IMG/VR virus record: IMGVR_UViG_3300034117_001294
Span: 164,850 to 228,849 of that record
From: a virus
Strand: one strand, 5' to 3'
DNA length: 64,000 nt
Shown: positions 1-64,000 of the stretch, in pieces
Position numbering within the stretch: the first letter of the stretch is position 1
Layout: each line of letters starts with the position of its first letter
Made by a program: the position numbers and the translations under genes
The notes under the pieces: model-generated
The model's database searches: none
What the model was told of the DNA's origin: nothing
The model's input: only the letters and a program-made list of their open reading frames with translations

Positions 1-2
1 TG

Positions 3-248
3 GGATATAAACATTCATACGATATTATCGAAGCCACTAACCAAATACGTGCTGCGGCACGTGAGTGTAGTAATCCACGCAATGACGGATTTGTTGCCTG
101 GGGTGTTAAACAAGACCTGTATCAACTGAAATGGCAGTTGGACAAATTATTAAAAGAATGTCCAACATTTAGTCCGGAAGAGGAATGGTTACATGAGCAA
201 GAGCAAAAACGGATCATTAACATCCTTAGCACAGATAAACCTGTATAA
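3..248 (+). CDS. Partial conserved phage protein, 5' end outside window
   Basis: The reading frame is open from the left edge and ends at TAA 246-248, giving 81 C-terminal residues. The fragment is rich in charged residues and Trp and looks helical (segments such as VKQDLYQLKWQLDKLLKECP). It overlaps the next gene by 56 bases, which is long for this genome, but the composition is protein-like throughout. I do not recognise a domain. The start codon lies outside the window. Confidence 0.6.
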   Translation, partial: GYKHSYDIIEATNQIRAAARECSNPRNDGFVAWGVKQDLYQLKWQLDKLLKECPTFSPEEEWLHEQEQKRIINILSTDKPV

Positions 249-510
249 AGAATTTACAGATGAACTGCAAAAAGACCCTGCACGGTTAAAAACATTTTTG
301 CGTAAAATTATGGGGCTGCCTCATATTACGTTGGAAGGTAAAGAAAAGGACAATGTTTTATTGTTGTTAGCATTAATGGAGCCGTTCAAGGCTACTAACA
401 ATCAGCACAGTTTTACAGAGTACTATATAATTGGTGAGACAGAATATCATGTTACTACCTTCCCTGGAGAAGATGTAATTGTTGACAAAATGTTAAAGGA
501 AGAAGAATGA
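193..510 (+). CDS. Hypothetical phage protein (105 aa)
   Basis: A short soluble protein with a helical N-terminal half (LYKEFTDELQKDPARLKTFLRKIMG) and a C-terminal half of probable beta strands ending in an acidic tail (KMLKEEE). The start is preceded by a GAGG-like stretch a few bases upstream. Its stop overlaps the ATG of the next small gene (ATGA arrangement), typical of translationally coupled phage genes. No function recognised. Confidence 0.7.
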   Translation: MSKSKNGSLTSLAQINLYKEFTDELQKDPARLKTFLRKIMGLPHITLEGKEKDNVLLLLALMEPFKATNNQHSFTEYYIIGETEYHVTTFPGEDVIVDKMLKEEE

Positions 511-659
511 AGTGTAATTTTTGTAGGAAAGAAATCGCACCAGATTGCGACTATAATCAGGGCCGCTGCCCCTATCGTGAGCCTATGCTGACAAATTATC
601 ATTTTAGATTTTACAATCTAATACAAACTATTAAAGGATTTTTCAAACGTGGAAATTGA
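507..659 (+). CDS. Small four-cysteine (zinc-ribbon-like) protein, 50 aa
   Basis: The ATG overlaps the upstream stop (ATGA) and the frame runs 50 codons to TGA 657-659. Four cysteines (C3, C6, C14, C21) sit in a CxxC-x7-C-x6-C pattern in the first 25 residues, which would suit a single zinc ion. The rest is a basic, aromatic C-terminal tail (HFRFYNLIQTIKGFFKRGN). It is preserved in a tightly coupled run of genes, which argues that it is real. Function unknown; a small nucleic-acid or protein-binding zinc ribbon is possible. Confidence 0.6.
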   Translation: MKCNFCRKEIAPDCDYNQGRCPYREPMLTNYHFRFYNLIQTIKGFFKRGN

Positions 660-822
660 AGTACAACCAAAAGATACTAGCAAGGGACATTTTTATGTCA
701 GCATTTGTAAGAGTGCAGTACGTATTGCCGCAGGTGCAGCCCTTATTATGGGGTCATTAGTTGTGTGCGGTGCTTTGCTTATTCTAGCAGAAATTCTAGG
801 CATTGTTGAGGAAGTGGTATGA
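649..822 (+). CDS. Small single-pass membrane protein, GTG start (57 aa)
   Basis: The frame opens with GTG at 649, overlapping the end of the previous gene, and stops at TGA 820-822, overlapping the ATG of the next gene. After a short polar N-terminus there is a hydrophobic stretch of about 28 residues (IAAGAALIMGSLVVCGALLI and beyond) that should span the membrane once. No ATG fits this frame better. The role is unknown. Confidence 0.5.
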   Translation: MEIEVQPKDTSKGHFYVSICKSAVRIAAGAALIMGSLVVCGALLILAEILGIVEEVV

Positions 823-1277
823 TCTTCAACAAAATACAAGAACTTAAAAAGCAAGGAATGAAGATTGGCATTACCTTTAGCCAATTTGATATGTTACATG
901 CAGGACACATTGCCATGTTAAGTGAGGCCCGCAACCATTGCGATTACCTGATTGCAGGTTTGCAAAACAATGCCAAGTGGGATCGTCCAGAAAAGAATGA
1001 GCCCATTCAAAGTATTGTAGAACGACAAATACAATTGGCTGCAACTCGGTACGTGGACGAAATTGTGGTGTATAATACTGAAAAAGACCTTGAAGATCTC
1101 TTGCTCATTTTGCCAATTGATGTTAGAATATTAGGTATAGAGTACGAAAAGAAGGAATTTACTGGTAAAGCTATTTGCTTACAAAGAGGCATTAACTTAG
1201 TTTTTAACGGTAGAGATCACAGTTTTAGTTCATCCAGCCTACGCAAACGTGTGGCAGAAGCAGAAAGTAAAAAATGA
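819..1277 (+). CDS. Cytidylyltransferase-like nucleotidyltransferase
   Basis: A 152-residue member of the HxGH nucleotidyltransferase fold (TagD/RfaE-C type), which joins a nucleotide to a phosphorylated sugar or alcohol. The nucleotide-binding motif appears as FDMLHAGH near residues 24-31, and the C-terminal half ends with FSSSSLRKRV, equivalent to the S-S-S/T-x-I/L-R motif that contacts the triphosphate. Length matches single-domain family members. It is coupled by ATGA overlaps to its neighbours, followed by a phosphoesterase. Substrate cannot be read from sequence; glycerol-3-phosphate or a heptose-type sugar is possible. Confidence 0.8.
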   Translation: MIFNKIQELKKQGMKIGITFSQFDMLHAGHIAMLSEARNHCDYLIAGLQNNAKWDRPEKNEPIQSIVERQIQLAATRYVDEIVVYNTEKDLEDLLLILPIDVRILGIEYEKKEFTGKAICLQRGINLVFNGRDHSFSSSSLRKRVAEAESKK

Positions 1278-2122
1278 AGATCCAATTAGCGTCAGATTTA
1301 CATCTAGAGTTTCATGATTTGAATCTCCAAAACCAAAACGGTGCAGATGTACTGGTGCTGTCTGGCGACATTTGCACAGCACAGGATCTTCATGATCATC
1401 CTGCGGCTCAGTTTGATCCGTGGAGCCCCGGAGCATTAGAAGACCTTAAACGTCAAGCAGGTAAAGCACAAAGATTCCGAGACTTCTTCAAGCGTGTTAG
1501 TTTTCAATTCTCTCATGTTATCTACGTGATGGGTAATCACGAACACTATCATGGTAAGTTTGATCGTAGTGCAACCTATTTGAGGGACGAATTCACTAGT
1601 ATGGGTTTGGACAATGTTCATCTGTTAGACAACAACACTAAAGAAATTGACGGAGTTCATTTCATTGGGGGAACCTTGTGGACTGACATGAACAATCATG
1701 ATGCACTTACTTTGTATCATATTGAGAATATGATGAACGACTTCCGAATTATTCGCATTGCTAACGAAAACTTTAAAAAGTTCTTGCCCAAGCGAGCAGT
1801 AGTTGAACATATTAAGACCAAGCAATACCTTCAAACAGTTATACAAGGACTACCTCAAGATGCTAAAGTAGTTGTATGTACACATCATGCACCTACTTTC
1901 CTCAGTATCGGAGAGCAGTACAAAGATGACACATTGATGAACGGTGGTTATGCAAGTAATCTGAGTGAGTTTATATTAGATCATCCTAGAATCAAAGTAT
2001 GGACACACGGCCACATGCATCAGAAGTTTGACTATATGGTAGGGGACACTAGAGTTGTATGCAACCCTAGAGGTTATCCTGGCGAAATAGAATTTGATGA
2101 TAACTTTATTTTTGAGGTGTAA
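1274..2122 (+). CDS. Calcineurin-like metallophosphoesterase
   Basis: A 282-residue phosphoesterase with the complete dimetal motif set in order: DLH in LASDLHLEF near the N-terminus, GD in LVLSGDI, GNHE in VMGNHEHYHG, HH in CTHHAPT and GHxH in THGHMHQ. These residues hold two metal ions that hydrolyse phosphomono- or diesters. It overlaps the nucleotidyltransferase by four bases, so the two may act on the same nucleotide-linked compound. The natural substrate is not evident; 2',3'-cyclic nucleotides and nucleotide sugars are candidates. Confidence 0.85.
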   Translation: MKIQLASDLHLEFHDLNLQNQNGADVLVLSGDICTAQDLHDHPAAQFDPWSPGALEDLKRQAGKAQRFRDFFKRVSFQFSHVIYVMGNHEHYHGKFDRSATYLRDEFTSMGLDNVHLLDNNTKEIDGVHFIGGTLWTDMNNHDALTLYHIENMMNDFRIIRIANENFKKFLPKRAVVEHIKTKQYLQTVIQGLPQDAKVVVCTHHAPTFLSIGEQYKDDTLMNGGYASNLSEFILDHPRIKVWTHGHMHQKFDYMVGDTRVVCNPRGYPGEIEFDDNFIFEV

Positions 2123-2123
2123 A

Positions 2124-2585
2124 ATGGGTGATGAAGAACTAGAACCTTATGAGGTGTTTGCTGAACAAATGGAAACTCGCTTTCCAAAAATGTTCGAAGA
2201 AGGATACGGTGGATTTGCCTGCGGTGAAGGCTGGTGGCCTATTCTTGAAGCATTGTGTGTTAATATTCAGGGCCATATTGATTGGAAGAATAAGACTCGT
2301 GCTCAATTATTAGAAGACAATCCGTATAATCACGATATTCCAGACGAAGTAGAACAAGTTGTAGTTCGTCAAATTAAAGAAAAATTTGGCGGACTACGTT
2401 TCTACTACGATGGTGGTGACGACGAAATTAGCGGAATGGTTAGAATGGCAGAAAGCTGGGCACAAAGATCTTGCGAAGATTGCGGTTCACCTGCTACTAA
2501 ACAGACATCGGGTTGGATTAAGAATGTATGTGATAAACATTTTGAAGAATACGAAGCTAAACGTAAAGCAAGGTTTGCAGAATGA
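2124..2585 (+). CDS. Hypothetical phage protein with C-terminal zinc motif (153 aa)
   Basis: The ATG at 2124 is preferred over one at 2094 because it follows the upstream stop and has a GAGG ribosome-binding site at 2114-2117. The protein has a Trp/Gly-rich N-terminal region (GEGWWPIL), a KEKFGGLRFYYDGGD segment, and a C-terminal CEDCGSP...VCDKH pattern that could bind zinc. I recognise it only as a phage hypothetical type; no function can be given. Confidence 0.75.
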   Translation: MGDEELEPYEVFAEQMETRFPKMFEEGYGGFACGEGWWPILEALCVNIQGHIDWKNKTRAQLLEDNPYNHDIPDEVEQVVVRQIKEKFGGLRFYYDGGDDEISGMVRMAESWAQRSCEDCGSPATKQTSGWIKNVCDKHFEEYEAKRKARFAE

Positions 2586-2734
2586 AATTACTCTGTGACG
2601 ACTATAAAGAAATATATGTTTGGGTTGACGACCTAAATGAAGACTTAGAATTGAGCCCGCATTTTGACTACGAAGAAGACGCAGTTAGGTGGCGGGATAG
2701 AATGAAGCAAGAACTACTGAGAGAAAAGAAATGA
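2582..2734 (+). CDS. Small acidic hypothetical protein (50 aa)
   Basis: ATG at 2582 overlaps the previous stop, and the TGA at 2732-2734 overlaps the next ATG, so the frame fills the gap exactly between two coupled genes. The protein is acidic in its middle (DDLNEDLELSPHFDYEED) with a basic C-terminal helix. No domain recognised. Confidence 0.6.
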   Translation: MKLLCDDYKEIYVWVDDLNEDLELSPHFDYEEDAVRWRDRMKQELLREKK

Positions 2735-3156
2735 AAATCGGATTAAGTTACAGCCGGTGTGTCCTGGACATTGTAGAAGGTCGAGTTGGCATAGAAGATG
2801 TACTAGTTTTAATTACTCGTACAAATTTTGATCCACGTGATGACGAACAATGGGCAGGAATTTGGTCTGGATATTGCTATGGCGGGCTGAGCAATCCCGA
2901 ATGGAGTGATTACGATTTTCATAGTAAAGATGACGAGGACAAATTCCGTAGCGTCAGCATTATGCTTTACGCAGATGGCAAGATGCATCAACCTCGACAG
3001 TTTGGAGCTCATCCCCGCCGCCGTCCTGAAATTTGGCTAGAAGCAGTCTTGCCAAGTAGTGAACTGGAAACAAATCCAGCCGCTAAGAAAGCGTGGGATA
3101 ACTTCCAAGTTATTGCCGGACTTACCAACACTACCTTAGATAAGGAATATCAATAA
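2731..3156 (+). CDS. Hypothetical protein (141 aa)
   Basis: A soluble protein with aromatic-rich segments (EQWAGIWSGYCYGGLSNPEW) and a C-terminal helical region. It is coupled to neighbours at both ends by ATGA or TAATG overlaps. No catalytic motif is visible and I do not recognise the family. Confidence 0.7.
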   Translation: MKIGLSYSRCVLDIVEGRVGIEDVLVLITRTNFDPRDDEQWAGIWSGYCYGGLSNPEWSDYDFHSKDDEDKFRSVSIMLYADGKMHQPRQFGAHPRRRPEIWLEAVLPSSELETNPAAKKAWDNFQVIAGLTNTTLDKEYQ

Positions 3157-3578
3157 TGAACTACGGTGCAGCAATAGCGTCGGCAAAATACGCAGAAGAA
3201 ACAGATGTAGAGTACAGAATCGAATCTGCACTACAAAAAAAGAAAGTTAAAAAGCCAGGATTCTTTTCTCGATGGCTCATGAAGAAGTTGGTAGAAGGTG
3301 CCGATTTTGAAAAGCGTCAGAATCAAGAACGTGAATCAGCACAGAAAATAAGTCGATTATCTGGTTCTTTAATTAGTGTAGGCCCTCCAAATATTGATCA
3401 GCCAGAACGTGCAATTCAATTCACTGTGTATAATGCTAATGGTGGTAGAGTTATTGAGACACGCCGCTATGACAAGAAGACAGACCGCAATACAAACGGT
3501 TTGTACGTCATTAACAACGATGCAGATTTTGGTAAAGAGATTGATAAGATTATTACTATGGAACATTTAAAATCATGA
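3156..3578 (+). CDS. Hypothetical protein (140 aa)
   Basis: The N-terminal half is lysine-rich and helical (ALQKKKVKKPGFFSRWLMKKLVEG); the C-terminal half looks like beta strands (AIQFTVYNANGGRVIETRRYD). It lies directly before, and overlaps by four bases, the clamp-loader gene, so it is in the same transcript. Function not recognised. Confidence 0.65.
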   Translation: MNYGAAIASAKYAEETDVEYRIESALQKKKVKKPGFFSRWLMKKLVEGADFEKRQNQERESAQKISRLSGSLISVGPPNIDQPERAIQFTVYNANGGRVIETRRYDKKTDRNTNGLYVINNDADFGKEIDKIITMEHLKS

Positions 3579-4498
3579 GCAAAGAACTCTGGGTAGAAAA
3601 ATACAGACCAAAGACAGTTGACGGCTATGTGTTCAAAGATGCACAGCAACGCAGGCAGGTCAATACATGGATTAAGGACAAGAGTATCCCTCATCTGTTG
3701 CTCAGTGGTACTGCCGGAATCGGCAAGACTACTATGGCTAAATTATTAATTAACGAGTTAGGCATTGAAGAATTTGATGTGTTGGAAATCAACGCCAGTC
3801 GTACTAACTCAGTTGAAGATGTTCGAGACAAAATCACAAACTTTGTTTCAATGATTCCTTTTGGACCTTTTAAAGTTGTACTACTTGATGAAGCAGATTA
3901 TCTTACACCTAATGCACAAGCTGCCCTCCGCGGAGTTATGGAGCAGTTTGCTTCGACCGCTCGTTTCATACTTACTTGCAATTATCCTGCTCGTATTATC
4001 CCTGCTATCCACAGTAGATGTCAAGGATTCCACATCGACAGAGTCGATCAAACCGAGTTCACCGGACGAGTTGCGGTCATCCTGGTAGAAGAGAATATTG
4101 AATTTGAATTAGACGATCTTGATACTTTCGTCAAAGCAACATACCCGGACTTGCGTAAATGTATTAATACCGTACAACAACATGTGCAGGGCGGACAATT
4201 AGTTAAGCCAACGTCAGAAACTTCCACTACATCAGATTGGAAGATTGATATGGTTGATCTCTTTAAAAAGAAAAAGTTTAAAGAAGCAAGAACACTAGTA
4301 TGTAGTAAAGCTAGACCTGAGGAGATTGATGAAATCTTTAGATGGCTATATGATAACCTAGACTTGTTCAGCACTGACGAAGATACTAAGGATGCTGCTA
4401 TCCTTATTATCAAACAAGGACTAGTTGACCACACTATTATTGCAGATCCAGAAATTAATCTGGCAGCAACTATAATTAAATTAGCTAGAATACAATAA
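3575..4498 (+). CDS. 44: Sliding clamp loader ATPase, gp44/RFC-small-like
   Basis: A 307-residue AAA+ ATPase that would load the sliding clamp onto primed DNA. Walker A is GTAGIGKTT at about residues 45-53, Walker B is LLDEAD at about 102-107, and the SRC arginine-finger motif (HSRCQGF) is near 146. These match RFC small subunits and T4 gp44 (about 319 aa). The N-terminal WVEKYRPKTVDGYV is the classic clamp-loader signature. The small partner subunit (gp62) is not recognisable next to it. The gene ends at a bidirectional terminator. Confidence 0.93.
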   Translation: MSKELWVEKYRPKTVDGYVFKDAQQRRQVNTWIKDKSIPHLLLSGTAGIGKTTMAKLLINELGIEEFDVLEINASRTNSVEDVRDKITNFVSMIPFGPFKVVLLDEADYLTPNAQAALRGVMEQFASTARFILTCNYPARIIPAIHSRCQGFHIDRVDQTEFTGRVAVILVEENIEFELDDLDTFVKATYPDLRKCINTVQQHVQGGQLVKPTSETSTTSDWKIDMVDLFKKKKFKEARTLVCSKARPEEIDEIFRWLYDNLDLFSTDEDTKDAAILIIKQGLVDHTIIADPEINLAATIIKLARIQ

Positions 4499-4502
4499 AA
4501 AA

Positions 4503-4545
4503 ATCAGGTAGTGTGCAGGCCGGATAAACGGTTACACTACCTGAT
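4503..4545. terminator. Bidirectional terminator between convergent genes
   Basis: A perfect 12-bp stem (ATCAGGTAGTGT at 4503-4514 with its complement at 4534-4545) encloses a 19-base loop that contains a second 3-bp hairpin (CCG/CGG). An A-run precedes it on the + strand, giving a U-run for minus-strand transcripts. It sits between the stops of the clamp loader (+) and phoH (-), the expected place for a shared terminator. Confidence 0.7.
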
Positions 4546-4575
4546 CGTACGATTTATGTTTAGCGAATGTGGTGT

Positions 4576-5316
4576 TTATTCGTTATCTGATTCCTTATAG
4601 ATCTTTAATACTTCTCGAACTACAGGGTGACGTTCAACGTCTTTTGTTTCAAACCTTGCCATCGCAATCATACGATACTCACCTCCTTGGGCGTATAAAC
4701 TGCAAAATTCTAGCAAGCCGTTCTCTCTAGGACGGTCCGCTTGATTCAAATCTCCTGTGACTACCATGCGACTGCCGTCGCCTAATCTAGTTAATAACAT
4801 TTTCATCTGTGACGGTGTGGCGTTTTGCATTTCGTCAGCAATGACAAAGGCGTTCTTAAAGGTTCTGCCTCGCATATAAGCTAACGGCGATATTTCAATC
4901 GCTCCATCCTCTAGCATTTCTGCTATTTCTTTTGGATGGTAATACTCTTCAAATACATCGAAAATGGGCCTTGTCCAAGGTGCCATCTTAGCATTCAAAT
5001 CACCCGGTAAAAAACCGTGTTCCTCATCTACGCTAACCGCAGGTCTGGTTACAATGATCTTACTGATTGCACCCTCTTTAAACAACTTAATGGCCATTTG
5101 AACGGCTAGCATAGTTTTACCCGTGCCGGCTGGACCAATAGCAAAAACAATGTATTTTCGAGGATTTTTCAGCAGTTCTAAGTATGTTTCCTGCGAAAGA
5201 TTTCGCGGAACTATATTGACCTGTGTTTTTTTACGCAGATATTGATTCATTTGAATCAGATTTTGACCTTGTTCGGGACGAGCCATTACTCTTTCCTTAC
5301 GTTTTGCTCTAGACAA
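4576..5316 (-). CDS. phoH: PhoH-like ATPase
   Basis: A 246-residue PhoH-family P-loop ATPase. Walker A is AIGPAGTGKTM around residues 58-68, the PhoH hallmark RPAVSVDEEHGFLPGD follows, and Walker B is VIADEMQNATPSQMKMLLTR. Phage PhoH proteins are widespread, with proposed but unproven roles in RNA handling or phosphate stress. The start is taken as TTG at 5316-5314 because AGGAGG lies six bases upstream; the in-frame ATG ten codons later has a weaker site. It is the only minus-strand gene in the left 41 kb, convergent with the clamp loader. Confidence 0.9.
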   Translation of the reverse strand: MSRAKRKERVMARPEQGQNLIQMNQYLRKKTQVNIVPRNLSQETYLELLKNPRKYIVFAIGPAGTGKTMLAVQMAIKLFKEGAISKIIVTRPAVSVDEEHGFLPGDLNAKMAPWTRPIFDVFEEYYHPKEIAEMLEDGAIEISPLAYMRGRTFKNAFVIADEMQNATPSQMKMLLTRLGDGSRMVVTGDLNQADRPRENGLLEFCSLYAQGGEYRMIAMARFETKDVERHPVVREVLKIYKESDNE

Positions 5317-5330
5317 ATTATGCCTCCTTT
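5317..5330 (-). promoter_or_regulatory. Strong ribosome-binding site that fixes the phoH TTG start
   Basis: On the minus strand AAAGGAGGCATAAT directly precedes TTG. The AGGAGG core lies six bases from the TTG, an ideal distance, whereas no ATG is within reach. Confidence 0.7.
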
Positions 5331-5380
5331 GTGAGCGACCTGCATAGATATTTACTCAAGAGTATAAAAAAGCTAATCAA

Positions 5381-5426
5381 ATAGGGTTCTTTCGAATCGT
5401 ATAAATATTACAAAGAGAACCCCTAT
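5381..5426 (+). promoter_or_regulatory. Hairpin enclosing a late promoter and masking a start codon
   Basis: 5381-5390 (ATAGGGTTCT) pairs with 5416-5426 (AGAACCCCTAT), ten base pairs with one bulged C. The right arm covers part of the weak ribosome-binding site and the first two bases of the ATG at 5425. The late-type box TATAAATA (5400-5407) lies in the loop, so RNA started there would lack the left arm and be free for translation, while read-through RNA would be blocked. Confidence 0.5.
5400..5407 (+). promoter_or_regulatory. T4-type late promoter (TATAAATA)
   Basis: An exact match to the T4 late promoter core, 18 bases before the ATG at 5425. With the usual T4 spacing, transcription would start near 5413, leaving a leader of about 12 bases. 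It precedes the run of unknown and lysis genes expected to be late. Confidence 0.65.
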
Positions 5427-5985
5427 GCACGATATTGTAGATATTATTAAAAACGTACAGACTCTAAGCTCTAACGACACTGCATTTCAAATCCTAAAAG
5501 ATTTTGAACGTGTAATCGACGAGTTAGATATCTATGTGTTTAAAAACTGGGAAGACGGTGAACTTATCGAAGGTCCTACTGTAAACAGGTATTCAGTTAC
5601 CTGCAAGTTTATGTGGCCTCGTGAAGAGATGCCTGATCCTAGTGGCGGCGAAAGATTGTTAGACTATGGTTGCAAAATCACTTATCAGAAAGACAATCTA
5701 CTCGTTCCTAGAAAAGTATATAGTCCAGATGATTTTAGACCTAATACTAAAAAAGGAAAACTAGATGCACATCCTGTTTGGATTGTGACTATCACTATTC
5801 CTAAAAAATTAATGCAGGATATCTTCCAAGGATACGAAGATCGAGAGAATAGTGCGTTGGCAGATTCACTAAAATACGAACAGTTACAGCAGGCAAATCA
5901 ATCAGCTGTTGCTGGAGGTGGAGAAGAAGCCGCAGCAGGCGGCCAAGTTGCAGGAGGAGCACCTAATGAAGCACCAGTTGTTTGA
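5425..5985 (+). CDS. Hypothetical late protein (186 aa)
   Basis: A soluble protein with an N-terminal helical domain, a beta-rich middle (RYSVTCKFMWPREEMPDP) and a C-terminal Gly/Ala-rich tail from about residue 160. It lies directly behind a late-type promoter and upstream of a coupled unknown gene, then the lysis genes, so a virion or assembly role is likely but not shown. The family is not recognised. Confidence 0.75.
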   Translation: MHDIVDIIKNVQTLSSNDTAFQILKDFERVIDELDIYVFKNWEDGELIEGPTVNRYSVTCKFMWPREEMPDPSGGERLLDYGCKITYQKDNLLVPRKVYSPDDFRPNTKKGKLDAHPVWIVTITIPKKLMQDIFQGYEDRENSALADSLKYEQLQQANQSAVAGGGEEAAAGGQVAGGAPNEAPVV

Positions 5986-6712
5986 AGGTCTTAGGAGAGG
6001 TGATCTGCAAGGATTTGTAGATACAACTTTTACTATTGATCAATATACTAGCAAGATGGGGCAAGACTCCGATGTACTAGTCTTAGGATTTAAAGTTAAC
6101 GATAAGCATCCTGCTATCGATTTGATGGAGTTTATTGAAAAGGGCTATCCTTTTGTACTCGATGCTGACATGAGCAGCGGAGAAGAGAGAGATGGCAAAT
6201 ATCAAGTGTTTGTAGAAATACAAAGAACTAAACATTTGCCTGGACAAATTAGAGATTTGTTAAGTGGCGTTGGTCAACTGGTCGACAGTGTTGATTGGAG
6301 ATACCGATACCATAAAGGCGGAAAAAGCAGAGCGTTTAGCGAACAGGCAATCCAAGAAGACATTCCGTTGTCTGAAGAAGATTACAAAAATAAAATGCTA
6401 GAAATTAAAGGAGACGCTATTAAAGAATTCTTTGATAGAACTCCGTTTGATTCTGTAAAAATTGACGAGAATCACAGCGTTACTATTTCTAAGCCATTTT
6501 CAGGATCTGTTAATTTAGAACTATTAGCAATGGGGCCGTATCAAGAAATACAAGACAGCTTACAAGGTGCTATTCAGTTAGACGAAGCTAGCCAAAGTCA
6601 GGTTAATTTTTTAGAAAAATATTTAGGTCCTTACGAAATACATAAAATTAATGATAAATTTTTAGTTCGTAATGGAGATACAGCGTTAGTTTTTAAAAAG
6701 GAACGATGGTAA
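5966..6712 (+). CDS. Hypothetical late protein (248 aa)
   Basis: The frame is open from 5909, but ATG 5966 is preferred because AGGAGG at 5951-5956 is well placed before it and the conserved-looking sequence begins there (MKHQLFEGLRRGDL). It overlaps the previous gene by 20 bases. The middle holds hydrophobic alternation suggesting a beta domain (DVLVLGFKVNDKHPAIDLMEFIE). Translational coupling to its neighbour suggests a joint function. No family recognised. Confidence 0.75.
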   Translation: MKHQLFEGLRRGDLQGFVDTTFTIDQYTSKMGQDSDVLVLGFKVNDKHPAIDLMEFIEKGYPFVLDADMSSGEERDGKYQVFVEIQRTKHLPGQIRDLLSGVGQLVDSVDWRYRYHKGGKSRAFSEQAIQEDIPLSEEDYKNKMLEIKGDAIKEFFDRTPFDSVKIDENHSVTISKPFSGSVNLELLAMGPYQEIQDSLQGAIQLDEASQSQVNFLEKYLGPYEIHKINDKFLVRNGDTALVFKKERW

Positions 6713-6759
6713 TGGATCAAGAAGAATGCCCTAAATGCGGCGGAAAACATAAGAGGTAA
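6712..6759 (+). CDS. Possible 15-residue CxxC micro-protein
   Basis: ATG at 6712 overlaps the upstream TAA, and the frame MDQEECPKCGGKHKR ends at 6759, two bases before the next ATG. The CPKCGG knuckle is zinc-ribbon-like. The exact fit between two coupled genes is suggestive, but 15 residues is too short for composition to prove it; it may instead be a relay reading frame for ribosomes moving to the endolysin start. Confidence 0.3.
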   Translation: MDQEECPKCGGKHKR

Positions 6760-6761
6760 TA

Positions 6762-7391
6762 ATGAGCTTTACATTTGATTTTAAAAAAGAACATCTAGAA
6801 GAAATGATTCACGGCAATCCGTATGTGGATCAATGGTATGATGCATTATATGCAATTTTGCCAGAATACCAGATCAACACACCAGAACGTGTAGCAGCAT
6901 TTGTTGCTCAATGTGCTCACGAAAGTGGCGGCTTTAGAGCACTTAAAGAAAACTTAAACTACCGTGCAGTGACATTAAGGAAAGTATTTCCTAAATATTT
7001 CACAAGTGATGAAATGGCCGCACAATACGCTAACAAGCAAGAAGCAATTGCTAACAGAGTTTATGCGAATCGTATGGGCAACGGTAGCGAAGCAAGCGGA
7101 GACGGATTCCGTTATTGTGGTCGTGGATTAATTCAGTTAACTGGTAAAGAAAACTATTCTTGGTTTGCTGCTAGTTTAGAAATGTCTGTCGAAGAGGTTC
7201 CTGAATACTTGGCAACATTTGAAGGTGCTGTACAATCAGCGTGTTGGTTCTGGGAAAGCACTGGATTGAATAAAGAAGCAGATGCTGGCGATATTAAAAC
7301 AATGACCAAAAAAATCAACGGCGGTTTTATTGGTTTAGAAGATCGTATTAAGCATTACAATCACGCATTGCATGTTCTAGGAGCACACTAA
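6762..7391 (+). CDS. Endolysin, glycoside hydrolase family 19
   Basis: A 209-residue GH19 chitinase-like muramidase that would cut the glycan strands of peptidoglycan at lysis. The catalytic region is AAFVAQCAHESGGF with the acid Glu of the H-E-S motif near residue 51, followed by the typical FRYCGRGLIQLTGKENY segment and the C-terminal ACWFWESTGLN block. Length fits single-domain phage GH19 endolysins. No signal peptide, so export would need a holin. It heads a lysis cassette with spanin-like genes right behind it. Confidence 0.9.
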   Translation: MSFTFDFKKEHLEEMIHGNPYVDQWYDALYAILPEYQINTPERVAAFVAQCAHESGGFRALKENLNYRAVTLRKVFPKYFTSDEMAAQYANKQEAIANRVYANRMGNGSEASGDGFRYCGRGLIQLTGKENYSWFAASLEMSVEEVPEYLATFEGAVQSACWFWESTGLNKEADAGDIKTMTKKINGGFIGLEDRIKHYNHALHVLGAH

Positions 7392-7392
7392 A

Positions 7393-7872
7393 ATGTGGCA
7401 ATTAACTTGGATGCTAGGTCTATTACCTGATTGGTTTTGGGCATTAGTATTAATAGCAGGAGTGCTGGCGGTGCTAGCATCATTTGTTCTCAAGTTCATT
7501 CCTTTTGTTTCTACATACCGCTTGCCTTTACAGGTTGGCGGTATTTTAGCTTTGTTAGTGGGAGTTTACTTTCAAGGAGTAATTGCCAATGAAGCAAAGT
7601 GGGAAGCACGAGTAAAAGAATTAGAAGCTAAGTTAGTAATAGCCGAACAAGAAAGCAAACAGACAAATACTGTTATACAAGAAAAGATTGTAAAACAAAA
7701 AGAATTTGTCAAAGGCAAAACTGAATATATTACAAGATATATTGATAAAGAAATTATCAAGAAAGAAGAAATTGTCAAATATATCGAAACTTGTCCAGTT
7801 CCAAAAGAAATTATTGAGCTACATAATGCTGCTACTGAAATGAACAAAGCCGCAGAAGGAGCAAAGAAATGA
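7393..7872 (+). CDS. Inner-membrane spanin-like protein (Rz-type)
   Basis: A 159-residue protein with two hydrophobic segments (about residues 16-37 and 46-65) followed by a long charged coiled coil (WEARVKELEAKLVIAEQESKQ) reaching to the C-terminus. This is the build of an inner-membrane spanin, except that classic Rz has one membrane segment; two suggests a variant or a fused holin-like part. It starts one base after the endolysin stop and overlaps the lipoprotein gene by four bases, the usual Rz/Rz1 neighbourhood. Confidence 0.65.
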   Translation: MWQLTWMLGLLPDWFWALVLIAGVLAVLASFVLKFIPFVSTYRLPLQVGGILALLVGVYFQGVIANEAKWEARVKELEAKLVIAEQESKQTNTVIQEKIVKQKEFVKGKTEYITRYIDKEIIKKEEIVKYIETCPVPKEIIELHNAATEMNKAAEGAKK

Positions 7873-8138
7873 AATACAGTATTTTAGCACTTGTATTTTT
7901 TCTAGCAGCGTGTTCTACTGCGGTACCCGTAAAACAAAAATGGCCCGAGGCACCTAAAGAACTTTTAGACAAGTGCCAGGCTTTGCAAAAAGCAGACCCT
8001 TCAAAGCCTGCTATAACAGATTTGCTAAAAACTGTAGTAGAAAATTACGGACTGTATTATCAATGCAGTTTGAAGGTAGAAGGTTGGAATGAATGGTACA
8101 CTGAGCAAAAACGAATATTTGATAATTCAAATAAATAA
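7869..8138 (+). CDS. Small lipoprotein, probable outer-membrane spanin (Rz1-type)
   Basis: An 89-residue protein with a short signal peptide and a clear lipobox (FLAAC, modified Cys at about residue 15). The mature part has prolines near its start (PVKQKWPEAP) and two further cysteines. Its position overlapping the end of the inner-membrane spanin gene supports an outer-membrane spanin that joins the coiled coil across the periplasm to fuse the membranes. Assigned from context and lipobox. Confidence 0.65.
   Translation: MKYSILALVFFLAACSTAVPVKQKWPEAPKELLDKCQALQKADPSKPAITDLLKTVVENYGLYYQCSLKVEGWNEWYTEQKRIFDNSNK
8130..8137 (+). promoter_or_regulatory. Possible late promoter (AATAAATA)
   Basis: AATAAATA lies at the end of the lipoprotein gene, 28 bases before the ATG at 8166, with AGGAG in between. 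It shares the TAAATA core with other candidate late boxes but lies in AT-rich sequence, so chance is possible. Confidence 0.3.
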
Positions 8139-8165
8139 TTAACACTACACTTATTAGGAGCGACA

Positions 8166-8702
8166 ATGTCAGAAGTGAAACCACTATCACGTTCAGAGCG
8201 TGAAGCAAAGATTAAAGACAAAGCAGGATGGGTCATTACCGTCATTGCTCTGTTACTAGCAGGCAACACATATGTTGCTAGCGGATTTAGTAGCAAAATT
8301 TTAGGTAATACTATTAAAGCTAACGATACTTGGAACTTTTATCAGGCAAAAAGTATCAAGCAAAGTATTGCAGAAGGTCAATTAGAAGCTACTAATGATA
8401 CCCAACGTAAGGCCACACTACAGGCTAAAATTGATCGATACGAAAGTGATCCTAAGTCAGGTGAAGGAAAGAAAGAACTGATGGCCAAAGCTATCAGCAT
8501 CGAAGCAGAACGAGATCAGGCTAAACAACATACACCGTGGCTAACATTTGCTGGCATGGCTTTCCAACTAGGAATCGTGTTGTTAAGTGCAAGTATTCTA
8601 GCTGTCAGTATGCCCATGTTTTGGGGCAGTATTGCAGTAGGTGCATTTGGTTCTCTACTACTAAGTCAGGGCCTGTGGCTGTGGCTACCACTATCACTAT
8701 AA
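8166..8702 (+). CDS. Membrane protein of the lysis region (178 aa)
   Basis: Three hydrophobic segments are visible, one near residues 22-38 (WVITVIALLLAGNTYVAS) and two near the C-terminus (FAGMAFQLGIVLLSASILAV and FWGSIAVGAFGSLLLSQGLWLWL), with a charged helical domain of about 80 residues between. An AGGAG ribosome site lies upstream at 8156-8160. It lies between spanins and a holin-like protein, so a role in lysis control is possible, but the family is not recognised. Confidence 0.65.
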   Translation: MSEVKPLSRSEREAKIKDKAGWVITVIALLLAGNTYVASGFSSKILGNTIKANDTWNFYQAKSIKQSIAEGQLEATNDTQRKATLQAKIDRYESDPKSGEGKKELMAKAISIEAERDQAKQHTPWLTFAGMAFQLGIVLLSASILAVSMPMFWGSIAVGAFGSLLLSQGLWLWLPLSL

Positions 8703-8711
8703 GGGGCGATC

Positions 8712-9245
8712 ATGACAGAAGAAGTTAAACAAAGCGAAAGCGAAAAGAAAAAAGAAGATTGGATGAACAGTAAGTGGCGTCCAATGATGGGATGGATGTA
8801 TATGGTTGTCTGTACTATGGACATGGTTATATTTCCAATTCTGTGGAGTTTATTACAAACTACAACAGGCACACAAATCACACAATGGAATCCGTTAACC
8901 CTGCAAGGTGCTGGATTATTCCATATTGCAATGGGTGCTGTTTTAGGTATTGCGGCATTTGGTCGAACTCAGGAGAAATTAAATGGAGCAAACAATGGAG
9001 GCATCTCCGTACCATCAACTAACGGTCCAGCATTTGGCTCGCCGTCAGCAGGAGGCTTCGGCACACCCAGTAGCTTTGGTTCACCAGCAGCAACACCGAG
9101 TTTCGGAGCACCGGCAGCAGGCCCAAGTTTTGGAGCACCAGCAGCAAGGTCACCAGTAACTCAACCATCGTTTACTCCTAGCTCAACATTTGTTTCAAGC
9201 AGCGGTAAGCCGGGTCCTATGCAGGGCCCAGATCCAGAACTATAA
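8712..9245 (+). CDS. Holin-like membrane protein with Gly/Pro/Ser tail
   Basis: Residues 20-50 (WRPMMGWMYMVVCTMDMVIF) and 68-85 form membrane segments in the arrangement of three-segment phage holins, ending with GRTQEKL. From about residue 95 the protein turns into a low-complexity tail of FGSPA/FGAPAA repeats. Such a tail is unusual for a holin. Its position at the end of the lysis cassette supports a holin role: making holes so the signal-less endolysin can reach the wall. Confidence 0.6.
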   Translation: MTEEVKQSESEKKKEDWMNSKWRPMMGWMYMVVCTMDMVIFPILWSLLQTTTGTQITQWNPLTLQGAGLFHIAMGAVLGIAAFGRTQEKLNGANNGGISVPSTNGPAFGSPSAGGFGTPSSFGSPAATPSFGAPAAGPSFGAPAARSPVTQPSFTPSSTFVSSSGKPGPMQGPDPEL

Positions 9246-9256
9246 AAGGAAAAACT

Positions 9257-9460
9257 ATGAAAAATATTATTTTTGTCGCAGGTCTAGCATTAGCATTAGC
9301 TACAGGAGCCCAGGCTGAAGAAGCTAAACCAGAAACTAAAAAAGTGTGTGTTAAAACCACAGATGCAAAGACTCAGAAAGAAGTTGAAAAGTGCAAAACT
9401 GTAAAAATACACGAAAAGCACGAAGGAACAAAAGTTCCAGAAAAAGCACCTAAGAAATAA
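9257..9460 (+). CDS. Small secreted periplasmic protein (67 aa)
   Basis: A clear signal peptide (MKNIIFVAGLALALATGAQA, cleavage after AQA at residue 20) precedes a 47-residue lysine- and glutamate-rich mature chain with two cysteines (near residues 31 and 45) that could form a disulfide. AAGGA lies just upstream. It is the last gene before a promoter for the next operon. Function unknown; a periplasmic or envelope effector expressed with the lysis genes is an inference. Confidence 0.65.
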   Translation: MKNIIFVAGLALALATGAQAEEAKPETKKVCVKTTDAKTQKEVEKCKTVKIHEKHEGTKVPEKAPKK

Positions 9461-9466
9461 TCTTAG

Positions 9467-9495
9467 TTGACAATTAGAAAAAGGTATAGTATAAT
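9467..9495 (+). promoter_or_regulatory. Sigma70-type promoter of the dnaJ-pdf-clpA operon
   Basis: TTGACA (9467-9472), a 17-base spacer and TATAAT (9490-9495) match the consensus exactly. Transcription should start near 9502, only about 11 bases before the ATG at 9513, leaving no room for a normal ribosome-binding site. Confidence 0.85.
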
Positions 9496-9509
9496 AAACT
9501 ATACCTTTT
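9479..9509. promoter_or_regulatory. Perfect palindrome overlapping the -10 box (operator or terminator)
   Basis: AAAAGGTATAGT (9479-9490) is perfectly complementary to ACTATACCTTTT (9498-9509) across a 7-base loop that carries most of the -10 box. In DNA this could be an operator; in RNA from the upstream lysis operon it would be a stem ending in U residues, that is a weak terminator. Confidence 0.6.
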
Positions 9510-9512
9510 CTT

Positions 9513-10346
9513 ATGGACCATTACAAAACTTTAGGCATTTCAAAAGAAGCAACACAAGACGAAATTAAAAAAGCGTTTCGTAGTCTAGCTTCAAAACATC
9601 ACCCAGATAAGGGAGGTGATACTGCCTCTTTTCAAAAAATTCAAGAAGCATATGCTACACTGGGAGATCCAGAAAAACGAGCAGCATATGATAATCCCAG
9701 TCCGTTTGGACAAGATCCATTTGGAGGATGGCAACAGGCAAATACCGGCGGAGTTCCGCAAGGATTTGAACAATTCTTTCATCACTTTGGTCCAGACCTG
9801 GGTGCAGTGTTTGGCAGAAGGCCTCAGCGTAATAAAAATATAAATCTTGAAACAGTTATTAGTCTAGAAGAAGCATTTGCTGGTAAAGAAATTATTGCAA
9901 GCTATCGTTTAATAAATCATCAAGAAAGAACGTTTGAAGTTAAAATTCCTGCTGGTATTAATGATGGAATAGTACTAAGGATTGCAGGTGCAGGAGATAA
10001 TTCATTTGCAGGTATGCCTCCCGGTGATGCTATGCTGTCAGTAAGAATTCGCCCTCACTCAAGATTTCAGAGAAATGGAAATGATCTTGTTGAACAGATT
10101 AATATCACTGCCTGGGATGCAATGTTAGGCAAAGACCTTGAAGTAATTACAGTTGGAGGAGATAAACTAACTGTTCAAATAAAAGAAGGCACTCAACCAG
10201 ATTCGTTCCTACGAATACAAGGCTACGGAATGCCAGTAATGAATAATCCCGGTATTAAAGGCAATCATATGATACTGATTAAAGTATCAATTCCTAATAA
10301 CCTTACAGAGTATCAAAAGAATACACTGAGATCAATTGCATCTTAA
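9513..10346 (+). CDS. dnaJ: DnaJ/CbpA-type Hsp40 co-chaperone
   Basis: A 277-residue co-chaperone. The J domain (residues 1-65) contains the HPD motif at about 30-32 (KHHPDKGGD), which stimulates DnaK ATPase. A Gly/Phe/Gln-rich linker (PFGQDPFGGWQQANTGG) and the two C-terminal substrate-binding beta domains follow; the cysteine zinc finger of classic DnaJ is absent, as in CbpA. It would work with host DnaK. First gene of an operon with peptide deformylase and a ClpA-like unfoldase. The mRNA appears nearly leaderless. Confidence 0.92.
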   Translation: MDHYKTLGISKEATQDEIKKAFRSLASKHHPDKGGDTASFQKIQEAYATLGDPEKRAAYDNPSPFGQDPFGGWQQANTGGVPQGFEQFFHHFGPDLGAVFGRRPQRNKNINLETVISLEEAFAGKEIIASYRLINHQERTFEVKIPAGINDGIVLRIAGAGDNSFAGMPPGDAMLSVRIRPHSRFQRNGNDLVEQINITAWDAMLGKDLEVITVGGDKLTVQIKEGTQPDSFLRIQGYGMPVMNNPGIKGNHMILIKVSIPNNLTEYQKNTLRSIAS

Positions 10347-10354
10347 ATATTACT

Positions 10355-10855
10355 ATGTTGACAATTATAAAAAATCCAGACCCAATATTGGCTGAAAGAA
10401 TGCCAGAATTTGATTTTGAAAATCCACTAACCGATCCTGTTCAACTTGAAAAAGACATGATTGAAGCTATGCTTGCCAATGGCGGCATTGGATTATCTGC
10501 TAATCAAATAGGTGTTAGAACTCGTATGTTTGTTATGGGACATCAGAAATATCGAGATCATGCACAGGCATTTTTCAATCCAATCATTGCGAGAGTAACA
10601 GACGACTTGCTCGAAGAAGAGGAAGGATGCTTGAGTTTTCCCAACATTTATGCTAAAATAAAAAGACCAAGAGGAATTCTTGTTAGGTTTCAAAACTCAA
10701 AAGGTGAGACCCAAGAAGCTGAATTTTTTGGTTACGAGTGTCGATGCTTTTTACATGAATTTGATCATCTAGAAGGAATCACATTTCAAAATAGAACAAG
10801 TGCTCTCAAGTGGGCGTTGGCAGTAAAGAAATCAATCAAAAGGAAATACAAATAA
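10355..10855 (+). CDS. def: Peptide deformylase
   Basis: A 166-residue metallo-hydrolase that removes the formyl group from new protein N-termini. All three family motifs are intact: GIGLSANQIG at about residues 43-52, EGCLSFP at about 90-96 (metal-binding Cys) and HEFDHLEG at about 134-141 (two metal-binding His and catalytic Glu). Length is that of bacterial and phage deformylases. It is coupled by a TAATG overlap to the ClpA-like gene. It should be an active enzyme. Confidence 0.93.
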   Translation: MLTIIKNPDPILAERMPEFDFENPLTDPVQLEKDMIEAMLANGGIGLSANQIGVRTRMFVMGHQKYRDHAQAFFNPIIARVTDDLLEEEEGCLSFPNIYAKIKRPRGILVRFQNSKGETQEAEFFGYECRCFLHEFDHLEGITFQNRTSALKWALAVKKSIKRKYK

Positions 10856-13125
10856 TGCTGGAACCAAATAACGATCTCGAAGGAATGTTTGAACGTGCGA
10901 TCGAAGTTGCCGCTAAACATAAACATGAGTATATCACGCTGGAACATTTTTTGTACAGTATGATAACTGATGAAAACTTCAAAGGGATGCTAAAAGATTT
11001 TGGTGCCGAAGTTGAGTTGTTAAAGAAGAGTCTCGAAAAGTTTATTCGAGATGATCTTAACGATATTAAAACTGACAAAGAAAATTATCGTCCAAAGAAA
11101 ACAAACACTGTAGAGCGTATGTTGAATCGTGCTTTTACACAAGTGTTGTTTAGCGGCCGTACAGTAATTGAACCAATTGACTGCTTTATTAGTATTTTTA
11201 GTGAAAAGAAGAGCTTTGCTAACTTCTTTCTACGCAAGGCTAAAATTGATAAAGACAAGTTTATTGAATTTCTACATAACAGTGCGTTAAACGAAGACGG
11301 TGAGGCTAGCGAAGTAGGTAGCAATCAACTAGAAAAAATGATTGTTCAATACTGTGCAAACTTAACTAATAGGGTCAAGCAGAAAAAGATTGATCCTGTT
11401 ATCGGTCGTGAGAAAGAAATTGAAGAAATTCAACTTGCACTAGCACGCCGTCAAAAATCAAATGTTATGTTGATCGGCGACCCAGGTGTAGGTAAAACTG
11501 CTATTGCAGAGGGCCTTGCTCGCAAGATTGAAGAAGGCAAGGTTCCTAAGTTTATTCAAGGTCATACTGTTTACAGTCTAGATATCAGTGCATTACTAGC
11601 AGGCAGTAAGTATCGTGGCGACTTTGAAGAACGCTTAAAGATGGTTATTACTGCACTTGAAAAGAAAAAGAACTGTATCTTGTTCATCGACGAAGCACAT
11701 ATGATGAACGGTGCTGGATCAGCAAGTGGCGGATCTAATGACATGGCAAATATGTTGAAACCAGCATTAGGTAAAGGTACTATCAAAGTTGTGGCATCGA
11801 CTACATGGGAAGAATTCCGTAAGCACTTTGAAAAGGATCGTGCCCTGATGCGTCGATTCCAACGTGTTGTAGTTAACGAGCCAGATGAAGCTACTGCTAT
11901 TAAAATCCTTAAAGGTCTTAAGAAGTACTATGAACAGCATCACGGTGTTAAGATCACTAATCAGGCAGTTATTGACAGCGTAAAATATTCTATCAAGTAT
12001 ATGACTGATAAGAAGCTGCCAGATAAAGCAATTGACCTAATTGACTGTGCATGTGCTAGATTCAAAGTCAGAGACGAAGAAGCAGGCATTGTTGATCACG
12101 ATGAAATTTTATTTGAAGTGTCAAAGTTAACTGGCTTACCTTTAGATCAAATTGCACAAAAAGAAAACAAGAATCTTAAAGACCTTGACAAGAACATGCG
12201 TAACAAAGTGTTTGGTCAGGAAACTGCAATTGAAATATTGTTAGATAAAATCTTTATTGCACAAGCAGGTTTAAAGAGCTTAAACAAACCAGTAGGTAGT
12301 TTCCTATTTACAGGACCAACCGGTGTAGGTAAGACTGAAACTGCAAAAGTATTGGCTGCAAGTATGGGAGTAGAACTAGTTCGCTTTGATATGAGTGAAT
12401 TCCAAGAGAAACACTCAATTGCTAAGTTTATTGGTGCTCCCCCCGGCTATATTGGATTTGAAGACAATGCAGGTATGTTGATTACCAAACTGCAAGAGCA
12501 TCCAACTGCTATTTTACTGTTTGATGAAATTGAGAAAGCTCATCCTGATGTTGCTAACTTACTACTACAAATGATGGACAATGGTTATGTTACTGGATCT
12601 AATGGTAAGAAGGCTGATGGTCGAAATGCCATTCTTATCCTTACTAGTAATTTAGGTGCTGCCGATAACGATCGTAATGCAGTTGGATTTAGTAGTTTAG
12701 AAAGAGGTGACGAAACTGATGGTGCAATTAACAGTTTCTTTAAACCAGAATTCCGCAATCGATTAGACGGTATTATCAAGTTTGGTAAACTAGATCACAA
12801 TACCATGGCTAAGATTGTCAAGAAGTTTATTGACGAACTAAACAGTTTGTTGAAAGATAAGAATGTTGCTGTTAAGTTAACTGCTGACGCTGCCGAATTG
12901 TTAATCAAGAAAGGATTTAATCGTAAGATGGGTGCTCGTCCACTACAACGTACAATTGATGATATGATTAAGAAGCCGCTGAGTAAGGAAATTTTATTTG
13001 GTCGGTTAGTAAACGGTGGAGTTGTTGAAGTAGGTGCTAACAGTAATGATCTTACCTTAACTTATCCTGAAATTTTACCCGTAGTAGAAAATGTTGAAAT
13101 TGATAAAGCGACAGAAAGTCGATAA
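10855..13125 (+). CDS. clpA: ClpA-like AAA+ unfoldase
   Basis: A 756-residue Hsp100 unfoldase with an N-terminal Clp_N repeat domain (residues 1-150) and two AAA+ modules: Walker A GDPGVGKT near 208 and GPTGVGKT near 487, with Walker B segments ILFIDEAH and LLFDEIEKAH. There is no long middle coiled coil, so it is ClpA- rather than ClpB-like, and length matches ClpA (758 aa). A V-G-F tripeptide at about 610-612 lies where ClpA carries its ClpP-binding I-G-L loop. The start at 10855 overlaps the deformylase stop; an earlier in-frame ATG at 10810 is inside that gene. Confidence 0.93.
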   Translation: MLEPNNDLEGMFERAIEVAAKHKHEYITLEHFLYSMITDENFKGMLKDFGAEVELLKKSLEKFIRDDLNDIKTDKENYRPKKTNTVERMLNRAFTQVLFSGRTVIEPIDCFISIFSEKKSFANFFLRKAKIDKDKFIEFLHNSALNEDGEASEVGSNQLEKMIVQYCANLTNRVKQKKIDPVIGREKEIEEIQLALARRQKSNVMLIGDPGVGKTAIAEGLARKIEEGKVPKFIQGHTVYSLDISALLAGSKYRGDFEERLKMVITALEKKKNCILFIDEAHMMNGAGSASGGSNDMANMLKPALGKGTIKVVASTTWEEFRKHFEKDRALMRRFQRVVVNEPDEATAIKILKGLKKYYEQHHGVKITNQAVIDSVKYSIKYMTDKKLPDKAIDLIDCACARFKVRDEEAGIVDHDEILFEVSKLTGLPLDQIAQKENKNLKDLDKNMRNKVFGQETAIEILLDKIFIAQAGLKSLNKPVGSFLFTGPTGVGKTETAKVLAASMGVELVRFDMSEFQEKHSIAKFIGAPPGYIGFEDNAGMLITKLQEHPTAILLFDEIEKAHPDVANLLLQMMDNGYVTGSNGKKADGRNAILILTSNLGAADNDRNAVGFSSLERGDETDGAINSFFKPEFRNRLDGIIKFGKLDHNTMAKIVKKFIDELNSLLKDKNVAVKLTADAAELLIKKGFNRKMGARPLQRTIDDMIKKPLSKEILFGRLVNGGVVEVGANSNDLTLTYPEILPVVENVEIDKATESR

Positions 13126-13774
13126 GCTATTCTACAACAAGTGGCCCTACAAGATTGAATGTCTTGTATCGGCCTCTAGTAGAATAGTTCGATATGGTGC
13201 TGACACTGTTTTAGATTATTGTGACGGTAAGGTTGCTAATCTGGGATATTCAAAGATTGCAGTTGACAAGGATAAACTTCGTGAATTTACCAAGGCAGTT
13301 ATATCTTACCTAGGTCGCAAAGAAGAAATACAGGTCAGAGCAGAGGGCAGTAAGTTCTGCCTTTTCTGTAAAGACCCTGCTGTCTATGACAGTATTGTAA
13401 AAGACTTATCTCCTTGGGTATGGACAATATCCGAACCAGAAACTCCGGACCAATTAACATTCTTATTAGATAACGAAAACAAACGAATTTTATGTGATGT
13501 TATTCCATATGAAAAATACGCTTATAAAGTTGTTATGCGAAGTGTAGCATCTAATGTGAAATTTCAATTCTACGAGTGGGCTAAAAAATACGGCGACAAT
13601 ATTAAAATTAGTCCCACAACCGAAAAATGGATGACTGGAAGATACTCTTATAAACAAGATCCGTTCTTTTATGTCAAGGACAGTAAGATGTTAACCATGA
13701 CTCATTTGTTCTTAGGTAATAACATTCGTAAAGTGTACGAATACATACCTCGAGATACATTAGTTAAGGGCTAA
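13091..13774 (+). CDS. Hypothetical protein (227 aa)
   Basis: A soluble, aromatic-rich protein (KLFYNKWPYKIECLVSAS; EYIPRDTLVKG at the end) overlapping the ClpA-like gene by 35 bases. An internal segment carries SKFCLFCKDPAVYD with a CxxC. The long overlap implies translational coupling, so it may supply an adaptor or substrate function for the unfoldase, but this is inference. I do not recognise the family. Confidence 0.7.
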   Translation: MLKLIKRQKVDKLFYNKWPYKIECLVSASSRIVRYGADTVLDYCDGKVANLGYSKIAVDKDKLREFTKAVISYLGRKEEIQVRAEGSKFCLFCKDPAVYDSIVKDLSPWVWTISEPETPDQLTFLLDNENKRILCDVIPYEKYAYKVVMRSVASNVKFQFYEWAKKYGDNIKISPTTEKWMTGRYSYKQDPFFYVKDSKMLTMTHLFLGNNIRKVYEYIPRDTLVKG

Positions 13775-13777
13775 ATA
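13770..13777 (+). promoter_or_regulatory. Candidate late promoter (GCTAAATA)
   Basis: GCTAAATA, a variant of the T4 late box, starts just before the stop of the previous gene and ends 18 bases before the ATG at 13796, the same distance as the TATAAATA box at 5400. The identical 8-mer occurs before the 14317 gene. Confidence 0.4.
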
Positions 13778-13795
13778 TAGCTTTAGAGCCGTAAT

Positions 13796-14245
13796 ATGCC
13801 ATCACTAAGTAAGAGTTTTAAATTCACCGTATATACAGGAATAGGATCAACTGGTACCAGTGTAGCAGTTGCATACCCACTTTATCCTATTGGTACCACA
13901 GGTACTCAAGTCTTTACCAGTGTTCCGGAACACGGAGCAGGTTATTATGGAACTACTTCAGGTTTACACACGCTTATAGTGAATACTACTCCTACATTTG
14001 TAGGAACAGCAACTATCCAAGCTACGTTAGCAGTGAGTCCGGCGGATACTGACTGGTTCAATATAGACAATGCGGAGTTTGTCTATACTACAAATAGCCC
14101 GGGCTATATACCTCCAGCTAGAGTAGGTGCCATTGAAGGTCCTATTCGCACAGAACACCTTAATTTTACAGGACAATTTGCATGGTTACGTGCAATATTT
14201 GCTGTAAATTCCGGTGCTGTGACCTCAGTCAGCTACAATTACTAA
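13796..14245 (+). CDS. Probable virion structural protein (149 aa)
   Basis: Almost entirely Gly/Thr/Ser/Val-rich beta sequence (FKFTVYTGIGSTGTSVAVAYPLYP; WLRAIFAVNSGAVTSVSYNY), as seen in capsid decoration and tail proteins. No catalytic motif or signal. It follows a candidate late promoter and opens the cluster of putative head-packaged proteins. The specific role is not recognised. Confidence 0.6.
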   Translation: MPSLSKSFKFTVYTGIGSTGTSVAVAYPLYPIGTTGTQVFTSVPEHGAGYYGTTSGLHTLIVNTTPTFVGTATIQATLAVSPADTDWFNIDNAEFVYTTNSPGYIPPARVGAIEGPIRTEHLNFTGQFAWLRAIFAVNSGAVTSVSYNY

Positions 14246-14257
14246 GCAAACATTTCA

Positions 14258-14265
14258 GCTAAATA
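14258..14265 (+). promoter_or_regulatory. Candidate late promoter (GCTAAATACT)
   Basis: GCTAAATACT resembles the extended T4 late consensus TATAAATACT. Transcription would start near 14271, about 46 bases before the ATG at 14317, making a late leader for the putative internal-protein cluster. Confidence 0.45.
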
Positions 14266-14316
14266 CTCTACTAGAGCGTTAGCCTCTCTATTGGTTATAT
14301 TAGGGCCTATAAACAT

Positions 14317-14691
14317 ATGCTATTAAATGAATTCTTTGGACGATTAAACATCAAAAACGACAAGCCGTCGAGAAATGAAGAAACTGACAAACTTCAAGAA
14401 ACACAGATGTTAGAGGATATACTAGAGTATATCATAAATGACGACAATTTGCATAAAAAGGTCTTCTTCCCAATCGCAGAAGAGATTGGAAACAAACCGA
14501 CTGATGAGCATACTCCAAAAGTTTGGATGCCATTGGCAAACAAAGGCTGCATGAAATTTTATCACAAATTTGATCTTAAAGAAGATCCTGTAAAGTTATT
14601 TTCTAAAGAGTTTAGAGAGTCTTTATGCACTCGATTATCAGAACACTATAACGGCGACATTCTCAAAGGCCTATATCAATTAGGAAAATAA
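14317..14691 (+). CDS. Hypothetical protein with targeting-peptide-like N-terminus (124 aa)
   Basis: It begins MLLNEFFGR, similar in pattern to the first residues of other proteins in this cluster and to T4 internal-protein targeting peptides. The rest is a soluble, mainly helical chain (LEDILEYIINDDNLHKKVFFPIAEE) with a conserved-looking core (VWMPLANKGCMKFYHKFDL). One base separates it from the giant multi-domain gene. Function unknown; co-packaging into the head is inferred. Confidence 0.65.
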   Translation: MLLNEFFGRLNIKNDKPSRNEETDKLQETQMLEDILEYIINDDNLHKKVFFPIAEEIGNKPTDEHTPKVWMPLANKGCMKFYHKFDLKEDPVKLFSKEFRESLCTRLSEHYNGDILKGLYQLGK

Positions 14692-14692
14692 A

Positions 14693-17600
14693 ATGAATTT
14701 AAATGAGCTGTTTAGTAACAAAAAGAAAGTTGTGTCAGAAGGTGGAAATTTATCGCTACCTGGCGGGCACGATGCACAGCAAATCGATCTTAAAGTGCAT
14801 AATCGTTCCTACATTGTACCAATTTTAGATACACTGTTGATTAATATCAACAGTTCTTTTGCAAAAAAATACAAAAAACCTTTGTGGAATCCGCAACTAC
14901 TACAGAGTAAACAATTTCTAAGTGGAAGTAGTCTACACTTCTTTAATACCAAAGGTATTACTGACCAACAATTTGTAGAAAAGAAACCAAAAGTAGGCGA
15001 CATTGACACACAGGTCAACAAAGAAAACGAACAAGAATTAGAACAATGGTTATCTGCTAGTCAAGGTAAGATGGTAGGCAATGCCAAGTTCTTAGGTTTC
15101 CAAAGAGGCAACGAACAATTCTCCAGTTTATGGGAGCTACAAGACCCACCTATTAAAGTGCAAATTGACTTAGAATTTGTAGAGTTTGACAAAGACGAAC
15201 CCACTCCATGGAGCAAATTTAGTCATAGCAGCAGCTGGGATGATCTAAACGCAGGAGTTAAGGGTGTATTCCACAAGTTTTTAATTCAAAGTCTAGCATC
15301 ATTAAGTAGAAAAGATTTCTTACTACGCAAAGCTGTAGGACGAGGCAAGGCCAAAGAAATACAAGATGTTCCTACAACTGATAACATGGTCAGCTTTGCA
15401 GTATCCAGTAAAGAAGGCGGCGGCCTACGTGCCAAATACGAACCAGTATTAGATGCAAACGGACAGCCTTTAATTAGTAACGGTATGCCAGTTATGCAGG
15501 CATTACCAGCAACTGGTTACGAACAAGACATTGGAAAGATTTTTGGATCTATCTTTGGTTCGAGATTAAATCCTAAACAAGCTGCACAATTAGAAAGCAA
15601 GTACTGGAGCTTTACTGGTTTAGTTGATGCAATGAATACGCTAGTAACTCCAGAAGAAAAGCAGTCAGTGTTGTCTGCATTTATTGACAAAATATTTGGC
15701 AAGGGTGCCCAAGGTCTTTACAAAGGCGATCCAGAGCGTGATAGTGCAGAAAAATCTGCTGCATTGGATTTAATGATCAATAAATTAGGAGTTCAGACAC
15801 CTAGTGATCTTGAACAGATGAAGCAGCAATACAAGGCATCGTACAGAGTTACTGCTGAAAGTTTGCAAGAAGCAGAAGTTAAAGCACAGTTCCGTAAGAA
15901 CATGCCACACCTACGTGATCTAAAGCCTATTGACTTTTTAGATCTATTGGACGAGATTCACGATGGTAATGGTAATTTTAAATTACAAAACATTCCGTTA
16001 AATGTTAAGATTGACGGATTTGGCGGACGTTTTGGTAAGGATGCAGAAGGCAAGCCTTTTATGGCTACCAGCAATACTCCTCCAAGATATAAAGCAGGAT
16101 TTGTACAATATCATCAAGACAAGGGCACAACTGATCCTGAAATTTTAGGTCGTGCAGAAAAGTTTGATGAACTGTTTAATGAAATGATGAACGCTATCAA
16201 ATTGGTTGATAGCAAGCTAGGTGCAGACTTTCTTGTTAATAAACAGGTCACCTGTGAAGTATTGTTCTTGCCGTTTGCAGCCGAAACGTCAGAGGGCAAA
16301 TTAAAATTTGTAGGAATTCAATACGATAAGTTTCCTCCAGGTGTAGAATTAGTTCTTGTGCCGTTCCGTGTAGTAGATGCTAGTTCCGGAGAAGATGTAC
16401 CTGATGCTAACGATGTTGTTACAAGTCTAAGCAAATTAGGCGGACAAGGAAGTGTTAGATTCCTTAGTAATAGTCTAGTACAAAAAGACGGACTTGATGT
16501 TACTGAGATTATTAATCCTTTAGATAATATCGAAGAACTAAAACAAATTGTATCTGACACAGCAGGCAAAAGAGATCGTGCCAGTTTGCAACTAAGACGC
16601 GAAGTAGAAGAAAAATTAATGCCTGTTAAGATTGCACTGGAAAAGGCAATTGATGCAGATCCTAACATTATTGGCAAAGATATATTAGGTCAAGACTACG
16701 AAGGTATTGTTATCAACAGTCGTCTTGGCCCTATCAAAGTTACTAGCCAACAACAAAAAGATATTATTACCCAAAAGAACGCTGCCAAAGCTGCCGCTCG
16801 TGCAGAACAGCCGCGTGGTGAAAACAAAACTGCGGTAGTTGCTATCGGTAGCTTTGTGGGACACAAAGGTCATCAACAGCTATTTGGTCTTACAATTAAT
16901 AAGGCAAAAGAAGTCAGCGGCGATCCTTATCTGTTTATGGGCAGTGCAGTAGGTGCAGACGATCCTATTCCAGTTGCTGACAAAATTAAAACTTGGAAAC
17001 AATTGTATCCCGAGTATGCAGGCAATATCAGTGCTGTAACACAAGAGGGCGGATCTTTGATGCAAAAGATCAAGCACGAGTTAATCAACCCGTTGCCAGG
17101 CAAGCCACCACGCTACGATAATGTTATTATTATGGTAGGTGAAGATCAGGCCAAGATGCCTATCGCACAGGCCCTAATGAAGGCAGTTAATAAGTTTCCT
17201 GGATACGAGCATGTTAAGGTACAATTAGAAGTTACTCCTAGAGGAACTGGCATGAGCTTTACTAAGCTACGTAACGTGTTAAAAACTGGAGATGAGCAAC
17301 AAGCATTCCAAATGTGGAATGATGCATTCAATGGCGGCCAGGATGGAGCAAAACCATTACCGTCACAATGGATTAAACATTTAATGGATGTGTCAAAGAC
17401 CGGAATGAGCACACCTCAACCAAAGCCAGCAGTTAAGAAGCCTGCTGTACTACCTACTCCGCAGACTGTTCAACAACCTGCACTAGGTGAAATGAGATTG
17501 TTTAATGCACTAATGAGTCCTAAAAAAATTGTAAATGAAAAGACTATTGAAGAACGTAAACGTAAAAAAAGTAAAGGTGCAGCATGGGGTCCAGGGCCAT

Positions 17601-19501
17601 ATGGTTGGTACGGATTTGATGCAGGTTATAGTGGTAACGGTGGAGATGGTGGTAGTGATGGTGGTGAGAGCATGAATCAAGAAAACTTTGCTGATAGTCG
17701 TAATCCACAAGACAACAGCAACAGTAAACGGCAAATGTTAAAAATTGCATCATTAAACAATATTAAAGATGTGAACAAAATTAATGCAGGGCAGATGTTA
17801 AAATTGCCTAACGGCACAACTTATAAAGTAATGCCTGGAGATACCCTGTCTACAATTGCGGCAAGACAAGTGAAAGATCAATCTTCTCCAATGCCCCAAC
17901 CCTCAGTTAAACAAGGTCCAAACTCTAACATAGATCAAACGACAAGAGATAAAGCACAGGCATTTGTTGGTCAACAAAAACCAGAAATGGGTGGTGGCAG
18001 GGGGGTCGTTAATCCAGCAACCGTCCGGCCCGACGAACCAACCCAAACCGGAGTTCGAAGTGGTCCTAACACAAACATAGATCAACCAGCAAGAGATAGG
18101 GCCAAAGCGGCTGTTACTAAAATTTCTAGTGAAGACGATATCATGAATATGGTTAAAGATCATGAAGGTGTAAAAAATAAACCATACCAAGATACAAAAG
18201 GATTATGGACTGTAGGAGTAGGTCACTTAATTGGTGATGGCAAGACTCTCCCTTCAGAGTGGAAAAGAACATTTTCAGACGCAGAAATAATGAATCTGTT
18301 TAAAAAGGATTATCAGCATCATAAACAGGCAGCAGAAAAAATTCCTGGATTTAGTAATTTAAACATGAACGGACAGGCTGCTCTAATTGATCTAACATTT
18401 AACATGGGTCCAAGATGGTGGAAGGCTTGGCCTAATTTTACAAAAGCCATGCAAGCAGGAAACATAGATCAAGCAGCAAATGCATTAAAAAATAGTGCAT
18501 GGTATTCACAAGTTGGTAGAAGAGCACCTAAAATTGTATCTCTTTTACAGAGCGGAGATCGATCTGTAGCAGAAAACTTTGCGGATGGACGTAATCCACA
18601 AGACAAGGGCGACAGTAAACGTCACGGCGTTCCTACAAAATCGTCAGTGAGCAATCTACGTAAAGTAGCTAAACAAGGCGGCCGTAAAGGACAATTAGCA
18701 CATTGGATGGCAAATATGAAAGCAGGTAAAGCAAAAGCTAAGAATGAAGACTTCAACGGCGAATACGACGACGAAGCAGGAATGGCACAGAGTAATCTAC
18801 GCACAATGGCTCGTGCAGTTGATGGTTTATTAAAAACTATTAAGAGCAACGATAACTTGCCAGAATGGGGACAAGAAAAGATTGCCAAAGCAGAAATGAT
18901 GTTGGTCAGTGTCTGGGATTATTTGTTAAGCCAAAAAGAAATGGGCATGGATCCTAAGATCAACGAAAGCAAGGCTGTAGAAAGTTTAAGACAGATTGTC
19001 GCAGAGTTGTCCAATGAAAAATTAGGACAATATAAAAAGGCCGCCGGTGATCAAGCAACTGCCGCAGACAAAGCGGGCGACTATGCTAAGGGTCATAAAC
19101 GTTTCAAAGGAATTGTTAAAGCAACTAACAAGCAGTTTGATAATGATGCTAAAAAGCATAGAGAGCAAGGTATGGCGGAGGCTGGCAGCAATGCTATAGA
19201 TACTGTATCTAAACGCTTAACTGATCCTAAAGATGGAATGACAGCCAAACTTAGAGCAGCTGGTGATAAGAAACGCGATAGTCAGTACATGGGCACACAG
19301 ATTGCTAAGAATGATCGAACCAGTAAAGACGAATGGGGCAACTTAAAAGAAAAGATTAAAGGTGCAGACGGCAAAGCCTGTTGGAAAGGTTATAAGTACG
19401 CAGGTACTAAGAACGGTAAAGACAAGTGTGTGCCAATTGGCGAAGCCTACGAACTTGAAATGACCCTGGCTATTCTAAAGCTGTTTGAAAGTAATAAATG
19501 A
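14693..19501 (+). CDS. Multi-domain putative internal head protein with nucleotidyltransferase, LysM and T4-type lysozyme domains
   Basis: A 1602-residue mosaic. Residues 1-700 form a large region I do not recognise, starting MNLNELFSNKKK. About 710-910 is an HxGH nucleotidyltransferase fold (GSFVGHKGHQQL). A Gly-rich linker is near 985, a LysM-like segment (YKVMPGDTLSTIAARQ) near 1045-1060, and a GH24 lysozyme at about 1142-1295, with E, D and T in HEG-x6-QDTKGLWTVGVGH at T4 lysozyme spacing. Two 50-bp direct repeats flank the LysM-lysozyme block. The basic C-terminus has a GMAEA linker near 1495. A packaged, ejected polyprotein that opens the wall is inferred. Confidence 0.75.
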   Translation: MNLNELFSNKKKVVSEGGNLSLPGGHDAQQIDLKVHNRSYIVPILDTLLININSSFAKKYKKPLWNPQLLQSKQFLSGSSLHFFNTKGITDQQFVEKKPKVGDIDTQVNKENEQELEQWLSASQGKMVGNAKFLGFQRGNEQFSSLWELQDPPIKVQIDLEFVEFDKDEPTPWSKFSHSSSWDDLNAGVKGVFHKFLIQSLASLSRKDFLLRKAVGRGKAKEIQDVPTTDNMVSFAVSSKEGGGLRAKYEPVLDANGQPLISNGMPVMQALPATGYEQDIGKIFGSIFGSRLNPKQAAQLESKYWSFTGLVDAMNTLVTPEEKQSVLSAFIDKIFGKGAQGLYKGDPERDSAEKSAALDLMINKLGVQTPSDLEQMKQQYKASYRVTAESLQEAEVKAQFRKNMPHLRDLKPIDFLDLLDEIHDGNGNFKLQNIPLNVKIDGFGGRFGKDAEGKPFMATSNTPPRYKAGFVQYHQDKGTTDPEILGRAEKFDELFNEMMNAIKLVDSKLGADFLVNKQVTCEVLFLPFAAETSEGKLKFVGIQYDKFPPGVELVLVPFRVVDASSGEDVPDANDVVTSLSKLGGQGSVRFLSNSLVQKDGLDVTEIINPLDNIEELKQIVSDTAGKRDRASLQLRREVEEKLMPVKIALEKAIDADPNIIGKDILGQDYEGIVINSRLGPIKVTSQQQKDIITQKNAAKAAARAEQPRGENKTAVVAIGSFVGHKGHQQLFGLTINKAKEVSGDPYLFMGSAVGADDPIPVADKIKTWKQLYPEYAGNISAVTQEGGSLMQKIKHELINPLPGKPPRYDNVIIMVGEDQAKMPIAQALMKAVNKFPGYEHVKVQLEVTPRGTGMSFTKLRNVLKTGDEQQAFQMWNDAFNGGQDGAKPLPSQWIKHLMDVSKTGMSTPQPKPAVKKPAVLPTPQTVQQPALGEMRLFNALMSPKKIVNEKTIEERKRKKSKGAAWGPGPYGWYGFDAGYSGNGGDGGSDGGESMNQENFADSRNPQDNSNSKRQMLKIASLNNIKDVNKINAGQMLKLPNGTTYKVMPGDTLSTIAARQVKDQSSPMPQPSVKQGPNSNIDQTTRDKAQAFVGQQKPEMGGGRGVVNPATVRPDEPTQTGVRSGPNTNIDQPARDRAKAAVTKISSEDDIMNMVKDHEGVKNKPYQDTKGLWTVGVGHLIGDGKTLPSEWKRTFSDAEIMNLFKKDYQHHKQAAEKIPGFSNLNMNGQAALIDLTFNMGPRWWKAWPNFTKAMQAGNIDQAANALKNSAWYSQVGRRAPKIVSLLQSGDRSVAENFADGRNPQDKGDSKRHGVPTKSSVSNLRKVAKQGGRKGQLAHWMANMKAGKAKAKNEDFNGEYDDEAGMAQSNLRTMARAVDGLLKTIKSNDNLPEWGQEKIAKAEMMLVSVWDYLLSQKEMGMDPKINESKAVESLRQIVAELSNEKLGQYKKAAGDQATAADKAGDYAKGHKRFKGIVKATNKQFDNDAKKHREQGMAEAGSNAIDTVSKRLTDPKDGMTAKLRAAGDKKRDSQYMGTQIAKNDRTSKDEWGNLKEKIKGADGKACWKGYKYAGTKNGKDKCVPIGEAYELEMTLAILKLFESNK
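17681..17730 (+). repeat. 50-bp direct repeat, copy A (left of LysM-lysozyme block)
   Basis: Encodes ENFADSRNPQD and following residues. It differs from copy B at about six of 50 bases. The copies lie exactly 891 bases (297 codons) apart, in frame. Confidence 0.85.
18572..18621 (+). repeat. 50-bp direct repeat, copy B (right of LysM-lysozyme block)
   Basis: Encodes ENFADGRNPQD and following residues, in the same frame as copy A. Together the copies bracket the LysM and lysozyme domains as a cassette. Confidence 0.85.
19164..19181 (+). repeat. GVAE-type short repeat, variant copy in the 1602-aa gene
   Basis: AGCAAGGTATGGCGGAGG encodes the QGMAEA linker. It differs by one base from the copies in the gene at 20141. 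Confidence 0.7.
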
Positions 19502-19764
19502 AGCAATATCGAATAGCAGGATTTCCTGTAGATACTTCAACTGATCCAGACTGTGCTCTAAGCCCAGATGATCCTATACATGCACTACAATCTAGTAACT
19601 GGTTAGGAGAGTTAGGTGCAGAACAGCGTATGCGTGAATACTTAAAAAAGAGAGACACACCTTTGCATAGTCAGCACGGTAATGAAAATGCTCGCATAAT
19701 GCGTGAACAAGGAATTAAACCGGGTACACCGGCTTGGTTCGAACTTTGGTTTGGTAAAAAATAA
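19498..19764 (+). CDS. Hypothetical protein (88 aa)
   Basis: It overlaps the giant gene by four bases (ATGA). The sequence is soluble and has a distinctive ALSPDDPIHALQSSNWLGEL segment and a C-terminal PAWFELWFGKK. It lies within the putative internal-protein cluster but its N-terminus (MKQYRIAGF) does not fit the targeting-peptide pattern well. No function recognised. Confidence 0.65.
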   Translation: MKQYRIAGFPVDTSTDPDCALSPDDPIHALQSSNWLGELGAEQRMREYLKKRDTPLHSQHGNENARIMREQGIKPGTPAWFELWFGKK

Positions 19765-19772
19765 ATAACATT

Positions 19773-20144
19773 ATGAGAGCAAAAGAATTCATCGCTGAAA
19801 GAAAAGAAGGTAAGATAACAAAACGTCAGCAACAATCTACTAGGGGTCTGCATCGTTATTCAGACGCCGAAAAAGCAGATAGCGGTTATGTTAGCTTTAG
19901 AGTAGGCATGGCCGCAGCTATGAGCGATGGAAAAAATAAATTAGACATCGATTCAAAGAGTTGGGCAGGAAAGAAAAAGACTGCACATCCTTACACTCAA
20001 GTGGAAGCAGACATGCTCAAAGCAGCATACAAAGCTGCCGGTGCCAGTTATGAAGATATGAATCACGGCGATATGGATAGTTGCGAGTTAGACTCGACTA
20101 ATATATACGGGCCTGTACCAGATAGAAAGAAACTAACAAAATGA
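19773..20144 (+). CDS. Putative internal head protein with T4-like targeting peptide (123 aa)
   Basis: The N-terminus MRAKEFIAE closely resembles the T4 internal-protein targeting peptide MKTYQEFIAE, which the T4 prohead protease removes after its final Glu. The remaining chain is basic at first (RKEGKITKRQQQSTRG) and then mixed, with no catalytic motif. Small basic proteins of this sort are what T4 packs with its DNA. It overlaps the next gene by four bases. Assignment as an internal protein is inference from the N-terminus and cluster. Confidence 0.65.
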   Translation: MRAKEFIAERKEGKITKRQQQSTRGLHRYSDAEKADSGYVSFRVGMAAAMSDGKNKLDIDSKSWAGKKKTAHPYTQVEADMLKAAYKAAGASYEDMNHGDMDSCELDSTNIYGPVPDRKKLTK

Positions 20145-21328
20145 GAATTAAACAACTTTTAGAATCAGCAACTACTGGAGGCACAAGCTCAGCATCAGTA
20201 GCAACAGTTGCAAAAGGCAGTAAGGGAATGATTAAACGTCAGAAACCTACTGACAATGCATTGGATAGTGGAAAGTTGTTTCAAGAAACTAACGCTGCGG
20301 AAGGCAAGGAAGATAAGATTGCTCAACTAAAGAAAGACCATGACACCGCAGTGCATTGGAGCAAGAATGAAACAAGCCCACAAAAGCGTGAGGCTGCTCG
20401 TCAAAAGGCTGAAAAGATCAAGCGTCACTTAGATACACAATACAAGCAAGGTGTGGCGGAGGTTAGTGATGCTACGCTAACCAGTTATCTAACAAAATTA
20501 GATAAAGATAATCTTAAACACAGAATGGATCCCACAAAACGCAGTGACACAAAACGCATGAAAAGTGGTCCTAATTTTGTTAAAGCGTTTACCAAATTGG
20601 ATAATAAAAAGCAAGGTGTGGCGGAGGCCACAGGTGACGAAAAATTTGATAAATCAATGAGAAAAATGACTGGAAAAATTACTCCAGGCGATGCTGACGA
20701 GATGTGGCCGACACAAGAATTTGAACCAGTTGATCTTGATCCATCATACTTGCCAAGTATGGAAAAATACAAGGCAAAATTATTTCCATTGGCTTACCAA
20801 TACTGGACTGACGGCGACAATGCAGATGAATTAAGAGCATTAGGATGGGAACCCGATTATGGCGACGACTATGTTATGGTGGTGCTGTCTGGCATCGGAC
20901 ACGACGGTCACATTCAATACGACAAATATGATTTTGATGCTGAAGATGAAAACAATGAAGGTGTGGCGGAGGTAGCACCGCCGGGAGCCAAAGCCGAACG
21001 CATGGTCAAGCATATTAAAAAGGGATATGCTAAAGATGGTAAGTTAACTAAAACTGAAAAAAGCAAGGCATACGGTGCTGCATGGAAAGCACACAATGCC
21101 GGCAAAGTAGAAGAACAAAGTGTAGAAGAAAACAAGAAAGGTGTACGTGCTGTGAAACATGCAGTTAAGCCTAGAAACTTTGTTGCCAAGAACGCAGTAC
21201 AAAGTGGTGCAGGTGCTCACAAAGATAAAAAGAAAGCACAAAAGCAAGGTGATGTAAAACACAAGGCTAAAGAGCCAGCTTACGAATCTAAGCTATGGGC
21301 AGCATTAGATCGAAGAATTATCAAGTAA
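20141..21328 (+). CDS. Modular basic protein with GVAE linkers, putative internal head protein
   Basis: A 395-residue lysine-rich protein starting MRIKQLLESATT. It is made of short modules joined by a repeated linker: YKQGVAEV near residue 105, KKQGVAEA near 160 and NEGVAEV near 275. Between the second and third linkers is an acidic domain (EFEPVDLDPSYLPSMEKYKA); the C-terminus is very basic (AHKDKKKAQKQGDVKHKAKE) and suited to binding DNA. The linkers are conserved at DNA level with unusual codons. Each could be a prohead protease site (Glu followed by a small residue). No enzyme motif seen. Confidence 0.65.
   Translation: MRIKQLLESATTGGTSSASVATVAKGSKGMIKRQKPTDNALDSGKLFQETNAAEGKEDKIAQLKKDHDTAVHWSKNETSPQKREAARQKAEKIKRHLDTQYKQGVAEVSDATLTSYLTKLDKDNLKHRMDPTKRSDTKRMKSGPNFVKAFTKLDNKKQGVAEATGDEKFDKSMRKMTGKITPGDADEMWPTQEFEPVDLDPSYLPSMEKYKAKLFPLAYQYWTDGDNADELRALGWEPDYGDDYVMVVLSGIGHDGHIQYDKYDFDAEDENNEGVAEVAPPGAKAERMVKHIKKGYAKDGKLTKTEKSKAYGAAWKAHNAGKVEEQSVEENKKGVRAVKHAVKPRNFVAKNAVQSGAGAHKDKKKAQKQGDVKHKAKEPAYESKLWAALDRRIIK
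20444..20462 (+). repeat. GVAE-type short repeat, copy 1
   Basis: AAGCAAGGTGTGGCGGAGG, encoding KQGVAEV, is identical over 19 bases to copy 2. Confidence 0.8.
20609..20627 (+). repeat. GVAE-type short repeat, copy 2
   Basis: A 19-base identical copy, encoding KQGVAEA, 165 bases (55 codons) downstream of copy 1 in the same frame. Confidence 0.8.
20958..20972 (+). repeat. GVAE-type short repeat, copy 3
   Basis: AAGGTGTGGCGGAGG, encoding EGVAEV, matches the other copies over 15 bases and is in the same frame. Confidence 0.75.
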
Positions 21329-21744
21329 TGAAAATCATAGACCTATTAGAGGATGTAAATTCAAAACCTGATTTTATGAAAATACTTCAGGAGTTTCTTC
21401 CCTTTGCAGTCAATGAACTTAAATTAAAATCTGTTCCAAAAATTAAAATGCATTTACGTATTGGCAGCGTAGATGATCAACCTAGTTTTGGTAGTTTTAA
21501 CAGTGAAACTAAAATAATCAATATTGCAATTGAAGATAGACATCCTTTAGATATTTTAAGAACTCTTGCACACGAGATGGTACATTACAAACAAAACGAA
21601 GAAACTGGACTGAAGCCAGGTGCGGGTGCTACCGGTAGCCCTGAAGAAAATCAAGCACACGAACTAGCTGGTATTGTGATGCGTAAATTTAATAAAGCGA
21701 ACCCTGAATTTTTTAATACCGACGCTGTTAATCTAGAAGAATAA
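21328..21744 (+). CDS. HExxH zinc metalloprotease-like protein with targeting-like N-terminus
   Basis: The ATG at 21328 overlaps the previous stop and gives a 138-residue protein beginning MKIIDLLED, the same N-terminal pattern as its neighbours; an earlier ATG at 21295 lies inside the upstream gene. The active-site helix TLAHEMVHYKQNE (HEMVH) and the later PEENQAHELAG segment supply two His, the catalytic Glu and a plausible third ligand, as in SprT-like or short gluzincin peptidases. It may be packaged and act in the host after injection. Substrate unknown. Confidence 0.75.
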   Translation: MKIIDLLEDVNSKPDFMKILQEFLPFAVNELKLKSVPKIKMHLRIGSVDDQPSFGSFNSETKIINIAIEDRHPLDILRTLAHEMVHYKQNEETGLKPGAGATGSPEENQAHELAGIVMRKFNKANPEFFNTDAVNLEE

Positions 21745-21745
21745 A

Positions 21746-22381
21746 ATGAGTTTCTTAGTTGCAAACTTACCTCCGGTGCATTGTTTTGTACGCAAAGAAT
21801 TTTTGTATGATTTTAAGTCAGGACAGGGCGAATACGAACCGTGCATATGGGTGTCAATCAAAAGCCTGCGTAGTCAAGCATTCCGTATAGAAAGCTATTT
21901 GCCCAGATACGGAGCACTGTACGACAAACTACCTTTACATGCCTATGTAAGCAGAAACACCGATTTAGAGCCAGACAAGTTTGTACCACTCGATACACTG
22001 CAAATATGGGACTGCTTCAGCTATGATATTGCTGTAATACAAAAGGCGTTCTTACGTAATCTTTCCTGCGAGTTCTATGCCAAGGATCGTCAGCTACACA
22101 AAGGCGACTATATGTTTACCGTAGACAATGCTAGTCCAGATCTCAATGTTATAGACACTAGCTACTCAGAGTGGCCCGAAGATCACAAAAGTTTTAACTT
22201 TATACAACTAGATAATGGACAATATGCCGCACAGCCCAATAATCGTTGCAGATTCTTTGATGCAGCCAGTAACCCTAAAGAAATGTTATTTCCAGATTTT
22301 AAAGTTGCTACAAAAAAATGGGTTGTAGAAACAAACCCCAAATGGCGATTGGGCGACTCCGATACAGTAACTTACGAATAA
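21746..22381 (+). CDS. Hypothetical protein (211 aa)
   Basis: A soluble protein rich in aromatic residues and mixed alpha/beta in appearance (VHCFVRKEFLYDFKSGQGEY; TKKWVVETNPKWRLGDSD at the end). It starts one base after the metalloprotease stop and lacks the targeting-type N-terminus. It ends just before a promoter. No family recognised. Confidence 0.7.
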   Translation: MSFLVANLPPVHCFVRKEFLYDFKSGQGEYEPCIWVSIKSLRSQAFRIESYLPRYGALYDKLPLHAYVSRNTDLEPDKFVPLDTLQIWDCFSYDIAVIQKAFLRNLSCEFYAKDRQLHKGDYMFTVDNASPDLNVIDTSYSEWPEDHKSFNFIQLDNGQYAAQPNNRCRFFDAASNPKEMLFPDFKVATKKWVVETNPKWRLGDSDTVTYE

Positions 22382-22385
22382 AAGT

Positions 22386-22414
22386 TTGACACTGTGGTTG
22401 CATTAGTATATACT
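22386..22414 (+). promoter_or_regulatory. Sigma70-type promoter for the DsbA-polymerase operon
   Basis: TTGACA (22386-22391), a 17-base spacer and TATACT (22409-22414). Start expected near 22421, 17 bases before the ATG at 22438, with AGGAG (22425-22429) in the leader. Confidence 0.8.
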
Positions 22415-22437
22415 TAATGTTCACAGGAGATTAATTT

Positions 22438-22707
22438 ATGTCAAAAGCATTCGGTGCACCAGAGCAAGCAAAGATTAAGCAGATTGTCGCAGAAGGTATG
22501 ACAGTTATGCAGGAAATTCAAGACTTAACAGAAGGATTGAATGAAACAATCAAAGCTGTTGCAGAGGAACTTGAAGTCAAGCCAAGCGTTATCAAGAAGG
22601 CTATCAAGATTGCACAAAAAGATACATGGGATCAAGTGTTCCGTGAGTTTGATGATTTGGAAACTATTGTTGATATTAGCGGTCACAGTTTTCGTAAGGA
22701 AGATTAA
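22438..22707 (+). CDS. dsbA: DsbA-like double-stranded DNA-binding protein
   Basis: An 89-residue, mostly helical protein, the same length as T4 DsbA, a dsDNA-binding protein linked to late transcription. The conserved-looking core is GLNETIKAVAEELEVKPSVIKKAIKIAQKD, which reads as a helix-turn-helix-like pair. This phage DsbA is unrelated to the thiol oxidase of the same name. Directly behind a strong promoter and upstream of DNA polymerase. Assignment rests on length, fold and context rather than clear identity to T4. Confidence 0.6.
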   Translation: MSKAFGAPEQAKIKQIVAEGMTVMQEIQDLTEGLNETIKAVAEELEVKPSVIKKAIKIAQKDTWDQVFREFDDLETIVDISGHSFRKED

Positions 22708-22994
22708 TGGGCCTTGTCCAAAAAATATATAATTGGGCGAGAACTGATTATCGAGAGTGGCCAACTCGATTTTCATTAGAAATTGCTGCCTGGCTAATGA
22801 GTCTCGGATGTTCCTTAACATTGGCCGCAGGAGCAACTGATCCTTTATTTTTCTATCTATATCCTATATTCATTTTACAATGTGCAATATTCGGGTGGGC
22901 TGCTTGGACTCGTAAGAGTACTGGCATGGTTGCAAACTATCTACTATTAGTCACTATTGACATTGTTGGATACGTTAGACTATTAAATATATAA
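22707..22994 (+). CDS. Small multi-pass membrane protein (95 aa)
   Basis: Its ATG overlaps the TAA of the DsbA-like gene. Three hydrophobic segments are visible (SLEIAAWLMSLGCSLTLAAG, FFYLYPIFILQCAIFGWAAW, VANYLLLVTIDIVGYVRLL) with short loops. It sits between DNA-binding protein and DNA polymerase genes and may tether replication to the membrane or exclude other phages, but nothing in the sequence proves it. Confidence 0.65.
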   Translation: MGLVQKIYNWARTDYREWPTRFSLEIAAWLMSLGCSLTLAAGATDPLFFYLYPIFILQCAIFGWAAWTRKSTGMVANYLLLVTIDIVGYVRLLNI

Positions 22995-23004
22995 GAGAAA
23001 GGTT

Positions 23005-23024
23005 TGATCAGCCATAAATGATCA
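23005..23024 (+). promoter_or_regulatory. Upstream operator hairpin of the DNA polymerase leader
   Basis: TGATCA (23005-23010), an 8-base loop GCCATAAA and TGATCA (23019-23024) form a 6-bp hairpin. Its loop differs by one base from that of the hairpin at 23033-23054. Confidence 0.55.
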
Positions 23025-23032
23025 TGTTGGTA

Positions 23033-23054
23033 TTTGTAGGCCACAAACTACAAA
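23033..23054 (+). promoter_or_regulatory. Operator hairpin touching the DNA polymerase ribosome-binding site
   Basis: TTTGTAG (23033-23039), loop GCCACAAA (8 bases) and CTACAAA (23048-23054) form a 7-bp hairpin, immediately followed by GGAG (23055-23058), the ribosome-binding site for ATG 23065. T4 and RB69 gp43 repress their own translation by binding a hairpin with an 8-base loop at this place. Confidence 0.6.
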
Positions 23055-23064
23055 GGAGAAAAAA

Positions 23065-25734
23065 ATGAGCTACGTCGATTCAATGTGGGATCGCGACAAG
23101 GACGTTATTCGCGTCGTTGAGCGTGATCCCAAAAAAGGCAGAATCTTTCAAGATTATCCTGCCAAATATGTATTATACTACCCAGACTCTAAAGGAAAAT
23201 ATCGTTCAATTTACGGTGATCCTCTTAGCAAAGTTTCTGTCAAAAATTACAAAGAGTTCCAAAAAGAAACCCGAATTCATTCAGGAAAGAAACTCTTTGA
23301 AAATGATATTAATCCTGTATTCCGATGCCTAGAAGAAAACTATTTAGGCAAAGATGCTCCTAAGCTCAATGTAGCATTTTGGGACATTGAAGTAGACTTT
23401 GATCCAGAACGTGGTTACAGTACTCCTGAAGATGCGTTCATGCCAATTACTGCGATTTCTGTCCACCTACAATGGTTAGATACATTAGTATGTCTTGCAG
23501 TCCCCCCAAAGACACTGACAATGGAGCAAGCAGTAGAGCAGGTAAAAGACTTTCCTAACACAATGCTGTTTGAAACAGAATACGAAATGTTGGAAACATT
23601 CCTGGGCTTGATTCAAGATGCAGATATTTTAAGCGGATGGAACAGTGAAGGATACGATATGCCTTATACTGTCAACCGCATCATTAAAGTTCTTAGCAAA
23701 GAAGATACCCGTAGGTTATGTCTATGGGACCAGTTCCCCAAGAAACGGGAGTACGAGAAGTATGGAAAAAAGGCTATTACTTATGATCTTGTTGGTCGTG
23801 TTCATTTGGACAGTCTCGAGTTGTACCGCAAGTACACCTATGAAGAGCGACATACATACCGATTGGATGCAATTGGAGAGATGGAGGTAGGTGAAACTAA
23901 GACGCAGTACGAAGGTACCCTAGATCAATTGTACAACAATGACTTCCGCAAGTTTATTGAATACAACAGGCAAGATACTGCATTGCTGAATAAACTAGAT
24001 AATAAATTAAAATTTATTGACCTAGCAAATACACTAGCACATGAATGTACTGTGTTGTTACAGACCACAATGGGTGCTGTGGCTGTAACTGAGCAGGCCA
24101 TTGTAAATGAAGCTCATCATCGAGGACTAATTGTTCCGGGTCGTCCTAAACGTGATGATGATTTAGAAACACAAGCCGCTGGTGCGTATGTTGCATATCC
24201 TAAGAAAGGATTGCATGACTGGATTGGATCAATGGACATTAACTCATTGTATCCGTCAGCTATTCGTGCATTAAACATGGGACCAGAAACTATTGTTGGG
24301 CAGTTACGTCAATCTTATACCAAAGCTGAAATTGAAGGTAAGATAGCAAAGGGTTCTAGCTTTGCAGCCTCTTGGGAAGGCAAGTTCGGCAGTAACGAAT
24401 ACGAACTTGTCATGGCAAAAGATCGTGTAACTGATATCACAGTTGATTGGGAAGATGGCAGAGTTGATGTGCTAAGTGGGGCTCAAATTTATGAACTGAT
24501 TTTTGAAAGTAATCAGCCGTGGGTTATCTCAGCAAACGGTACTATCTTTACCTATGAGAAAGAAGGGATCATTCCTGGATTGTTGAAACGTTGGTATGCC
24601 GAACGTAAAGAAATGCAGGCAAAATTAAAAGAATGTATTGCATCGGGGAATAAAGTTGAAGAAGAATATTGGGATAAAAGACAGCTGGTTAAAAAGATTA
24701 ACCTTAATAGCTTATACGGTGCTATTCTTAACGCTGGTTGTAGGTTCTTTGATAATCGTATTGGGCAATCCACAACTCTTACTGGTAGACGGATCGCCAG
24801 GCATATGGCTTCGAAAGTAAATGAAGTTATTACTGGAGACTATAACTACACCGGCAAGAGTGTGATATACGGTGATACTGACTCTGTATATTTTAGTGCA
24901 TACACTACTTTAAAAAATGATATCAATAAAGGGGTAATTCCCTGGAACAAAGAAGTTGTCGTTCAACTATACGATACTATCTCTGAAGAAGTAAATGGAA
25001 CATTTCCACAATTTATGTTGGACGATTTTCATTGCCCAAAAACTCGAGGAGATGTTATTAAGGCCGGTCGAGAATTTGTTGCTATCAAAGGCATCTTTAT
25101 GACCAAGAAGCGATACGCTATCTTGTACTTTGACAAGGAAGGTAAGAGGCAAGATATAGATGGCAAGCCAGGTAAAATCAAAGCCATGGGCTTAGATTTG
25201 AAACGTAGTGATACTCCTGAATTTATGCAAAACTTTTTAAGCGAGATTTTAACCAAAGTTCTTAACAATGCTCAAGAAGAAGAAATTCTAGAACGTATCG
25301 GTGAGTTCCGAAGTGAATTCAAACAGAGGCCTGGGTGGGAGAAGGGTAGTCCTAAACGTGCAAATAACATTGCAGAGTATCAGGCCAAAGAAGTCAAAGC
25401 GGGTAGAACCAACATGCCCGGACATGTTCGTGCTAGTATTAATTGGAATACTCTTAAACGTATGAACGGTGACAAATACTCGATGGGTATTGTAGACGGC
25501 ATGAAAGTTATTGTGTGCAAGATGAAAGACAATCCATTAGGATACACTTCAATTGCATATCCAGTTGACGAAATGCGTTTACCGAAATGGTTCCAAGAAC
25601 TTCCGTTTGATCATGGGGAGATGGAGGCAACCATTATTAACAATAAGCTAGAAAACCTTATTGGAGTACTAGAGTGGGATTTAGAATCCACTACACAAAA
25701 TAATACATTCGGCAGTTTATTCAGCTTTGAATAA
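23065..25734 (+). CDS. 43: Family B replicative DNA polymerase, gp43-like
   Basis: An 889-residue polymerase with 3'-5' exonuclease, close to the 898 residues of T4 gp43. Exonuclease site I is FWDIEVDF (D107, E109). Polymerase motif A is SMDINSLYPS (Asp near 391), motif B is KKINLNSLYGA near 542, and motif C is YGDTDS (D604, D606). All catalytic acids are present. No intein, intron or split is seen. Its leader carries two tandem hairpins with matching loops, suggesting translational self-control as in T4. Confidence 0.96.
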   Translation: MSYVDSMWDRDKDVIRVVERDPKKGRIFQDYPAKYVLYYPDSKGKYRSIYGDPLSKVSVKNYKEFQKETRIHSGKKLFENDINPVFRCLEENYLGKDAPKLNVAFWDIEVDFDPERGYSTPEDAFMPITAISVHLQWLDTLVCLAVPPKTLTMEQAVEQVKDFPNTMLFETEYEMLETFLGLIQDADILSGWNSEGYDMPYTVNRIIKVLSKEDTRRLCLWDQFPKKREYEKYGKKAITYDLVGRVHLDSLELYRKYTYEERHTYRLDAIGEMEVGETKTQYEGTLDQLYNNDFRKFIEYNRQDTALLNKLDNKLKFIDLANTLAHECTVLLQTTMGAVAVTEQAIVNEAHHRGLIVPGRPKRDDDLETQAAGAYVAYPKKGLHDWIGSMDINSLYPSAIRALNMGPETIVGQLRQSYTKAEIEGKIAKGSSFAASWEGKFGSNEYELVMAKDRVTDITVDWEDGRVDVLSGAQIYELIFESNQPWVISANGTIFTYEKEGIIPGLLKRWYAERKEMQAKLKECIASGNKVEEEYWDKRQLVKKINLNSLYGAILNAGCRFFDNRIGQSTTLTGRRIARHMASKVNEVITGDYNYTGKSVIYGDTDSVYFSAYTTLKNDINKGVIPWNKEVVVQLYDTISEEVNGTFPQFMLDDFHCPKTRGDVIKAGREFVAIKGIFMTKKRYAILYFDKEGKRQDIDGKPGKIKAMGLDLKRSDTPEFMQNFLSEILTKVLNNAQEEEILERIGEFRSEFKQRPGWEKGSPKRANNIAEYQAKEVKAGRTNMPGHVRASINWNTLKRMNGDKYSMGIVDGMKVIVCKMKDNPLGYTSIAYPVDEMRLPKWFQELPFDHGEMEATIINNKLENLIGVLEWDLESTTQNNTFGSLFSFE

Positions 25735-25741
25735 AATTTAT

Positions 25742-25770
25742 TTGACATTATACAAATTTCTAAATATACT
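25742..25770 (+). promoter_or_regulatory. Sigma70-type promoter of the sliding clamp gene
   Basis: TTGACA (25742-25747), 17-base spacer and TATACT (25765-25770), lying between the polymerase stop and the clamp ATG at 25788. The leader would be about 11 bases and include AAAGG. Confidence 0.85.
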
Positions 25771-25787
25771 AAACAAAAGGATTTAAA

Positions 25788-26522
25788 ATGAAAGACATTC
25801 TTCAAGACATCGTAGGTCACACACATAACCTTGGTTTCCTAAACATTGTGAAAATTACTGGAGACGATAAAAAGACCTCCGTTGACAGTATGGCAGATGA
25901 CCGTTCAGTTATCATGTACGCCGAAACTGCTAACCCATATCCAGATATGATTGGCGTATTTGGTATGCCACAAATGAACAAACTCAAGTATTTGCTAGAT
26001 TGCCCTGAGTATAAAGAAGATGCTAAGATTGAAGTTACTACCGCAGACCGTAATGGCGATACTATCCCAACTGGTTTGCACTTTGAAAATAAGACCAAGG
26101 ATTTTAAGAACGATTACCGTTTTATGAACACTGACATCATTAACGAAAAGTTAAAGACTGTTAAGTTTCGCGGAGTTAGATGGGATGTCGAGATCGAGCC
26201 CAGCGTTCAAAGTGTACAACGTTTTCAGTTCCAGGCGGCTGCAAACAACGAGCACACTACATTCCTTGCAAAGACTGATGGTGGTAATTTAAAGTTTACA
26301 TTTGGTGACCAAAGTACACACGGTGGTGAATTTATTTTTGCAACAGGTGTTACTGGTAGCCTAAATAAAGGATGGACATGGCCTGTTCAAAGTGTATTGA
26401 GCATTCTTAAAATTGCCGATGCAAACAATGCCAAAGTTAGTTTTAGCAATGAAGGTGCTATGCAGATTACATTAGATAGCGGTCTAGCTACTTACAAATA
26501 TATTATTCCAGCACAGGCATGA
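25788..26522 (+). CDS. 45: DNA polymerase sliding clamp, gp45-like
   Basis: A 244-residue beta/alpha protein in the size range of T4 gp45 (228 aa), lying directly after the polymerase gene. Sequence features include alternating strands (LNIVKITGDDKKTSVDSMADD) and a C-terminal strand ending ATYKYIIPAQA. Like T4 gp45 it would form a ring trimer that tethers the polymerase and supports late transcription. It has its own strong promoter, which fits the need for many copies. Assigned from length, position and general pattern. Confidence 0.85.
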   Translation: MKDILQDIVGHTHNLGFLNIVKITGDDKKTSVDSMADDRSVIMYAETANPYPDMIGVFGMPQMNKLKYLLDCPEYKEDAKIEVTTADRNGDTIPTGLHFENKTKDFKNDYRFMNTDIINEKLKTVKFRGVRWDVEIEPSVQSVQRFQFQAAANNEHTTFLAKTDGGNLKFTFGDQSTHGGEFIFATGVTGSLNKGWTWPVQSVLSILKIADANNAKVSFSNEGAMQITLDSGLATYKYIIPAQA

Positions 26523-26890
26523 TAAAAGGGTTAACCCACAGTGGACTATACCTCCAGGTAACTGGAGGCAGTCCAATGAATCCTTACATTCCTTCCGGAA
26601 ACCAATCAGCAGGTATGATGAGATATAATACCTCTAATCATAATATAGAAGTGTATGACGGTTCATCGTGGCAAGAGTTAGCCAGCAGCTATGCTAGTGT
26701 ATCAATGACCAGTGAAGCAGTAGCATTGCTTGACTGGGCTCGAAAGAAGCGTGACGAAGAATTGCAACTTGAAGCATTGGCCCGAGAACATCCTGCTATT
26801 AATATTGCCTTGGGCAATTTAAAGAAGGCCAAGATACAATTAGATGCTACAATAATATTAAGTAAAGAACATGACGAAACAACAAGTTAA
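26519..26890 (+). CDS. Hypothetical protein with fibre-like motif (123 aa)
   Basis: It overlaps the clamp gene by four bases. Residues 30-52 (AGMMRYNTSNHNIEVYDGSS) carry the RYNT...VYDGSSW pattern common in phage tail-fibre and virion proteins, while the C-terminal 60 residues are helical and charged. A virion-like segment among replication genes is odd. It may be a structural protein or a protein that reused the fold; no function is assigned. Confidence 0.65.
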   Translation: MIKGLTHSGLYLQVTGGSPMNPYIPSGNQSAGMMRYNTSNHNIEVYDGSSWQELASSYASVSMTSEAVALLDWARKKRDEELQLEALAREHPAINIALGNLKKAKIQLDATIILSKEHDETTS

Positions 26891-28508
26891 CCTAACACCA
26901 TTACAGAAAGACTATGCTGTCTATTTGCCAGCTATTAGTAGTTTCTATAGTACCTATGTTGCCAAACAACGACTAGAAGAATTCGTGCCTAAAGCTCGAG
27001 TTCCGGCAGGATTTGATCGTGGTATTGAAGGTATGAATTTTTTAAATCCTGAACAAGGATATTTCACATACAAGTACGGTCTATACTCTGCGGGTCACGC
27101 ACAGTTGGACTTGAATAAGAGTATAACGCAGGAGTCAATGATCCAACAACGTGATCGCGGGAATACAATGATTCTGGGAGACTCCGGCGGATACCAAATT
27201 GGTAAGGGCGTTCTAAAGTTTGACTGGTTAGACTTTGAAGGTAAAAGTGCTACTAAGACACGCCAAAGTATTTTAGAATGGCTCGAGCTCACAGCCGACT
27301 GGTCAATGATGTTAGACGTTCCTACATGGGCTTGCGATCACATCCATAGTCCAAAGACAGGCTTAAAAACATTCGATGACTGTTTAGACAAGACTCGCTA
27401 CAACAACGATTACTTCCTAATGAATCGATTAGGCCAAACTAAATGGCTCAATGTTTTACAAGGTTCAGATTGGGACACTGCTGAAAAGTGGTATGCAGGT
27501 GTAAAAGAATTCAGCGATCCTAAAGGTAAGTATGCAGGTCGCGAAGCAGAAGGTTGGGCCTTCGGTGGTGCCAATATGTGCAAGATGGATATTACACTCA
27601 AGCGTCTAATGACCTTGCGTGAAGATGGTTTGCTGAAGGGCAAAAACTGGATCCACTTCTTGGGTACAGCACAACTCGACTGGAGTTGTTACTTAACTTT
27701 GATTCAACGACAAATTAGGAAACATATTAATGAAGAGCTTACCATATCTTTTGACTGTGCCTCACCGTTCATCGCAACAGCACACGGACTTGTCTACACA
27801 AACGCAGTCCACACGCCAAAAAGGTGGAGTGTTATTATGGACAAAGCCCCAGATAACAAAGCACTTTCAGGATCAGATATCCCGTTCCCATTCGAATCGT
27901 CAATCGGTCGCAGACTAACAATGAAGGATATTGCCTACTATGATCTAGGCGAGAGAAAGACTGACGCAGAATTAAATGGTGCTAAGTTTGATCACTTAAA
28001 TCCTGCTCACTATAACACTGTGCCGAGACTTAATAAACTAGGTAAGATTCCAAACAAAACATCGTGGGATAGTTTTGCCTATGCATTGATGATGGGTCAT
28101 AATGTTGAGTGTCATATTGTTGCGGTACAACGTGCTCAACAGTTAATGGATATTGAGATTGCCAAGACTTCCGGCAAGCTACATTGGACACATTGGAAAA
28201 AAGTTAAGGGCTCTGATATGAGCGACGAACACAGTGACTGGGTTCCTAGAAATGTGTTATACTTTAATACCTTTGTAGAGGATCTATTCAATACTAAGGA
28301 TAAAGCAGAAGCATTTGCAATGATCGAACAAGCTATGCCTTTCTTAAAGAGTTTAGAAGGTTCTCGCTTGCAAGGCGGTCCTGCTCAAAACAAGTTTAAC
28401 AACTTATTCGAAATTGAAGAAGTTACTACTTCGTCGGAAGTAGATTTAGAAAATCCAGACGATGACGACCTACGTTCTTTAGAAGAAGGAATTATTAATG
28501 AATCGTGA
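26871..28508 (+). CDS. dpdA: TGT/DpdA-like 7-deazaguanine DNA transglycosylase
   Basis: A 545-residue protein related to tRNA-guanine transglycosylases. ILGDSGGYQ near residues 101-109 matches the TGT motif S-D-S-G-G-F-Q with its active-site Asp; SFDCASP near 292-298 matches the nucleophile motif F-D-C-x-x-P. The zinc site C-x-C-x-x-C of tRNA enzymes is not seen. DpdA proteins of this superfamily swap guanine in DNA for a 7-deazaguanine base. FolE and QueE, which make the precursors, lie 3-7 kb downstream, supporting DNA rather than tRNA as substrate. It overlaps neighbours at both ends. Confidence 0.8.
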   Translation: MTKQQVNLTPLQKDYAVYLPAISSFYSTYVAKQRLEEFVPKARVPAGFDRGIEGMNFLNPEQGYFTYKYGLYSAGHAQLDLNKSITQESMIQQRDRGNTMILGDSGGYQIGKGVLKFDWLDFEGKSATKTRQSILEWLELTADWSMMLDVPTWACDHIHSPKTGLKTFDDCLDKTRYNNDYFLMNRLGQTKWLNVLQGSDWDTAEKWYAGVKEFSDPKGKYAGREAEGWAFGGANMCKMDITLKRLMTLREDGLLKGKNWIHFLGTAQLDWSCYLTLIQRQIRKHINEELTISFDCASPFIATAHGLVYTNAVHTPKRWSVIMDKAPDNKALSGSDIPFPFESSIGRRLTMKDIAYYDLGERKTDAELNGAKFDHLNPAHYNTVPRLNKLGKIPNKTSWDSFAYALMMGHNVECHIVAVQRAQQLMDIEIAKTSGKLHWTHWKKVKGSDMSDEHSDWVPRNVLYFNTFVEDLFNTKDKAEAFAMIEQAMPFLKSLEGSRLQGGPAQNKFNNLFEIEEVTTSSEVDLENPDDDDLRSLEEGIINES

Positions 28509-29016
28509 TTATGCAACGGGCACTAGTGATCAGGTAATTTTCTTTACAGGAAAAGAAATTGAACATACTGCGGCATATGGAATGGACACTTTGTTTGTAA
28601 CAGGTGTCCAAAATCCAGCCGAAGTATTACTGCTTGCAAAACAAGAAAAAGTAAAACATGTATACTTTGGAGCAAATCAAAGTTTTAAACCAAGAAGTAC
28701 AGAAGAACTCGAAAATTGGAAACTAATGATTATGGCTCTTTTGAAACAAGATTTTTGGTGTACTCTAGATTTTGATTGCAAATATGCAGAAGATATTTTG
28801 GAAACGGGACTGAATGAGCAAAGAAAATTCATTTCGATGATTTCTGTTAAGCTACCCTACTTGACACAGTTCAATTATAATGCTACAATAAAGCTAGACG
28901 ACAAAGATTTTGAAGCAACTAATGCAGGAGTTTGGACGCATAGGTTGCACGACTTGTTGGATAGTAATAAGTTTACCGATTGGGATCAATATAAAGAGGA
29001 CGAAATAGCAAAATGA
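28498..29016 (+). CDS. Hypothetical protein coupled to dpdA (172 aa)
   Basis: Its ATG lies 11 bases inside the end of the DpdA-like gene, implying coupled translation. The protein is alpha/beta in look, with EIEHTAAYGMDTLFVTGVQN and VKHVYFGANQSFKPR segments that resemble strand-loop-helix units. No catalytic motif is certain. Because of the tight coupling it may assist base exchange or supply substrate, but this is inference. Confidence 0.65.
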   Translation: MNRDYATGTSDQVIFFTGKEIEHTAAYGMDTLFVTGVQNPAEVLLLAKQEKVKHVYFGANQSFKPRSTEELENWKLMIMALLKQDFWCTLDFDCKYAEDILETGLNEQRKFISMISVKLPYLTQFNYNATIKLDDKDFEATNAGVWTHRLHDLLDSNKFTDWDQYKEDEIAK

Positions 29017-29219
29017 AAGAGTTTACAGTTAAAGAAAATAAAGCGTTTAGACTTCGAGTACAAAGTAAAAAATGTCTTACTCCTACAGATTTAAACCATG
29101 TACAGTTTATTCAAGAATGTTTTAACAAAGATGGTGAAGTTGACTTTACTTCAAACTATCAATTTTTCCTAACCGATTCAGAGATTAAATCTCTTGCAAA
29201 GGAATTAGTTAATGACTGA
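29013..29219 (+). CDS. Hypothetical protein (68 aa)
   Basis: Short basic and acidic mixed protein, overlapping neighbours at both ends (4 and 8 bases). Strand-rich N-terminus (FTVKENKAFRLRVQSKK) and helical C-terminus (DSEIKSLAKELVND). No family recognised. Confidence 0.6.
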   Translation: MKEFTVKENKAFRLRVQSKKCLTPTDLNHVQFIQECFNKDGEVDFTSNYQFFLTDSEIKSLAKELVND

Positions 29220-29595
29220 TCTTAATATGATTTGGGTTACCTTTCGCAAGGAAGGTGTTCATCTGTATCCCGCAGCGGCCACAGATCCTAAACTTAAAAC
29301 AGGCGACATGTATGATGTTAGCTTCCTTGGTACTCCGCACCGTCATATTTTCCATTTTAAAATCTATATTCAAGTATTTCACGATGATCGTGATATTGAG
29401 TTTATTCAGTTTAAGCGTTGGTTAGAGCACTGCTACACAGATGGCACACTCGAACTTAACCATAAATCCTGCGAAATGATAAGCCGTGATCTTCACGGAA
29501 CTATTTCTGCAAGATATCCAGGTCGTGAGATTTGGATTGACGTAAGTGAAGACGGCGAGAATGGCTGCTTCATTAAATTTCCTTCAACCCTTTAA
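29212..29595 (+). CDS. Hypothetical protein (127 aa)
   Basis: A soluble protein with many histidines and aromatic residues (PHRHIFHFKIYIQVFHDDRD) and the strand-rich C-terminus REIWIDVSEDGENGCFIKF. It overlaps the previous gene by eight bases. I do not recognise a domain. Confidence 0.65.
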   Translation: MTDLNMIWVTFRKEGVHLYPAAATDPKLKTGDMYDVSFLGTPHRHIFHFKIYIQVFHDDRDIEFIQFKRWLEHCYTDGTLELNHKSCEMISRDLHGTISARYPGREIWIDVSEDGENGCFIKFPSTL

Positions 29596-29610
29596 TTAGG
29601 TATTATAAAA

Positions 29611-29865
29611 ATGGCACAGCCAAATTACATTCAAAAAACCCTGTTCATGAAACCCGAAGTTGAAAAGATCTTTGATGATCTCGATAAGTGGCTTGATTAT
29701 TGCCGTTTCAACTTGTTGGATTTTAATCCAGCAGACTTGTATCGCTCTCCAGAATACAAGAATTATCAGCGTTGGAACAGCGGAGGTGAACGTCGGCCTC
29801 GCACTGAATACAAGGGTAAAAACCCTCGTCCACAATACAACAGAAATGACAGTTTTTCTCGTTGA
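29611..29865 (+). CDS. Hypothetical protein with basic Arg/Asn/Tyr-rich tail (84 aa)
   Basis: The N-terminal half is helical and acidic (PEVEKIFDDLDKWLDYCRFNL); the C-terminal half is disordered and basic (GGERRPRTEYKGKNPRPQYN), suited to binding nucleic acid. It overlaps the glycosyltransferase start by 20 bases. No known family. Confidence 0.65.
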   Translation: MAQPNYIQKTLFMKPEVEKIFDDLDKWLDYCRFNLLDFNPADLYRSPEYKNYQRWNSGGERRPRTEYKGKNPRPQYNRNDSFSR

Positions 29866-30940
29866 TTTAGAATCAGTTGAGACTAGGTACACGGGTCAGT
29901 GGAAGACTCATGTACCTAATCTCTTACGAAAGGCAGGACACAATGTTCAAATTATCTCTGGTCCCGCAGATATTCCTAGTGCTACTACCCCTGGGGCTTT
30001 TCTTAATTTTGGCGGCACAAACATCTACAAAGCTCGGCAGGTTGAGCAGATGGGTCGGCTATTTTGCGACGGAGCCGTTCATGCAGGTGATCATTTTATA
30101 TTTACTGATGCTTGGCACCCTGGTATCATCAATCTCAAGTACATGAGTGAACTGCTGGGTATTCCAGTAACAACACACGGTCTTTGGCATGCTGGCAGTT
30201 ATGATCCACAAGACTTCCTAGGACGTCTTGTTGGCAACAAGCCTTGGGTCAGACACGCTGAAAAAAGTTTCTACCATGCTTTTGATCACAACTACTTTGC
30301 CACAGACTTTCATATTCACATGTTTTACGAAAACTTGATCCAACCAGATCCGGATCGTAAAGCAAGTATGTATAAGACTGTATTTGACGATACGTTATTC
30401 AACAACAAGGTTGTACGCACAGGCTGGCCCATGGAGTATATGGATGATATACTTACCGCATACAAGGGTATGCCAAAGCGTGACTTAATTTTATTTCCGC
30501 ATCGTATTGCACCCGAGAAGCAAGTTGAAATCTTTCGTGACTTAAAAGAACACTTGCCACAATATGAATTTGTAGTGTGTCAGGATCAACAACTGACTAA
30601 AAACGAATATCATAATTTGTTAGGCGAAGCAAAAATAGTGTTCAGTGCTAACTTGCAGGAAACTCTTGGCATTAGCTGTTACGAAGGTGCCTTAGTAGAT
30701 GCCGTTCCAATGGTACCAGATCGTCTTAGCTACTCTGAAATGTATTTCGATACATTTAAGTATCCGGAAATCTGGACTCGTAACTGGGAAAACTATCAAG
30801 GCTATCGACCGCAAATATGTCAAAAGATAATGCAGTACATGGAAAATTATAATAAATTCCTTCCTCAATTAAACAAACAAGCACAGGATCTAACCAGTTT
30901 GTTTTTCAGTGCTAACATTCTTTTAGAGAATATAAAATGA
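29846..30940 (+). CDS. Glycosyltransferase, GT-B (GT4-like)
   Basis: The frame is open from 29660, but the ATG at 29846 is the sensible start: it begins with a typical first strand (MTVFLVDLESVETRYTG) and overlaps the previous gene only slightly, giving 364 residues. The C-terminal half has the GT-B donor site: a strand before FPHRIAPEKQVEIF, and FSANLQETLGISCYEGALVDAVPMVPD with the E-x7-E arrangement. It would transfer a sugar from a nucleotide donor. The next gene is a nucleotide-sugar dehydrogenase fragment. Whether the acceptor is DNA, protein or glycan is unknown. Confidence 0.75.
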   Translation: MTVFLVDLESVETRYTGQWKTHVPNLLRKAGHNVQIISGPADIPSATTPGAFLNFGGTNIYKARQVEQMGRLFCDGAVHAGDHFIFTDAWHPGIINLKYMSELLGIPVTTHGLWHAGSYDPQDFLGRLVGNKPWVRHAEKSFYHAFDHNYFATDFHIHMFYENLIQPDPDRKASMYKTVFDDTLFNNKVVRTGWPMEYMDDILTAYKGMPKRDLILFPHRIAPEKQVEIFRDLKEHLPQYEFVVCQDQQLTKNEYHNLLGEAKIVFSANLQETLGISCYEGALVDAVPMVPDRLSYSEMYFDTFKYPEIWTRNWENYQGYRPQICQKIMQYMENYNKFLPQLNKQAQDLTSLFFSANILLENIK

Positions 30941-31749
30941 ATGACTCTTTTTATCCCAGAATAGGAATTGTAGGGTTAGGCTTTGTAGGTGAAGCTGTTC
31001 GATCTTCTACCGAGTTTGTACCAGATAATGTTGTATGTGTGGACTCAGATGTACGTAAAGGATACGTTGGAACTTACGCAGAGTTGATGACATGTGAGGG
31101 CATCTTTATATGTGTCCCAAGTCCAATGAATGATGACGGAAGTTGTGATACAAGTATTTTAGAAAGTGTTTTAGAAAAACTAAAAGACTTTCGAGGTGTT
31201 ATTATTTCTAAAGTAACTGCACCGCCAAATGTATATCAACGTCTTAATAAAGTCTATCCTAATCTAGTACACAGTCCAGAATTTTTGACCGCGGCTAATG
31301 CCAGTAGAGATTATGCCAACGCAAAGTGGTGTATTATTGGCGGTGATGTTAGAGCATATCGAAACGAAGCAGAACGCATTATCAAAATGACGCAGCCGAA
31401 TTTAGAATCAGTTAAGTTCTGTAATATTGGAGATGCTGCCTTGGCCAAATATGCTATTAACAACTTTCTTGCTACTAAGGTAGTGTTCATGAATGAACTT
31501 TATCAACTAGCTGAAAAAGCTGGATTAAATTATGACGTGATTGTTAATTTAATTAAACAAGATGTACGTATTGGTGAAAGTCATATGCGTGTTCCGGGTA
31601 TAGATGGTTCTTTAGGATTTGGTGGATACTGCTTTCCAAAAGATACAGAAGCACTAATAAACTATGCCAAAGAACATAATGTTAACCTAAATGTAATTTC
31701 ATCAGCCGTGCAGAAAAATTTGCTACTACGGTTGACTGAACCTAAATAA
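30937..31749 (+). CDS. UDP-glucose/GDP-mannose dehydrogenase-like, lacking C-terminal domain
   Basis: A 270-residue protein with an N-terminal NAD-binding fold (IGIVGLGFVGEAV), the EFLTAANA segment and the catalytic-cysteine motif GFGGYCFPKD near residues 228-237. Full enzymes have about 390-440 residues; this one stops soon after the catalytic helix and lacks the nucleotide-sugar-binding C-terminal domain. There is no frameshift or remnant downstream, because a promoter follows at once. It could be a minimal active form or have a changed role. It is coupled to the glycosyltransferase by a four-base overlap. Confidence 0.8.
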   Translation: MNDSFYPRIGIVGLGFVGEAVRSSTEFVPDNVVCVDSDVRKGYVGTYAELMTCEGIFICVPSPMNDDGSCDTSILESVLEKLKDFRGVIISKVTAPPNVYQRLNKVYPNLVHSPEFLTAANASRDYANAKWCIIGGDVRAYRNEAERIIKMTQPNLESVKFCNIGDAALAKYAINNFLATKVVFMNELYQLAEKAGLNYDVIVNLIKQDVRIGESHMRVPGIDGSLGFGGYCFPKDTEALINYAKEHNVNLNVISSAVQKNLLLRLTEPK

Positions 31750-31760
31750 TAGTATAGAAT
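31732..31760 (+). promoter_or_regulatory. Sigma70-type promoter of the folE operon
   Basis: TTGACT (31732-31737), 17-base spacer and TAGAAT (31755-31760), overlapping the end of the previous gene. The start near 31767 gives a leader of about 38 bases with GGAG before the folE ATG. Confidence 0.7.
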
Positions 31761-31804
31761 ATATACATGGCAATCCACTGCCTCAACATCGGAGAAAAAC
31801 TACA

Positions 31805-32506
31805 ATGACAGATACAAGTAAAAACTTATCGCAAGCCATACGCGATAAAATGAAAGCAAACGGAAAAAGATTCTGGGCTGGTGATAATATTTCAGAATAT
31901 ATCAAACCCATGGATAAAATAGACCTTATCAACGAAGCGACAACCGCATTTGAAAAAGTGCTAGATACATTGCTTATTGATCGCGAAACTGATCCAAATA
32001 GTAAAGGCACAGCACGTCGACTGGCCAAAATGTACTACAACGAAATAATGGCAGGAAGATATGATGATGCACCAGACGCAACAGCGTTTCCAAATGATTC
32101 GGAGGACCGTTACGAAGGTATGTTGGTTGTTCGTAGCGAGCTTCGCAGTATGTGTAGCCATCATCACCAACCCGTTAGTGGCGTTGCTTATATTGGTATT
32201 ATTGCGGCTGAGAAACTCATCGGACTTAGCAAGTATACAAGGATCGCTCAGTGGTGTGCCCGTCGAGGTACTCTCCAGGAGGAACTTGCTAATGACATTG
32301 CTAGGGAAATCCAAAAAGCCACTGACGCCAAAGACGTAGGCGTTTACATTCAAGCAGTGCATGGATGCTGTGAGAATCGAGGTATTATGGCACATAGCTC
32401 ATTGACGCAGACTACTGTGCTTAAAGGTGCGTTTAAAGACGACCAAAGTACAAAGAAAGAATTCTTTGACAACATCAAACTACAGCAAGACTTTGCTCCG
32501 AGGTAA
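31805..32506 (+). CDS. folE: GTP cyclohydrolase I
   Basis: A 233-residue FolE. The zinc and substrate motifs are CSHHHQPV (Cys near 117), LIGLSKYTRI, WCARRGTLQEEL and HGCCENRG, matching the standard CxHH, GLSK, R-x-Q-x-Q/E and H-x-C residues. It opens the ring of GTP to dihydroneopterin triphosphate, the first step toward preQ0 and other 7-deazaguanines (and folate). In phages it is often found with queuosine-type genes; QueE lies 1.1 kb downstream in the same transcript. Confidence 0.93.
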   Translation: MTDTSKNLSQAIRDKMKANGKRFWAGDNISEYIKPMDKIDLINEATTAFEKVLDTLLIDRETDPNSKGTARRLAKMYYNEIMAGRYDDAPDATAFPNDSEDRYEGMLVVRSELRSMCSHHHQPVSGVAYIGIIAAEKLIGLSKYTRIAQWCARRGTLQEELANDIAREIQKATDAKDVGVYIQAVHGCCENRGIMAHSSLTQTTVLKGAFKDDQSTKKEFFDNIKLQQDFAPR

Positions 32507-32508
32507 TT

Positions 32509-32721
32509 ATGGCAACACGTAAAAAGAAAGAAACAACAATAGAGATGCCCGGCACAATCGGCGGTGCTAAGATAGTTTTTGCAGAAACAAAAGTTGTCAA
32601 AGGTAGTCACTTAACTGTTACCACTCATCCGGATGGTAAAACAACACTAGAGTGGGACGATGAAGCATTGTTACGTGATGTACGTGCGGCATTCACTAAA
32701 GGCTCAACACAAGGCGGTTAA
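32509..32721 (+). CDS. Hypothetical protein (70 aa)
   Basis: A short strand-rich protein (IGGAKIVFAETKVVKGSHLTV; DGKTTLEWDDE) with a lysine-rich start. It starts two bases after the folE stop. No domain recognised. Confidence 0.65.
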   Translation: MATRKKKETTIEMPGTIGGAKIVFAETKVVKGSHLTVTTHPDGKTTLEWDDEALLRDVRAAFTKGSTQGG

Positions 32722-32722
32722 T

Positions 32723-32938
32723 ATGAATTCAGTAGATATGGCTAATAACTTAATCTTCAGAGCAAGACATCTGCAAGAATTTATTGTTACTACCGACGTG
32801 CCGGAAGACTTTAGATTTAACGGAGTAATACCGTTTGATATTAATATTGCAGATAATATATTAGAGGCCAAAGTTTACGGCGTTGACTTTGACGAAGCAG
32901 TGAATCGATTAAACGACTGGCTGGAGACATGCAAATGA
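32723..32938 (+). CDS. Hypothetical protein (71 aa)
   Basis: The ATG at 32723 follows the previous stop closely; an upstream ATG at 32660 lies in the preceding gene. The small protein has mixed strands and a C-terminal helix (DEAVNRLNDWLETCK). No catalytic motif; it is not QueD. Confidence 0.65.
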   Translation: MNSVDMANNLIFRARHLQEFIVTTDVPEDFRFNGVIPFDINIADNILEAKVYGVDFDEAVNRLNDWLETCK

Positions 32939-33396
32939 AATGGTTCCTAAACTTTTTAGAGCAAATTGGTCGTAAACGAATTGTAATGGACAGGCAAGAA
33001 AATGAACCGTATCTCGAACGCTACTACTTATTTCTTAAAGATAGAAAGCACTTCCCCTTTAATATCTTTCTTCACAAGTTCCTTAAGTCAGACCCCGATG
33101 ATGTGCATGATCATCCATGGCCTTACGCTACTTTAATCCTTAAAGGTGGTTATTATGAATGGACTCCTAAATTTAATTCACAAGGTGCCAAGATCGGTGA
33201 GACACGGCATTGGCGTGGGCCTGGTCACTTCCGCATTTGCCCTGCTACTAGCTATCACCGTGTTGAGCTTGAAGCAGGAACAGACTGCTGGACAATGTTC
33301 ATGCCTGGACCACAAAGACGTGAATGGGGATTCCTTGTTAATAACAAATGGATCCACAACGACAAATATCTAACTGATAGAGCAAATAATGGATAG
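32935..33396 (+). CDS. Cupin-like protein (153 aa)
   Basis: The ATG at 32935 is preferred over 32929 because GGAG lies eight bases before it and it makes an ATGA overlap. The core DDVHDHPWPYATLILKGGYYEW and later RICPATSYHRVEL resemble the two metal-binding cupin motifs (H-x-H pair and a later His). Cupins include dioxygenases and sugar epimerases. Function here is not determined; metal-dependent small-molecule chemistry is likely. Confidence 0.7.
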   Translation: MKWFLNFLEQIGRKRIVMDRQENEPYLERYYLFLKDRKHFPFNIFLHKFLKSDPDDVHDHPWPYATLILKGGYYEWTPKFNSQGAKIGETRHWRGPGHFRICPATSYHRVELEAGTDCWTMFMPGPQRREWGFLVNNKWIHNDKYLTDRANNG

Positions 33397-33667
33397 TAAA
33401 ACAAAAGAAGTAATGGACATTCTACAAGAAGAATGTGCAGAAGTAATTCAAGCGGTGAGCAAGATTAGTCGATTTGGCATTGACAACTTCAAGCCAGGCA
33501 AGCCCAAAACTAATCGAGAACACCTTGAAGAAGAATTGGGCGACATGCTGGCAATGATTGACATCATGCTGGAAAAGAATGTAATATCATTAGAACACTT
33601 AGAAGTTGCAAAAGCTGCTAAGATCGAAAAATTAAAACAATGGTCAAACATATATGAGCAAAATTAA
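33389..33667 (+). CDS. MazG-like nucleotide pyrophosphohydrolase
   Basis: A 92-residue all-helical protein with the MazG metal-binding pattern E-E-C-A-E-V near the start (LQEECAEVIQAVSKISRFG) and EEELGDMLAMIDIM with further acidic ligands (E-x2-D). It would hydrolyse NTPs or dNTPs, or lower alarmone signals as proposed for phage MazG. It overlaps both neighbours and lies just before QueE. Confidence 0.8.
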   Translation: MDSKTKEVMDILQEECAEVIQAVSKISRFGIDNFKPGKPKTNREHLEEELGDMLAMIDIMLEKNVISLEHLEVAKAAKIEKLKQWSNIYEQN

Positions 33668-34511
33668 AATAAGCGAATTATTCTATTCGATTCAAGGAGA
33701 AGGACGCTACATGGGCGTGCCTTCTGTATTTCTACGTACATACGGATGTAACTTTACCTGTCAAGGATTTGGCATGCCCCGAGGCGAGGTAAGTCACGAA
33801 GCAACAGACATTGCGGCACAGCATACAATGATAACTCCATTTACAGAGTACAAGTCTTTGCCTCTTGTTAGTACAGGTTGTGACAGTTATGCAAGTTGGC
33901 ATCCTGCATTTAAAGATCTAAGTCCAATGATTGAGGCTGACGGAATTGTAGAACGCATTATAGAAATGCTTCCTAACAACGAATGGGGGGATGCTCATCT
34001 TGTTATTACGGGTGGTGAGCCGTTGTTGGGTTGGCAGAAGGCTTACCCAGACTTACTGGATCATCCCAAGATGGTAGGGTTAAAAGAAATCACATTTGAA
34101 ACAAATGGTACAATGCGACTGACTAGTGCATTTAAAAATTATCTACGTATTTGGACTACAGAGAATCTAGAACGAGAAATTACTTTCTCAGTCAGTGCAA
34201 AACTACCTTGTAGTGGAGAACCGTGGGATGATGCTATCAAGCCAGAAGTTGTTTGCGATTACGAAAATTACGGCACAGCATATTTGAAGTTTGTTATAGC
34301 TACAGAGCAAGACTTTGCAGATGCAATGAAGGCAACTAAAGAATTCCGTGATGCAGGATTTAAAGGACACGTTTATCTAATGCCAGTGGGTGGTGTAGAA
34401 AGTGTCTATGCACTAAACAACAAGGCAGTGGCCATTATGGCAATGAACGCAGGCTTACGTTATAGCGACCGTTTACAAGTGCCGTTATTTAAAAATGAGT
34501 GGGGAACTTAA
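33654..34511 (+). CDS. queE: QueE-like radical SAM 7-carboxy-7-deazaguanine synthase
   Basis: A 285-residue radical SAM enzyme. The start FYSIQGEGRYMGVPSVFLRTYGC is typical of QueE, which forms the 7-deazaguanine ring from carboxytetrahydropterin, and VITGGEPLLGW is the SAM-binding GGEP motif. The iron-sulfur cysteines are spread: C32, C36 and apparently C76 (in TGCDSY), so about 39 residues are inserted where the normal spacing is two. The C-D-S/T after the third Cys supports this reading. Works with FolE in the same operon. Confidence 0.87.
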   Translation: MSKIKISELFYSIQGEGRYMGVPSVFLRTYGCNFTCQGFGMPRGEVSHEATDIAAQHTMITPFTEYKSLPLVSTGCDSYASWHPAFKDLSPMIEADGIVERIIEMLPNNEWGDAHLVITGGEPLLGWQKAYPDLLDHPKMVGLKEITFETNGTMRLTSAFKNYLRIWTTENLEREITFSVSAKLPCSGEPWDDAIKPEVVCDYENYGTAYLKFVIATEQDFADAMKATKEFRDAGFKGHVYLMPVGGVESVYALNNKAVAIMAMNAGLRYSDRLQVPLFKNEWGT

Positions 34512-34957
34512 TGAACAATATCTTTAAAAAATTATTTGGTATCGATAAAATTGAAGCCGAAACTAGACGTGCAATAGAAGATGCAGAACGTGCTACAAAA
34601 ATTGCTAAAGAAGCAACTGAGCAAGCAGAACGTGCTAAAGAATTAGAACGGTTGTCAAAACTCAGTCCAAAAGAAATAGCAAACGAAAAGAAAGAGCCCT
34701 GGGTAGCTGTATTGGATACTCATGTCAATAAAGAAAACGTGCGTAACGGATTCTTTGAACTTGACTGGAATGAGTATTTCGTGTTACAATTAAGGTCCGC
34801 TGGTTATACTGGCGAAACAGATGAGGCCATTGTAGATAAATGGTTCCAAGAACTTTGCAGAGGCGTAGGTGCCGAAGAAGGTGTAGATATGGAACGTAGA
34901 GGCAGTGGCTTTGTAAATGTAAACAATTTAGGTAATGGGAAAGTTGAGGTTAGTTAA
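34511..34957 (+). CDS. Hypothetical coiled-coil protein (148 aa)
   Basis: The ATG at 34511 overlaps the QueE stop; an ATG twelve bases upstream is less well placed. Residues 10-55 form a long charged helix (IEAETRRAIEDAERATKIAK), probably coiled coil; the rest is soluble with WFQELCRGVGAEEGVDMERR. Its stop overlaps the RNase H start. No family recognised. Confidence 0.65.
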   Translation: MNNIFKKLFGIDKIEAETRRAIEDAERATKIAKEATEQAERAKELERLSKLSPKEIANEKKEPWVAVLDTHVNKENVRNGFFELDWNEYFVLQLRSAGYTGETDEAIVDKWFQELCRGVGAEEGVDMERRGSGFVNVNNLGNGKVEVS

Positions 34958-35961
34958 TGGCACAGACATTTATTCACGTTGATACTGCAAATACATTCTT
35001 CCGAGCTCGACATGTAGTACGTGGCGGTCTTGAAGACAAAGTGGGCATGAGTCTGCATACTATTCTCAGCAGTGTACGCAAGGCGTGGCGTGATTTTAAA
35101 GGTGACCATGTTATCTTTCACCTCGAGGGGCGTAGCTGGCGTAAGGACTTTTATGCTCCTTACAAGCGTCAACGTACAGAAGCTCGTGCGGCACAGAGTC
35201 CTCGAGAAGCCGAGGAAGACCGCGTATTTTGGGAAACGTTTGATCAGTTTAAAGACTTTGTGACTAACAAGACTAACTGTACTGTGTTGCAAAATCCACG
35301 ATTAGAAGCAGATGATCTTATTGCAGGATTCATTCAAGCACATCCCGAAGATCAGCATATTATCATTTCGACAGATGGCGATTTTGCACAATTAGTTGCA
35401 CCCAATGTGAAACAATATAATGGTGTCAGTCAAGTAACTACTACTCACGAGGGGTACTTTGATGAAAAGGGCAAACGAGTTAAAGACAAGAAAACTGGAC
35501 TCATAAAACCTGAACCTGATCCAGAATGGCTATTGTTTGAGAAATGTATGCGTGGCGACACTAGCGACAATATCTTTAGTGCATATCCCGGTGTGCGTGA
35601 AAAAGGCACTAAAAATAAAGTAGGGCTTCGTGAAGCATTTGCCGACCGTAATTCTAAAGGCTATTCTTGGAACAATCTCATGTTGCAGAAGTGGGTAGAC
35701 CACGAAGGCATTGAACATAAAGTGCTAGATGATTATAATCGAAATCGTCTATTGTGTGACTTGACTGAACAGCCAGAAGAGATTCGCAATCTCATTACCG
35801 AAACTATTAACACTGCAATTACCGCAGAAAAGAATGTTCCGCAAGTTGGCATTAGACTTATGAAGTTTTGTGCAACTTATGATTTGCAAAAAATTACAGA
35901 CCAAGCACAAAGTTATGCGGAGCCTTTTAATGCAAGATATACTAGTAACGTGTCAGTTTGA
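34957..35961 (+). CDS. rnh: RNase H / 5'-3' flap exonuclease, T4 rnh-like
   Basis: A 334-residue FEN-family nuclease like T4 RNase H (305 aa), which removes RNA primers from lagging-strand fragments. The acidic metal sites appear in order: FIHVDTANTFFRARH at the start, EADDLIAGF near 110 and STDGDFAQL near 130, and MRGDTSDNIF near 200. The following GVREKG...AF segment matches the helix-hairpin region. It completes the replication set with polymerase, clamp and clamp loader in this window. Confidence 0.88.
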   Translation: MAQTFIHVDTANTFFRARHVVRGGLEDKVGMSLHTILSSVRKAWRDFKGDHVIFHLEGRSWRKDFYAPYKRQRTEARAAQSPREAEEDRVFWETFDQFKDFVTNKTNCTVLQNPRLEADDLIAGFIQAHPEDQHIIISTDGDFAQLVAPNVKQYNGVSQVTTTHEGYFDEKGKRVKDKKTGLIKPEPDPEWLLFEKCMRGDTSDNIFSAYPGVREKGTKNKVGLREAFADRNSKGYSWNNLMLQKWVDHEGIEHKVLDDYNRNRLLCDLTEQPEEIRNLITETINTAITAEKNVPQVGIRLMKFCATYDLQKITDQAQSYAEPFNARYTSNVSV

Positions 35962-36004
35962 AGACACTTGTAAAAATAAAACAGATACATGTTGGGAGAC
36001 AAAA

Positions 36005-36490
36005 ATGACAACTATTGCAAAACCTTTAATACCTAACAAAAGTTGGCTATTAGAAAGAGACGGACTCAAAGTAGGTACCCTGAACAAAGAACGCAGTTCG
36101 TATTCTATTTTAAAGAACGGTAATAAAATTGCCATAGGCACAGTAAAAGATGTCAAAGAAAAACTAGGCGTTGTATTTTTTGACGTTGTTAAATCTGTAA
36201 AATCTGAAACTACAGAATATGCAGTTTATGATTTTCCGTGTGGATCAAGGCCGTTTGGATCAGTATACGACATTAGAAAAAGATTACCTATCTATGCTAA
36301 GAGTACAAAAAGTAAAAGTCAATATTGTGCAGGACACTATGTAATTAAATTCCGCAAAGGGTGGGTTAAAAGTTTTTGTCCTAAGCTAATTACATTAGAT
36401 CGATATCCATTTCACGGACCTTTTAAAACAGAAGTTGAAATGAAACAGATGCTCACTACTCTAAGTAAAAAAGAAAATGAAACAAATTAA
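36005..36490 (+). CDS. Hypothetical protein (161 aa)
   Basis: The ATG at 36005 follows a GGGAG ribosome site (35994-35998); the frame is open from 35870 but that part overlaps RNase H. A basic, strand-rich protein (SWLLERDGLKVGTLNKERSS; HYVIKFRKGWVKSFCPKLI). Rich in Lys, it may bind nucleic acid. No family recognised. Confidence 0.7.
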   Translation: MTTIAKPLIPNKSWLLERDGLKVGTLNKERSSYSILKNGNKIAIGTVKDVKEKLGVVFFDVVKSVKSETTEYAVYDFPCGSRPFGSVYDIRKRLPIYAKSTKSKSQYCAGHYVIKFRKGWVKSFCPKLITLDRYPFHGPFKTEVEMKQMLTTLSKKENETN

Positions 36491-36704
36491 CACATTAGCC
36501 ATCGAAAACTATCTCGAAAAGGCTCGTATTGCAAAGAAATCAGGTCAAAAGACTGTAGTTCTAGACATAAATGAAGCCACTGCATTAGCAGACAGTCTTG
36601 CGGTTGTTATGACTAGACTAGTGGGAAAATTAGAAGACTTTGTACAGCAACCTAGTCAAGAAGATGTGATACAGGTCTCAATGGACGGGGGCGGATTTCG
36701 ATAA
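36477..36704 (+). CDS. Hypothetical protein (75 aa)
   Basis: A short helical protein (IENYLEKARIAKKSGQKTVV; DSLAVVMTRLVGKLEDFVQQ) overlapping the previous gene by 14 bases. It resembles small regulatory or assembly-type phage proteins only in size. No motif recognised. Confidence 0.6.
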   Translation: MKQINTLAIENYLEKARIAKKSGQKTVVLDINEATALADSLAVVMTRLVGKLEDFVQQPSQEDVIQVSMDGGGFR

Positions 36705-36712
36705 GTCCCAAC

Positions 36713-36720
36713 TAAATAAA
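36713..36720 (+). promoter_or_regulatory. Candidate late promoter (ACTAAATA)
   Basis: ACTAAATAAAT lies just after the stop of the 36477 gene. With T4 spacing transcription would start near 36726, at the end of the left arm of the hairpin that follows. Confidence 0.35.
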
Positions 36721-36747
36721 TGCGTATATAACGGAGAATGTACGCAT
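36720..36747 (+). promoter_or_regulatory. Hairpin with ribosome-binding site in its loop
   Basis: ATGCGTA (36720-36726) pairs perfectly with TACGCAT (36741-36747). The 14-base loop contains GGAG (36733-36736), and the ATG of the next gene begins two bases after the stem at 36749. The linear distance from GGAG to ATG is long (12 bases). Confidence 0.5.
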
Positions 36748-36748
36748 C

Positions 36749-37048
36749 ATGAGCAGACCTAAACCTACAGTATTATTAGAACTAACAAATAAAAAAAATT
36801 ACAAGACTGAACAGGTATTGGAAGCTGATGCCATTTGGGCAGTTTTTTATAAAGACAGGCCTGTCAACTTAAAAACTACCAGCATAGTAGCACAAGACCT
36901 AGGTCCAAAGTATAAAAAAGTTAGTTTTTCCAACAGCGGACATGCACACAATCTAGCGGAACGACTGAACAAAATGTTTAATTGCCAGGACTTCTCCGTT
37001 TATAAACTCACAACTGGTGAAAAACTAGGCAATGAATCAGCGGACTGA
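36749..37048 (+). CDS. Hypothetical protein (99 aa)
   Basis: A soluble alpha/beta protein with a basic centre (LGPKYKKVSFSNSGHAHNLA). Its start is preceded by a hairpin holding the ribosome site. It overlaps the next gene by 17 bases. Family not recognised. Confidence 0.65.
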   Translation: MSRPKPTVLLELTNKKNYKTEQVLEADAIWAVFYKDRPVNLKTTSIVAQDLGPKYKKVSFSNSGHAHNLAERLNKMFNCQDFSVYKLTTGEKLGNESAD

Positions 37049-37439
37049 AATAGTCAAATACGTTTTAGAAACACTAGGAAAGCCTCATCACGACGAGTAT
37101 GTTAAAAAAATGCTGCCTGCATTTTGGATGAATCCTAGACAAAAAGCAACAGGCGGATTAAGACTAACTGATTCCGGGCAAGAATGGATGCAACTTGCTG
37201 ACATCAAATGCTATCAAATTGATCTCCCAAAAGAAATTGAATGGACAAATCGGTTAATTATCCAAATGGATCAATTTATTGATTGTCCATTTTATCTAAC
37301 CAAAAAAGCTATCTTTGTATATAGAGAAAAGATGGCTGTGCAATTAGTGTTATTTTCCGGAAATATTCAAAAATACGGCCTTTCTAAAGCTATGAGTGTT
37401 GCAAAAACACAACAGCAAAAACCATTGACAACTGACTAA
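37032..37439 (+). CDS. Hypothetical protein (135 aa)
   Basis: A mixed alpha/beta protein with aromatic strands (FIDCPFYLTKKAIFVYREK) and a C-terminal polar tail. The promoter for the MoxR gene overlaps its last codons. No family recognised. Confidence 0.65.
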   Translation: MNQRTEIVKYVLETLGKPHHDEYVKKMLPAFWMNPRQKATGGLRLTDSGQEWMQLADIKCYQIDLPKEIEWTNRLIIQMDQFIDCPFYLTKKAIFVYREKMAVQLVLFSGNIQKYGLSKAMSVAKTQQQKPLTTD

Positions 37440-37453
37440 AAAGCCTGTATAAT
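37425..37453 (+). promoter_or_regulatory. Sigma70-type promoter of the MoxR gene
   Basis: TTGACA (37425-37430), 17-base spacer, TATAAT (37448-37453): exact consensus. The start near 37460 falls at the base of a stem-loop (37461-37480). Confidence 0.88.
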
Positions 37454-37460
37454 CAATACA

Positions 37461-37480
37461 TACGCTAACGATACAGCGTA
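37461..37480 (+). promoter_or_regulatory. Stem-loop at the predicted 5' end of the MoxR mRNA
   Basis: TACGCT (37461-37466), an 8-base loop AACGATAC and AGCGTA (37475-37480). A hairpin at the extreme 5' end commonly protects mRNA from decay. Confidence 0.5.
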
Positions 37481-37512
37481 CAAATTTTCAACACATTTTT
37501 TAAGGTTTTAAA

Positions 37513-38595
37513 ATGGCAGAAGCTCTCAGCGGTAATCGTGCAGTCACTCCTAACGAAGCAAAAAAGTCTATTCGCAAGTGCGTAAAGATTAAGCGTCCAG
37601 TATTCATGTGGGGTGCTCCAGGCATCGGCAAGTCCGATATTGTTAAACAAATTGGCGATGAACAAAATCGCGAAGTGATTGACGTTCGTTTGTCACTTTG
37701 GGAACCTACCGATATCAAAGGTATTCCTTATTACAACTCTACTTCCAACACAATGACTTGGGCACCTCCTGCAGAACTGCCCACTGATCCAGAATCTACT
37801 GCAATCTTGTTCTTGGATGAATTGAATTCAGCGGCACCTGCTACACAGGCCGCGGCATACCAGCTAGTTTTAAACCGCCGAGTTGGTACTTACAAATTGC
37901 CAGATGGTGTTTCAATTGTTGCCGCAGGTAACCGTGAAACTGACAAGGGTGTTACTTATCGTATGCCTGCTCCGTTGGCTAACCGTTTCTTGCACTTAGA
38001 ACTCCGTACAGATTTCGAAGACTGGCTCATGTGGGCTACTAAGAATCGTATCCATGAACAGGTTGTTGGATACTGCTCGTTTGCCAAACAAGACCTGTAT
38101 GACTTTGATCCAAAGTCTAGTTCACGTGCCTTTGCTACACCTCGCTCTTGGAGCTTTGTATCCGATCTGTTGATTGACGACGACTTGGATGAACGTACAC
38201 TGACTGACCTAGTGTCGGGTGCTATTGGTGAAGGTCTTGCTGTTAAGTTTATGGCACACCGCAAGGTTGCTAAACAGATGCCACAGCCCGAAGACATTCT
38301 GTCAGGCAAGGTTACTAAGATCAATATCAAAGAAATCTCCGCTATGTATTCTTTGACAACTTCTATGTGCTACGAGCTTCAAGAAGCAGATCGCAAGAAA
38401 GTCAAAGAGTGGGACAGTATGGCAGATAACTTCTTTGGATTTATGATGGATAATTTTCCAACTGAATTGGTTGTTATGGGTGCAAAGGTTGCGTTGACTA
38501 ACTATCAACTGCCGTTTGATGCGTCTAAGTTGAAGAACTTTGACAAGTTCCATGACAAGTACGGCAAGTACATTATCCAAGCAATGGAAGGTTAA
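37513..38595 (+). CDS. MoxR-type AAA+ ATPase
   Basis: A 360-residue AAA+ ATPase. Walker A is GAPGIGKSD near residues 34-42, Walker B is AILFLDELNSA, and RLSLWEPTDIKGIPYY with ANRFLHLEL supplies sensor and arginine-finger type residues. MoxR proteins act with VWA-domain partners as chaperones in complex assembly, and the next gene is such a partner. It has its own consensus promoter and ends in a strong terminator, so the pair can be expressed in different amounts. Confidence 0.88.
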   Translation: MAEALSGNRAVTPNEAKKSIRKCVKIKRPVFMWGAPGIGKSDIVKQIGDEQNREVIDVRLSLWEPTDIKGIPYYNSTSNTMTWAPPAELPTDPESTAILFLDELNSAAPATQAAAYQLVLNRRVGTYKLPDGVSIVAAGNRETDKGVTYRMPAPLANRFLHLELRTDFEDWLMWATKNRIHEQVVGYCSFAKQDLYDFDPKSSSRAFATPRSWSFVSDLLIDDDLDERTLTDLVSGAIGEGLAVKFMAHRKVAKQMPQPEDILSGKVTKINIKEISAMYSLTTSMCYELQEADRKKVKEWDSMADNFFGFMMDNFPTELVVMGAKVALTNYQLPFDASKLKNFDKFHDKYGKYIIQAMEG

Positions 38596-38599
38596 AATT

Positions 38600-38620
38600 G
38601 GGCCCTTCGGGGCCCTTTTT
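38600..38620 (+). terminator. Rho-independent terminator after the MoxR gene
   Basis: GGGCCC (38600-38605), a TTCG tetraloop, GGGCCC (38610-38615) and five T residues: a textbook terminator. Confidence 0.92.
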
Positions 38621-38622
38621 GC

Positions 38623-38651
38623 TTGACTTTTAACAGTTTTGGGTATATAAT
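38623..38651 (+). promoter_or_regulatory. Sigma70-type promoter of the VWA gene
   Basis: TTGACT (38623-38628), 17-base spacer, TATAAT (38646-38651), starting two bases after the terminator T-run. AAAGGA precedes the ATG at 38679. Confidence 0.83.
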
Positions 38652-38678
38652 AATACATAGACAACAAAAGGACACAAT

Positions 38679-39941
38679 ATGTCAACAGTTATGAAAGCAG
38701 AAAAAGTCAAAAAGACTGCACCTGCAAAAGAATACACTTCCGCCGAAAAGGCAAAAATTGTAGATAAACTGATCACCGCACGAGTTGGTCTGTTGCTCCG
38801 TCATCCGTTCTTTGGTAATCTTGCCACACGTATGAAGTTAATTGATGCATCAGAATGGTGTTCAACATTAGCAACAGACGGACGTAATTTCTATTACAAT
38901 CTAGACTTTGTGAATAAACTTAAACCCAAAGAGGCAGAGTTTGGATTTGCACACGAAGTTCTTCACAACGTTTTTGATCACATGGGCCGCCGTGATGGAC
39001 GAGATCCTAAACTGTCAAACATTGCCGCAGATTATGCAGCCAATCAGATTCTCAAAGATGAGAAAATTGGGGAAGTGCCTAATTTTATTAAAATCTTCCA
39101 AGACAACAAATACCGCGGTTGGAGTTACGAACAGATTTATGACGAGTTATACGAGAAGGCTGAAAAGATTGATCTAAGTCAGCTCGGCGAACTACTCGAC
39201 GAGCACTTGGACGGAGAAGGCGATGGAGAGAGTGAAGGCGAGGATGGCGAGGAAGTAGACGGTAGTGGTAAAGGTCGTCCTCGACTAACTGCTGAAGAAA
39301 AGAAAGCTATCCGAGACGAGATTAAAGAAGCAATGGTAGCGGCTGCTCAGGCAGCAGGTGCCGGCCGTATTCCTGCAGGTGTTCAACGTCTTATCAAAGA
39401 CTTCACTGAGCCTAAAATGGATTGGCGTCAACTGCTCCGCATGAATATCCAAAGTATCATTAAGAGCAATTTTAGCTTCCAGCGTCCTAATCGTAAGTCA
39501 CAGCACTGTGGTGCTATCTTGCCAGGTATGATGAACGAAGAAACTATCGATGTGTCTGTTGCAATTGACATGAGTGGTAGTATTTCGGACTCTATGGCAA
39601 AAGACTTCTTAAGTGAAGTTAAGGGCATTATGGACGAGTATCAAGACTTTAAACTTGATCTGTGGTGCTTTGATACCAGTGTCTATAACTATGCAAAATT
39701 CACTGGTGACACTGCTGACGAAATTATGAGCTACGATGTTAAAGGTGGCGGTGGAACTGATTTTGATGCCAACTGGGACTTCATGAAAGAAGAAGGTATT
39801 GAGCCTAAGCGTTTTATTATGTTTACAGACGGATATCCTTGCGGTAGCTGGGGCGACGAAAACTACTGTGAAACACTGTTTGTGATCCACGGTACTGAAT
39901 CTATTGTTTCTCCATTCGGCCAGACTGCCTATTATAAATAA
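38679..39941 (+). CDS. VWA-domain metallopeptidase-like partner of MoxR
   Basis: A 420-residue protein with two parts. The N-terminal half has a zinc-peptidase helix FGFAHEVLHNVFDHMGRRDGR (HEVLH near 92-96). An acidic Gly/Glu linker (EHLDGEGDGESEGEDGEEVD) separates it from a C-terminal von Willebrand A domain with the metal-site motif AIDMSGSIS near 295-303 and a later GGGGTDFD. This arrangement is known in predicted metallopeptidases paired with MoxR ATPases. It probably forms a chaperone or protease pair with the upstream gene. Confidence 0.85.
   Translation: MSTVMKAEKVKKTAPAKEYTSAEKAKIVDKLITARVGLLLRHPFFGNLATRMKLIDASEWCSTLATDGRNFYYNLDFVNKLKPKEAEFGFAHEVLHNVFDHMGRRDGRDPKLSNIAADYAANQILKDEKIGEVPNFIKIFQDNKYRGWSYEQIYDELYEKAEKIDLSQLGELLDEHLDGEGDGESEGEDGEEVDGSGKGRPRLTAEEKKAIRDEIKEAMVAAAQAAGAGRIPAGVQRLIKDFTEPKMDWRQLLRMNIQSIIKSNFSFQRPNRKSQHCGAILPGMMNEETIDVSVAIDMSGSISDSMAKDFLSEVKGIMDEYQDFKLDLWCFDTSVYNYAKFTGDTADEIMSYDVKGGGGTDFDANWDFMKEEGIEPKRFIMFTDGYPCGSWGDENYCETLFVIHGTESIVSPFGQTAYYK
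39933..39940 (+). promoter_or_regulatory. Possible late promoter (TATAAATA) over a stop codon
   Basis: Exact TATAAATA at the end of the VWA gene, 13 bases before the next ATG. The box also encodes the last residues and stop (Tyr-Lys-stop), so it could be chance; a start near 39946 would leave about eight bases of leader. Confidence 0.3.
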
Positions 39942-39953
39942 AGTAGGTATATT

Positions 39954-40232
39954 ATGGCTATCAGTAAAGGAAGGGTGAATCCGTTAAATGTTCTCTCAAT
40001 GAGGAGATTGGATCGGATTCCTCCTAATTTTAGCAAGCTCCAAATTAAAAAAATGCTCGATATTAGAGAGCTAGATAAATGGATTTATCTTAATTTGGAT
40101 AGTCGTTATTGCGTCAGAAAATGCACCATCGTGGATGATAATAAGCTAACTACTGCTATCGAGATAGGTGTTGAAGATGCAAAAGAACTATCTATGCTAT
40201 CGTTAGCCTGTCCACTTTTGCATAAGGATTAA
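39954..40232 (+). CDS. Hypothetical protein (92 aa)
   Basis: A basic, helical N-terminal half (LNVLSMRRLDRIPPNFSKLQ) and a strand-rich C-terminal half. The GTAGG before the ATG is a modest ribosome site. No family recognised. Confidence 0.65.
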   Translation: MAISKGRVNPLNVLSMRRLDRIPPNFSKLQIKKMLDIRELDKWIYLNLDSRYCVRKCTIVDDNKLTTAIEIGVEDAKELSMLSLACPLLHKD

Positions 40233-40234
40233 AA

Positions 40235-40450
40235 ATGTCAGAACAAGAAAAACAAGCCCCTGAGCTAACAATTACAGATCTACAAAATGTAAGATCTATT
40301 ATTGATATTGCCGCAACTCGCGGTGCATTCAAAGCAGCCGAGATGGCCGCAGTTGGAGGTGTATTTAATAAATTAGATACCTTCTTGGCTGCTGTTGTAC
40401 CTGCACAGAAAGCACCAGAGGCTGCTGAGCAAACTGCTCAACCAGAATAA
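40235..40450 (+). CDS. Small helical phage protein (71 aa)
   Basis: Two helices (ELTITDLQNVRSIIDIAATR; AAEMAAVGGVFNKLDTFLAA) followed by an Ala/Glu/Pro tail. The pattern (LQN-R-I-D-A-RGAF-AAE) is one I associate with small conserved proteins of T4-like marine phages, of unknown role. It starts two bases after the upstream stop. Confidence 0.65.
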   Translation: MSEQEKQAPELTITDLQNVRSIIDIAATRGAFKAAEMAAVGGVFNKLDTFLAAVVPAQKAPEAAEQTAQPE

Positions 40451-40459
40451 GGATAAAAT

Positions 40460-41086
40460 ATGAAACATGTTGGAAAAATGAAGAACAACGGAGCAAAGTT
40501 AGCCGTTGTGTTTAGAACACTGCCCGGCGAAGCTACCAGTGCTCTAGTATGCGGTACTAATGCATTACCTGATGCATTCCACGATTCTCTTATGAGTCTA
40601 ATTGAAAGCGAGTCCGGTCAGCAAGCAAATGAACTTGCAGATGTACTGGCTGTACGCAGGTTCCCAGATGGTTCCAACATGTTGGAATTCTTACACCGTA
40701 ATGGACTATTGACCAAAGTTGCAACCAACATGGTCACTATGGTATTTGATAATAAGAATCAAATTGCATTAAGTGAACTAAATCAACTAGTTGCTGACCA
40801 AAAAGGTATTACTATTGATCAATTATCTATTACAGAATCAACTGAGCAGAAACCAGCAAGTCCTGTTGCAAAGGAATCTGTAAAAACTAAATGGGACAGA
40901 GCTAGAGAAGACAAAATCAAAGAAAACGAAATTGTCGTTGACAGCACACCTGTAGAGTTGTCTCCTACAGAAATGCGTAGCCGAGCAGATGCACTTTTTA
41001 AAGAGGCTGCAAGATTACGAAAAGAGGCAGACACTATTGATCCGCCAAAGAAGAAAACTTCAAAAGTAGAAACTACTGAAGCATAA
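40460..41086 (+). CDS. Hypothetical protein (208 aa)
   Basis: The first 125 residues form an alpha/beta domain (GAKLAVVFRTLPGEATSALV; PDAFHDSLMSLIESESGQQANELADVL); residues 130-208 are charged and probably disordered or coiled (MRSRADALFKEAARLRKEAD). It is the last plus-strand gene before a shared terminator. No catalytic motif recognised. Confidence 0.7.
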   Translation: MKHVGKMKNNGAKLAVVFRTLPGEATSALVCGTNALPDAFHDSLMSLIESESGQQANELADVLAVRRFPDGSNMLEFLHRNGLLTKVATNMVTMVFDNKNQIALSELNQLVADQKGITIDQLSITESTEQKPASPVAKESVKTKWDRAREDKIKENEIVVDSTPVELSPTEMRSRADALFKEAARLRKEADTIDPPKKKTSKVETTEA

Positions 41087-41108
41087 AAAGCCCCGGAAGG
41101 GGCTTTTT
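41085..41108. terminator. Bidirectional terminator between left operons and fibre genes
   Basis: AAAAAGCCCC (41085-41094), loop GGAA and GGGGCTTTTT (41099-41108): a 10-bp GC-core stem with A/T runs on both sides, lying exactly between converging stops. It can end transcription from either side. Confidence 0.93.
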
Positions 41109-42487
41109 TAATATACCATTACTTCAATAACGCCTGTTTCACCGTCAAAGTCTTGGAGTGCCTTTCCTAGCACTGCCATTGGATTTGTTCTATGTCCGTA
41201 CTTACGAACTTCAGCATGTCCAGGGATGTTAGACGAAACTAGTACATCACCTTTCTTAACTGGTCCTTTTACTTTACAAGGTACACGGCCTTTAAGTGCA
41301 ATAGCAACTCCGTTGACCAAATCTCTATTCAGTAGATACCCAGGTTGAGTAGATACAATGCCTGCAATACCTTCATGTTCGTAACTTGCACAGATAGTAA
41401 CTTCTGCTGTTCCGCCCAAACGTAGTACAGTGCCCGGTTCGTATTGAGCATCTGCAAGATAATTTTCTGCCAAGTCAGCACCCGCTGTATTAAACTCGTT
41501 ACCGTATATGATGTTAAAAGGATTTGAAGCACTGCCAATATTAACCAAGGTTCCCAGTGTTCTACTTGCAAGCAATGCTGGATTATCGCTAGCATCAACG
41601 TTAACAACATTTATAATTTCTTGGTTAGTATCAGTGACATTTAAACTAATTCTATATAAACTTGAAGTAACTTGAGCACCGTTTACATTGGAAAATAATC
41701 TTAATTGATTTTGTGCAATGTTAACTCCACTGACATTATTAACCTGTACCTGTGCTGTAAAAATAGGAGATTCGTATGTGACAAAATCACTAGACTCCTT
41801 GCCGTTTAATCGAATACTGTCAGAAGCTGTGCCCCATAGTAAGTAACCTTCAGGACTTCCAGAACTGTAAGATACTCCAAAACTGTTTGTTCCGGGTAAT
41901 GTTAATCCTCTTTTGATAATAGGATAATCTGAATAATCTCCAGATGTTGGAACAAATTGAGCCCTTGAAGCAATTACAATATCTTTAAGGTCTGTTTCAA
42001 CGAACTGATCTTGAATTTGGTGCTTCAGTACATAATGTACTTGCCCGTTTGATTCTTGTAGAAGAACAGGTGTTACTGTGTTAATTGCAGATTTGCCTGT
42101 TAGTTGTGGTCCAATTAAAACGTATCCTGTACCATCATAATAGTAAAGTTTACCTTCAGTTTCGTTGTAATGCAGATCACCTTTATATTGATCAGTGGGA
42201 TAATCTGTTGATGATTGTAACGAAGGAACTGGTTTAAACTCTGCACCATTGTAGAATTTAATTTTTCTATTAGTGCTATCGTACCAAATTTGACCAGTAA
42301 TTGGTTTAGGTGGTTGTTTACTGTTTGAGAAATTTTCTAAAAGTTTAACAAAATTAGTTGCGATAGATTCGCCATAGCCGGCATAATTTTTACCAACTAA
42401 AGATAGATCACAAACAGAAACGTTAATAGATCCATCCTCGATAGTAACTAATTTTGCACCGTTTGATTTGTTAATAATATATGACAT
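41108..42487 (-). CDS. Tail-fibre-type protein 4 of a paralogous set (459 aa)
   Basis: The N-terminal 90 residues contain the shared attachment-like module (SLVGKNYAGYGESIATNFVK, then GQIWYDSTNRKIKFYNGAEF), followed by a second GDLHYN...YYDGTGYV copy. The middle is beta-rich. The C-terminal 120 residues (DLAENYLADAQYEPGTVLRL; RVPCKVKGPVKKGDVLV) match the end of the neighbouring 540-residue protein. Such ends often help trimer folding or self-processing; here that is inference. Last gene of the minus-strand fibre operon. Confidence 0.8.
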   Translation of the reverse strand: MSYIINKSNGAKLVTIEDGSINVSVCDLSLVGKNYAGYGESIATNFVKLLENFSNSKQPPKPITGQIWYDSTNRKIKFYNGAEFKPVPSLQSSTDYPTDQYKGDLHYNETEGKLYYYDGTGYVLIGPQLTGKSAINTVTPVLLQESNGQVHYVLKHQIQDQFVETDLKDIVIASRAQFVPTSGDYSDYPIIKRGLTLPGTNSFGVSYSSGSPEGYLLWGTASDSIRLNGKESSDFVTYESPIFTAQVQVNNVSGVNIAQNQLRLFSNVNGAQVTSSLYRISLNVTDTNQEIINVVNVDASDNPALLASRTLGTLVNIGSASNPFNIIYGNEFNTAGADLAENYLADAQYEPGTVLRLGGTAEVTICASYEHEGIAGIVSTQPGYLLNRDLVNGVAIALKGRVPCKVKGPVKKGDVLVSSNIPGHAEVRKYGHRTNPMAVLGKALQDFDGETGVIEVMVY

Positions 42488-42490
42488 TCA

Positions 42491-44113
42491 TTAGCCTCTT
42501 GTTACCATTACTTCAATTACTCCCACATTTGGAGAGTTATAATTTTCCATTGCTTTCGCTACAATTGTTCCCGGACTTGGGAATAGCGAAGTTGTAAGGA
42601 CTCCCGGAATATGACTCACAACTAATAAATTACCTCGAGTGATATTGCCTGTTACCTTGCAAGGTACTCGGCCAACTAAAGCAATTGCAACTGAGTCAGT
42701 TAAATCAGAATTTAAAATTTGTGCAGGTTCTGTTGTTACAATTCCGGCAACTGCGGCGGTGCTGTGGACATTTGCAATAGTCACTTCCGATGTCCCGCCA
42801 AACATTACTACTGTTCCAGATTCATACTGCACATCACTTGCATATCTTTCTGCAATGTCAGCATAGTATGATGTTGTACCAATTGGTAATGTTAAAGATG
42901 AACCTGGGCCAAACGACCACTGGCCTACAAATGTTCCGTTAGTGCTAGGACTACCTGCTGATAATTTTGGTGAAATAACATTAATTATTGCAGTTACAGT
43001 GTTAGCATCCGAAGTAGCCGAAATAAACGAGCCGCCTGACACATCAAGAGAACTACCTGCACCTAATTTCCAAGCACCAGTAATGGTGCCTTCTTCAGTA
43101 GTTCCTCCAGAATTTAATCCTTTAGAGAATAAAGTAGCAAAGCGGGCATTTGATGCACCAAAACTAATTGTACCATCAGTACCTGGTTCAATTTTACTAC
43201 TAGAACTTAAAATAAACTTACCAACTAAATTTGCAGAAGTTATACTACTACCTGCATTAATTTCACTTGTGTAAACTTTAGCAAATTTATTTGAAGAATT
43301 TCCTAATGTTGTTAAATTACTTCCCGGCCTAAATTCAGATGCATTAACCACAACACTTCTATTTGTAGATTGTAATGTTAAATTGCCAGCTTCGCTCGAA
43401 TAGATAGTAGATGTACCAATTCCAATACCGCTACTATTAGTAAAAGACCATCTTGCGGTAATTACTTCAGCAACATCTGCTTTTAAATATATATCGTCGG
43501 AACTAATACTTGCACCAGATGCAAAATTAAAGCCTCTACCAACATGTGGAATTCCTGCAAGGTATACTGCTTCAGTAGATTTAACATCAAAGTCATCATT
43601 AGACACTGCACCTAAAATTATGCCATCGGCGTACATCACAATACAGGCATGCAATCCGTCGGCAGTATCAATAACTTTAGTTGACACAAACTTAGTAGTG
43701 CCAAATCCAGGAACTGCTTCTGGTCCAATTAATGAATAATTGGATAGCGTGTTCTTAATAAACAATTGTCCTGCAGAAGTTTCGTACCAAAAATCACCAA
43801 GTGTTGCATTTGTTGCAGAGGTTACACCTGAGGTAACAATTCCAATAGTTCTCCATTCTGCACCGTCGTATACTTTTGGTTTTAACACACTAATAGATTT
43901 GTCAAACCAAAGTTGCCCTTGTACTTTATTAACAGGTTCTACTGTTCCTGCAAAATTTTCAGTCAACCAAAGGAAGTTATCGTTTTGAATAGTACCATAA
44001 CTAGTAACATCTTTACCAATTAAATAGAGACTAGAAGAAGCCTGCTGATCGACTACCCCGTCTGCAAGGGTTATAAAAGCTCTCCCGTCAAAATAATTCA
44101 AATTATAAGGCAT
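42491..44113 (-). CDS. Tail-fibre-type protein 3 of a paralogous set (540 aa)
   Basis: N-terminal module SLYLIGKDVTSYGTIQNDNF and GQLWFDKSISVLKPKVYDGA parallels the three neighbours. The middle has repeated strands around GSSLDVSGG and GSSITSANLVGKFILSSSS, suited to a trimeric beta shaft. The C-terminus (DIAERYASDVQYESGTVVMF; RVPCKVTGNITRGNLLVV) is homologous to the end of the 459-residue protein. Only three bases separate it from that gene. A host-binding or fibre-shaft role is likely. Confidence 0.8.
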   Translation of the reverse strand: MPYNLNYFDGRAFITLADGVVDQQASSSLYLIGKDVTSYGTIQNDNFLWLTENFAGTVEPVNKVQGQLWFDKSISVLKPKVYDGAEWRTIGIVTSGVTSATNATLGDFWYETSAGQLFIKNTLSNYSLIGPEAVPGFGTTKFVSTKVIDTADGLHACIVMYADGIILGAVSNDDFDVKSTEAVYLAGIPHVGRGFNFASGASISSDDIYLKADVAEVITARWSFTNSSGIGIGTSTIYSSEAGNLTLQSTNRSVVVNASEFRPGSNLTTLGNSSNKFAKVYTSEINAGSSITSANLVGKFILSSSSKIEPGTDGTISFGASNARFATLFSKGLNSGGTTEEGTITGAWKLGAGSSLDVSGGSFISATSDANTVTAIINVISPKLSAGSPSTNGTFVGQWSFGPGSSLTLPIGTTSYYADIAERYASDVQYESGTVVMFGGTSEVTIANVHSTAAVAGIVTTEPAQILNSDLTDSVAIALVGRVPCKVTGNITRGNLLVVSHIPGVLTTSLFPSPGTIVAKAMENYNSPNVGVIEVMVTRG

Positions 44114-44127
44114 CTAGTTGCTCTCCG

Positions 44128-46350
44128 TTATAGGTCTCTTCTAATAATCCACGATGTGAATGTTGATGTTGTTGCAGTATTGTATGCAGCGGTTACATTA
44201 ACTGTTAAGTTAGTTCCTGAATATTCAGAAATTGTTCCCTGTAGGTAGTTAACCTGTGTATCAGTTTCTCTAATTGTTATGCTAGTGCCGGTACTGAATA
44301 TGCTGCCCCATAATGTTGGGAAGCTATAAATTGTAGAACTACTTTTGTTAACTGTGAAAGTTTTTAATCCTGTAGTTAGAGTAGATGCACTATCAGATGT
44401 TAGATATGTAGTATCAACATCTTCAATAAATGTCCAGTAACCTGCAATAACTGCAAACAATTTTACAGTTCTAACAATACGAGGCATAGGAGTAGCAATT
44501 GTTACATTACCTGCTAATTCAAAGTCGGTAACTAGTAGTGTAGATGTACTTGTTATTGTATTAATAAACGAAGTAGTTGTTGAAGTTGCTGTGTAATCGA
44601 TTCCAGTAACAATATTAAATAATTTTCTAACGGTAGAAGTGTTTAAGTTATTCAACAAATATGTTGCAGTAGTAGCTTCATACTTGGTACATAATATAGT
44701 ACATCTAGCACCGTCAGGCTGAACATAATAAGGATCACCAAAACCGTCAACTGGCAACGTAACATCTAGTATTGCAATAATATCTTCATTTACTGTGTCA
44801 AAATCAGTTATATCGATGGCTAATGTATATGGCTTTCTAGCACTATAACCACCTAATGCACCAGCAAGTCGTCCTTCAAAGTATCCCTTAGACACTGCGG
44901 TGTCATCTGTGTCAAGGTCAATTGTGGCTGCTAGGCCAACAATCTTGTTAGAATTATCTAAATTAACGTAACCACTAGACGGAGTTAAATATAAATCAGT
45001 TAACGGTGTTGAAACTGTTGTGATATTTTTATCGTAGATAACAACACTAGAAACAGTCAGTCCTTGAAGAACTGGTAAATTAATTAATCCTGGAGCAAAC
45101 TTAACTGATGAACTTAATTTGTAGTCAGCAGCACCTGCCCATTCTAATACAGGAACCCCCGCAATTTTATAAGATCCAGAAGTAGTTAAAGTGTCAATGC
45201 CAATATTAGATTGCCACGAATCAGACGAATCGTTAAACACCCAAAGTTTGTCAGTAGTACCATGCAGTGTAATGCCGCCGCCGTCAATAAAAGCATCGGT
45301 TGCAGTAGTTTGACCAGTTGCAAGTTCGATATTTTTATCTTCAATTCGCATAAATGTAGTTTCTACACTTACCTGTGTACCAAGTACTGTTAAGTTTCCA
45401 GAAATATTTACATCTCCGGCAATGTCTACATCAACTGTAGGATTTCGTTTGAAAATTCCAATTCGATCATTATCAGAATCAATATGAATTGCCACTGCAT
45501 CAGTACCAGTAGTTACACTATTATATCTAATTTCTAAAGGTTCACCCTGTATTGTGCCACGGATTACACTAGTAACTACACCAGTATTGTCAACTAATAT
45601 TTCAACATTTGAATTTGTTCCAACTGAAATACCGTTATCGTTAACAAAATCAAATTTACCAGTAATTTCTGTTGAAGAATTTGATCTTAATACACTATCA
45701 AGACTAACACCCTGAATACTTTCTGCACTAGTTGCTACACCATAAAATTTAGCACCAATTGCACTGTTAATCATTAGACCAGATCTAATAGTGCTAGTAC
45801 CTAAAGCAATTGCTGTTAATGTTTCAGGTTGAAGAGAAATAGTTGATGTAGACATCACTGCCCAACGAACACCCTGGCTATAGAAAATAGACAGCTCGTG
45901 ATCGAAACCTGAACTGTCTGATATTGTATCTACGAACCACCCTTCTTTACCTACGCTGTCAGAATATTGTTTAGCAGCAAGTTGCCAAACTGTTCCGTCA
46001 TACCATTTTAATAAATTGTCAGTAGTATCCACCCACAAATCGCCGCGGACTACTCCAGCTGGTTCAGTTGTGCTTATAATCGGAGCACCAACTGGTTTGA
46101 ATGTGCCTGTTGAATAAACTTTTAGTCGACCCTCGCTTGTATCAAACCATGTTTGTCCCACAACAGGACTAGACGGTTCAATTAAGTTTGAAAAGTTTTC
46201 AAGTAACGAAACAAAATTAGCGTTAACATATTGTCCGTAATTATTAACATTCTTACCTACTAAAGTTATGCTAGTTGACACGTCGTCAATTGATTGATCA
46301 GCTACTACTGCTAATGTTTTTCCGTTTGTAAATTTAATCGTATATGACAT
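44128..46350 (-). CDS. Tail-fibre-type protein 2 of a paralogous set (740 aa)
   Basis: Starts with the shared module (SITLVGKNVNNYGQYVNANF; GQTWFDTSEGRLKVYSTG; GDLWVDTTDNLLKWYDGT). Residues around 310-345 contain GDVNISGNLTVLGTQVSVET and EDKNIELATGQ, a pattern common in trimeric phage fibres. The C-terminal half is Thr/Ser-rich beta sequence and its end (LTVNVTAAYNTATTSTFTSW) differs from the 459- and 540-residue proteins. A fibre shaft plus distinct tip is likely. Confidence 0.78.
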   Translation of the reverse strand: MSYTIKFTNGKTLAVVADQSIDDVSTSITLVGKNVNNYGQYVNANFVSLLENFSNLIEPSSPVVGQTWFDTSEGRLKVYSTGTFKPVGAPIISTTEPAGVVRGDLWVDTTDNLLKWYDGTVWQLAAKQYSDSVGKEGWFVDTISDSSGFDHELSIFYSQGVRWAVMSTSTISLQPETLTAIALGTSTIRSGLMINSAIGAKFYGVATSAESIQGVSLDSVLRSNSSTEITGKFDFVNDNGISVGTNSNVEILVDNTGVVTSVIRGTIQGEPLEIRYNSVTTGTDAVAIHIDSDNDRIGIFKRNPTVDVDIAGDVNISGNLTVLGTQVSVETTFMRIEDKNIELATGQTTATDAFIDGGGITLHGTTDKLWVFNDSSDSWQSNIGIDTLTTSGSYKIAGVPVLEWAGAADYKLSSSVKFAPGLINLPVLQGLTVSSVVIYDKNITTVSTPLTDLYLTPSSGYVNLDNSNKIVGLAATIDLDTDDTAVSKGYFEGRLAGALGGYSARKPYTLAIDITDFDTVNEDIIAILDVTLPVDGFGDPYYVQPDGARCTILCTKYEATTATYLLNNLNTSTVRKLFNIVTGIDYTATSTTTSFINTITSTSTLLVTDFELAGNVTIATPMPRIVRTVKLFAVIAGYWTFIEDVDTTYLTSDSASTLTTGLKTFTVNKSSSTIYSFPTLWGSIFSTGTSITIRETDTQVNYLQGTISEYSGTNLTVNVTAAYNTATTSTFTSWIIRRDL

Positions 46351-46356
46351 AACTTA

Positions 46357-48600
46357 TTAGGCCTTGATAATATAATTCATAGCATGGAACGGATTCATTA
46401 CAGTAGTTACCATGCCTGTTGCAGTTCCGCCAAAGCCCGGAGTCGGATACGGAAACTGTTGCGAGAATGAAGTTGCAGTCATAGTAGCAGTAGTCGATCC
46501 GCCAACTACTCGAGGTGCTGTTCCTTGGGATGCTAAGAAACTATTAGGTGTATTTGCTCCTACTACTCTATTTGCAGTTCCTCCACTACTGGTAAGTCCG
46601 TTGGTCATGTTATCATAACCAATAATTGTTCTTCCTCGTAGATCGGGCAATCTAAACTGACCGTTAACTAATGTCTTACCATAAGTGTATCCGATTGCTG
46701 CAAATAGGGCAGGATAGTCTGTGCGGCCAACAACCGCACCATCACAAAATAACCATCCTTTGCTTAAAGGTGTTGCAGGATTTGGTTTTTCAATTCCGGC
46801 ATATGGCATAATTGTACCAGGCGGAATTAAGAAATCTAACACACTGGACAATAAAGCGTCTCTACTAGCCTTAGCTAGACCAGTAACTCCTGTACCCGAA
46901 ACTGCTGTAAACAATGCAGTATTTGTTGGGGCACTACCCAAAACATTAACACTCGGTATGGTTATCGACATGTCGTTGATATTGTTTTCGCCGCCTAACA
47001 ATGTTCCGGGAACTGTTAATACATCGTTAGCAAGATAGTTAGTTCCGCTATTTGCAACTCTGTCAATAATATATGTTCCAGCAGCTTGACGAGTAATATC
47101 AAATGCAATGCCGCTACCAGAGCCCCCGTTAGCAGGTATTGAAACAAAACTAACACTCTTAACAGCTACTAATAATTCATCAGTTGATGCAACACTGGTA
47201 ACTGTGCTTCTTGAAGTAATTGCATTAGCCTGCAATTGAGTTGTAAAAGTTCTAGTTTCACTTGTTCCGCCATAGGTAATACCTGCACTATATATATCGC
47301 CGGCCATTGTAAACGTTGCAGAAGATGCTAATCTAGTTGCTACTGTGGATGTTCCATCAAGTGTTCCTTTAAATACAGCACTGTGTACTTCTTTAAATGA
47401 CTTGGTAACAGATCCTAATGTATAAACATTGTGAACTGCTGGTTGAATAATTTCTTTAGAGAATAAAGAAGTATCAGTAACTGTATTTCCTATTTTAATC
47501 CCATTAAAAAATGTAGATGTTGAATTAAATGTTGCAGTACTACTGAACGAAGTGTTCTTACCAAATGCAACTGCACCTGAAATAGTCAATGCATCGTCAG
47601 CATTAGTAGTAATTGTGACAGTTCCGGAAAATCTAGCACTACCAGTAACATCTAAAGTAAATTGAGGATTAGGAGTGTTTATTCCTATTCTTTTATTTTC
47701 TCCTTGGATAGTTAAAATTTCGTTATAAATTTCACTTTCATCAACAACTTGAAATGCAAATGTTCCATTGAGTTTACTGTTGACAAATTTATTTTTAAAT
47801 GTGCCTTCCTTTTGAATTAAGAAAGTAGGGTCAACTCCTAATGTAAAGCCGTTCTTGGCGTTCAATACTCCATTGATAGATGTATCGATATCATTACGAA
47901 CAAAATAATTTCCACTAATAACACCTCGAGTAGGTGTAGTTACAATAAGATTCTGTGCTGCATAAGCAGTAGAATTTAAAATTGCAGAATTGACTGCTGT
48001 TAAATTGAGACCAGCTTTGATTGATTCAAACCCGTCAATCTTAATCTGTGGAGTAAATTGTTCAGGACTAATAATTTCTACAATGTTGCCGTCAACATAG
48101 TTTGCAATAATTTTATGACCAACACCTACAGTATCTAAGACCGTTTCTGCAATTGGTCCAGACTTACTGCTGCCGTCAACTGCCGGGCCTACTAATATCC
48201 ATTCACTGTTTTCGTTCTTAACTTTTAACTGGAACGTAGTTGTATCTACCCAGATATCACCAGTAACTGCTTCTGGGGGTTCTGAAGACTCTTGATACAC
48301 TCCGTTAATTGATTTCCAATTTGCACCGTTCGCGGTACCATCATTAATTTTTAATTTGTAATTAGCATTGTCGTACCAAAGCTGTCCTTCAATAGGATTA
48401 TTTGGAGGAGTGCTGTTAGCATGATTTTCTAGCAAGTGTAAGAAATTAGAGGCAAAGTCATATGCATAGCCTGAAGCATTTTTTCCAACTAGTGTTAGAC
48501 TAGTAGAATAATTATTTCCAGGATTTCCAGGAAGACCATCATCAACTAGAATAGCACTGCTATACTTTGTAGGATCAGAAAAATAAACTGTATAGGCCAT
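46357..48600 (-). CDS. Tail-fibre-type protein 1 with tail collar domain (747 aa)
   Basis: Carries the shared N-terminal module (SLTLVGKNASGYAYDFASNF; GQLWYDNANYKLKINDGT) and a long beta-rich shaft. Near the C-terminus is a phage tail collar domain: IPPGTIMPYAGIEKPNPATP, KGWLFCDG and GQFRLPDLRGRTIIGYD. Collar domains occur in short- and long-tail-fibre proteins such as T4 gp12. This marks the set as receptor-binding tail parts. It is followed by the 740-residue paralogue after six bases. Confidence 0.87.
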   Translation of the reverse strand: MAYTVYFSDPTKYSSAILVDDGLPGNPGNNYSTSLTLVGKNASGYAYDFASNFLHLLENHANSTPPNNPIEGQLWYDNANYKLKINDGTANGANWKSINGVYQESSEPPEAVTGDIWVDTTTFQLKVKNENSEWILVGPAVDGSSKSGPIAETVLDTVGVGHKIIANYVDGNIVEIISPEQFTPQIKIDGFESIKAGLNLTAVNSAILNSTAYAAQNLIVTTPTRGVISGNYFVRNDIDTSINGVLNAKNGFTLGVDPTFLIQKEGTFKNKFVNSKLNGTFAFQVVDESEIYNEILTIQGENKRIGINTPNPQFTLDVTGSARFSGTVTITTNADDALTISGAVAFGKNTSFSSTATFNSTSTFFNGIKIGNTVTDTSLFSKEIIQPAVHNVYTLGSVTKSFKEVHSAVFKGTLDGTSTVATRLASSATFTMAGDIYSAGITYGGTSETRTFTTQLQANAITSRSTVTSVASTDELLVAVKSVSFVSIPANGGSGSGIAFDITRQAAGTYIIDRVANSGTNYLANDVLTVPGTLLGGENNINDMSITIPSVNVLGSAPTNTALFTAVSGTGVTGLAKASRDALLSSVLDFLIPPGTIMPYAGIEKPNPATPLSKGWLFCDGAVVGRTDYPALFAAIGYTYGKTLVNGQFRLPDLRGRTIIGYDNMTNGLTSSGGTANRVVGANTPNSFLASQGTAPRVVGGSTTATMTATSFSQQFPYPTPGFGGTATGMVTTVMNPFHAMNYIIKA

Positions 48601-48601
48601 G

Positions 48602-49255
48602 TTATGCTCCTACTCCACTAATACTTTGAACTCTAACAGTATAATCAATTTGGATCATTCTGTTTAAGCTCTTCTGTACAGGGTGAAAAATAACGTGGGT
48701 TAACAACAATTCATTTCCAGTAGAATCATATCCTACTAGTCCTAGTTCATCAAATACAAATTGTCCGTCTAAATTTGCACTGTTATCAAATGCTAGCTGA
48801 CCGTTAGGCTCTCCAAAATCTAATAAACAACTAACAAGAAGATCGCTATATGTTGCACCAACTAAATGCCTAGATTCCATAAAGTTTCTTGTGGGATCTA
48901 AGTTAGATGAACTAGCAGCATCAACTGATTTTTCATAGGTTTTGTTATACAATGCTGCGTTTTGACCAACAGAATTAGGTGTCAAGTATGTAATAATTCC
49001 GGTAGGATCAACTCTGCTGCCGCCGTTTCCAAATGCCATTTTACTGACCCAACCGTAACCTTGATTTCCAACACTGTTAACTAGTGCTAGACTAAAGTTT
49101 TCATAATGGATAGCATTGCGTTTATTAACAAAGACTTCTTTAGTAGTAGGATCAAAGATCTTAATGTGCCCTTGAAGGCTAATACCGCCAACTTCGTCTG
49201 GAGTTTTAGCCGGAGTTTCGGGCTGCTTTAATTTATTTTCGTCTTGCATGTTCAT
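48602..49255 (-). CDS. Putative virion/baseplate-associated protein (217 aa)
   Basis: A soluble protein with an N-terminal polar tail (MNMQDENKLKQPETPAKTPD) and a core with GHIKIFDPTTKEVFVNKRNA and VSKMAFGNGGSRVDPTGIIT, ending with strands (RMIQIDYTVRVQSISGVGA). It sits between the collagen-like fibre and the collar-domain fibre, so it is probably a virion part or fibre connector. Family not recognised with certainty. Confidence 0.65.
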   Translation of the reverse strand: MNMQDENKLKQPETPAKTPDEVGGISLQGHIKIFDPTTKEVFVNKRNAIHYENFSLALVNSVGNQGYGWVSKMAFGNGGSRVDPTGIITYLTPNSVGQNAALYNKTYEKSVDAASSSNLDPTRNFMESRHLVGATYSDLLVSCLLDFGEPNGQLAFDNSANLDGQFVFDELGLVGYDSTGNELLLTHVIFHPVQKSLNRMIQIDYTVRVQSISGVGA

Positions 49256-49272
49256 ACTTATCCAATATTATT

Positions 49273-51405
49273 TTATACTATGTTAATAGTGTTACCCATT
49301 GATGCATGTATTCCGCACTGATAATACAATGTAGAAGGAGCATTCATAGGAACTGTGATTGTAGTTGTACCTGTAGAACTTCCAGTCACTCCATTTGTAT
49401 ATGCAGCTCCACCGTTACTCACTCTAATTAAGAATGGATGACTTGCTCCAGTACTGTTGATAAAATTATACGTAAATCCTTTGTAAAGATACAATATAGG
49501 ATCATCTGTATTGCCGGTAATAATTCCCGGACCACTAAATGTATAGGCAATTGTGCCGTTACTAGATAATGTCCATGTTAATCCTGCAAAAATACCTGTT
49601 GCACCTGCTGGTCCTGTTGCACCTGCTGGTCCTGTTGCACCTGCTGGTCCTGTTGCACCGCCTGGATCTCCCTGAGGGCCAGTAGACCCAGTAGGGCCAG
49701 TAGCACCAGTAGAACCTTGAGGTCCGGTAGCTCCAGTTGCACCTTCTGGTCCTGTTGCACCTGTAAGACCAGTAGGTCCTAATTCACCTGTTAGATCAAA
49801 CAACCAACTGCTGTATGTACCAGTTCCTTCTGTAGTAATTGGATTAAGTGTGAGGTTTTTATTTGTAAAACTTACAATTTGCCCGTAAATTGTTGCACTA
49901 GATCCTGCATACGCAAATACGTAGTTGCCGCCCATAAATGCAGATTCAGAAATCGCAGATTTGTTAGTAACAAATGTCACTGTGGATGTTCCGATAGCAA
50001 CTGTACTAGTTGATATTAATCCTGCAAATCCAGGACCGGTTGCACCTTGTGGCCCAGTAGATCCAGTAGGACCAATGTCACCAGTTCTAGCAAATGTTAA
50101 AATAAGTTCAGCTTGATCATCAAATCTAAATGCACCATCTACATGGGCACAGTCTATTTTAAAATAACCATCTTCTTCAGTAATTGCAGTGATTGTAAAA
50201 ATTGCAAAGGTGCTAGGAGTATTAGCAACTCCAACTCTAAAATGACCTTTTAAAGGACTTGTGCTATCGTCAATTGTTCGTAGGAAACTCTGAAGATCAA
50301 CACCGTTAATATCCCGGTCATCGACATAGAATAAGGTAGCATCAGGCAAAGTTTGATTGTCAAATTTAATTCTACCGTTACCTGGATCGTCATCTGTTAC
50401 CGCAGTGCTAAATCTATAGTTAACAGTTAGGCCGCCAAAACTTCCAGCAGGTCCAGTTGATCCTTGTGGACCAGTAGCACCCGTTCCGCCTCGAAGACCA
50501 GTTGCACCCGTAGTACCGTTAACGCCTTGAATGCCAGTTGCACCTGTAGCACCTGTACTACCTATTGGTCCAGTTGCACCTCCCGGGTCTCCTGCATCAC
50601 CTTTTAGGCCAGTAGCACCAGTAGAACCTAGTGTGCCTGTAGCCCCTGTAGATCCCTGATACCCTTGGGCACCAATTTCTCCCTGGACTCCTTGAGGACC
50701 AGTTGCACCTCGGGTACCTTGACCGCCAACTAAAGTTATAGTCCAATTGGTAAAAGTACCAGAGCCAAAGCTAGTTAATGGTCTAACAGTAAGTTGATTT
50801 CCAACAAAACTCTCAACAATACCGTCAAAGTTTGAGGTAAGGTCTGTACTAGAACTAGCTGTTGCCCTTACCCTAGAACTTGCAGTATATGCAACGGTAC
50901 TAGATGATAAGTGAGTTATAAATGTTACAGTGTTCAAACTGATTGTTGCAGTAGTTAGTGAAAAGAGGGGCACAAATCCAACTCCGGTTGCACCTGTGCT
51001 GCCACTGCCTGTTTCTCCAGTTGCACCCTCAGGACCCGAAGGACCAGTTGCACCAGTAGATCCTGCACCAGTAGATCCTGTAGGTCCTGTTGCTCCGTTA
51101 AATCCAGTAGCACCAATCGGACCAGTTGATCCCTGCGGGCCCGTTGCACCGTCAACTCCATTCAACCCACTTTGTCCAGTAGCACCTTGACTTCCAGTTG
51201 CTCCTGTTGACCCAATTCCAGTTGAACCAGTTGGTCCTGTTGCACCAGTCGATCCCTGCGGGCCTGTACTACCTTGTGCAGCGGCTTGGATCTGTTGTTT
51301 AAAATTTGCAAATGTTACTTGAAAATTTGTCCCACTAGAAACAACCGGAAATATTGTTTGATCCGTTACGTTGGTTAAAGTTGTAAGTTGCGATATTCTT
51401 GCCAT
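49273..51405 (-). CDS. Collagen-like fibre with cupredoxin-like C-terminal domain (710 aa)
   Basis: A short N-terminal domain ([20 protein letters not shown]) is followed by several Gly-x-y stretches ([10 protein letters not shown] type) totalling roughly 250 residues, separated by three beta domains. The last 100 residues form a cupredoxin-like domain with a likely copper site: His 656 (SHPF), Cys 697, His 700 and Met 703 ([10 protein letters not shown]). The C-x2-H-x2-M spacing equals that of amicyanin. Collagen-like regions form trimers in phage fibres. The repeats are encoded in part by an 18-bp tandem repeat. Confidence 0.88.
49595..49659 (-). repeat. 18-bp tandem repeat in the collagen-like region
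   Basis: CCTGTTGCACCTGCTGGT on the + strand occurs three times without change from 49595 to 49648, followed by 11 bases of a fourth copy. On the coding strand each unit encodes six residues (G-P-A-G-A-T). Confidence 0.93.
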
Positions 51406-51406
51406 A

Positions 51407-54400
51407 TTATGAACCTATTAAAGGATCTCCTGTTTCACTGTCTAATGTATCCCCAAATTCAAGGATTAGGTATTGATCTGTTGCAGTATTCTGACCATAG
51501 TAATATTTATCTGGTAGGAAAGATGGTCTCTCCAACAAGAACTTAACTTGCTCAACATTTCTAGAATGGATGTCAGAATATTCAATTCCGGACTCTTGAG
51601 ACACTGTTTGAATTACTTTTAATTCTGACCCTACTCTAGGAGTAAAGTTTAAATTAATAGTATTTGTTGCAGTAGTAATGCTGTATTCAGCTGCCAACAA
51701 AACTGTACTTGCAGTGTTATAAGAATTAGTTTCTCCCGAATCATATGCAACACTAACATCAGTAGTTCGATAAGTCGAAGTTGTATTTTTAACAACCTTT
51801 ACTCCGTTGTTAAACAACGATGTGAAAGTATCAGATAACGGCTTACGCAGTACTCTACCTTGATAAACAACGTCAACATGATTATAAGAGTTAATAACTC
51901 CGCCATCAAACACAATATTTGTCAATGTTAGTACTGTGTTAGTTGTGCTATTGATAGTAAACTTATCTTGTTTCTTATATTCAACTACTGGAATATTTTG
52001 CTCAGGCCCTTGATCTAACACTATAGAACTTTCTTTGTGTAAAGATTTGATACCTGTACCTAATGTTCCCCTACGTAACCAGCTAAGTTTATTGCCTTCT
52101 ACTTTATAAAATTCAATTCGTTCTCCGTCAATTAAAATAACGCCAGGACGATTGTTGTTGTGATTAGGCAATGTTAATACATCTGCATCTTCTACCGTAA
52201 TGGAAGTGTCAGTTGGCAGTAAGTCTGCTGCAAGTTGAGTAGAATTTTCTTGACTAATTCTCTTGTAATGTGTTCTACCAAGATTATCGCGGAAAATTCT
52301 ATATCCAACAAGTGCTTCACTTGTTTGATCTACTACACTCATAATCACTACTGTATCAGTAGATTTTAATTTATATTGCTCGTTCAAGATAACTGTTCTG
52401 TTGTCAGAGCCAATTTTAAATTCAGTTTCTCTAGTAATCGGGCGACCATTTACTTCAACCCAAACATAGTTGCTGTTAACCACAGTTCTGCTTAATTTGA
52501 ATATGCCTGCATAATTACCGTTGAAACGTTCTCTTCTAAATAAACTGTTATCGTGATTATTAAAAGTTGTAACTTTAATTGTACTGGAGCTAGCAACGTC
52601 AACTCGATCAGTTAGTGTTAATGTCGATCCAGTAACATAATAATCGTGATCTCTTAACAGTGTAATAGCAACAACGTCAGAATTGTTTAACACCTGAGTG
52701 TTAAATTCTACCAAGTTTTCATCTTGATTTAATCTAACTGTGGTGTCAAAATCTCGTCGGATGCCGTTAACATAAACTTCTAATTTAGCTCTATCAGGTA
52801 AGCCTTGCGGATAATCAATGTGCTGATCTAGAGAGAATGTCCTAACTCCGTTTGCCGCAGAATAATAAACTGTATCCGGCGGACTTAAACGTACACCGTT
52901 ACGTTCAACAATTAATTGACTATGGAATGGTTGAATATTTCCTGGAGGTGAGGTTAATGTGAACACTGTAGTACTCGAAGTAGCTGCAATTATTTGTTCT
53001 TTAATTTCGCTAAAGGCTTTGTGATCGCTGGCAAAAAACCAAACTTGCAGAGTATCTCCAATTGCTAAGTTAGTATCAAATGTTAATTTTACTCTACCAG
53101 AAGTTCCCTTAACTAGACCAGATAATGCATAATCAGTGCGTTTAACTCCGTTAATTGTTACATAACTGCTCTTGATATCTGCAAAACTAGATGCAAAATC
53201 AAATACTTTCTGGCCACTGGCATATGTAATAGGAACTGATGCTTTTTCTAGCAAGTTCTTGCCACCGACGCTCATAGTAGTAATGGATAACAATTCTGGA
53301 TCTGGATTTTGATTCTTAAATGGATCAAAGCTTCCTCGGCCAGCATATTGCCAATTACCACCATTGCTAGTGCTATAAAATACATGACTAGTATTATTTT
53401 GAATATTAGCATCATCTACTAGAATACCGGTACCTGGTGTGCTACCAGAACGGCCCAATGCAACTCCAGTAATGAATCCTTGGTCGCCGTTGAAGTTTGC
53501 CCCCCTCCATGTATTTTCATAAATCATTTCGATGTACTGATTTGTTCCATCACTGTATAACGTGACTTCAAATTGGTATGCGGGCACTGTTGTAGTTGAA
53601 GTTCTTTGATTATAATGAGAACCTTGAAAACGCAGTCTCCAGTATACAAAGTTGCCTACTTCGCCACCGCTTAAGAATAGACCCGGAGTTTCGCCAGTTG
53701 ATAGCGGAGTATTCCGTAGCCCTGTACTAGGATTAATACCATAGTCTTGCCACAAGTCACAATATTCAATATAAATCGCAGGTGCTATTAGTTGCCCTAG
53801 TACTAGAGGAGTCCATTGACTATCACCGGCTCCGAAAGTTAAATAGCCGTTGGTTCCAACATATACTTCATTGTATAATGTTCCAAACATGTTCCAGGAA
53901 AATCCAAGAGGGTACGGACCGGTAAATGTGTCATCACCTGCATTACTTTCAATTACTGTGCCTTGACGCCTTGGCAAAACATCCGAAGGATTAAAATAAG
54001 GTCCACGAATACCTGCATACGGGTCTGCTAAGAAAACAACTTCATTAGTTTGATAATCTAAAATATAATCTACACCGTATGATAGCAATCTGTTGTTTAA
54101 CATTACTTCAACAGATTCATTACTAGGAGGTGTAAATCCAATTGGATATCTGCTAGTGAACGCATCTTTGAAATATTTTTTGTTAATCATTAATGCTGCA
54201 CCCGCTGTAGGATAAGTGTAGACGTTGATTCCTAGACTGTCAGAAACTCTGCCTGGAAGATTTTCTTCAGGACCGTAGCTGTTGTTTGCACTGATTAACT
54301 TATCACCATCAATATTGATATCTTCCAAGTCATCAGACTTAGTAGGTACCATCATACCATTGATGTTATCATAGTACCATCCCGGGCTAGTAGCACCGTT

Positions 54401-57400
54401 AGGATTAATGTAGGTATCTAAATCTAAATCAACAACCGGTAAAGAGCCGTCGCTCGAAGTAGACCTAAACAATACTCTATCATTAGAATTATAAATTGCA
54501 GGAACTGTAATTGTACTAACGTATCCGTTGCCAACAAATGCTGTAGCAGTAGTATCAATTCTTACAAAATTATTAGTACCAGAATACTTAATATATGCAT
54601 TGTATCCTTGTCCCAATGTCGGAACAAAAGGCAAAGTGTAAACTAATGGATTTGGATTTACAAATGATAAAGAGGCACCGGGCGTTACTCCGACCGGTGC
54701 ACCTAACTGCAATACCCATCTAGTCATATTTGCAGTATCTATTGTAGAAGAAGTTACTGTATAAATTACTGTTGCAATAGTAACTGTAGATCCTATACGA
54801 ACTCCTGTAATATCTTTATTAGTTGCTAATGTAAAATACAATACTGACCCAGCACTGATACTGGTAGTTGCTGCTACGGTAGCAGTTACTCTCGGTCCTT
54901 TAGTTTCATACGCACCAACTTCTGGTATAAAGTCATCCCAATTACTGTCGCCGAACAGGGTAGTATCCCAACCTTTTGAAACTTCAAACGGTAGTGTATC
55001 AATTGTTACTCCGGGATATTCTAAGCCATTCATTAACATGGTTGCAGTATTGCCCGGCATTCCGGATACCGGTGCATAGTAATCTCTGATTCTATCAACT
55101 GCATGATATAAAGAATGATCTTTCTTATATTCAATTGTAATCTTTGATAGTTTTTTAGGTATGTCTGCAAGTACTATTTTGCCGTACTGTTTAGAATAGC
55201 CGTTAAACTTTTCAGAATATTTCTCAACTGTATAATCTCCAGACAGCACACGGATACCATCTACTTTAACTGTGATGTTATTCTTATCAGGGCTAGGAGC
55301 CCATGTTAAATCAAACTCTCGACTAGCACCTGTTGCGGTGTAAGAATCAAATGCGGTAGCTGTAGTAATTTCGTTGTATCCAGATACTCTATCAAATTTC
55401 ATTGTGATAGAATTTGATCTAACAGCACCGTTAGTAATTCTTACAGATACTCTTGCCGGAATAAGAGTTGTTGGGCCGCCCCCAATTAGTTTAACAATAG
55501 GAGTAGCAGTGTATCCAGAACCCGAGTCAGTAACAACAATTTGACTTACTTTACCAAGTGCAATATATGCAATAGCTTTGGCACCAGTACCGGTAGTATC
55601 TCCCGGTTGAGGAGTAATTTCAACCAGTGGTTGTAATTCATACCCAGATCCGCCGTCATACACATCAATTGCATTAACTGAATACGAATAACTCTGTAGC
55701 CAAGATTTCCAAGGATACGTGTTCAACTCTGCTCTACCAAATGTGACAGGAATAAATCTGCCTTGACTAGGACTGTAAACTGACGGTAGGTCAAAGTCTG
55801 TAATGACTGCACTTGTAACGTCTGTTGCAGTATAATTGTTAGTAAAATTCCTAATCTTAGTATGGTACGGTTTAGTTTCGTTGATGTATTCTTGATAATA
55901 AGATTCGTTGTTTAACTTGTAAACAGGTCGTTGATCCAGGCTTCCAGCATGATTATACACGTTAATGAACGATGTTTTAAATGCCCAGTCTAAGAATTTT
56001 TGCTCGCTTAGTGCATATTTGATCAGCTTAAAGAAAAGTCTGTTATAGTAAACTTTTAACGGACCTACAAATACATCTTCAAGTAAGCCGTATATAATGT
56101 TTTCAGTTTCTTTAGCAGGATTTTGATCCCAAGAAGTCTGATCCCATCCGGATACTTGATCCCATCCGTATACTGATGCTTTATAATTCCAGATAGACTC
56201 GTCTAATTTAATAGTACCATTTTCTTGATAGATTAAATCAAAAGAGCCATTATAAGTTCCGACACCGGCTGTAGACAATCGCTTTCTTAAAATAATATAT
56301 CTGCCGTCGCCGCCGTTTCTTACTTTAACATAATTGCCAGCAGGGATACTAGATACACTGGCTAGCTGGTACGGTGCATCTATGGTAGCAAGTATATCTT
56401 GTGCAGGGTTATAAGTTGTATCAACCCAGTCAATATATTTCCAGAAGTTAGCAGTATCGTAGGATTGAGTATACTTTCTTAAAAATACTTTAAGATCATA
56501 TTCCCACTCGTAACGACTCCAGCGACCATTTACTGTGTCGTCTGTTCTTACTATTACTGTGAACGGTCTAACAGTTAATGTTGGAGAAGCTGTATAATTT
56601 TTTCCAGGATTTACTACTGTGACTTTAACAATTTCGCCAACAATATTAACTTCAGTTACAATTTTTGCATCACTACCGTTGCCGTCAATAGCCACAGTTG
56701 GACCAACATAGTTGACTGCTTCTTGGTTAGAGTTAACTAAAACTTTTTCTAATGTACCGTGACCAAATCCCGGATTAATAATTGTAACAGAAATAATTTT
56801 ACCATTTCTTACCTGGCAGGTTAGCTCTGCTCTCTTAAGATTTCTAGTACTGACTGCAAAATCTCGTTCAATTAAGTCTTCAACTAATACATCATAAGTT
56901 CCTAATACTTGGTTAGGAATCTCATCTTTAGCATTAAACTTGGTAAAGTTTACACTGTCAACAATGTTGTTATTTTTCAATACGGTGTTGGTATATTCAA
57001 CTAATGTTCTCAAAGCACCAATCCTGTCTTTGAACATACTTTGTCTTGGTCTAAACTCAATTCCATACTTTAATCTATCAGACAACATTGTGTCTGGTAC
57101 TGAGTTACCTGCCGTATCTTTTCCTAATAGACTGTCTATTAGTTTTCTAATCATTAATGTATTAGGTACACTAGATGCATTTCCGTCTTGCAGCAACAAC
57201 CATTCAGTGTGTTTATTAATTTCTTTTCCGGTTGTATCTATATCAATTGACAAATTGATATCAGTTCCGATAATAGAACTGCCCATGTTGGTTAACATGA
57301 ACGCATTGTTTGCAATCATAGATGCAAACTTAACGCCTTTTGCTTTAGGATCTGCAATAAGACTTGCAACATCATATGCACTTAGTCTTCTAGATGCCCC

Positions 57401-60400
57401 TTCAGGAATAGTAATCTTGTTTTTAACCCAATAATAATAGACATTACTAAACGAGTTAGAAACAGGATTCCAAATTTGTTTTACAGAAATGACTGAATTG
57501 TCAATAAATTTAGGCTGGCCGCTAATGCCTTGTGCTAGTCCTTCGTTAGTGTCAGCAATAGCACTCCACTGGCTAGGAAGAGAAGATGTTCTTACCCACT
57601 CGTATACATCGATCATTGATCCAGGGAATAAAGTATTCCAACTATTTCTACGGAATTCTAACTCACCTTGCTCATACCAAACATATTTGACTGAGCTCAG
57701 ATCCCACCATAATTTTCCAACGTGTTCGTCTAACCAGTTATTGTTAGTGTTAGTCACAACACCGCTAACACCTATAGAATAAACCGCAGGATCAAATAAA
57801 GACTTATAAGAAAGTTCTTGATCTGCAAAGCCAGAGATCTTACCTTTTAAGGGATCTATAATTTCTAAATAATCAACCACTGACTGATCTTTTGTGTTGA
57901 TAGTTTTAACTGTTTTAATTGAGCTTAGGTCAACAAGGTCTTCCTCAGATCTAATAAGTTTCCAGCTGTTCAATGAATCAGATTTAGCTGTATAAAAATA
58001 TAAAGCACCAATCTGAGCCTGTTGCCTATCTAAGCCAGGTGCACCTACTACAACACCGGAGTTGTGTACATGTACACTATTTCCGTATAGTTGGCCAGCA
58101 ATTGATAACTGATTGAAAAGTTCTTCACCAAAAATGTATTTTTCATTTTCTTTTACAAAGGTAAAGACTGCACCAGAATTCTTAATTACAGAATAAAAAT
58201 TAGTTGTATCAGAATCAAACGTAGTGTTTGATGGTTTTGGATTACTATTAGGATCTAGTACATATTTTTCTCTGCCAGTAAGTGCAGAAGTATAGCTGTC
58301 AAATGTAGCAAAAGGTCTGTGACTTGCACCTGCCGAAGATACTACTAACGTTTTATTGTCCGGGGACAATTCCATGGTACTACCAAAATCATAACCATTA
58401 TTTAAATAAGGATTATCAATAACTTGCTCTACTACATATTGCCCGCTGGTTAATTTCATTGCAATAACTTTACCCGAACGAGTAGTTTTATCACTTGCTT
58501 TAGTTGCAGAAATAAACAAATAGTCTCCGGATTCACTCATTACTATGCTTTCGCCAAACCCGGTTCCGGGTCCTGCAATACCAATAAATGCATCATCTAA
58601 AGAAGTAATTGTCTGGACATTAGTGTAAGTTCCAGAGACTGCACGTGAGTAAACAAAAACTGCACCAGTTGAAGTAGACCATCCGGGGGCCGCTACTGCA
58701 ATTTTAGTACCAGCAGCATTGCCAGTAATTGCATTACCAAATTTACTGTTAGCAGTTAGTCCGCTAACTGCAATCCTTGCATTTGTATCTGCACTAGCTG
58801 CAATACTGACAGAACTGGTAGTTACATTCAATACAGAATAATGGACCGCACCAGTGCCATCGTGATCAGGACTTGAAACAAATAGTACCTTAGAGGTTGA
58901 AGAAATACTTCCAACATGCATAGCATGTCCAAAGTTTGCACCGGACTGCGGCTGAGGGCTGCTAATTGCTGCATTAAATAAAATTTCATCGTTGTCAAAA
59001 TCAATTCTAGCTATTCTAACAAATCCTTGTTCTAAAAAGTTTGATGTTGCAGTAGTTAAGTTAACTGTGCTGAATTTGTTAGTTGCAGTAACTTGTCGAA
59101 TATACGAAGTGCCCGGTGATCCGATAAAAACTAAATCATTATCGTCGTCAAATTTAACTGATTGCCCAAATAAAGAAGTATTAGTTCCTGTGAAGTACGT
59201 GTCTGATATAGAAATATTTGGGTACACTGCACTAGAGAATAAAGCCTGTCCACTATTGATTTTGTAGGTATAAACTTTTCCAAAATCTAGCGAGCGGCCA
59301 TCGGCTGAGTAGTAAAAATTAGGAGAACTGGTTACTAGTTTTGTTCCTGCAGAGTTGCCTGCAACTTTATAACCATACTGTTGATTCTGTCCTAGTGTGT
59401 AGGCAACATAAGGAGATTTAAATTCTGTTGAGGCAAAATTATCTGTCTTTTGATACACTGCCCATTTACCCAGTCGATCATCTACCCATATCTTTTCATC
59501 AACTCCAATCTTATCAAGTAATATAGAATTTTCTAAATCGTCAAACTGTCCGAGTCTTGAGCTGACAAATTTAAACAACAATCCTATTGCTGGAGAAAAC
59601 GGAGTTGTTAATGTTGTAAGAACAGACGAAACCACAAACTGATTAAGTTCTATAATTTGATCTACTGTGTACACTCCGTCAACTTGACCGTCAAACTGAC
59701 TGATACTGACAATATCGCCAATGGCTAAATTATGTCTAAAATCAGTTGTTACTAGTAAACTAGACCCTGGAGAGTAGACATCTACATCTACAATTCTTGT
59801 AGAAATCTGAGTATATCTGTAGATATCCCAGTTGCCGTTAGGTAGGAATCCAACCCACACAGTGTCTCCATCTTTTAGACTTCTGTTATTAGCAATGTCA
59901 AGGAGACTGTCTTTGTTAAAGGCAGTAGCCGTAACATCATCAAGTCTAGCATAACCAGCAGTTGGTAAGATAGCTACACTGTCAGAAAGGGCAGTGCTAG
60001 TTGTTTTAAAAGGTGTACTAGAGTAATCACTCGTTTTAATAGCAATATTTTCAGGAGTCTGATAGCTTATAAACTCACTGTATATGATTGGTTCAGTTTC
60101 AACAAATTTAACAATTTGTGGATTCTCTTTGAATTGCAATTCATTTAAAGTAAGCTCCAATGTTTCGTTAGTAGGGAATGACCCATAGTTACCAATCCTA
60201 AATGCCCAGTCTTCGTAGAAATCTACAAATCCGCCTTGAGAAATAATACTGGCTTTGGCCAATTTGCTAATTGTATTTCTAGTACCTTTTTCTTTAATAT
60301 AACCTTGATAGAATTTATACTGACTTGTTGCGTTAGTAAAAATGTTATCAAGATAACTTCTTGGACTATATCCAACAAGGTGTTGTGCAAGACTTTGTTG

Positions 60401-63400
60401 GGTTGCATCAAAGTTATCAATATCAAGACTGTAAAAATCTTCAAACTGACCAATTTTGTAATCAAAGTTAGGAAGAAGTTCTGCTACAGGTTTTTCTCCT
60501 AGCACAGACCATTCGTTAAAATTAAATTCAGCTGCACCTAAAACTTTTGAAATTGCAGAATAATAATTGCCTGCATAGAATACCACATCACCTGTGGAAT
60601 AATCTGTAAATTTTTCCCAAGTAGAAATTTGTGCTTCGTCATATATGAAGCCGGGACTAAACATGTCGCCATTCCAGCCGCCAGTAATAAAGCCCATTAA
60701 CTTAATTCTACGTTGCTTATATCCAGTCTCTGGTTCGTAGATCACATCATTGAACAAAGTAGAATTATTCAATACCAAGGTATGTTCTTTTTGTACTAGA
60801 TTTAGTCTTGCAAAGAAAATCCCGTCAGTGGTATTCACCGTTCTAATTGTAAAAACGTTTTCGTCTCTTGAAGTAGAAATAGACTTGTTAGAAAGCACAG
60901 TACCGTCTGCTTTTAAAACACTATAGTCATAAAATGCATTAGTTAATCCGTCAACTACTGCGGTTGTATCTTCAAATTTAACACCGTTTGCAAAAGGACT
61001 CAAAGTAATTACACTGCCGACTGACCACTTTTGGGTAGTCCAATATAACATTTCTTTAGAGCTAAATGTCCAATCTAAAATTTCTGTAAGGTCTTTGTTG
61101 TACTCATCAAAAACAAATCCTTGACTTTCAAGCCACTTGCTATAACCTAATAGAACTGCATGGATATCTTCAGGGTTCTCATACTCAATACCGTAAGGAA
61201 TTTCTGTAATTGTTGAACTAAATTTAGAAGGGCGGCGTACTGATACTCCGCCTATAACTGGCAATGCCGGAAGTGGTTGGAATTTAGCAGAGTCAAATGC
61301 TGCTCCGGAATTGTGACCCATCTTTACTCGATAGAATCCACCTAAATATCTAACTACTTGCCCTTGTTTGTAATATCTATATCCAGAATTTGTACTAACT
61401 GATGTAGTATCAAGCCCGGTCATAGGATTTGCACTAGAAGCCGCCCAGTCTACATATGCTTCTGATTTTCCGCCTACTGTAATTGCAGGATCAGTTGCTG
61501 TGAAATTTGGCATCAAGCAATTGAAGTAAGGATTCTTTGTATCGTATCCTCTAATAGAGTAGCCCTTTTCTGTTCGTTGGACAATAACTCCACTAATTCC
61601 TAAACTTTTAACTGGACTACTTTTGTCTAAAAATATCTCGTGATCTTCGTTAACTAATGCAACTCCGGTGCTAACACTGTTAGGACTTACACTGTCTACA
61701 ATAACTTTAAATTTTTCTTTATTAACAAATCCGCCCAATTTATGACTTAGTTTAAAGGAAATAAAATTCAATTCAGATTTAAGTTCAGATAGATACTTTC
61801 TGTTTTTTTGTTTACCTGCTTCGATTAAAAACACACTGTACCCAGCGGCAAGAGTATCCTGATCGTCAAGAACATCTTGATATAATTTAAGAATATCAAA
61901 GCTGACAAATTCTTTATTTTCACCGTAGCCGTATTGTCCTGCAAGATTTTTTGTTATTCGACTAGTGTCAAATAGCATAGCTGCATAACTAGCAGGTTGA
62001 GCTAAAGACATTAAAATCTGTACAGCAAAAGGATACAAAGCACTTCTTCTCCAAGCAGCTTCAACTGGAGCAATATCCCCAAATTTCCAATTATCGGTTG
62101 TGCTAAGATAATCTAGTCCAGTAGCAATACTAGCTGATGCCGGGTCTAAAAGATTTCCGTTATCGTCAACTGGTAGTATTCTAGACAATCCTGTTCTAAT
62201 ATATTTTGTATTAACTGTGGAATTGTTAGGCTCTCTAATAAAACCTTTTTCAATATCATCCCATAAAATAGTATTGCCTTTGGTATACGGTGCAGGTCCG
62301 TATGCATCAATCCACCATTTAGGCATAATAGGAAAACCTAACATTTCCCAAGGGTGAGTGTGAGGGCGATCTGTATCAAAGAAATATTTGTAGATACCTC
62401 TCCAGTTACCAGGAAGTGGCAATTTAGTAACTAAATCTTTGCCTGTTTTATAGTTCCAAGTTTTTCTATCTTCAGTAGCAGTAGTGTTAAAGGAATAATT
62501 AAATCCGTAGAAAGCATCCCACTTTAAAAATTCTCTAGAAAGAATATCATTAACTTCTTTAAGGTTATATTTGTTAGTTCTAAACGCACCCGGAAGAATA
62601 CTATTGATGTCTAGTAATTCAGGATTGTAATTAATCTTAATATTATTAAAGACTCGTTTTTCAAATTCTAAAATTATATCATCTCGATAGTCATCAAAGG
62701 CCAGCATAATACTGCCGTCATGTCCTTGAATAACATTTCTAGCTTCGCCTGCAAAAGTGTCATCAAGATAAATCTTAGGTTCAAATTTAGGATATAGCCC
62801 TAACTTAGTTGGCGTAGGCGGTACATAGCACCCCCTAGTACTAGGATAATCATTAACAGTAATAACGTCTCCCTTGACTAAATCAATTTTGATATTGACT
62901 GATGAATCAACTAGATCAAATTCATATTCAGATCCGTGAACTAATTGTACTACGTTACCAGCAGTGTCTGTTCTGTATACTACAACAGACCTCAAAGACA
63001 ATTCAGTTAAATTAAATGTTGACGCTAATGAATAATTTTTATTCCTGCTGTCGGTTACAGGATACGATCTAGAAACTAAATCAGTACCGTAGGCAACCAT
63101 ATCAGTTAGTGCATAAGGAAAAGATACTTCTTTATTCACATTCATATTGTATAATGCAATATCTAATGCTTTCGCCGAAGTATAATTACCTTTAAGTTTT
63201 GTAATTTGATCAATCAACCCTAATTTAAATTGATTGTAATGTTGTGCTACTGTTCTTGTTGCAGACAATAAATTATATTTGTCGTTGGCAATGAAATATG
63301 CAGCAAATGCAAGAGGATTTTTGTTGCAGATTAATCTAGTGCCGTAACTAGGCAATTGATCAATATCTCTAATATTGCTAGTCCCTGGGAAACTTCCAAC

Positions 63401-64000
63401 GAAGTTAGGATGTCTATCAATCATAGTCTTAACGTGATCAGACAATTCAGAAAGGGTAAATTGAGAAATGGGTCCGTTTAATGGATTATTAGTAAATCCT
63501 AAAGAGGTTTCGTATGCACCTGTTAGACTGGGCTTTCCAGTCCCTTTAACTTTAAGAAGTACCCTGTCTCCGACTGTTACTGGATTTTTAAAAACTACAA
63601 AATATCTTCTACCAGATGCATATAATGTATACTCGTCCAATAAAACTTTTTTATCTTCGTTGACGAATACATCTACTTCAATATTTTGATATCCGGCGTT
63701 TTCAACCGCAGTAATTTCCAATTCAGTAATTACAGAATCTGCAACTGTGTATTGAATAATAGGAATTTGATATCCGGCAGATTCTGTCCACACATTGATA
63801 TAAACGGAGTCGTTTCTATTAACGTTCCTTTTTATAAAGCCGTTGGACACCGGAACTGAGTAAGAATTGTTGCCGTCGACAACAAAATTAACATCAGTCA
63901 TGAAATAATTTTCAAACAAATAATATGCTTGATTAGAAATATTTTTGTATTTTAAAGAAAATCCTAATACAGAATCTGCAACGCCAGTGCCGATACTATA
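51407..64000 (-). CDS. Giant virion structural protein, start outside window (at least 4197 codons)
   Basis: The frame stays open from the right edge (64000) to the stop at 51407; a TTG at 63919 and an ATG at 63901 are possible internal starts but the sequence before them ([20 protein letters not shown]) reads as protein, so the gene continues beyond the window. Roughly residues 1550-1920 from the edge carry FG-GAP-like repeats ([20 protein letters not shown]). About 3350-3520 is a nidogen-like domain ([15 protein letters not shown]). Heads the fibre operon; a baseplate or long fibre scaffold is likely. No protease or lysozyme motif seen. Confidence 0.88.

Follow-up and report, generated by a model that had tools for sequence, protein, structure and literature searches.

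CTS-like leaders and protease-type joints in a predicted cargo locus of an uncultured T4-like phage

Organisation of the locus and of the phage

The DNA analysed here, referred to as the window, covers 64,000 nucleotides and is the final 64 kb of a 228.8-kb IMG/VR record (G000) that terminates inside a gene of the tail-fibre region. The phage group is uncultured and T4-like, and no near DNA relative was found among cultured phages. Between positions 14317 and 21744, leader-type N-termini are present in five of six genes, namely MLLNEFFGR (14317), MNLNELFSN (14693), MRAKEFIAE (19773), MRIKQLLES (20141), and MKIIDLLED (21328), and the predicted cargo proteins are mosaics of modules that meet at short segments, the joints. 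The features are listed below, with a slash marking a predicted cut; CTS stands for capsid-targeting sequence.

14317..14691, + strand: 124-aa protein, CTS-like N-terminus MLLNEFFGR with no Glu at position 9 (sequence)
14693..19501, + strand: predicted cargo polyprotein of 1602 aa, leader MNLNELFSN (domain matches; the identical sequence on contigs from three further IMG/VR records)
14693..14740, + strand: predicted capsid-targeting propeptide MNLNELFSNKKKVVSE, predicted cut before GGN (comparison with relatives)
14741..15805, + strand: nucleotidyltransferase-like domain, GSS...GDID (phrog_19290 E 8e-23; fold match weak)
15950..16792, + strand: ATP-dependent-ligase-like domain, KIDG ... DYEGIV ... 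K (motifs alone; KxDG and EGIV conserved in alignment)
16817..17227, + strand: cytidylyltransferase-like domain, GSFVGHKGH ... TGMSFTKLR (alignment, fold match)
17672..17683, + strand: joint MNQE/ before NFADSRNPQDN, then LysM (sequence)
18155..18529, + strand: T4-type phage lysozyme domain (PF00959 Phage_lysozyme E 1e-15; PDB T4 lysozyme E 1e-12)
18563..18574, + strand: joint SVAE/ (sequence)
18575..18748, + strand: 58-aa basic module NFADGRNPQDKGDSKRHG...KNE (pI 10.8; three predicted helices; model pLDDT 72)
19166..19180, + strand: joint QGMAE/, CAAGGTATGGCGGAG (sequence)
19498..19764, + strand: 88-aa gene without leader (ORF)
19773..20144, + strand: 123-aa basic protein, leader MRAKEFIAE/ (sequence)
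20141..21328, + strand: 395-aa polyprotein, leader MRIKQLLE/, three joints of the QGVAE or EGVAE type (sequence)
20447..20461, + strand: joint QGVAE, CAAGGTGTGGCGGAG (sequence)
20462..20626, + strand: cassette VSDATLTS...NKKQGVAE, joint at both ends (DNA 96.7% identical to a cassette in contig L122)
20612..20626, + strand: joint QGVAE, CAAGGTGTGGCGGAG (sequence)
20957..20971, + strand: joint EGVAE, GAAGGTGTGGCGGAG, then cyanophage-like module VAPPGAKAERMVKHIKK (sequence)
21328..21744, + strand: 138-aa HExxH metallopeptidase-like protein, leader MKIIDLLED (motif HEMVHYKQ)

The five N-terminal peptides of the original prediction are thus in place, the last one requiring the start at 21328: a longer open reading frame from 21295 extends it by MGSIRSKNYQV, which is probably untranslated because the 21328 start overlaps the preceding stop. 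The lysozyme-bearing giant was confirmed by the lysozyme match and by LysM (Pfam E 1e-6, residues 1017-1039). The metalloprotease retains a real HEMVHYKQ motif with weak family matches (E 0.015-0.025), and the description of the cargo as basic applies to three of the five leader proteins (pI 9.2, 9.3, and 9.3), the other two being acidic (pI 5.8 and 5.4). No relative of the 123-aa protein was found in the phage collection. Elsewhere in the window, a gene for a ClpA/ClpB-like AAA+ ATPase, recognised by sequence motifs, lies upstream of the cluster (10810-13125), and a minus-strand open reading frame of 4,170 aa occupies 51407-63919, in the tail-fibre region at the record end.

The first domain of the giant starts with GGN. 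Within the clade of the window this GGN comes after VVSE, NLLE, PLFE, or PISE; Campylobacter phage CP220 has MKLSELMFILE before it, and in Vibrio phage Va1 the same domain is a solo protein starting with MGGN immediately after the ribosome-binding site. Set against the solo MGGN, E/GGN places the [VIL]xE end of the added leader precisely where the domain natively begins, a coincidence regarded as the strongest single argument for the predicted cleavage. Homologues of this nucleotidyltransferase-like domain occur in Vibrio, Campylobacter, and Xanthomonas phages, and the ligase-like domain is encoded by solo genes in phage X1 and cyanophages. Since several domains of the giant are separate neighbouring genes in phage X1 and cyanophages, their fusion into a single addressed polypeptide may be derived in the lineage of the window. 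The AlphaFold model of residues 17-870 is mostly of low confidence (mean pLDDT 56), so that the cytidylyltransferase fold alone was accepted from it, with PPAT and NadD as best Foldseek matches (prob 1.00, E 2e-3). The giant also contains further small modules; the 58-aa basic one, absent from 50,697 phage records, is the sole segment in common for most IMG/VR relatives among the matches listed. The metallopeptidase-like protein, a separate adjacent gene in the window, has a relative fused upstream of GGN in contig L012, and its C-terminus, ...AVNLEE followed by the stop, equals the site preceding NFADG in relatives (DDAVDLEE/NFADG).

The head genes are supplied by another contig, G002 (IMGVR_UViG_3300042519_000373), which is 100% identical to the window at 4693-29498 (24.8 kb) and 57693-64000 (6.3 kb) and encodes beyond it a portal, a small core protein, an acidic core protein, gp21, gp22, and gp23; gp21 was named by Pfam and the others by gene order and sequence. 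The small open reading frame between the portal and the core protein starts with MLLNEFIYFN, to be compared with MLLNEFFGR. Searches of G000 gave no match for gp21, gp23, or portal because this record stops in a tail-fibre gene ahead of the head genes. The prohead protease gene on which the original prediction had been made to depend is encoded on G002, the contig continuing the window (gp21 of 211 aa, Peptidase_S77 E 3e-26, with T4 as positive control). The gp23 of G002 contains NTRKYLAE/SATAG, with YLKE/NA in relatives, and the clade conserves YL[AK]E/[STN]A at what we take to be the place of the T4 gp23 cut. Peptidase_S77 is encoded by 8 of 12 long joint-bearing contigs and was not found on the other four nor on most of a set of 16, all of which may be fragments.

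N-terminal leaders

T4 gp21 cleaves after L/I-X-E, and for head targeting the N-terminal 10 residues of T4 IPIII are enough (PMC9026906). The leader pattern searched in the phage, M.[ALIVMF].[EDQ][FLM][FLIV], starts 12 of 321 called genes (13 of about 322 when the 21328 start is counted), where internal positions of these proteins predict 0.86 (p about 1e-10), and the signal is gone when the comparison point is moved by at least one residue. With the defining five excluded, the search elsewhere in the genome suggested by the original prediction still recovered 8 of 316 genes (p = 2.8e-6), and five matches among six adjacent genes correspond to p about 3e-7. Further examples are MRAREFLLRE, MRAREFLKES, and MRAHEFINE elsewhere in the record and, close to the head genes, MKIIELVE.

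In related contigs the pattern is found on 122 of 1,427 unique proteins, taken from loci that have the giant protein, or a module of it, in common, against 3.9 expected. The strict form MRAxEF[ILV] is a protein start 34 times, with xRAxEF[ILV] internal only 4 times in 360,000 residues; in the commonest form, MRAxEF[ILV]xE, Glu is at position 9 in 31 of the 34, though not demanded by the search. The proteins carrying the leader are mutually unrelated and include a Zeta-toxin-type kinase (L046), a cytidylyltransferase (L013), and a GNAT-like protein (L022). Among the five leaders of the window, the [LI]-x-E end is clear in three; MLLNEFFGR and MNLNELFSN have no Glu at the usual place, the latter reaching such an end only at residue 16 (VVSE) and the former having none. 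The broad pattern is present on 44% of joint-bearing genes vs 18% of other genes, and many joint-bearing genes are without a recognisable leader.

The original prediction is partly supported. Capsid targeting agrees well with the comparisons, in which dozens of unrelated proteins have the leader with Glu at the predicted cut and [VIL]xE/ is present also at internal positions. The late-type promoter boxes said to precede the cluster were not found: exact copies of TATAAATA on the + strand are confined to 5400 and 39933, and a CTATAAA begins at 14307, 10 bases ahead of the ATG.

Other recurrent termini were observed. A second N-terminus, M[TN]NEFKK, recurs on joint-bearing proteins without the MRAxEF leader at several loci (e.g., L054, L141, L187, and L276) and is perhaps another address. 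A Fe/Mn superoxide dismutase (Pfam E 5e-22; G000 23889-24437, L088 3889-4437) has an N-terminal extension, MTYSFIRHVLQE/, ahead of its usual start and is possibly a further head-packaged cargo. Five tandem small proteins, otherwise unlike, share the C-terminus MF[I/L/M]LRW[S/A/L] (G000 46299-47521, L089 6299-7521), and a sixth small protein (G000 98283-98576) ends in TFFMLKWG.

Internal joints as protein and as DNA

The internal joints and the exchange of cassettes at them are the larger feature of these proteins and were missing from the original prediction. Six recurring modules have 83 different left contexts with Glu at P1 in all 83 and a hydrophobic P3 in 73, in agreement with the T4 gp21 consensus [LI]xE; the module starts were set knowing that Glu precedes, so this Glu could count as the module's own residue. 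In particular, the 49 distinct left contexts of NFADGRNP all have Glu at P1, and P3 is hydrophobic in 82% vs 26% for background, while P2 and P4-P8 are not hydrophobic; the five other modules gave the same P1 and P3 outcome. The P3 signal over unrelated upstream sequences favours the reading as a protease site. P3 at the joints is often Val, whereas T4 prefers Leu or Ile. For the NFADG module no significant fold match and no Pfam family were found. Among internal 4-mers of leader-bearing proteins, GVAE ranks first (39 vs 3.4 expected, with the D and K controls near 1.3x). Cargo proteins show no internal enrichment of [LIVM]xE in general (ratio 0.84), so that the joints alone stand out; the usual distance from joint to joint is 45-80 residues.

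It appears unlikely that these are packaged polyvalent proteins whose joints are cut after injection by the HExxH metallopeptidase of the cluster, rather than by gp21 in the head. Zincin-like peptidases have been proposed to process polyvalent proteins (Iyer et al., PMC5512222), and a metallopeptidase is present in the cluster and fused to the polyprotein in L012; however, the joint consensus [VIL]xE fits T4 gp21 and the gp23 site of the clade, and the same consensus ends the leader, for which, if it is a CTS, cutting has to take place in the prohead.

QGVAE, the commonest joint, is nearly fixed as DNA too, in the form CAAGGTGTGGCGGAR, with CAA in 46/46, GGT in 41/46, GTG in 35/46, and GCG in 41/46 copies, GCG being 7% of Ala codons. 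In 74 nonredundant contexts, for whose selection the protein sequence alone was used, the 15 bases of the joint and the next base have high information, which drops to near zero outside. The conserved NFADG module varies freely at synonymous sites, which argues that conservation of the joint is not general DNA similarity. A 21-base version of the joint occurs in at least 120 viral stretches vs a single place in bacterial and archaeal genomes totalling 257 Gb, this lone match, in a deaminase-like gene, looking like chance. In DNA comparisons among joint-bearing genes, alignments end on the right at a joint in 123 of 334 cases vs 26 at random and on the left in 131 of 385 vs 23; homology thus breaks at joints about five times above chance, counts that, like the others given here, rest on metagenomic contigs sharing habitats and on a simple home-made gene caller, and the protein-level breakpoint test concurs with that on DNA. 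In addition, 11 joint-to-joint segments of 83-97% identity, including window 20462-20626, are flanked by otherwise differing neighbours, a pattern which indicates that whole cassettes have been transferred from joint to joint.

The breakpoints and the conservation down to the wobble bases would also be expected if the joints were uncut and QGVAE were a neutral linker, kept as homology where modules recombine. This explanation is nevertheless improbable, since joints with unrelated DNA hold the same protein consensus (68 non-GVAE contexts, with Glu at P1 in all), and a pure DNA element would be expected also out of frame or antisense, yet the QGVAE frame of the longest ORF holds 280/280 joint copies at the loci among the IMG/VR matches listed. 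The wobble conservation could instead reflect translation, through a pause or a signal from rare codons where one folding unit gives way to the next, as the excess of the rare GCG may suggest; we hold this to be quite improbable, because the other conserved codons (CAA, GGT, and GAA) are not rare, the breakpoints match the joints, and cassettes with 83-97% identical DNA sit between unrelated neighbours. Finally, chance or a generic amphipathic start helix as the source of the N-terminal likeness, together with mosaics as assembly artefacts, is hardly credible, even though the pattern is short and was picked after looking and the contigs are metagenomic: the leader excess persists without the defining five and in the relatives, the giant gene is 100% identical across three other contigs, the joint is always in frame among the matches listed, and its 16 bp are below the k-mer length usual in assembly.

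A related observation concerns NFADSRNPQDN (window 17684) and NFADGRNPVKF (L039 3019), which change to other sequences right past the module start (to LysM in the window), as if NFADGRNP itself were a second exchange joint.

Proposed model, known systems, and significance

The reading we consider probable is that of CTS-addressed cargo polyproteins processed by the prohead protease and diversified by cassette exchange. The cluster would be the cargo locus of an uncultured T4-like phage, in which the N-terminal 8-16 residues of each protein act as a capsid-targeting sequence pulling it into the prohead core; gp21 would then cut after [V/I/L/M/F]-x-E, removing the leader and splitting the large proteins at internal joints. 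The released domains (nucleotidyltransferase, ligase-like, cytidylyltransferase, lysozyme, and small basic modules) would exit the head with the DNA, and whole-cassette exchange, mainly at the 15-16 bp in-frame site CAAGGTGTGGCGGAR(G) encoding QGVAE, would keep the set variable over the phage group. The model proceeds from features read directly in the sequences (leader, joints and their consensus, protease gene, mosaic breakpoints, and DNA-level conservation) to the packaging and targeting, cleavage, injection, and host action of the cargo and to recombination as the process that keeps the joint conserved as DNA, all of which we infer from them. More tentatively, and with a chance that we place slightly below even, injected proteins carried in the head would be diversified, in a widespread group of phages, by cassette exchange at a 16-bp in-frame DNA joint which at the same time encodes the cut site of the prohead protease. 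With one site serving for exchange and for cutting, any exchange would automatically give a new set of separately released effectors.

The cluster likely functions like the T4 CTS cargo system, judging from its sequences. As for T4 IPI-III and Alt, a leader of about 10 residues (T4 MKTYQEFIAE, here MRAKEFIAE) is common to unrelated proteins, some cargo is basic, Glu is at P1 with a hydrophobic P3, and a gp21-family protease is in the genome; in contrast to T4, there are many more cargo genes, a giant multidomain cargo with internal joints, and cassette shuffling. No cargo homology to IPI-III or Alt was found among PHROGs or Pfam matches, which places the cargo outside these families, with a targeting that would work like a CTS. 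In cyanophages, a solo protein with the GAKxERMVKHIKK module starts with MKTFKQFREE (S-RSM4) or MKTFKQLREE (S-WAM2), near the T4 peptide. Campylobacter phage CP220 has a leader-bearing homologue, CPT_0100, with GGNTTT as its predicted new N-terminus; the 11 gel bands identified for the CP220 virion do not include it, and CPT_0103, a virion protein encoded nearby, is without leader.

The cluster agrees as well with the concept of polyvalent proteins (Iyer et al. 2017, PMC5512222), which are predicted to be injected and, like the 1602-aa protein, combine several disparate domains in one polypeptide, with lysozyme, NTase, GNAT, and metallopeptidase as domain types in common. The predicted processing enzyme is different, a zincin being proposed there while the sites here fit the prohead protease, and the CTS-like leader and DNA-conserved joints are features of the present cluster. 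Ejection proteins of SPN3US and phiKZ are head proteins similarly cut by a gp21-related protease before ejection; in SPN3US, however, the site is A-X-E, the propeptides are mostly long and N-terminal, and no modular joints are reported (PMC10052503). The A-X-E motif of the phiKZ group was not found here, P3 being V/I/L/M/F and P2 often A.

An open-text literature search with the terms used found no description of such a joint or cargo system. If the model is true, the few known T4 internal proteins would become part of a delivery system of general use, whose address and cut site can be recognised in sequences. Head packaging could then be predicted for hundreds of phage proteins of unknown role, and these could be divided into testable units. 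Many such cargo proteins would perhaps act against host defences, and the joint would be a rare case of one short sequence serving both evolution, through exchange, and function, through processing.

Follow-up and report, generated by a model that had tools for sequence, protein, structure and literature searches.

Does the short leader of a phage DNA polymerase gene carry a regulatory RNA and, if so, of what kind? The question was raised by a large uncultured phage, from whose 228,849-base IMG/VR virus record we analysed bases 164850-228849 (a stretch of 64,000 nucleotides, called the window below). The first-pass annotation of this DNA had described two hairpins, with stems of 6 and 7 bp and 8-nt loops, lying 28 bases apart in front of a T4-type polymerase gene, with the second stem touching a GGAG ribosome site. 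All of this was confirmed. Both hairpins are present exactly where they had been placed, HP2 ends at 23054 and GGAG starts at 23055, and the gene encodes a family-B polymerase. The features of the locus are as follows.

22707..22994, + strand: small upstream ORF, 95 aa, ending 6 nt 5' of the unit 1 GGT
23001..23003, + strand: predicted 5' strand of the unit 1 pseudoknot helix, GGT (GGU), partner of loop bases 23011-23013; GGY/RCC or AGU/GCU, covarying with no exception
23005-23024, + strand: unit 1 hairpin (HP1), TGATCA stem, 8-nt loop, TGATCA
23005..23010, + strand: unit 1 stem 5' strand, TGATCA; the conserved 5 bp are 23006-23010, covariation at S1-S5
23011..23018, + strand: unit 1 loop, GCCATAAA; its GCC pairs with GGT, and ATAAA would cross the pseudoknot helix
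23019..23024, + strand: unit 1 stem 3' strand, TGATCA, from the fold and covariation
23025..23028, + strand: linker between the units, variable in sequence, its length compensating to give a loop-to-loop distance of 29 (27-30)
23029..23031, + strand: predicted 5' strand of the unit 2 pseudoknot helix, GGT, pairing with 23040-23042; invariant in near relatives, A-U for G-C covarying in the sister clade
23033-23054, + strand: unit 2 hairpin (HP2), TTTGTAG stem, 8-nt loop, CTACAAA
23033..23039, + strand: unit 2 stem 5' strand, TTTGTAG; covariation, pair S2 having switched concordantly 15 times, independently and on supported branches
23040..23047, + strand: unit 2 loop, GCCACAAA, from the fold and conservation in relatives
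23048..23054, + strand: unit 2 stem 3' strand, CTACAAA, which lies against the ribosome site AAAGGAG and shares part of it
23055..23058, + strand: GGAG, ribosome binding site of the polymerase gene, from the sequence
23065..25734, + strand: family-B (T4 gp43-type) DNA polymerase, 889 aa, ATG at 23065 (phrog_262 E 5e-199; Pfam DNA_pol_B and DNA_pol_B_exo1)

The hairpins in the window

The stems of HP1 and HP2 start 28 nt apart and their loops 29 nt apart, and both the MFE and the centroid folds of the leader contain exactly these two hairpins. The folding energy of the leader is ordinary (z -0.05) and therefore energy alone would not single it out, and the loop word by itself is not rare in the window (5 matches versus 5.4 expected). 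Paired similar hairpins, defined as 8-nt loops with no more than one base of difference, on stems of at least 6 bp and within 45 nt of each other, were found once in the window and in none of 40 simulated 64-kb windows. The decisive evidence for the element is found in the leaders of relatives.

Covariation of the stems in relatives

A protein search of IMG/VR with the polymerase gave 80 contigs, and the leaders of nearly all of them have two hairpins in which the stems differ and the loop type is alike. Two pattern scans added about 200 more loci, with a polymerase encoded beside the motif on every contig found in this way. The tandem is present in 158 of 170 unique leaders, and five others (L016, L026, L039, L042, L153) have a tandem in which the second loop is 1 base longer or the closing pair is mismatched. 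The remaining seven are the distant named isolates Phosso, Atu_ph07, Vibrio 2.275.O, XbC2, SCTP-2, 121Q and MIJ3, in which no tandem was found. Over the 170 leaders the loop consensus is mostly GCYAYAAN in unit 1 and mostly RCCNNAAR in unit 2. In XbC2, 121Q and MIJ3 (L084, L086, L087) we observed G+C-rich hairpins with T runs, resembling intrinsic terminators, at the operator's place before the polymerase gene.

Positions S1-S4 of the unit 1 stem are paired in all 126 unique modules, each of S2-S4 showing 35-38 double changes, and S1-S3 of unit 2 are paired in 60/60 unique gap-8 modules, with up to 36 double changes. In slid registers of the stems pairing falls to 12-43%. In an ungapped alignment of 30 sequences 96.5% of cells are paired, versus at most 53% in slid versions, and double-change cells number 54 versus 13.5 after shuffling (none of 500 shuffles reached 54). 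On the polymerase tree, pair S2 of unit 2 underwent 39 purine/pyrimidine switches, and all 15 of those on supported branches were matched on the opposite strand (p 6e-5). The unit 2 stems contain 87 G-U-type cells and a single A-C-type cell, which indicates that the element works as sense RNA.

That a conserved tandem structured RNA element exists is therefore close to certain. The first-pass annotation had made its proposal depend on compensating stem changes and loop conservation in related leaders; in relatives the stems of the two units covary and their loops are kept, and on these alignments the evidence for a tandem element is stronger than that annotation had it.

Each unit as a probable pseudoknot

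The hairpins are not the whole of the element. Upstream of each loop, at 5-9 nt, stands a GGY to which the loop's first three bases are complementary; the combinations seen are GGU/GCC, GGC/GCC, GGU/ACC and AGU/GCU. This pairing had been missed in the first-pass annotation. If GGY pairs with the loop RCC, each unit is an H-type pseudoknot and the conservation of the loop is partly structural. The original view that the loop is what is conserved thus holds in that the loop type is kept in relatives; the loop does more than stand free for recognition, its first three bases pairing with GGY.

The first pseudoknot pair is G-C in 142 leaders and A-U in 11 for unit 1, and G-C in 212 and A-U in 43 for unit 2, with no mismatch in either. 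When loops were permuted among leaders, 222 (at most 230) of 259 were complementary, versus 259/259 observed. Both pattern scans preset the pairing bases, the first asking for GGY with GCC in unit 1 and the second for GGT with GCC in unit 2, so that only counts obtained free of that condition matter. For unit 2, the loci from protein queries only gave 116 G-C, 43 A-U and nothing else, and for unit 1 the loci outside its own pattern scan gave 80 G-C, 11 A-U and nothing else. Concordant changes at this pair on the best polymerase trees numbered 5 for HP1 and 3 for HP2, well-supported branches carrying only 4 of these 8 switches (2 and 2). The helix has 3 bp, of which one is invariant and the third is mostly U-G; in some loops of the sister clade the pairing extends to four (GAGU/GCUC, and GAGU/ACUC in one). 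Among the 57 leaders with GGY 5 nt from the loop there was no pseudoknot double change, and with this gap the crossing of the stem is sterically tight.

Taking these counts together, we consider GGY/RCC pairing in each unit very probable. We rejected an arrangement in which each GGY pairs with the loop of the neighbouring unit, because in L006 HP1 has AGU/GCU while HP2 stays GGU/GCC, and a role of GGY as a second ribosome site is disfavoured by the AGU variants, which are matched by the loop GCU.

The HP1 arms in the window are TGATCA palindromes, as might be expected of DNA dyads acting as operator, origin or modification sites rather than as RNA. However, the arms vary freely provided that pairing holds, G-U is accepted on the sense strand only (the 87 versus 1 above), and the commonest third pseudoknot pair is the U-G wobble, all of which makes DNA dyads extremely improbable. 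By sequence comparison both stems, the pseudoknot pairing and action as sense-strand RNA are established.

Geometry of the two units

In most leaders a spacer of 1-3 nt separates GGY from a stem of 5-7 bp, which carries the 8-nt loop RCC-NNAAR. From loop to loop the units are 29 nt apart (27-30, sd 0.7) and the linker has 4-9 nt (sd 1.5), the loop spacing being the steadier because the GGY-to-loop gap shifts the opposite way. Unit 2 ends 9-14 nt 5' of the start codon in nearly all leaders, and the ribosome footprint expected there takes in unit 2 and leaves unit 1 outside. We infer that the near-fixed spacing reflects a geometry between two bound partners, as it suggests. In six leaders (L079, L214, L230, L254, L255, L275) the first unit lies about 176 nt 5' of the polymerase start, which means that extra sequence stands between the tandem and the start codon.

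A constitutive element with no specific ligand, tuning ribosome access or acting in the stability or processing of the mRNA 5' end, would be in line with the ability of stable hairpins beside a ribosome site to reduce initiation unaided, and with the polymerase gene nearly abutting the upstream gene in some element-free relatives. Nevertheless, simple tuning needs no conserved loop identity in two units, no pseudoknot pairing and no fixed spacing, and we judge such a role very unlikely.

Searches for other copies and known families

A covariance model was run on 14 long records (109-270 kb); every record had a single strong copy, located at the polymerase gene, and all other matches were at E 0.027 or worse. 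A match at 40714-40768 of the window (13.6 bits) was rejected as a further copy, there being no pair of such units at that place. The unit 1 pattern was not found in bacterial genome contigs, blastn of the leader against phage records gave no match, and our literature searches found no described tandem pseudoknot operator. No Rfam family matched the leader above its gathering threshold; the best match, preQ1-II, reached 16.1 bits against a cut-off of 47, was driven by the ribosome site, and was rejected.

These searches bear on the possibility of a tandem small-molecule sensor, a riboswitch for a nucleotide or dNTP for example, exerting cooperative control of polymerase translation. Tandem copies and A-rich H-type pseudoknots overlapping the ribosome site are a known riboswitch architecture, and the element has both, at a position that suits an expression platform. 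On the other hand, a unit of only about 25 nt has few invariant bases, nearly all of them accounted for by the pairing and the loop AA, just one gene is controlled, and Rfam holds no match. A riboswitch therefore seems to us quite unlikely.

Comparison with known operators

T4 gp43 is an autogenous translational repressor, and so is RB69 gp43, acting from the same place; for the gene 43 operators of both phages no evidence of a pseudoknot is reported (PMC3014915). The operators of T4 (AGCCU-AAUAACUC-GGGCU) and RB69 (AGAC-AAUAACUC-GUCU) share with the element a stem with an 8-nt loop, just upstream of and overlapping the ribosome site of the same type of gene, here a family-B polymerase gene. 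They differ in that each is a single hairpin, whereas here there are two units with covarying GGY/RCC, and in their loop AAUAACUC with its UAAC core, which the loops RCCNNAAR, engaged in a pseudoknot, do not contain. The doubled operator proposed at the T4-type place was thus right as to two conserved units at the polymerase start, but the loop and fold of these units do not match those of T4 and RB69. Judged by sequence and fold the element is not a T4-type operator, although it may work like the gene 43 operator. In the RB49 gene 43 leader a hairpin, CUUU-CGUAAAUG-AAGG, overlaps the ribosome site as unit 2 does and its loop has UAAA, but there is only one unit and no GGY/RCC pairing.

An H-type pseudoknot in the gene 32 leader of T4, T2 and RB69 is used in autogenous translational repression, and in 2010 this was described as perhaps the only viral pseudoknot serving translational autoregulation (PMC3014915). 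Pseudoknots of the gene 32 type have coaxial stems and a short first loop; what covariation supports here is the same H-type topology, likewise before a replication gene of a T4-type phage. In gene 32, however, gp32 spreading over A+U-rich RNA is nucleated by a single pseudoknot some 67 nt upstream, whereas here there are two, one of them touching the ribosome site, and the gene encodes the polymerase rather than a single-strand binding protein. Doubled operators are known from cells, E. coli thrS and the L20/rpmI leader having two protein sites per leader that give stronger control; the doubling is alike, but the structures, proteins and hosts are unrelated.

A probable two-site translational operator

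The element is tied to one gene, reaches into the ribosome site, keeps its RNA structure in relatives and comes as a doubled unit. These features point to an operator with two binding sites that acts in cis on translation of the phage DNA polymerase, and this is our best reading of the leader. The strict linkage to the polymerase start, the fixed loop spacing and the way unit 2 overlaps the ribosome site are features of the aligned sequences themselves. Each site would be a compact H-type pseudoknot, with the A-rich half of the loop crossing the short GGY/RCC helix. When a protein held the pseudoknots folded, unit 2 would block 30S binding, and unit 1, outside the ribosome footprint, would raise affinity or cooperativity.

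The putative regulator is the polymerase itself, which, like T4 gp43, would repress its own synthesis whenever it is not engaged on DNA. Autogenous repression of this kind is the most economical explanation, since T4 and RB69 gp43 repress themselves from the same place, and by that analogy we hold it to be probable. The same two-site operator might instead be read by another protein, such as a phage single-strand binding protein, a RegA-like, a small DNA/RNA-binding or a host protein. T4 gp32 does recognise an H-type pseudoknot with this topology in the mRNA that encodes it (PMC3014915), and the small protein encoded two genes upstream weakly matches a transcription-regulator family. But a trans regulator with other duties usually has more targets than the single copy per genome found here, only at the polymerase gene, and RegA sites are unstructured (PMC3014915), so that we regard a different protein as rather unlikely.

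If the polymerase is the regulator of this operator, the two pseudoknots, 29 nt apart, could bind two polymerases, or a polymerase pair, cooperatively and give a steep shut-off of synthesis. We put this forward tentatively; if true, tandem pseudoknots would here make up an autogenous operator, a kind without precedent in the literature searched. To our knowledge, autogenous polymerase control of the T4 kind is known from very few phages, and the first RNA SELEX experiment reportedly took such control of T4 DNA polymerase as its target.

Turnover of the element

Where the polymerase is at least 70% identical to that of the window, nearly all leaders have the tandem. At 60-70% identity the unit 2 pseudoknot is kept in 120 unique leaders and absent from 59; with about 60 of roughly 180 leaders lacking the element, the polymerase can evidently do without it. 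Parsimony on the polymerase tree gave 26 changes of presence, which implies rapid turnover, even if the figure is inflated by the strict motif definition.

Sister phages (polymerase about 62-66% identical) keep the second pseudoknot and have a first hairpin of another kind; below 70% identity, 108 leaders that keep unit 2 have a different upstream hairpin in place of unit 1. In the sister clade (for example L343:900-1000, L555 and L331) this replacement reads TCG-stem-ACGUYAC-stem-CAUG, with a loop that is often ACGUYAC and covarying stems (GCUC/GAGC, GUUC/GAAC, GCCC/GGGC). In some operator-free relatives the polymerase start nearly touches the upstream gene: in L301, L303, L304, L314 and similar relatives (polymerase about 63-64% identical) the leader is absent and the start, often TTG, abuts the end of the small upstream gene, which suggests translational coupling in place of the operator.

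A widespread uncultured clade with the tandem, a sister clade with one unit kept and the other swapped, and many relatives with neither form a natural evolutionary series for the study of operator-polymerase coevolution, and the clade supplies ready, naturally compensated variants.

Two other reading frames of the window were noted. At 26871-28508 a 545-aa ORF resembles by eye a tRNA-guanine transglycosylase/DpdA-type 7-deazaguanine enzyme and, at the thresholds applied, matched nothing in Pfam or PHROG. At 14693-19501 a 1602-aa ORF encodes a protein far longer than the phage lysozyme domain (1155-1279) and LysM repeat embedded in it.
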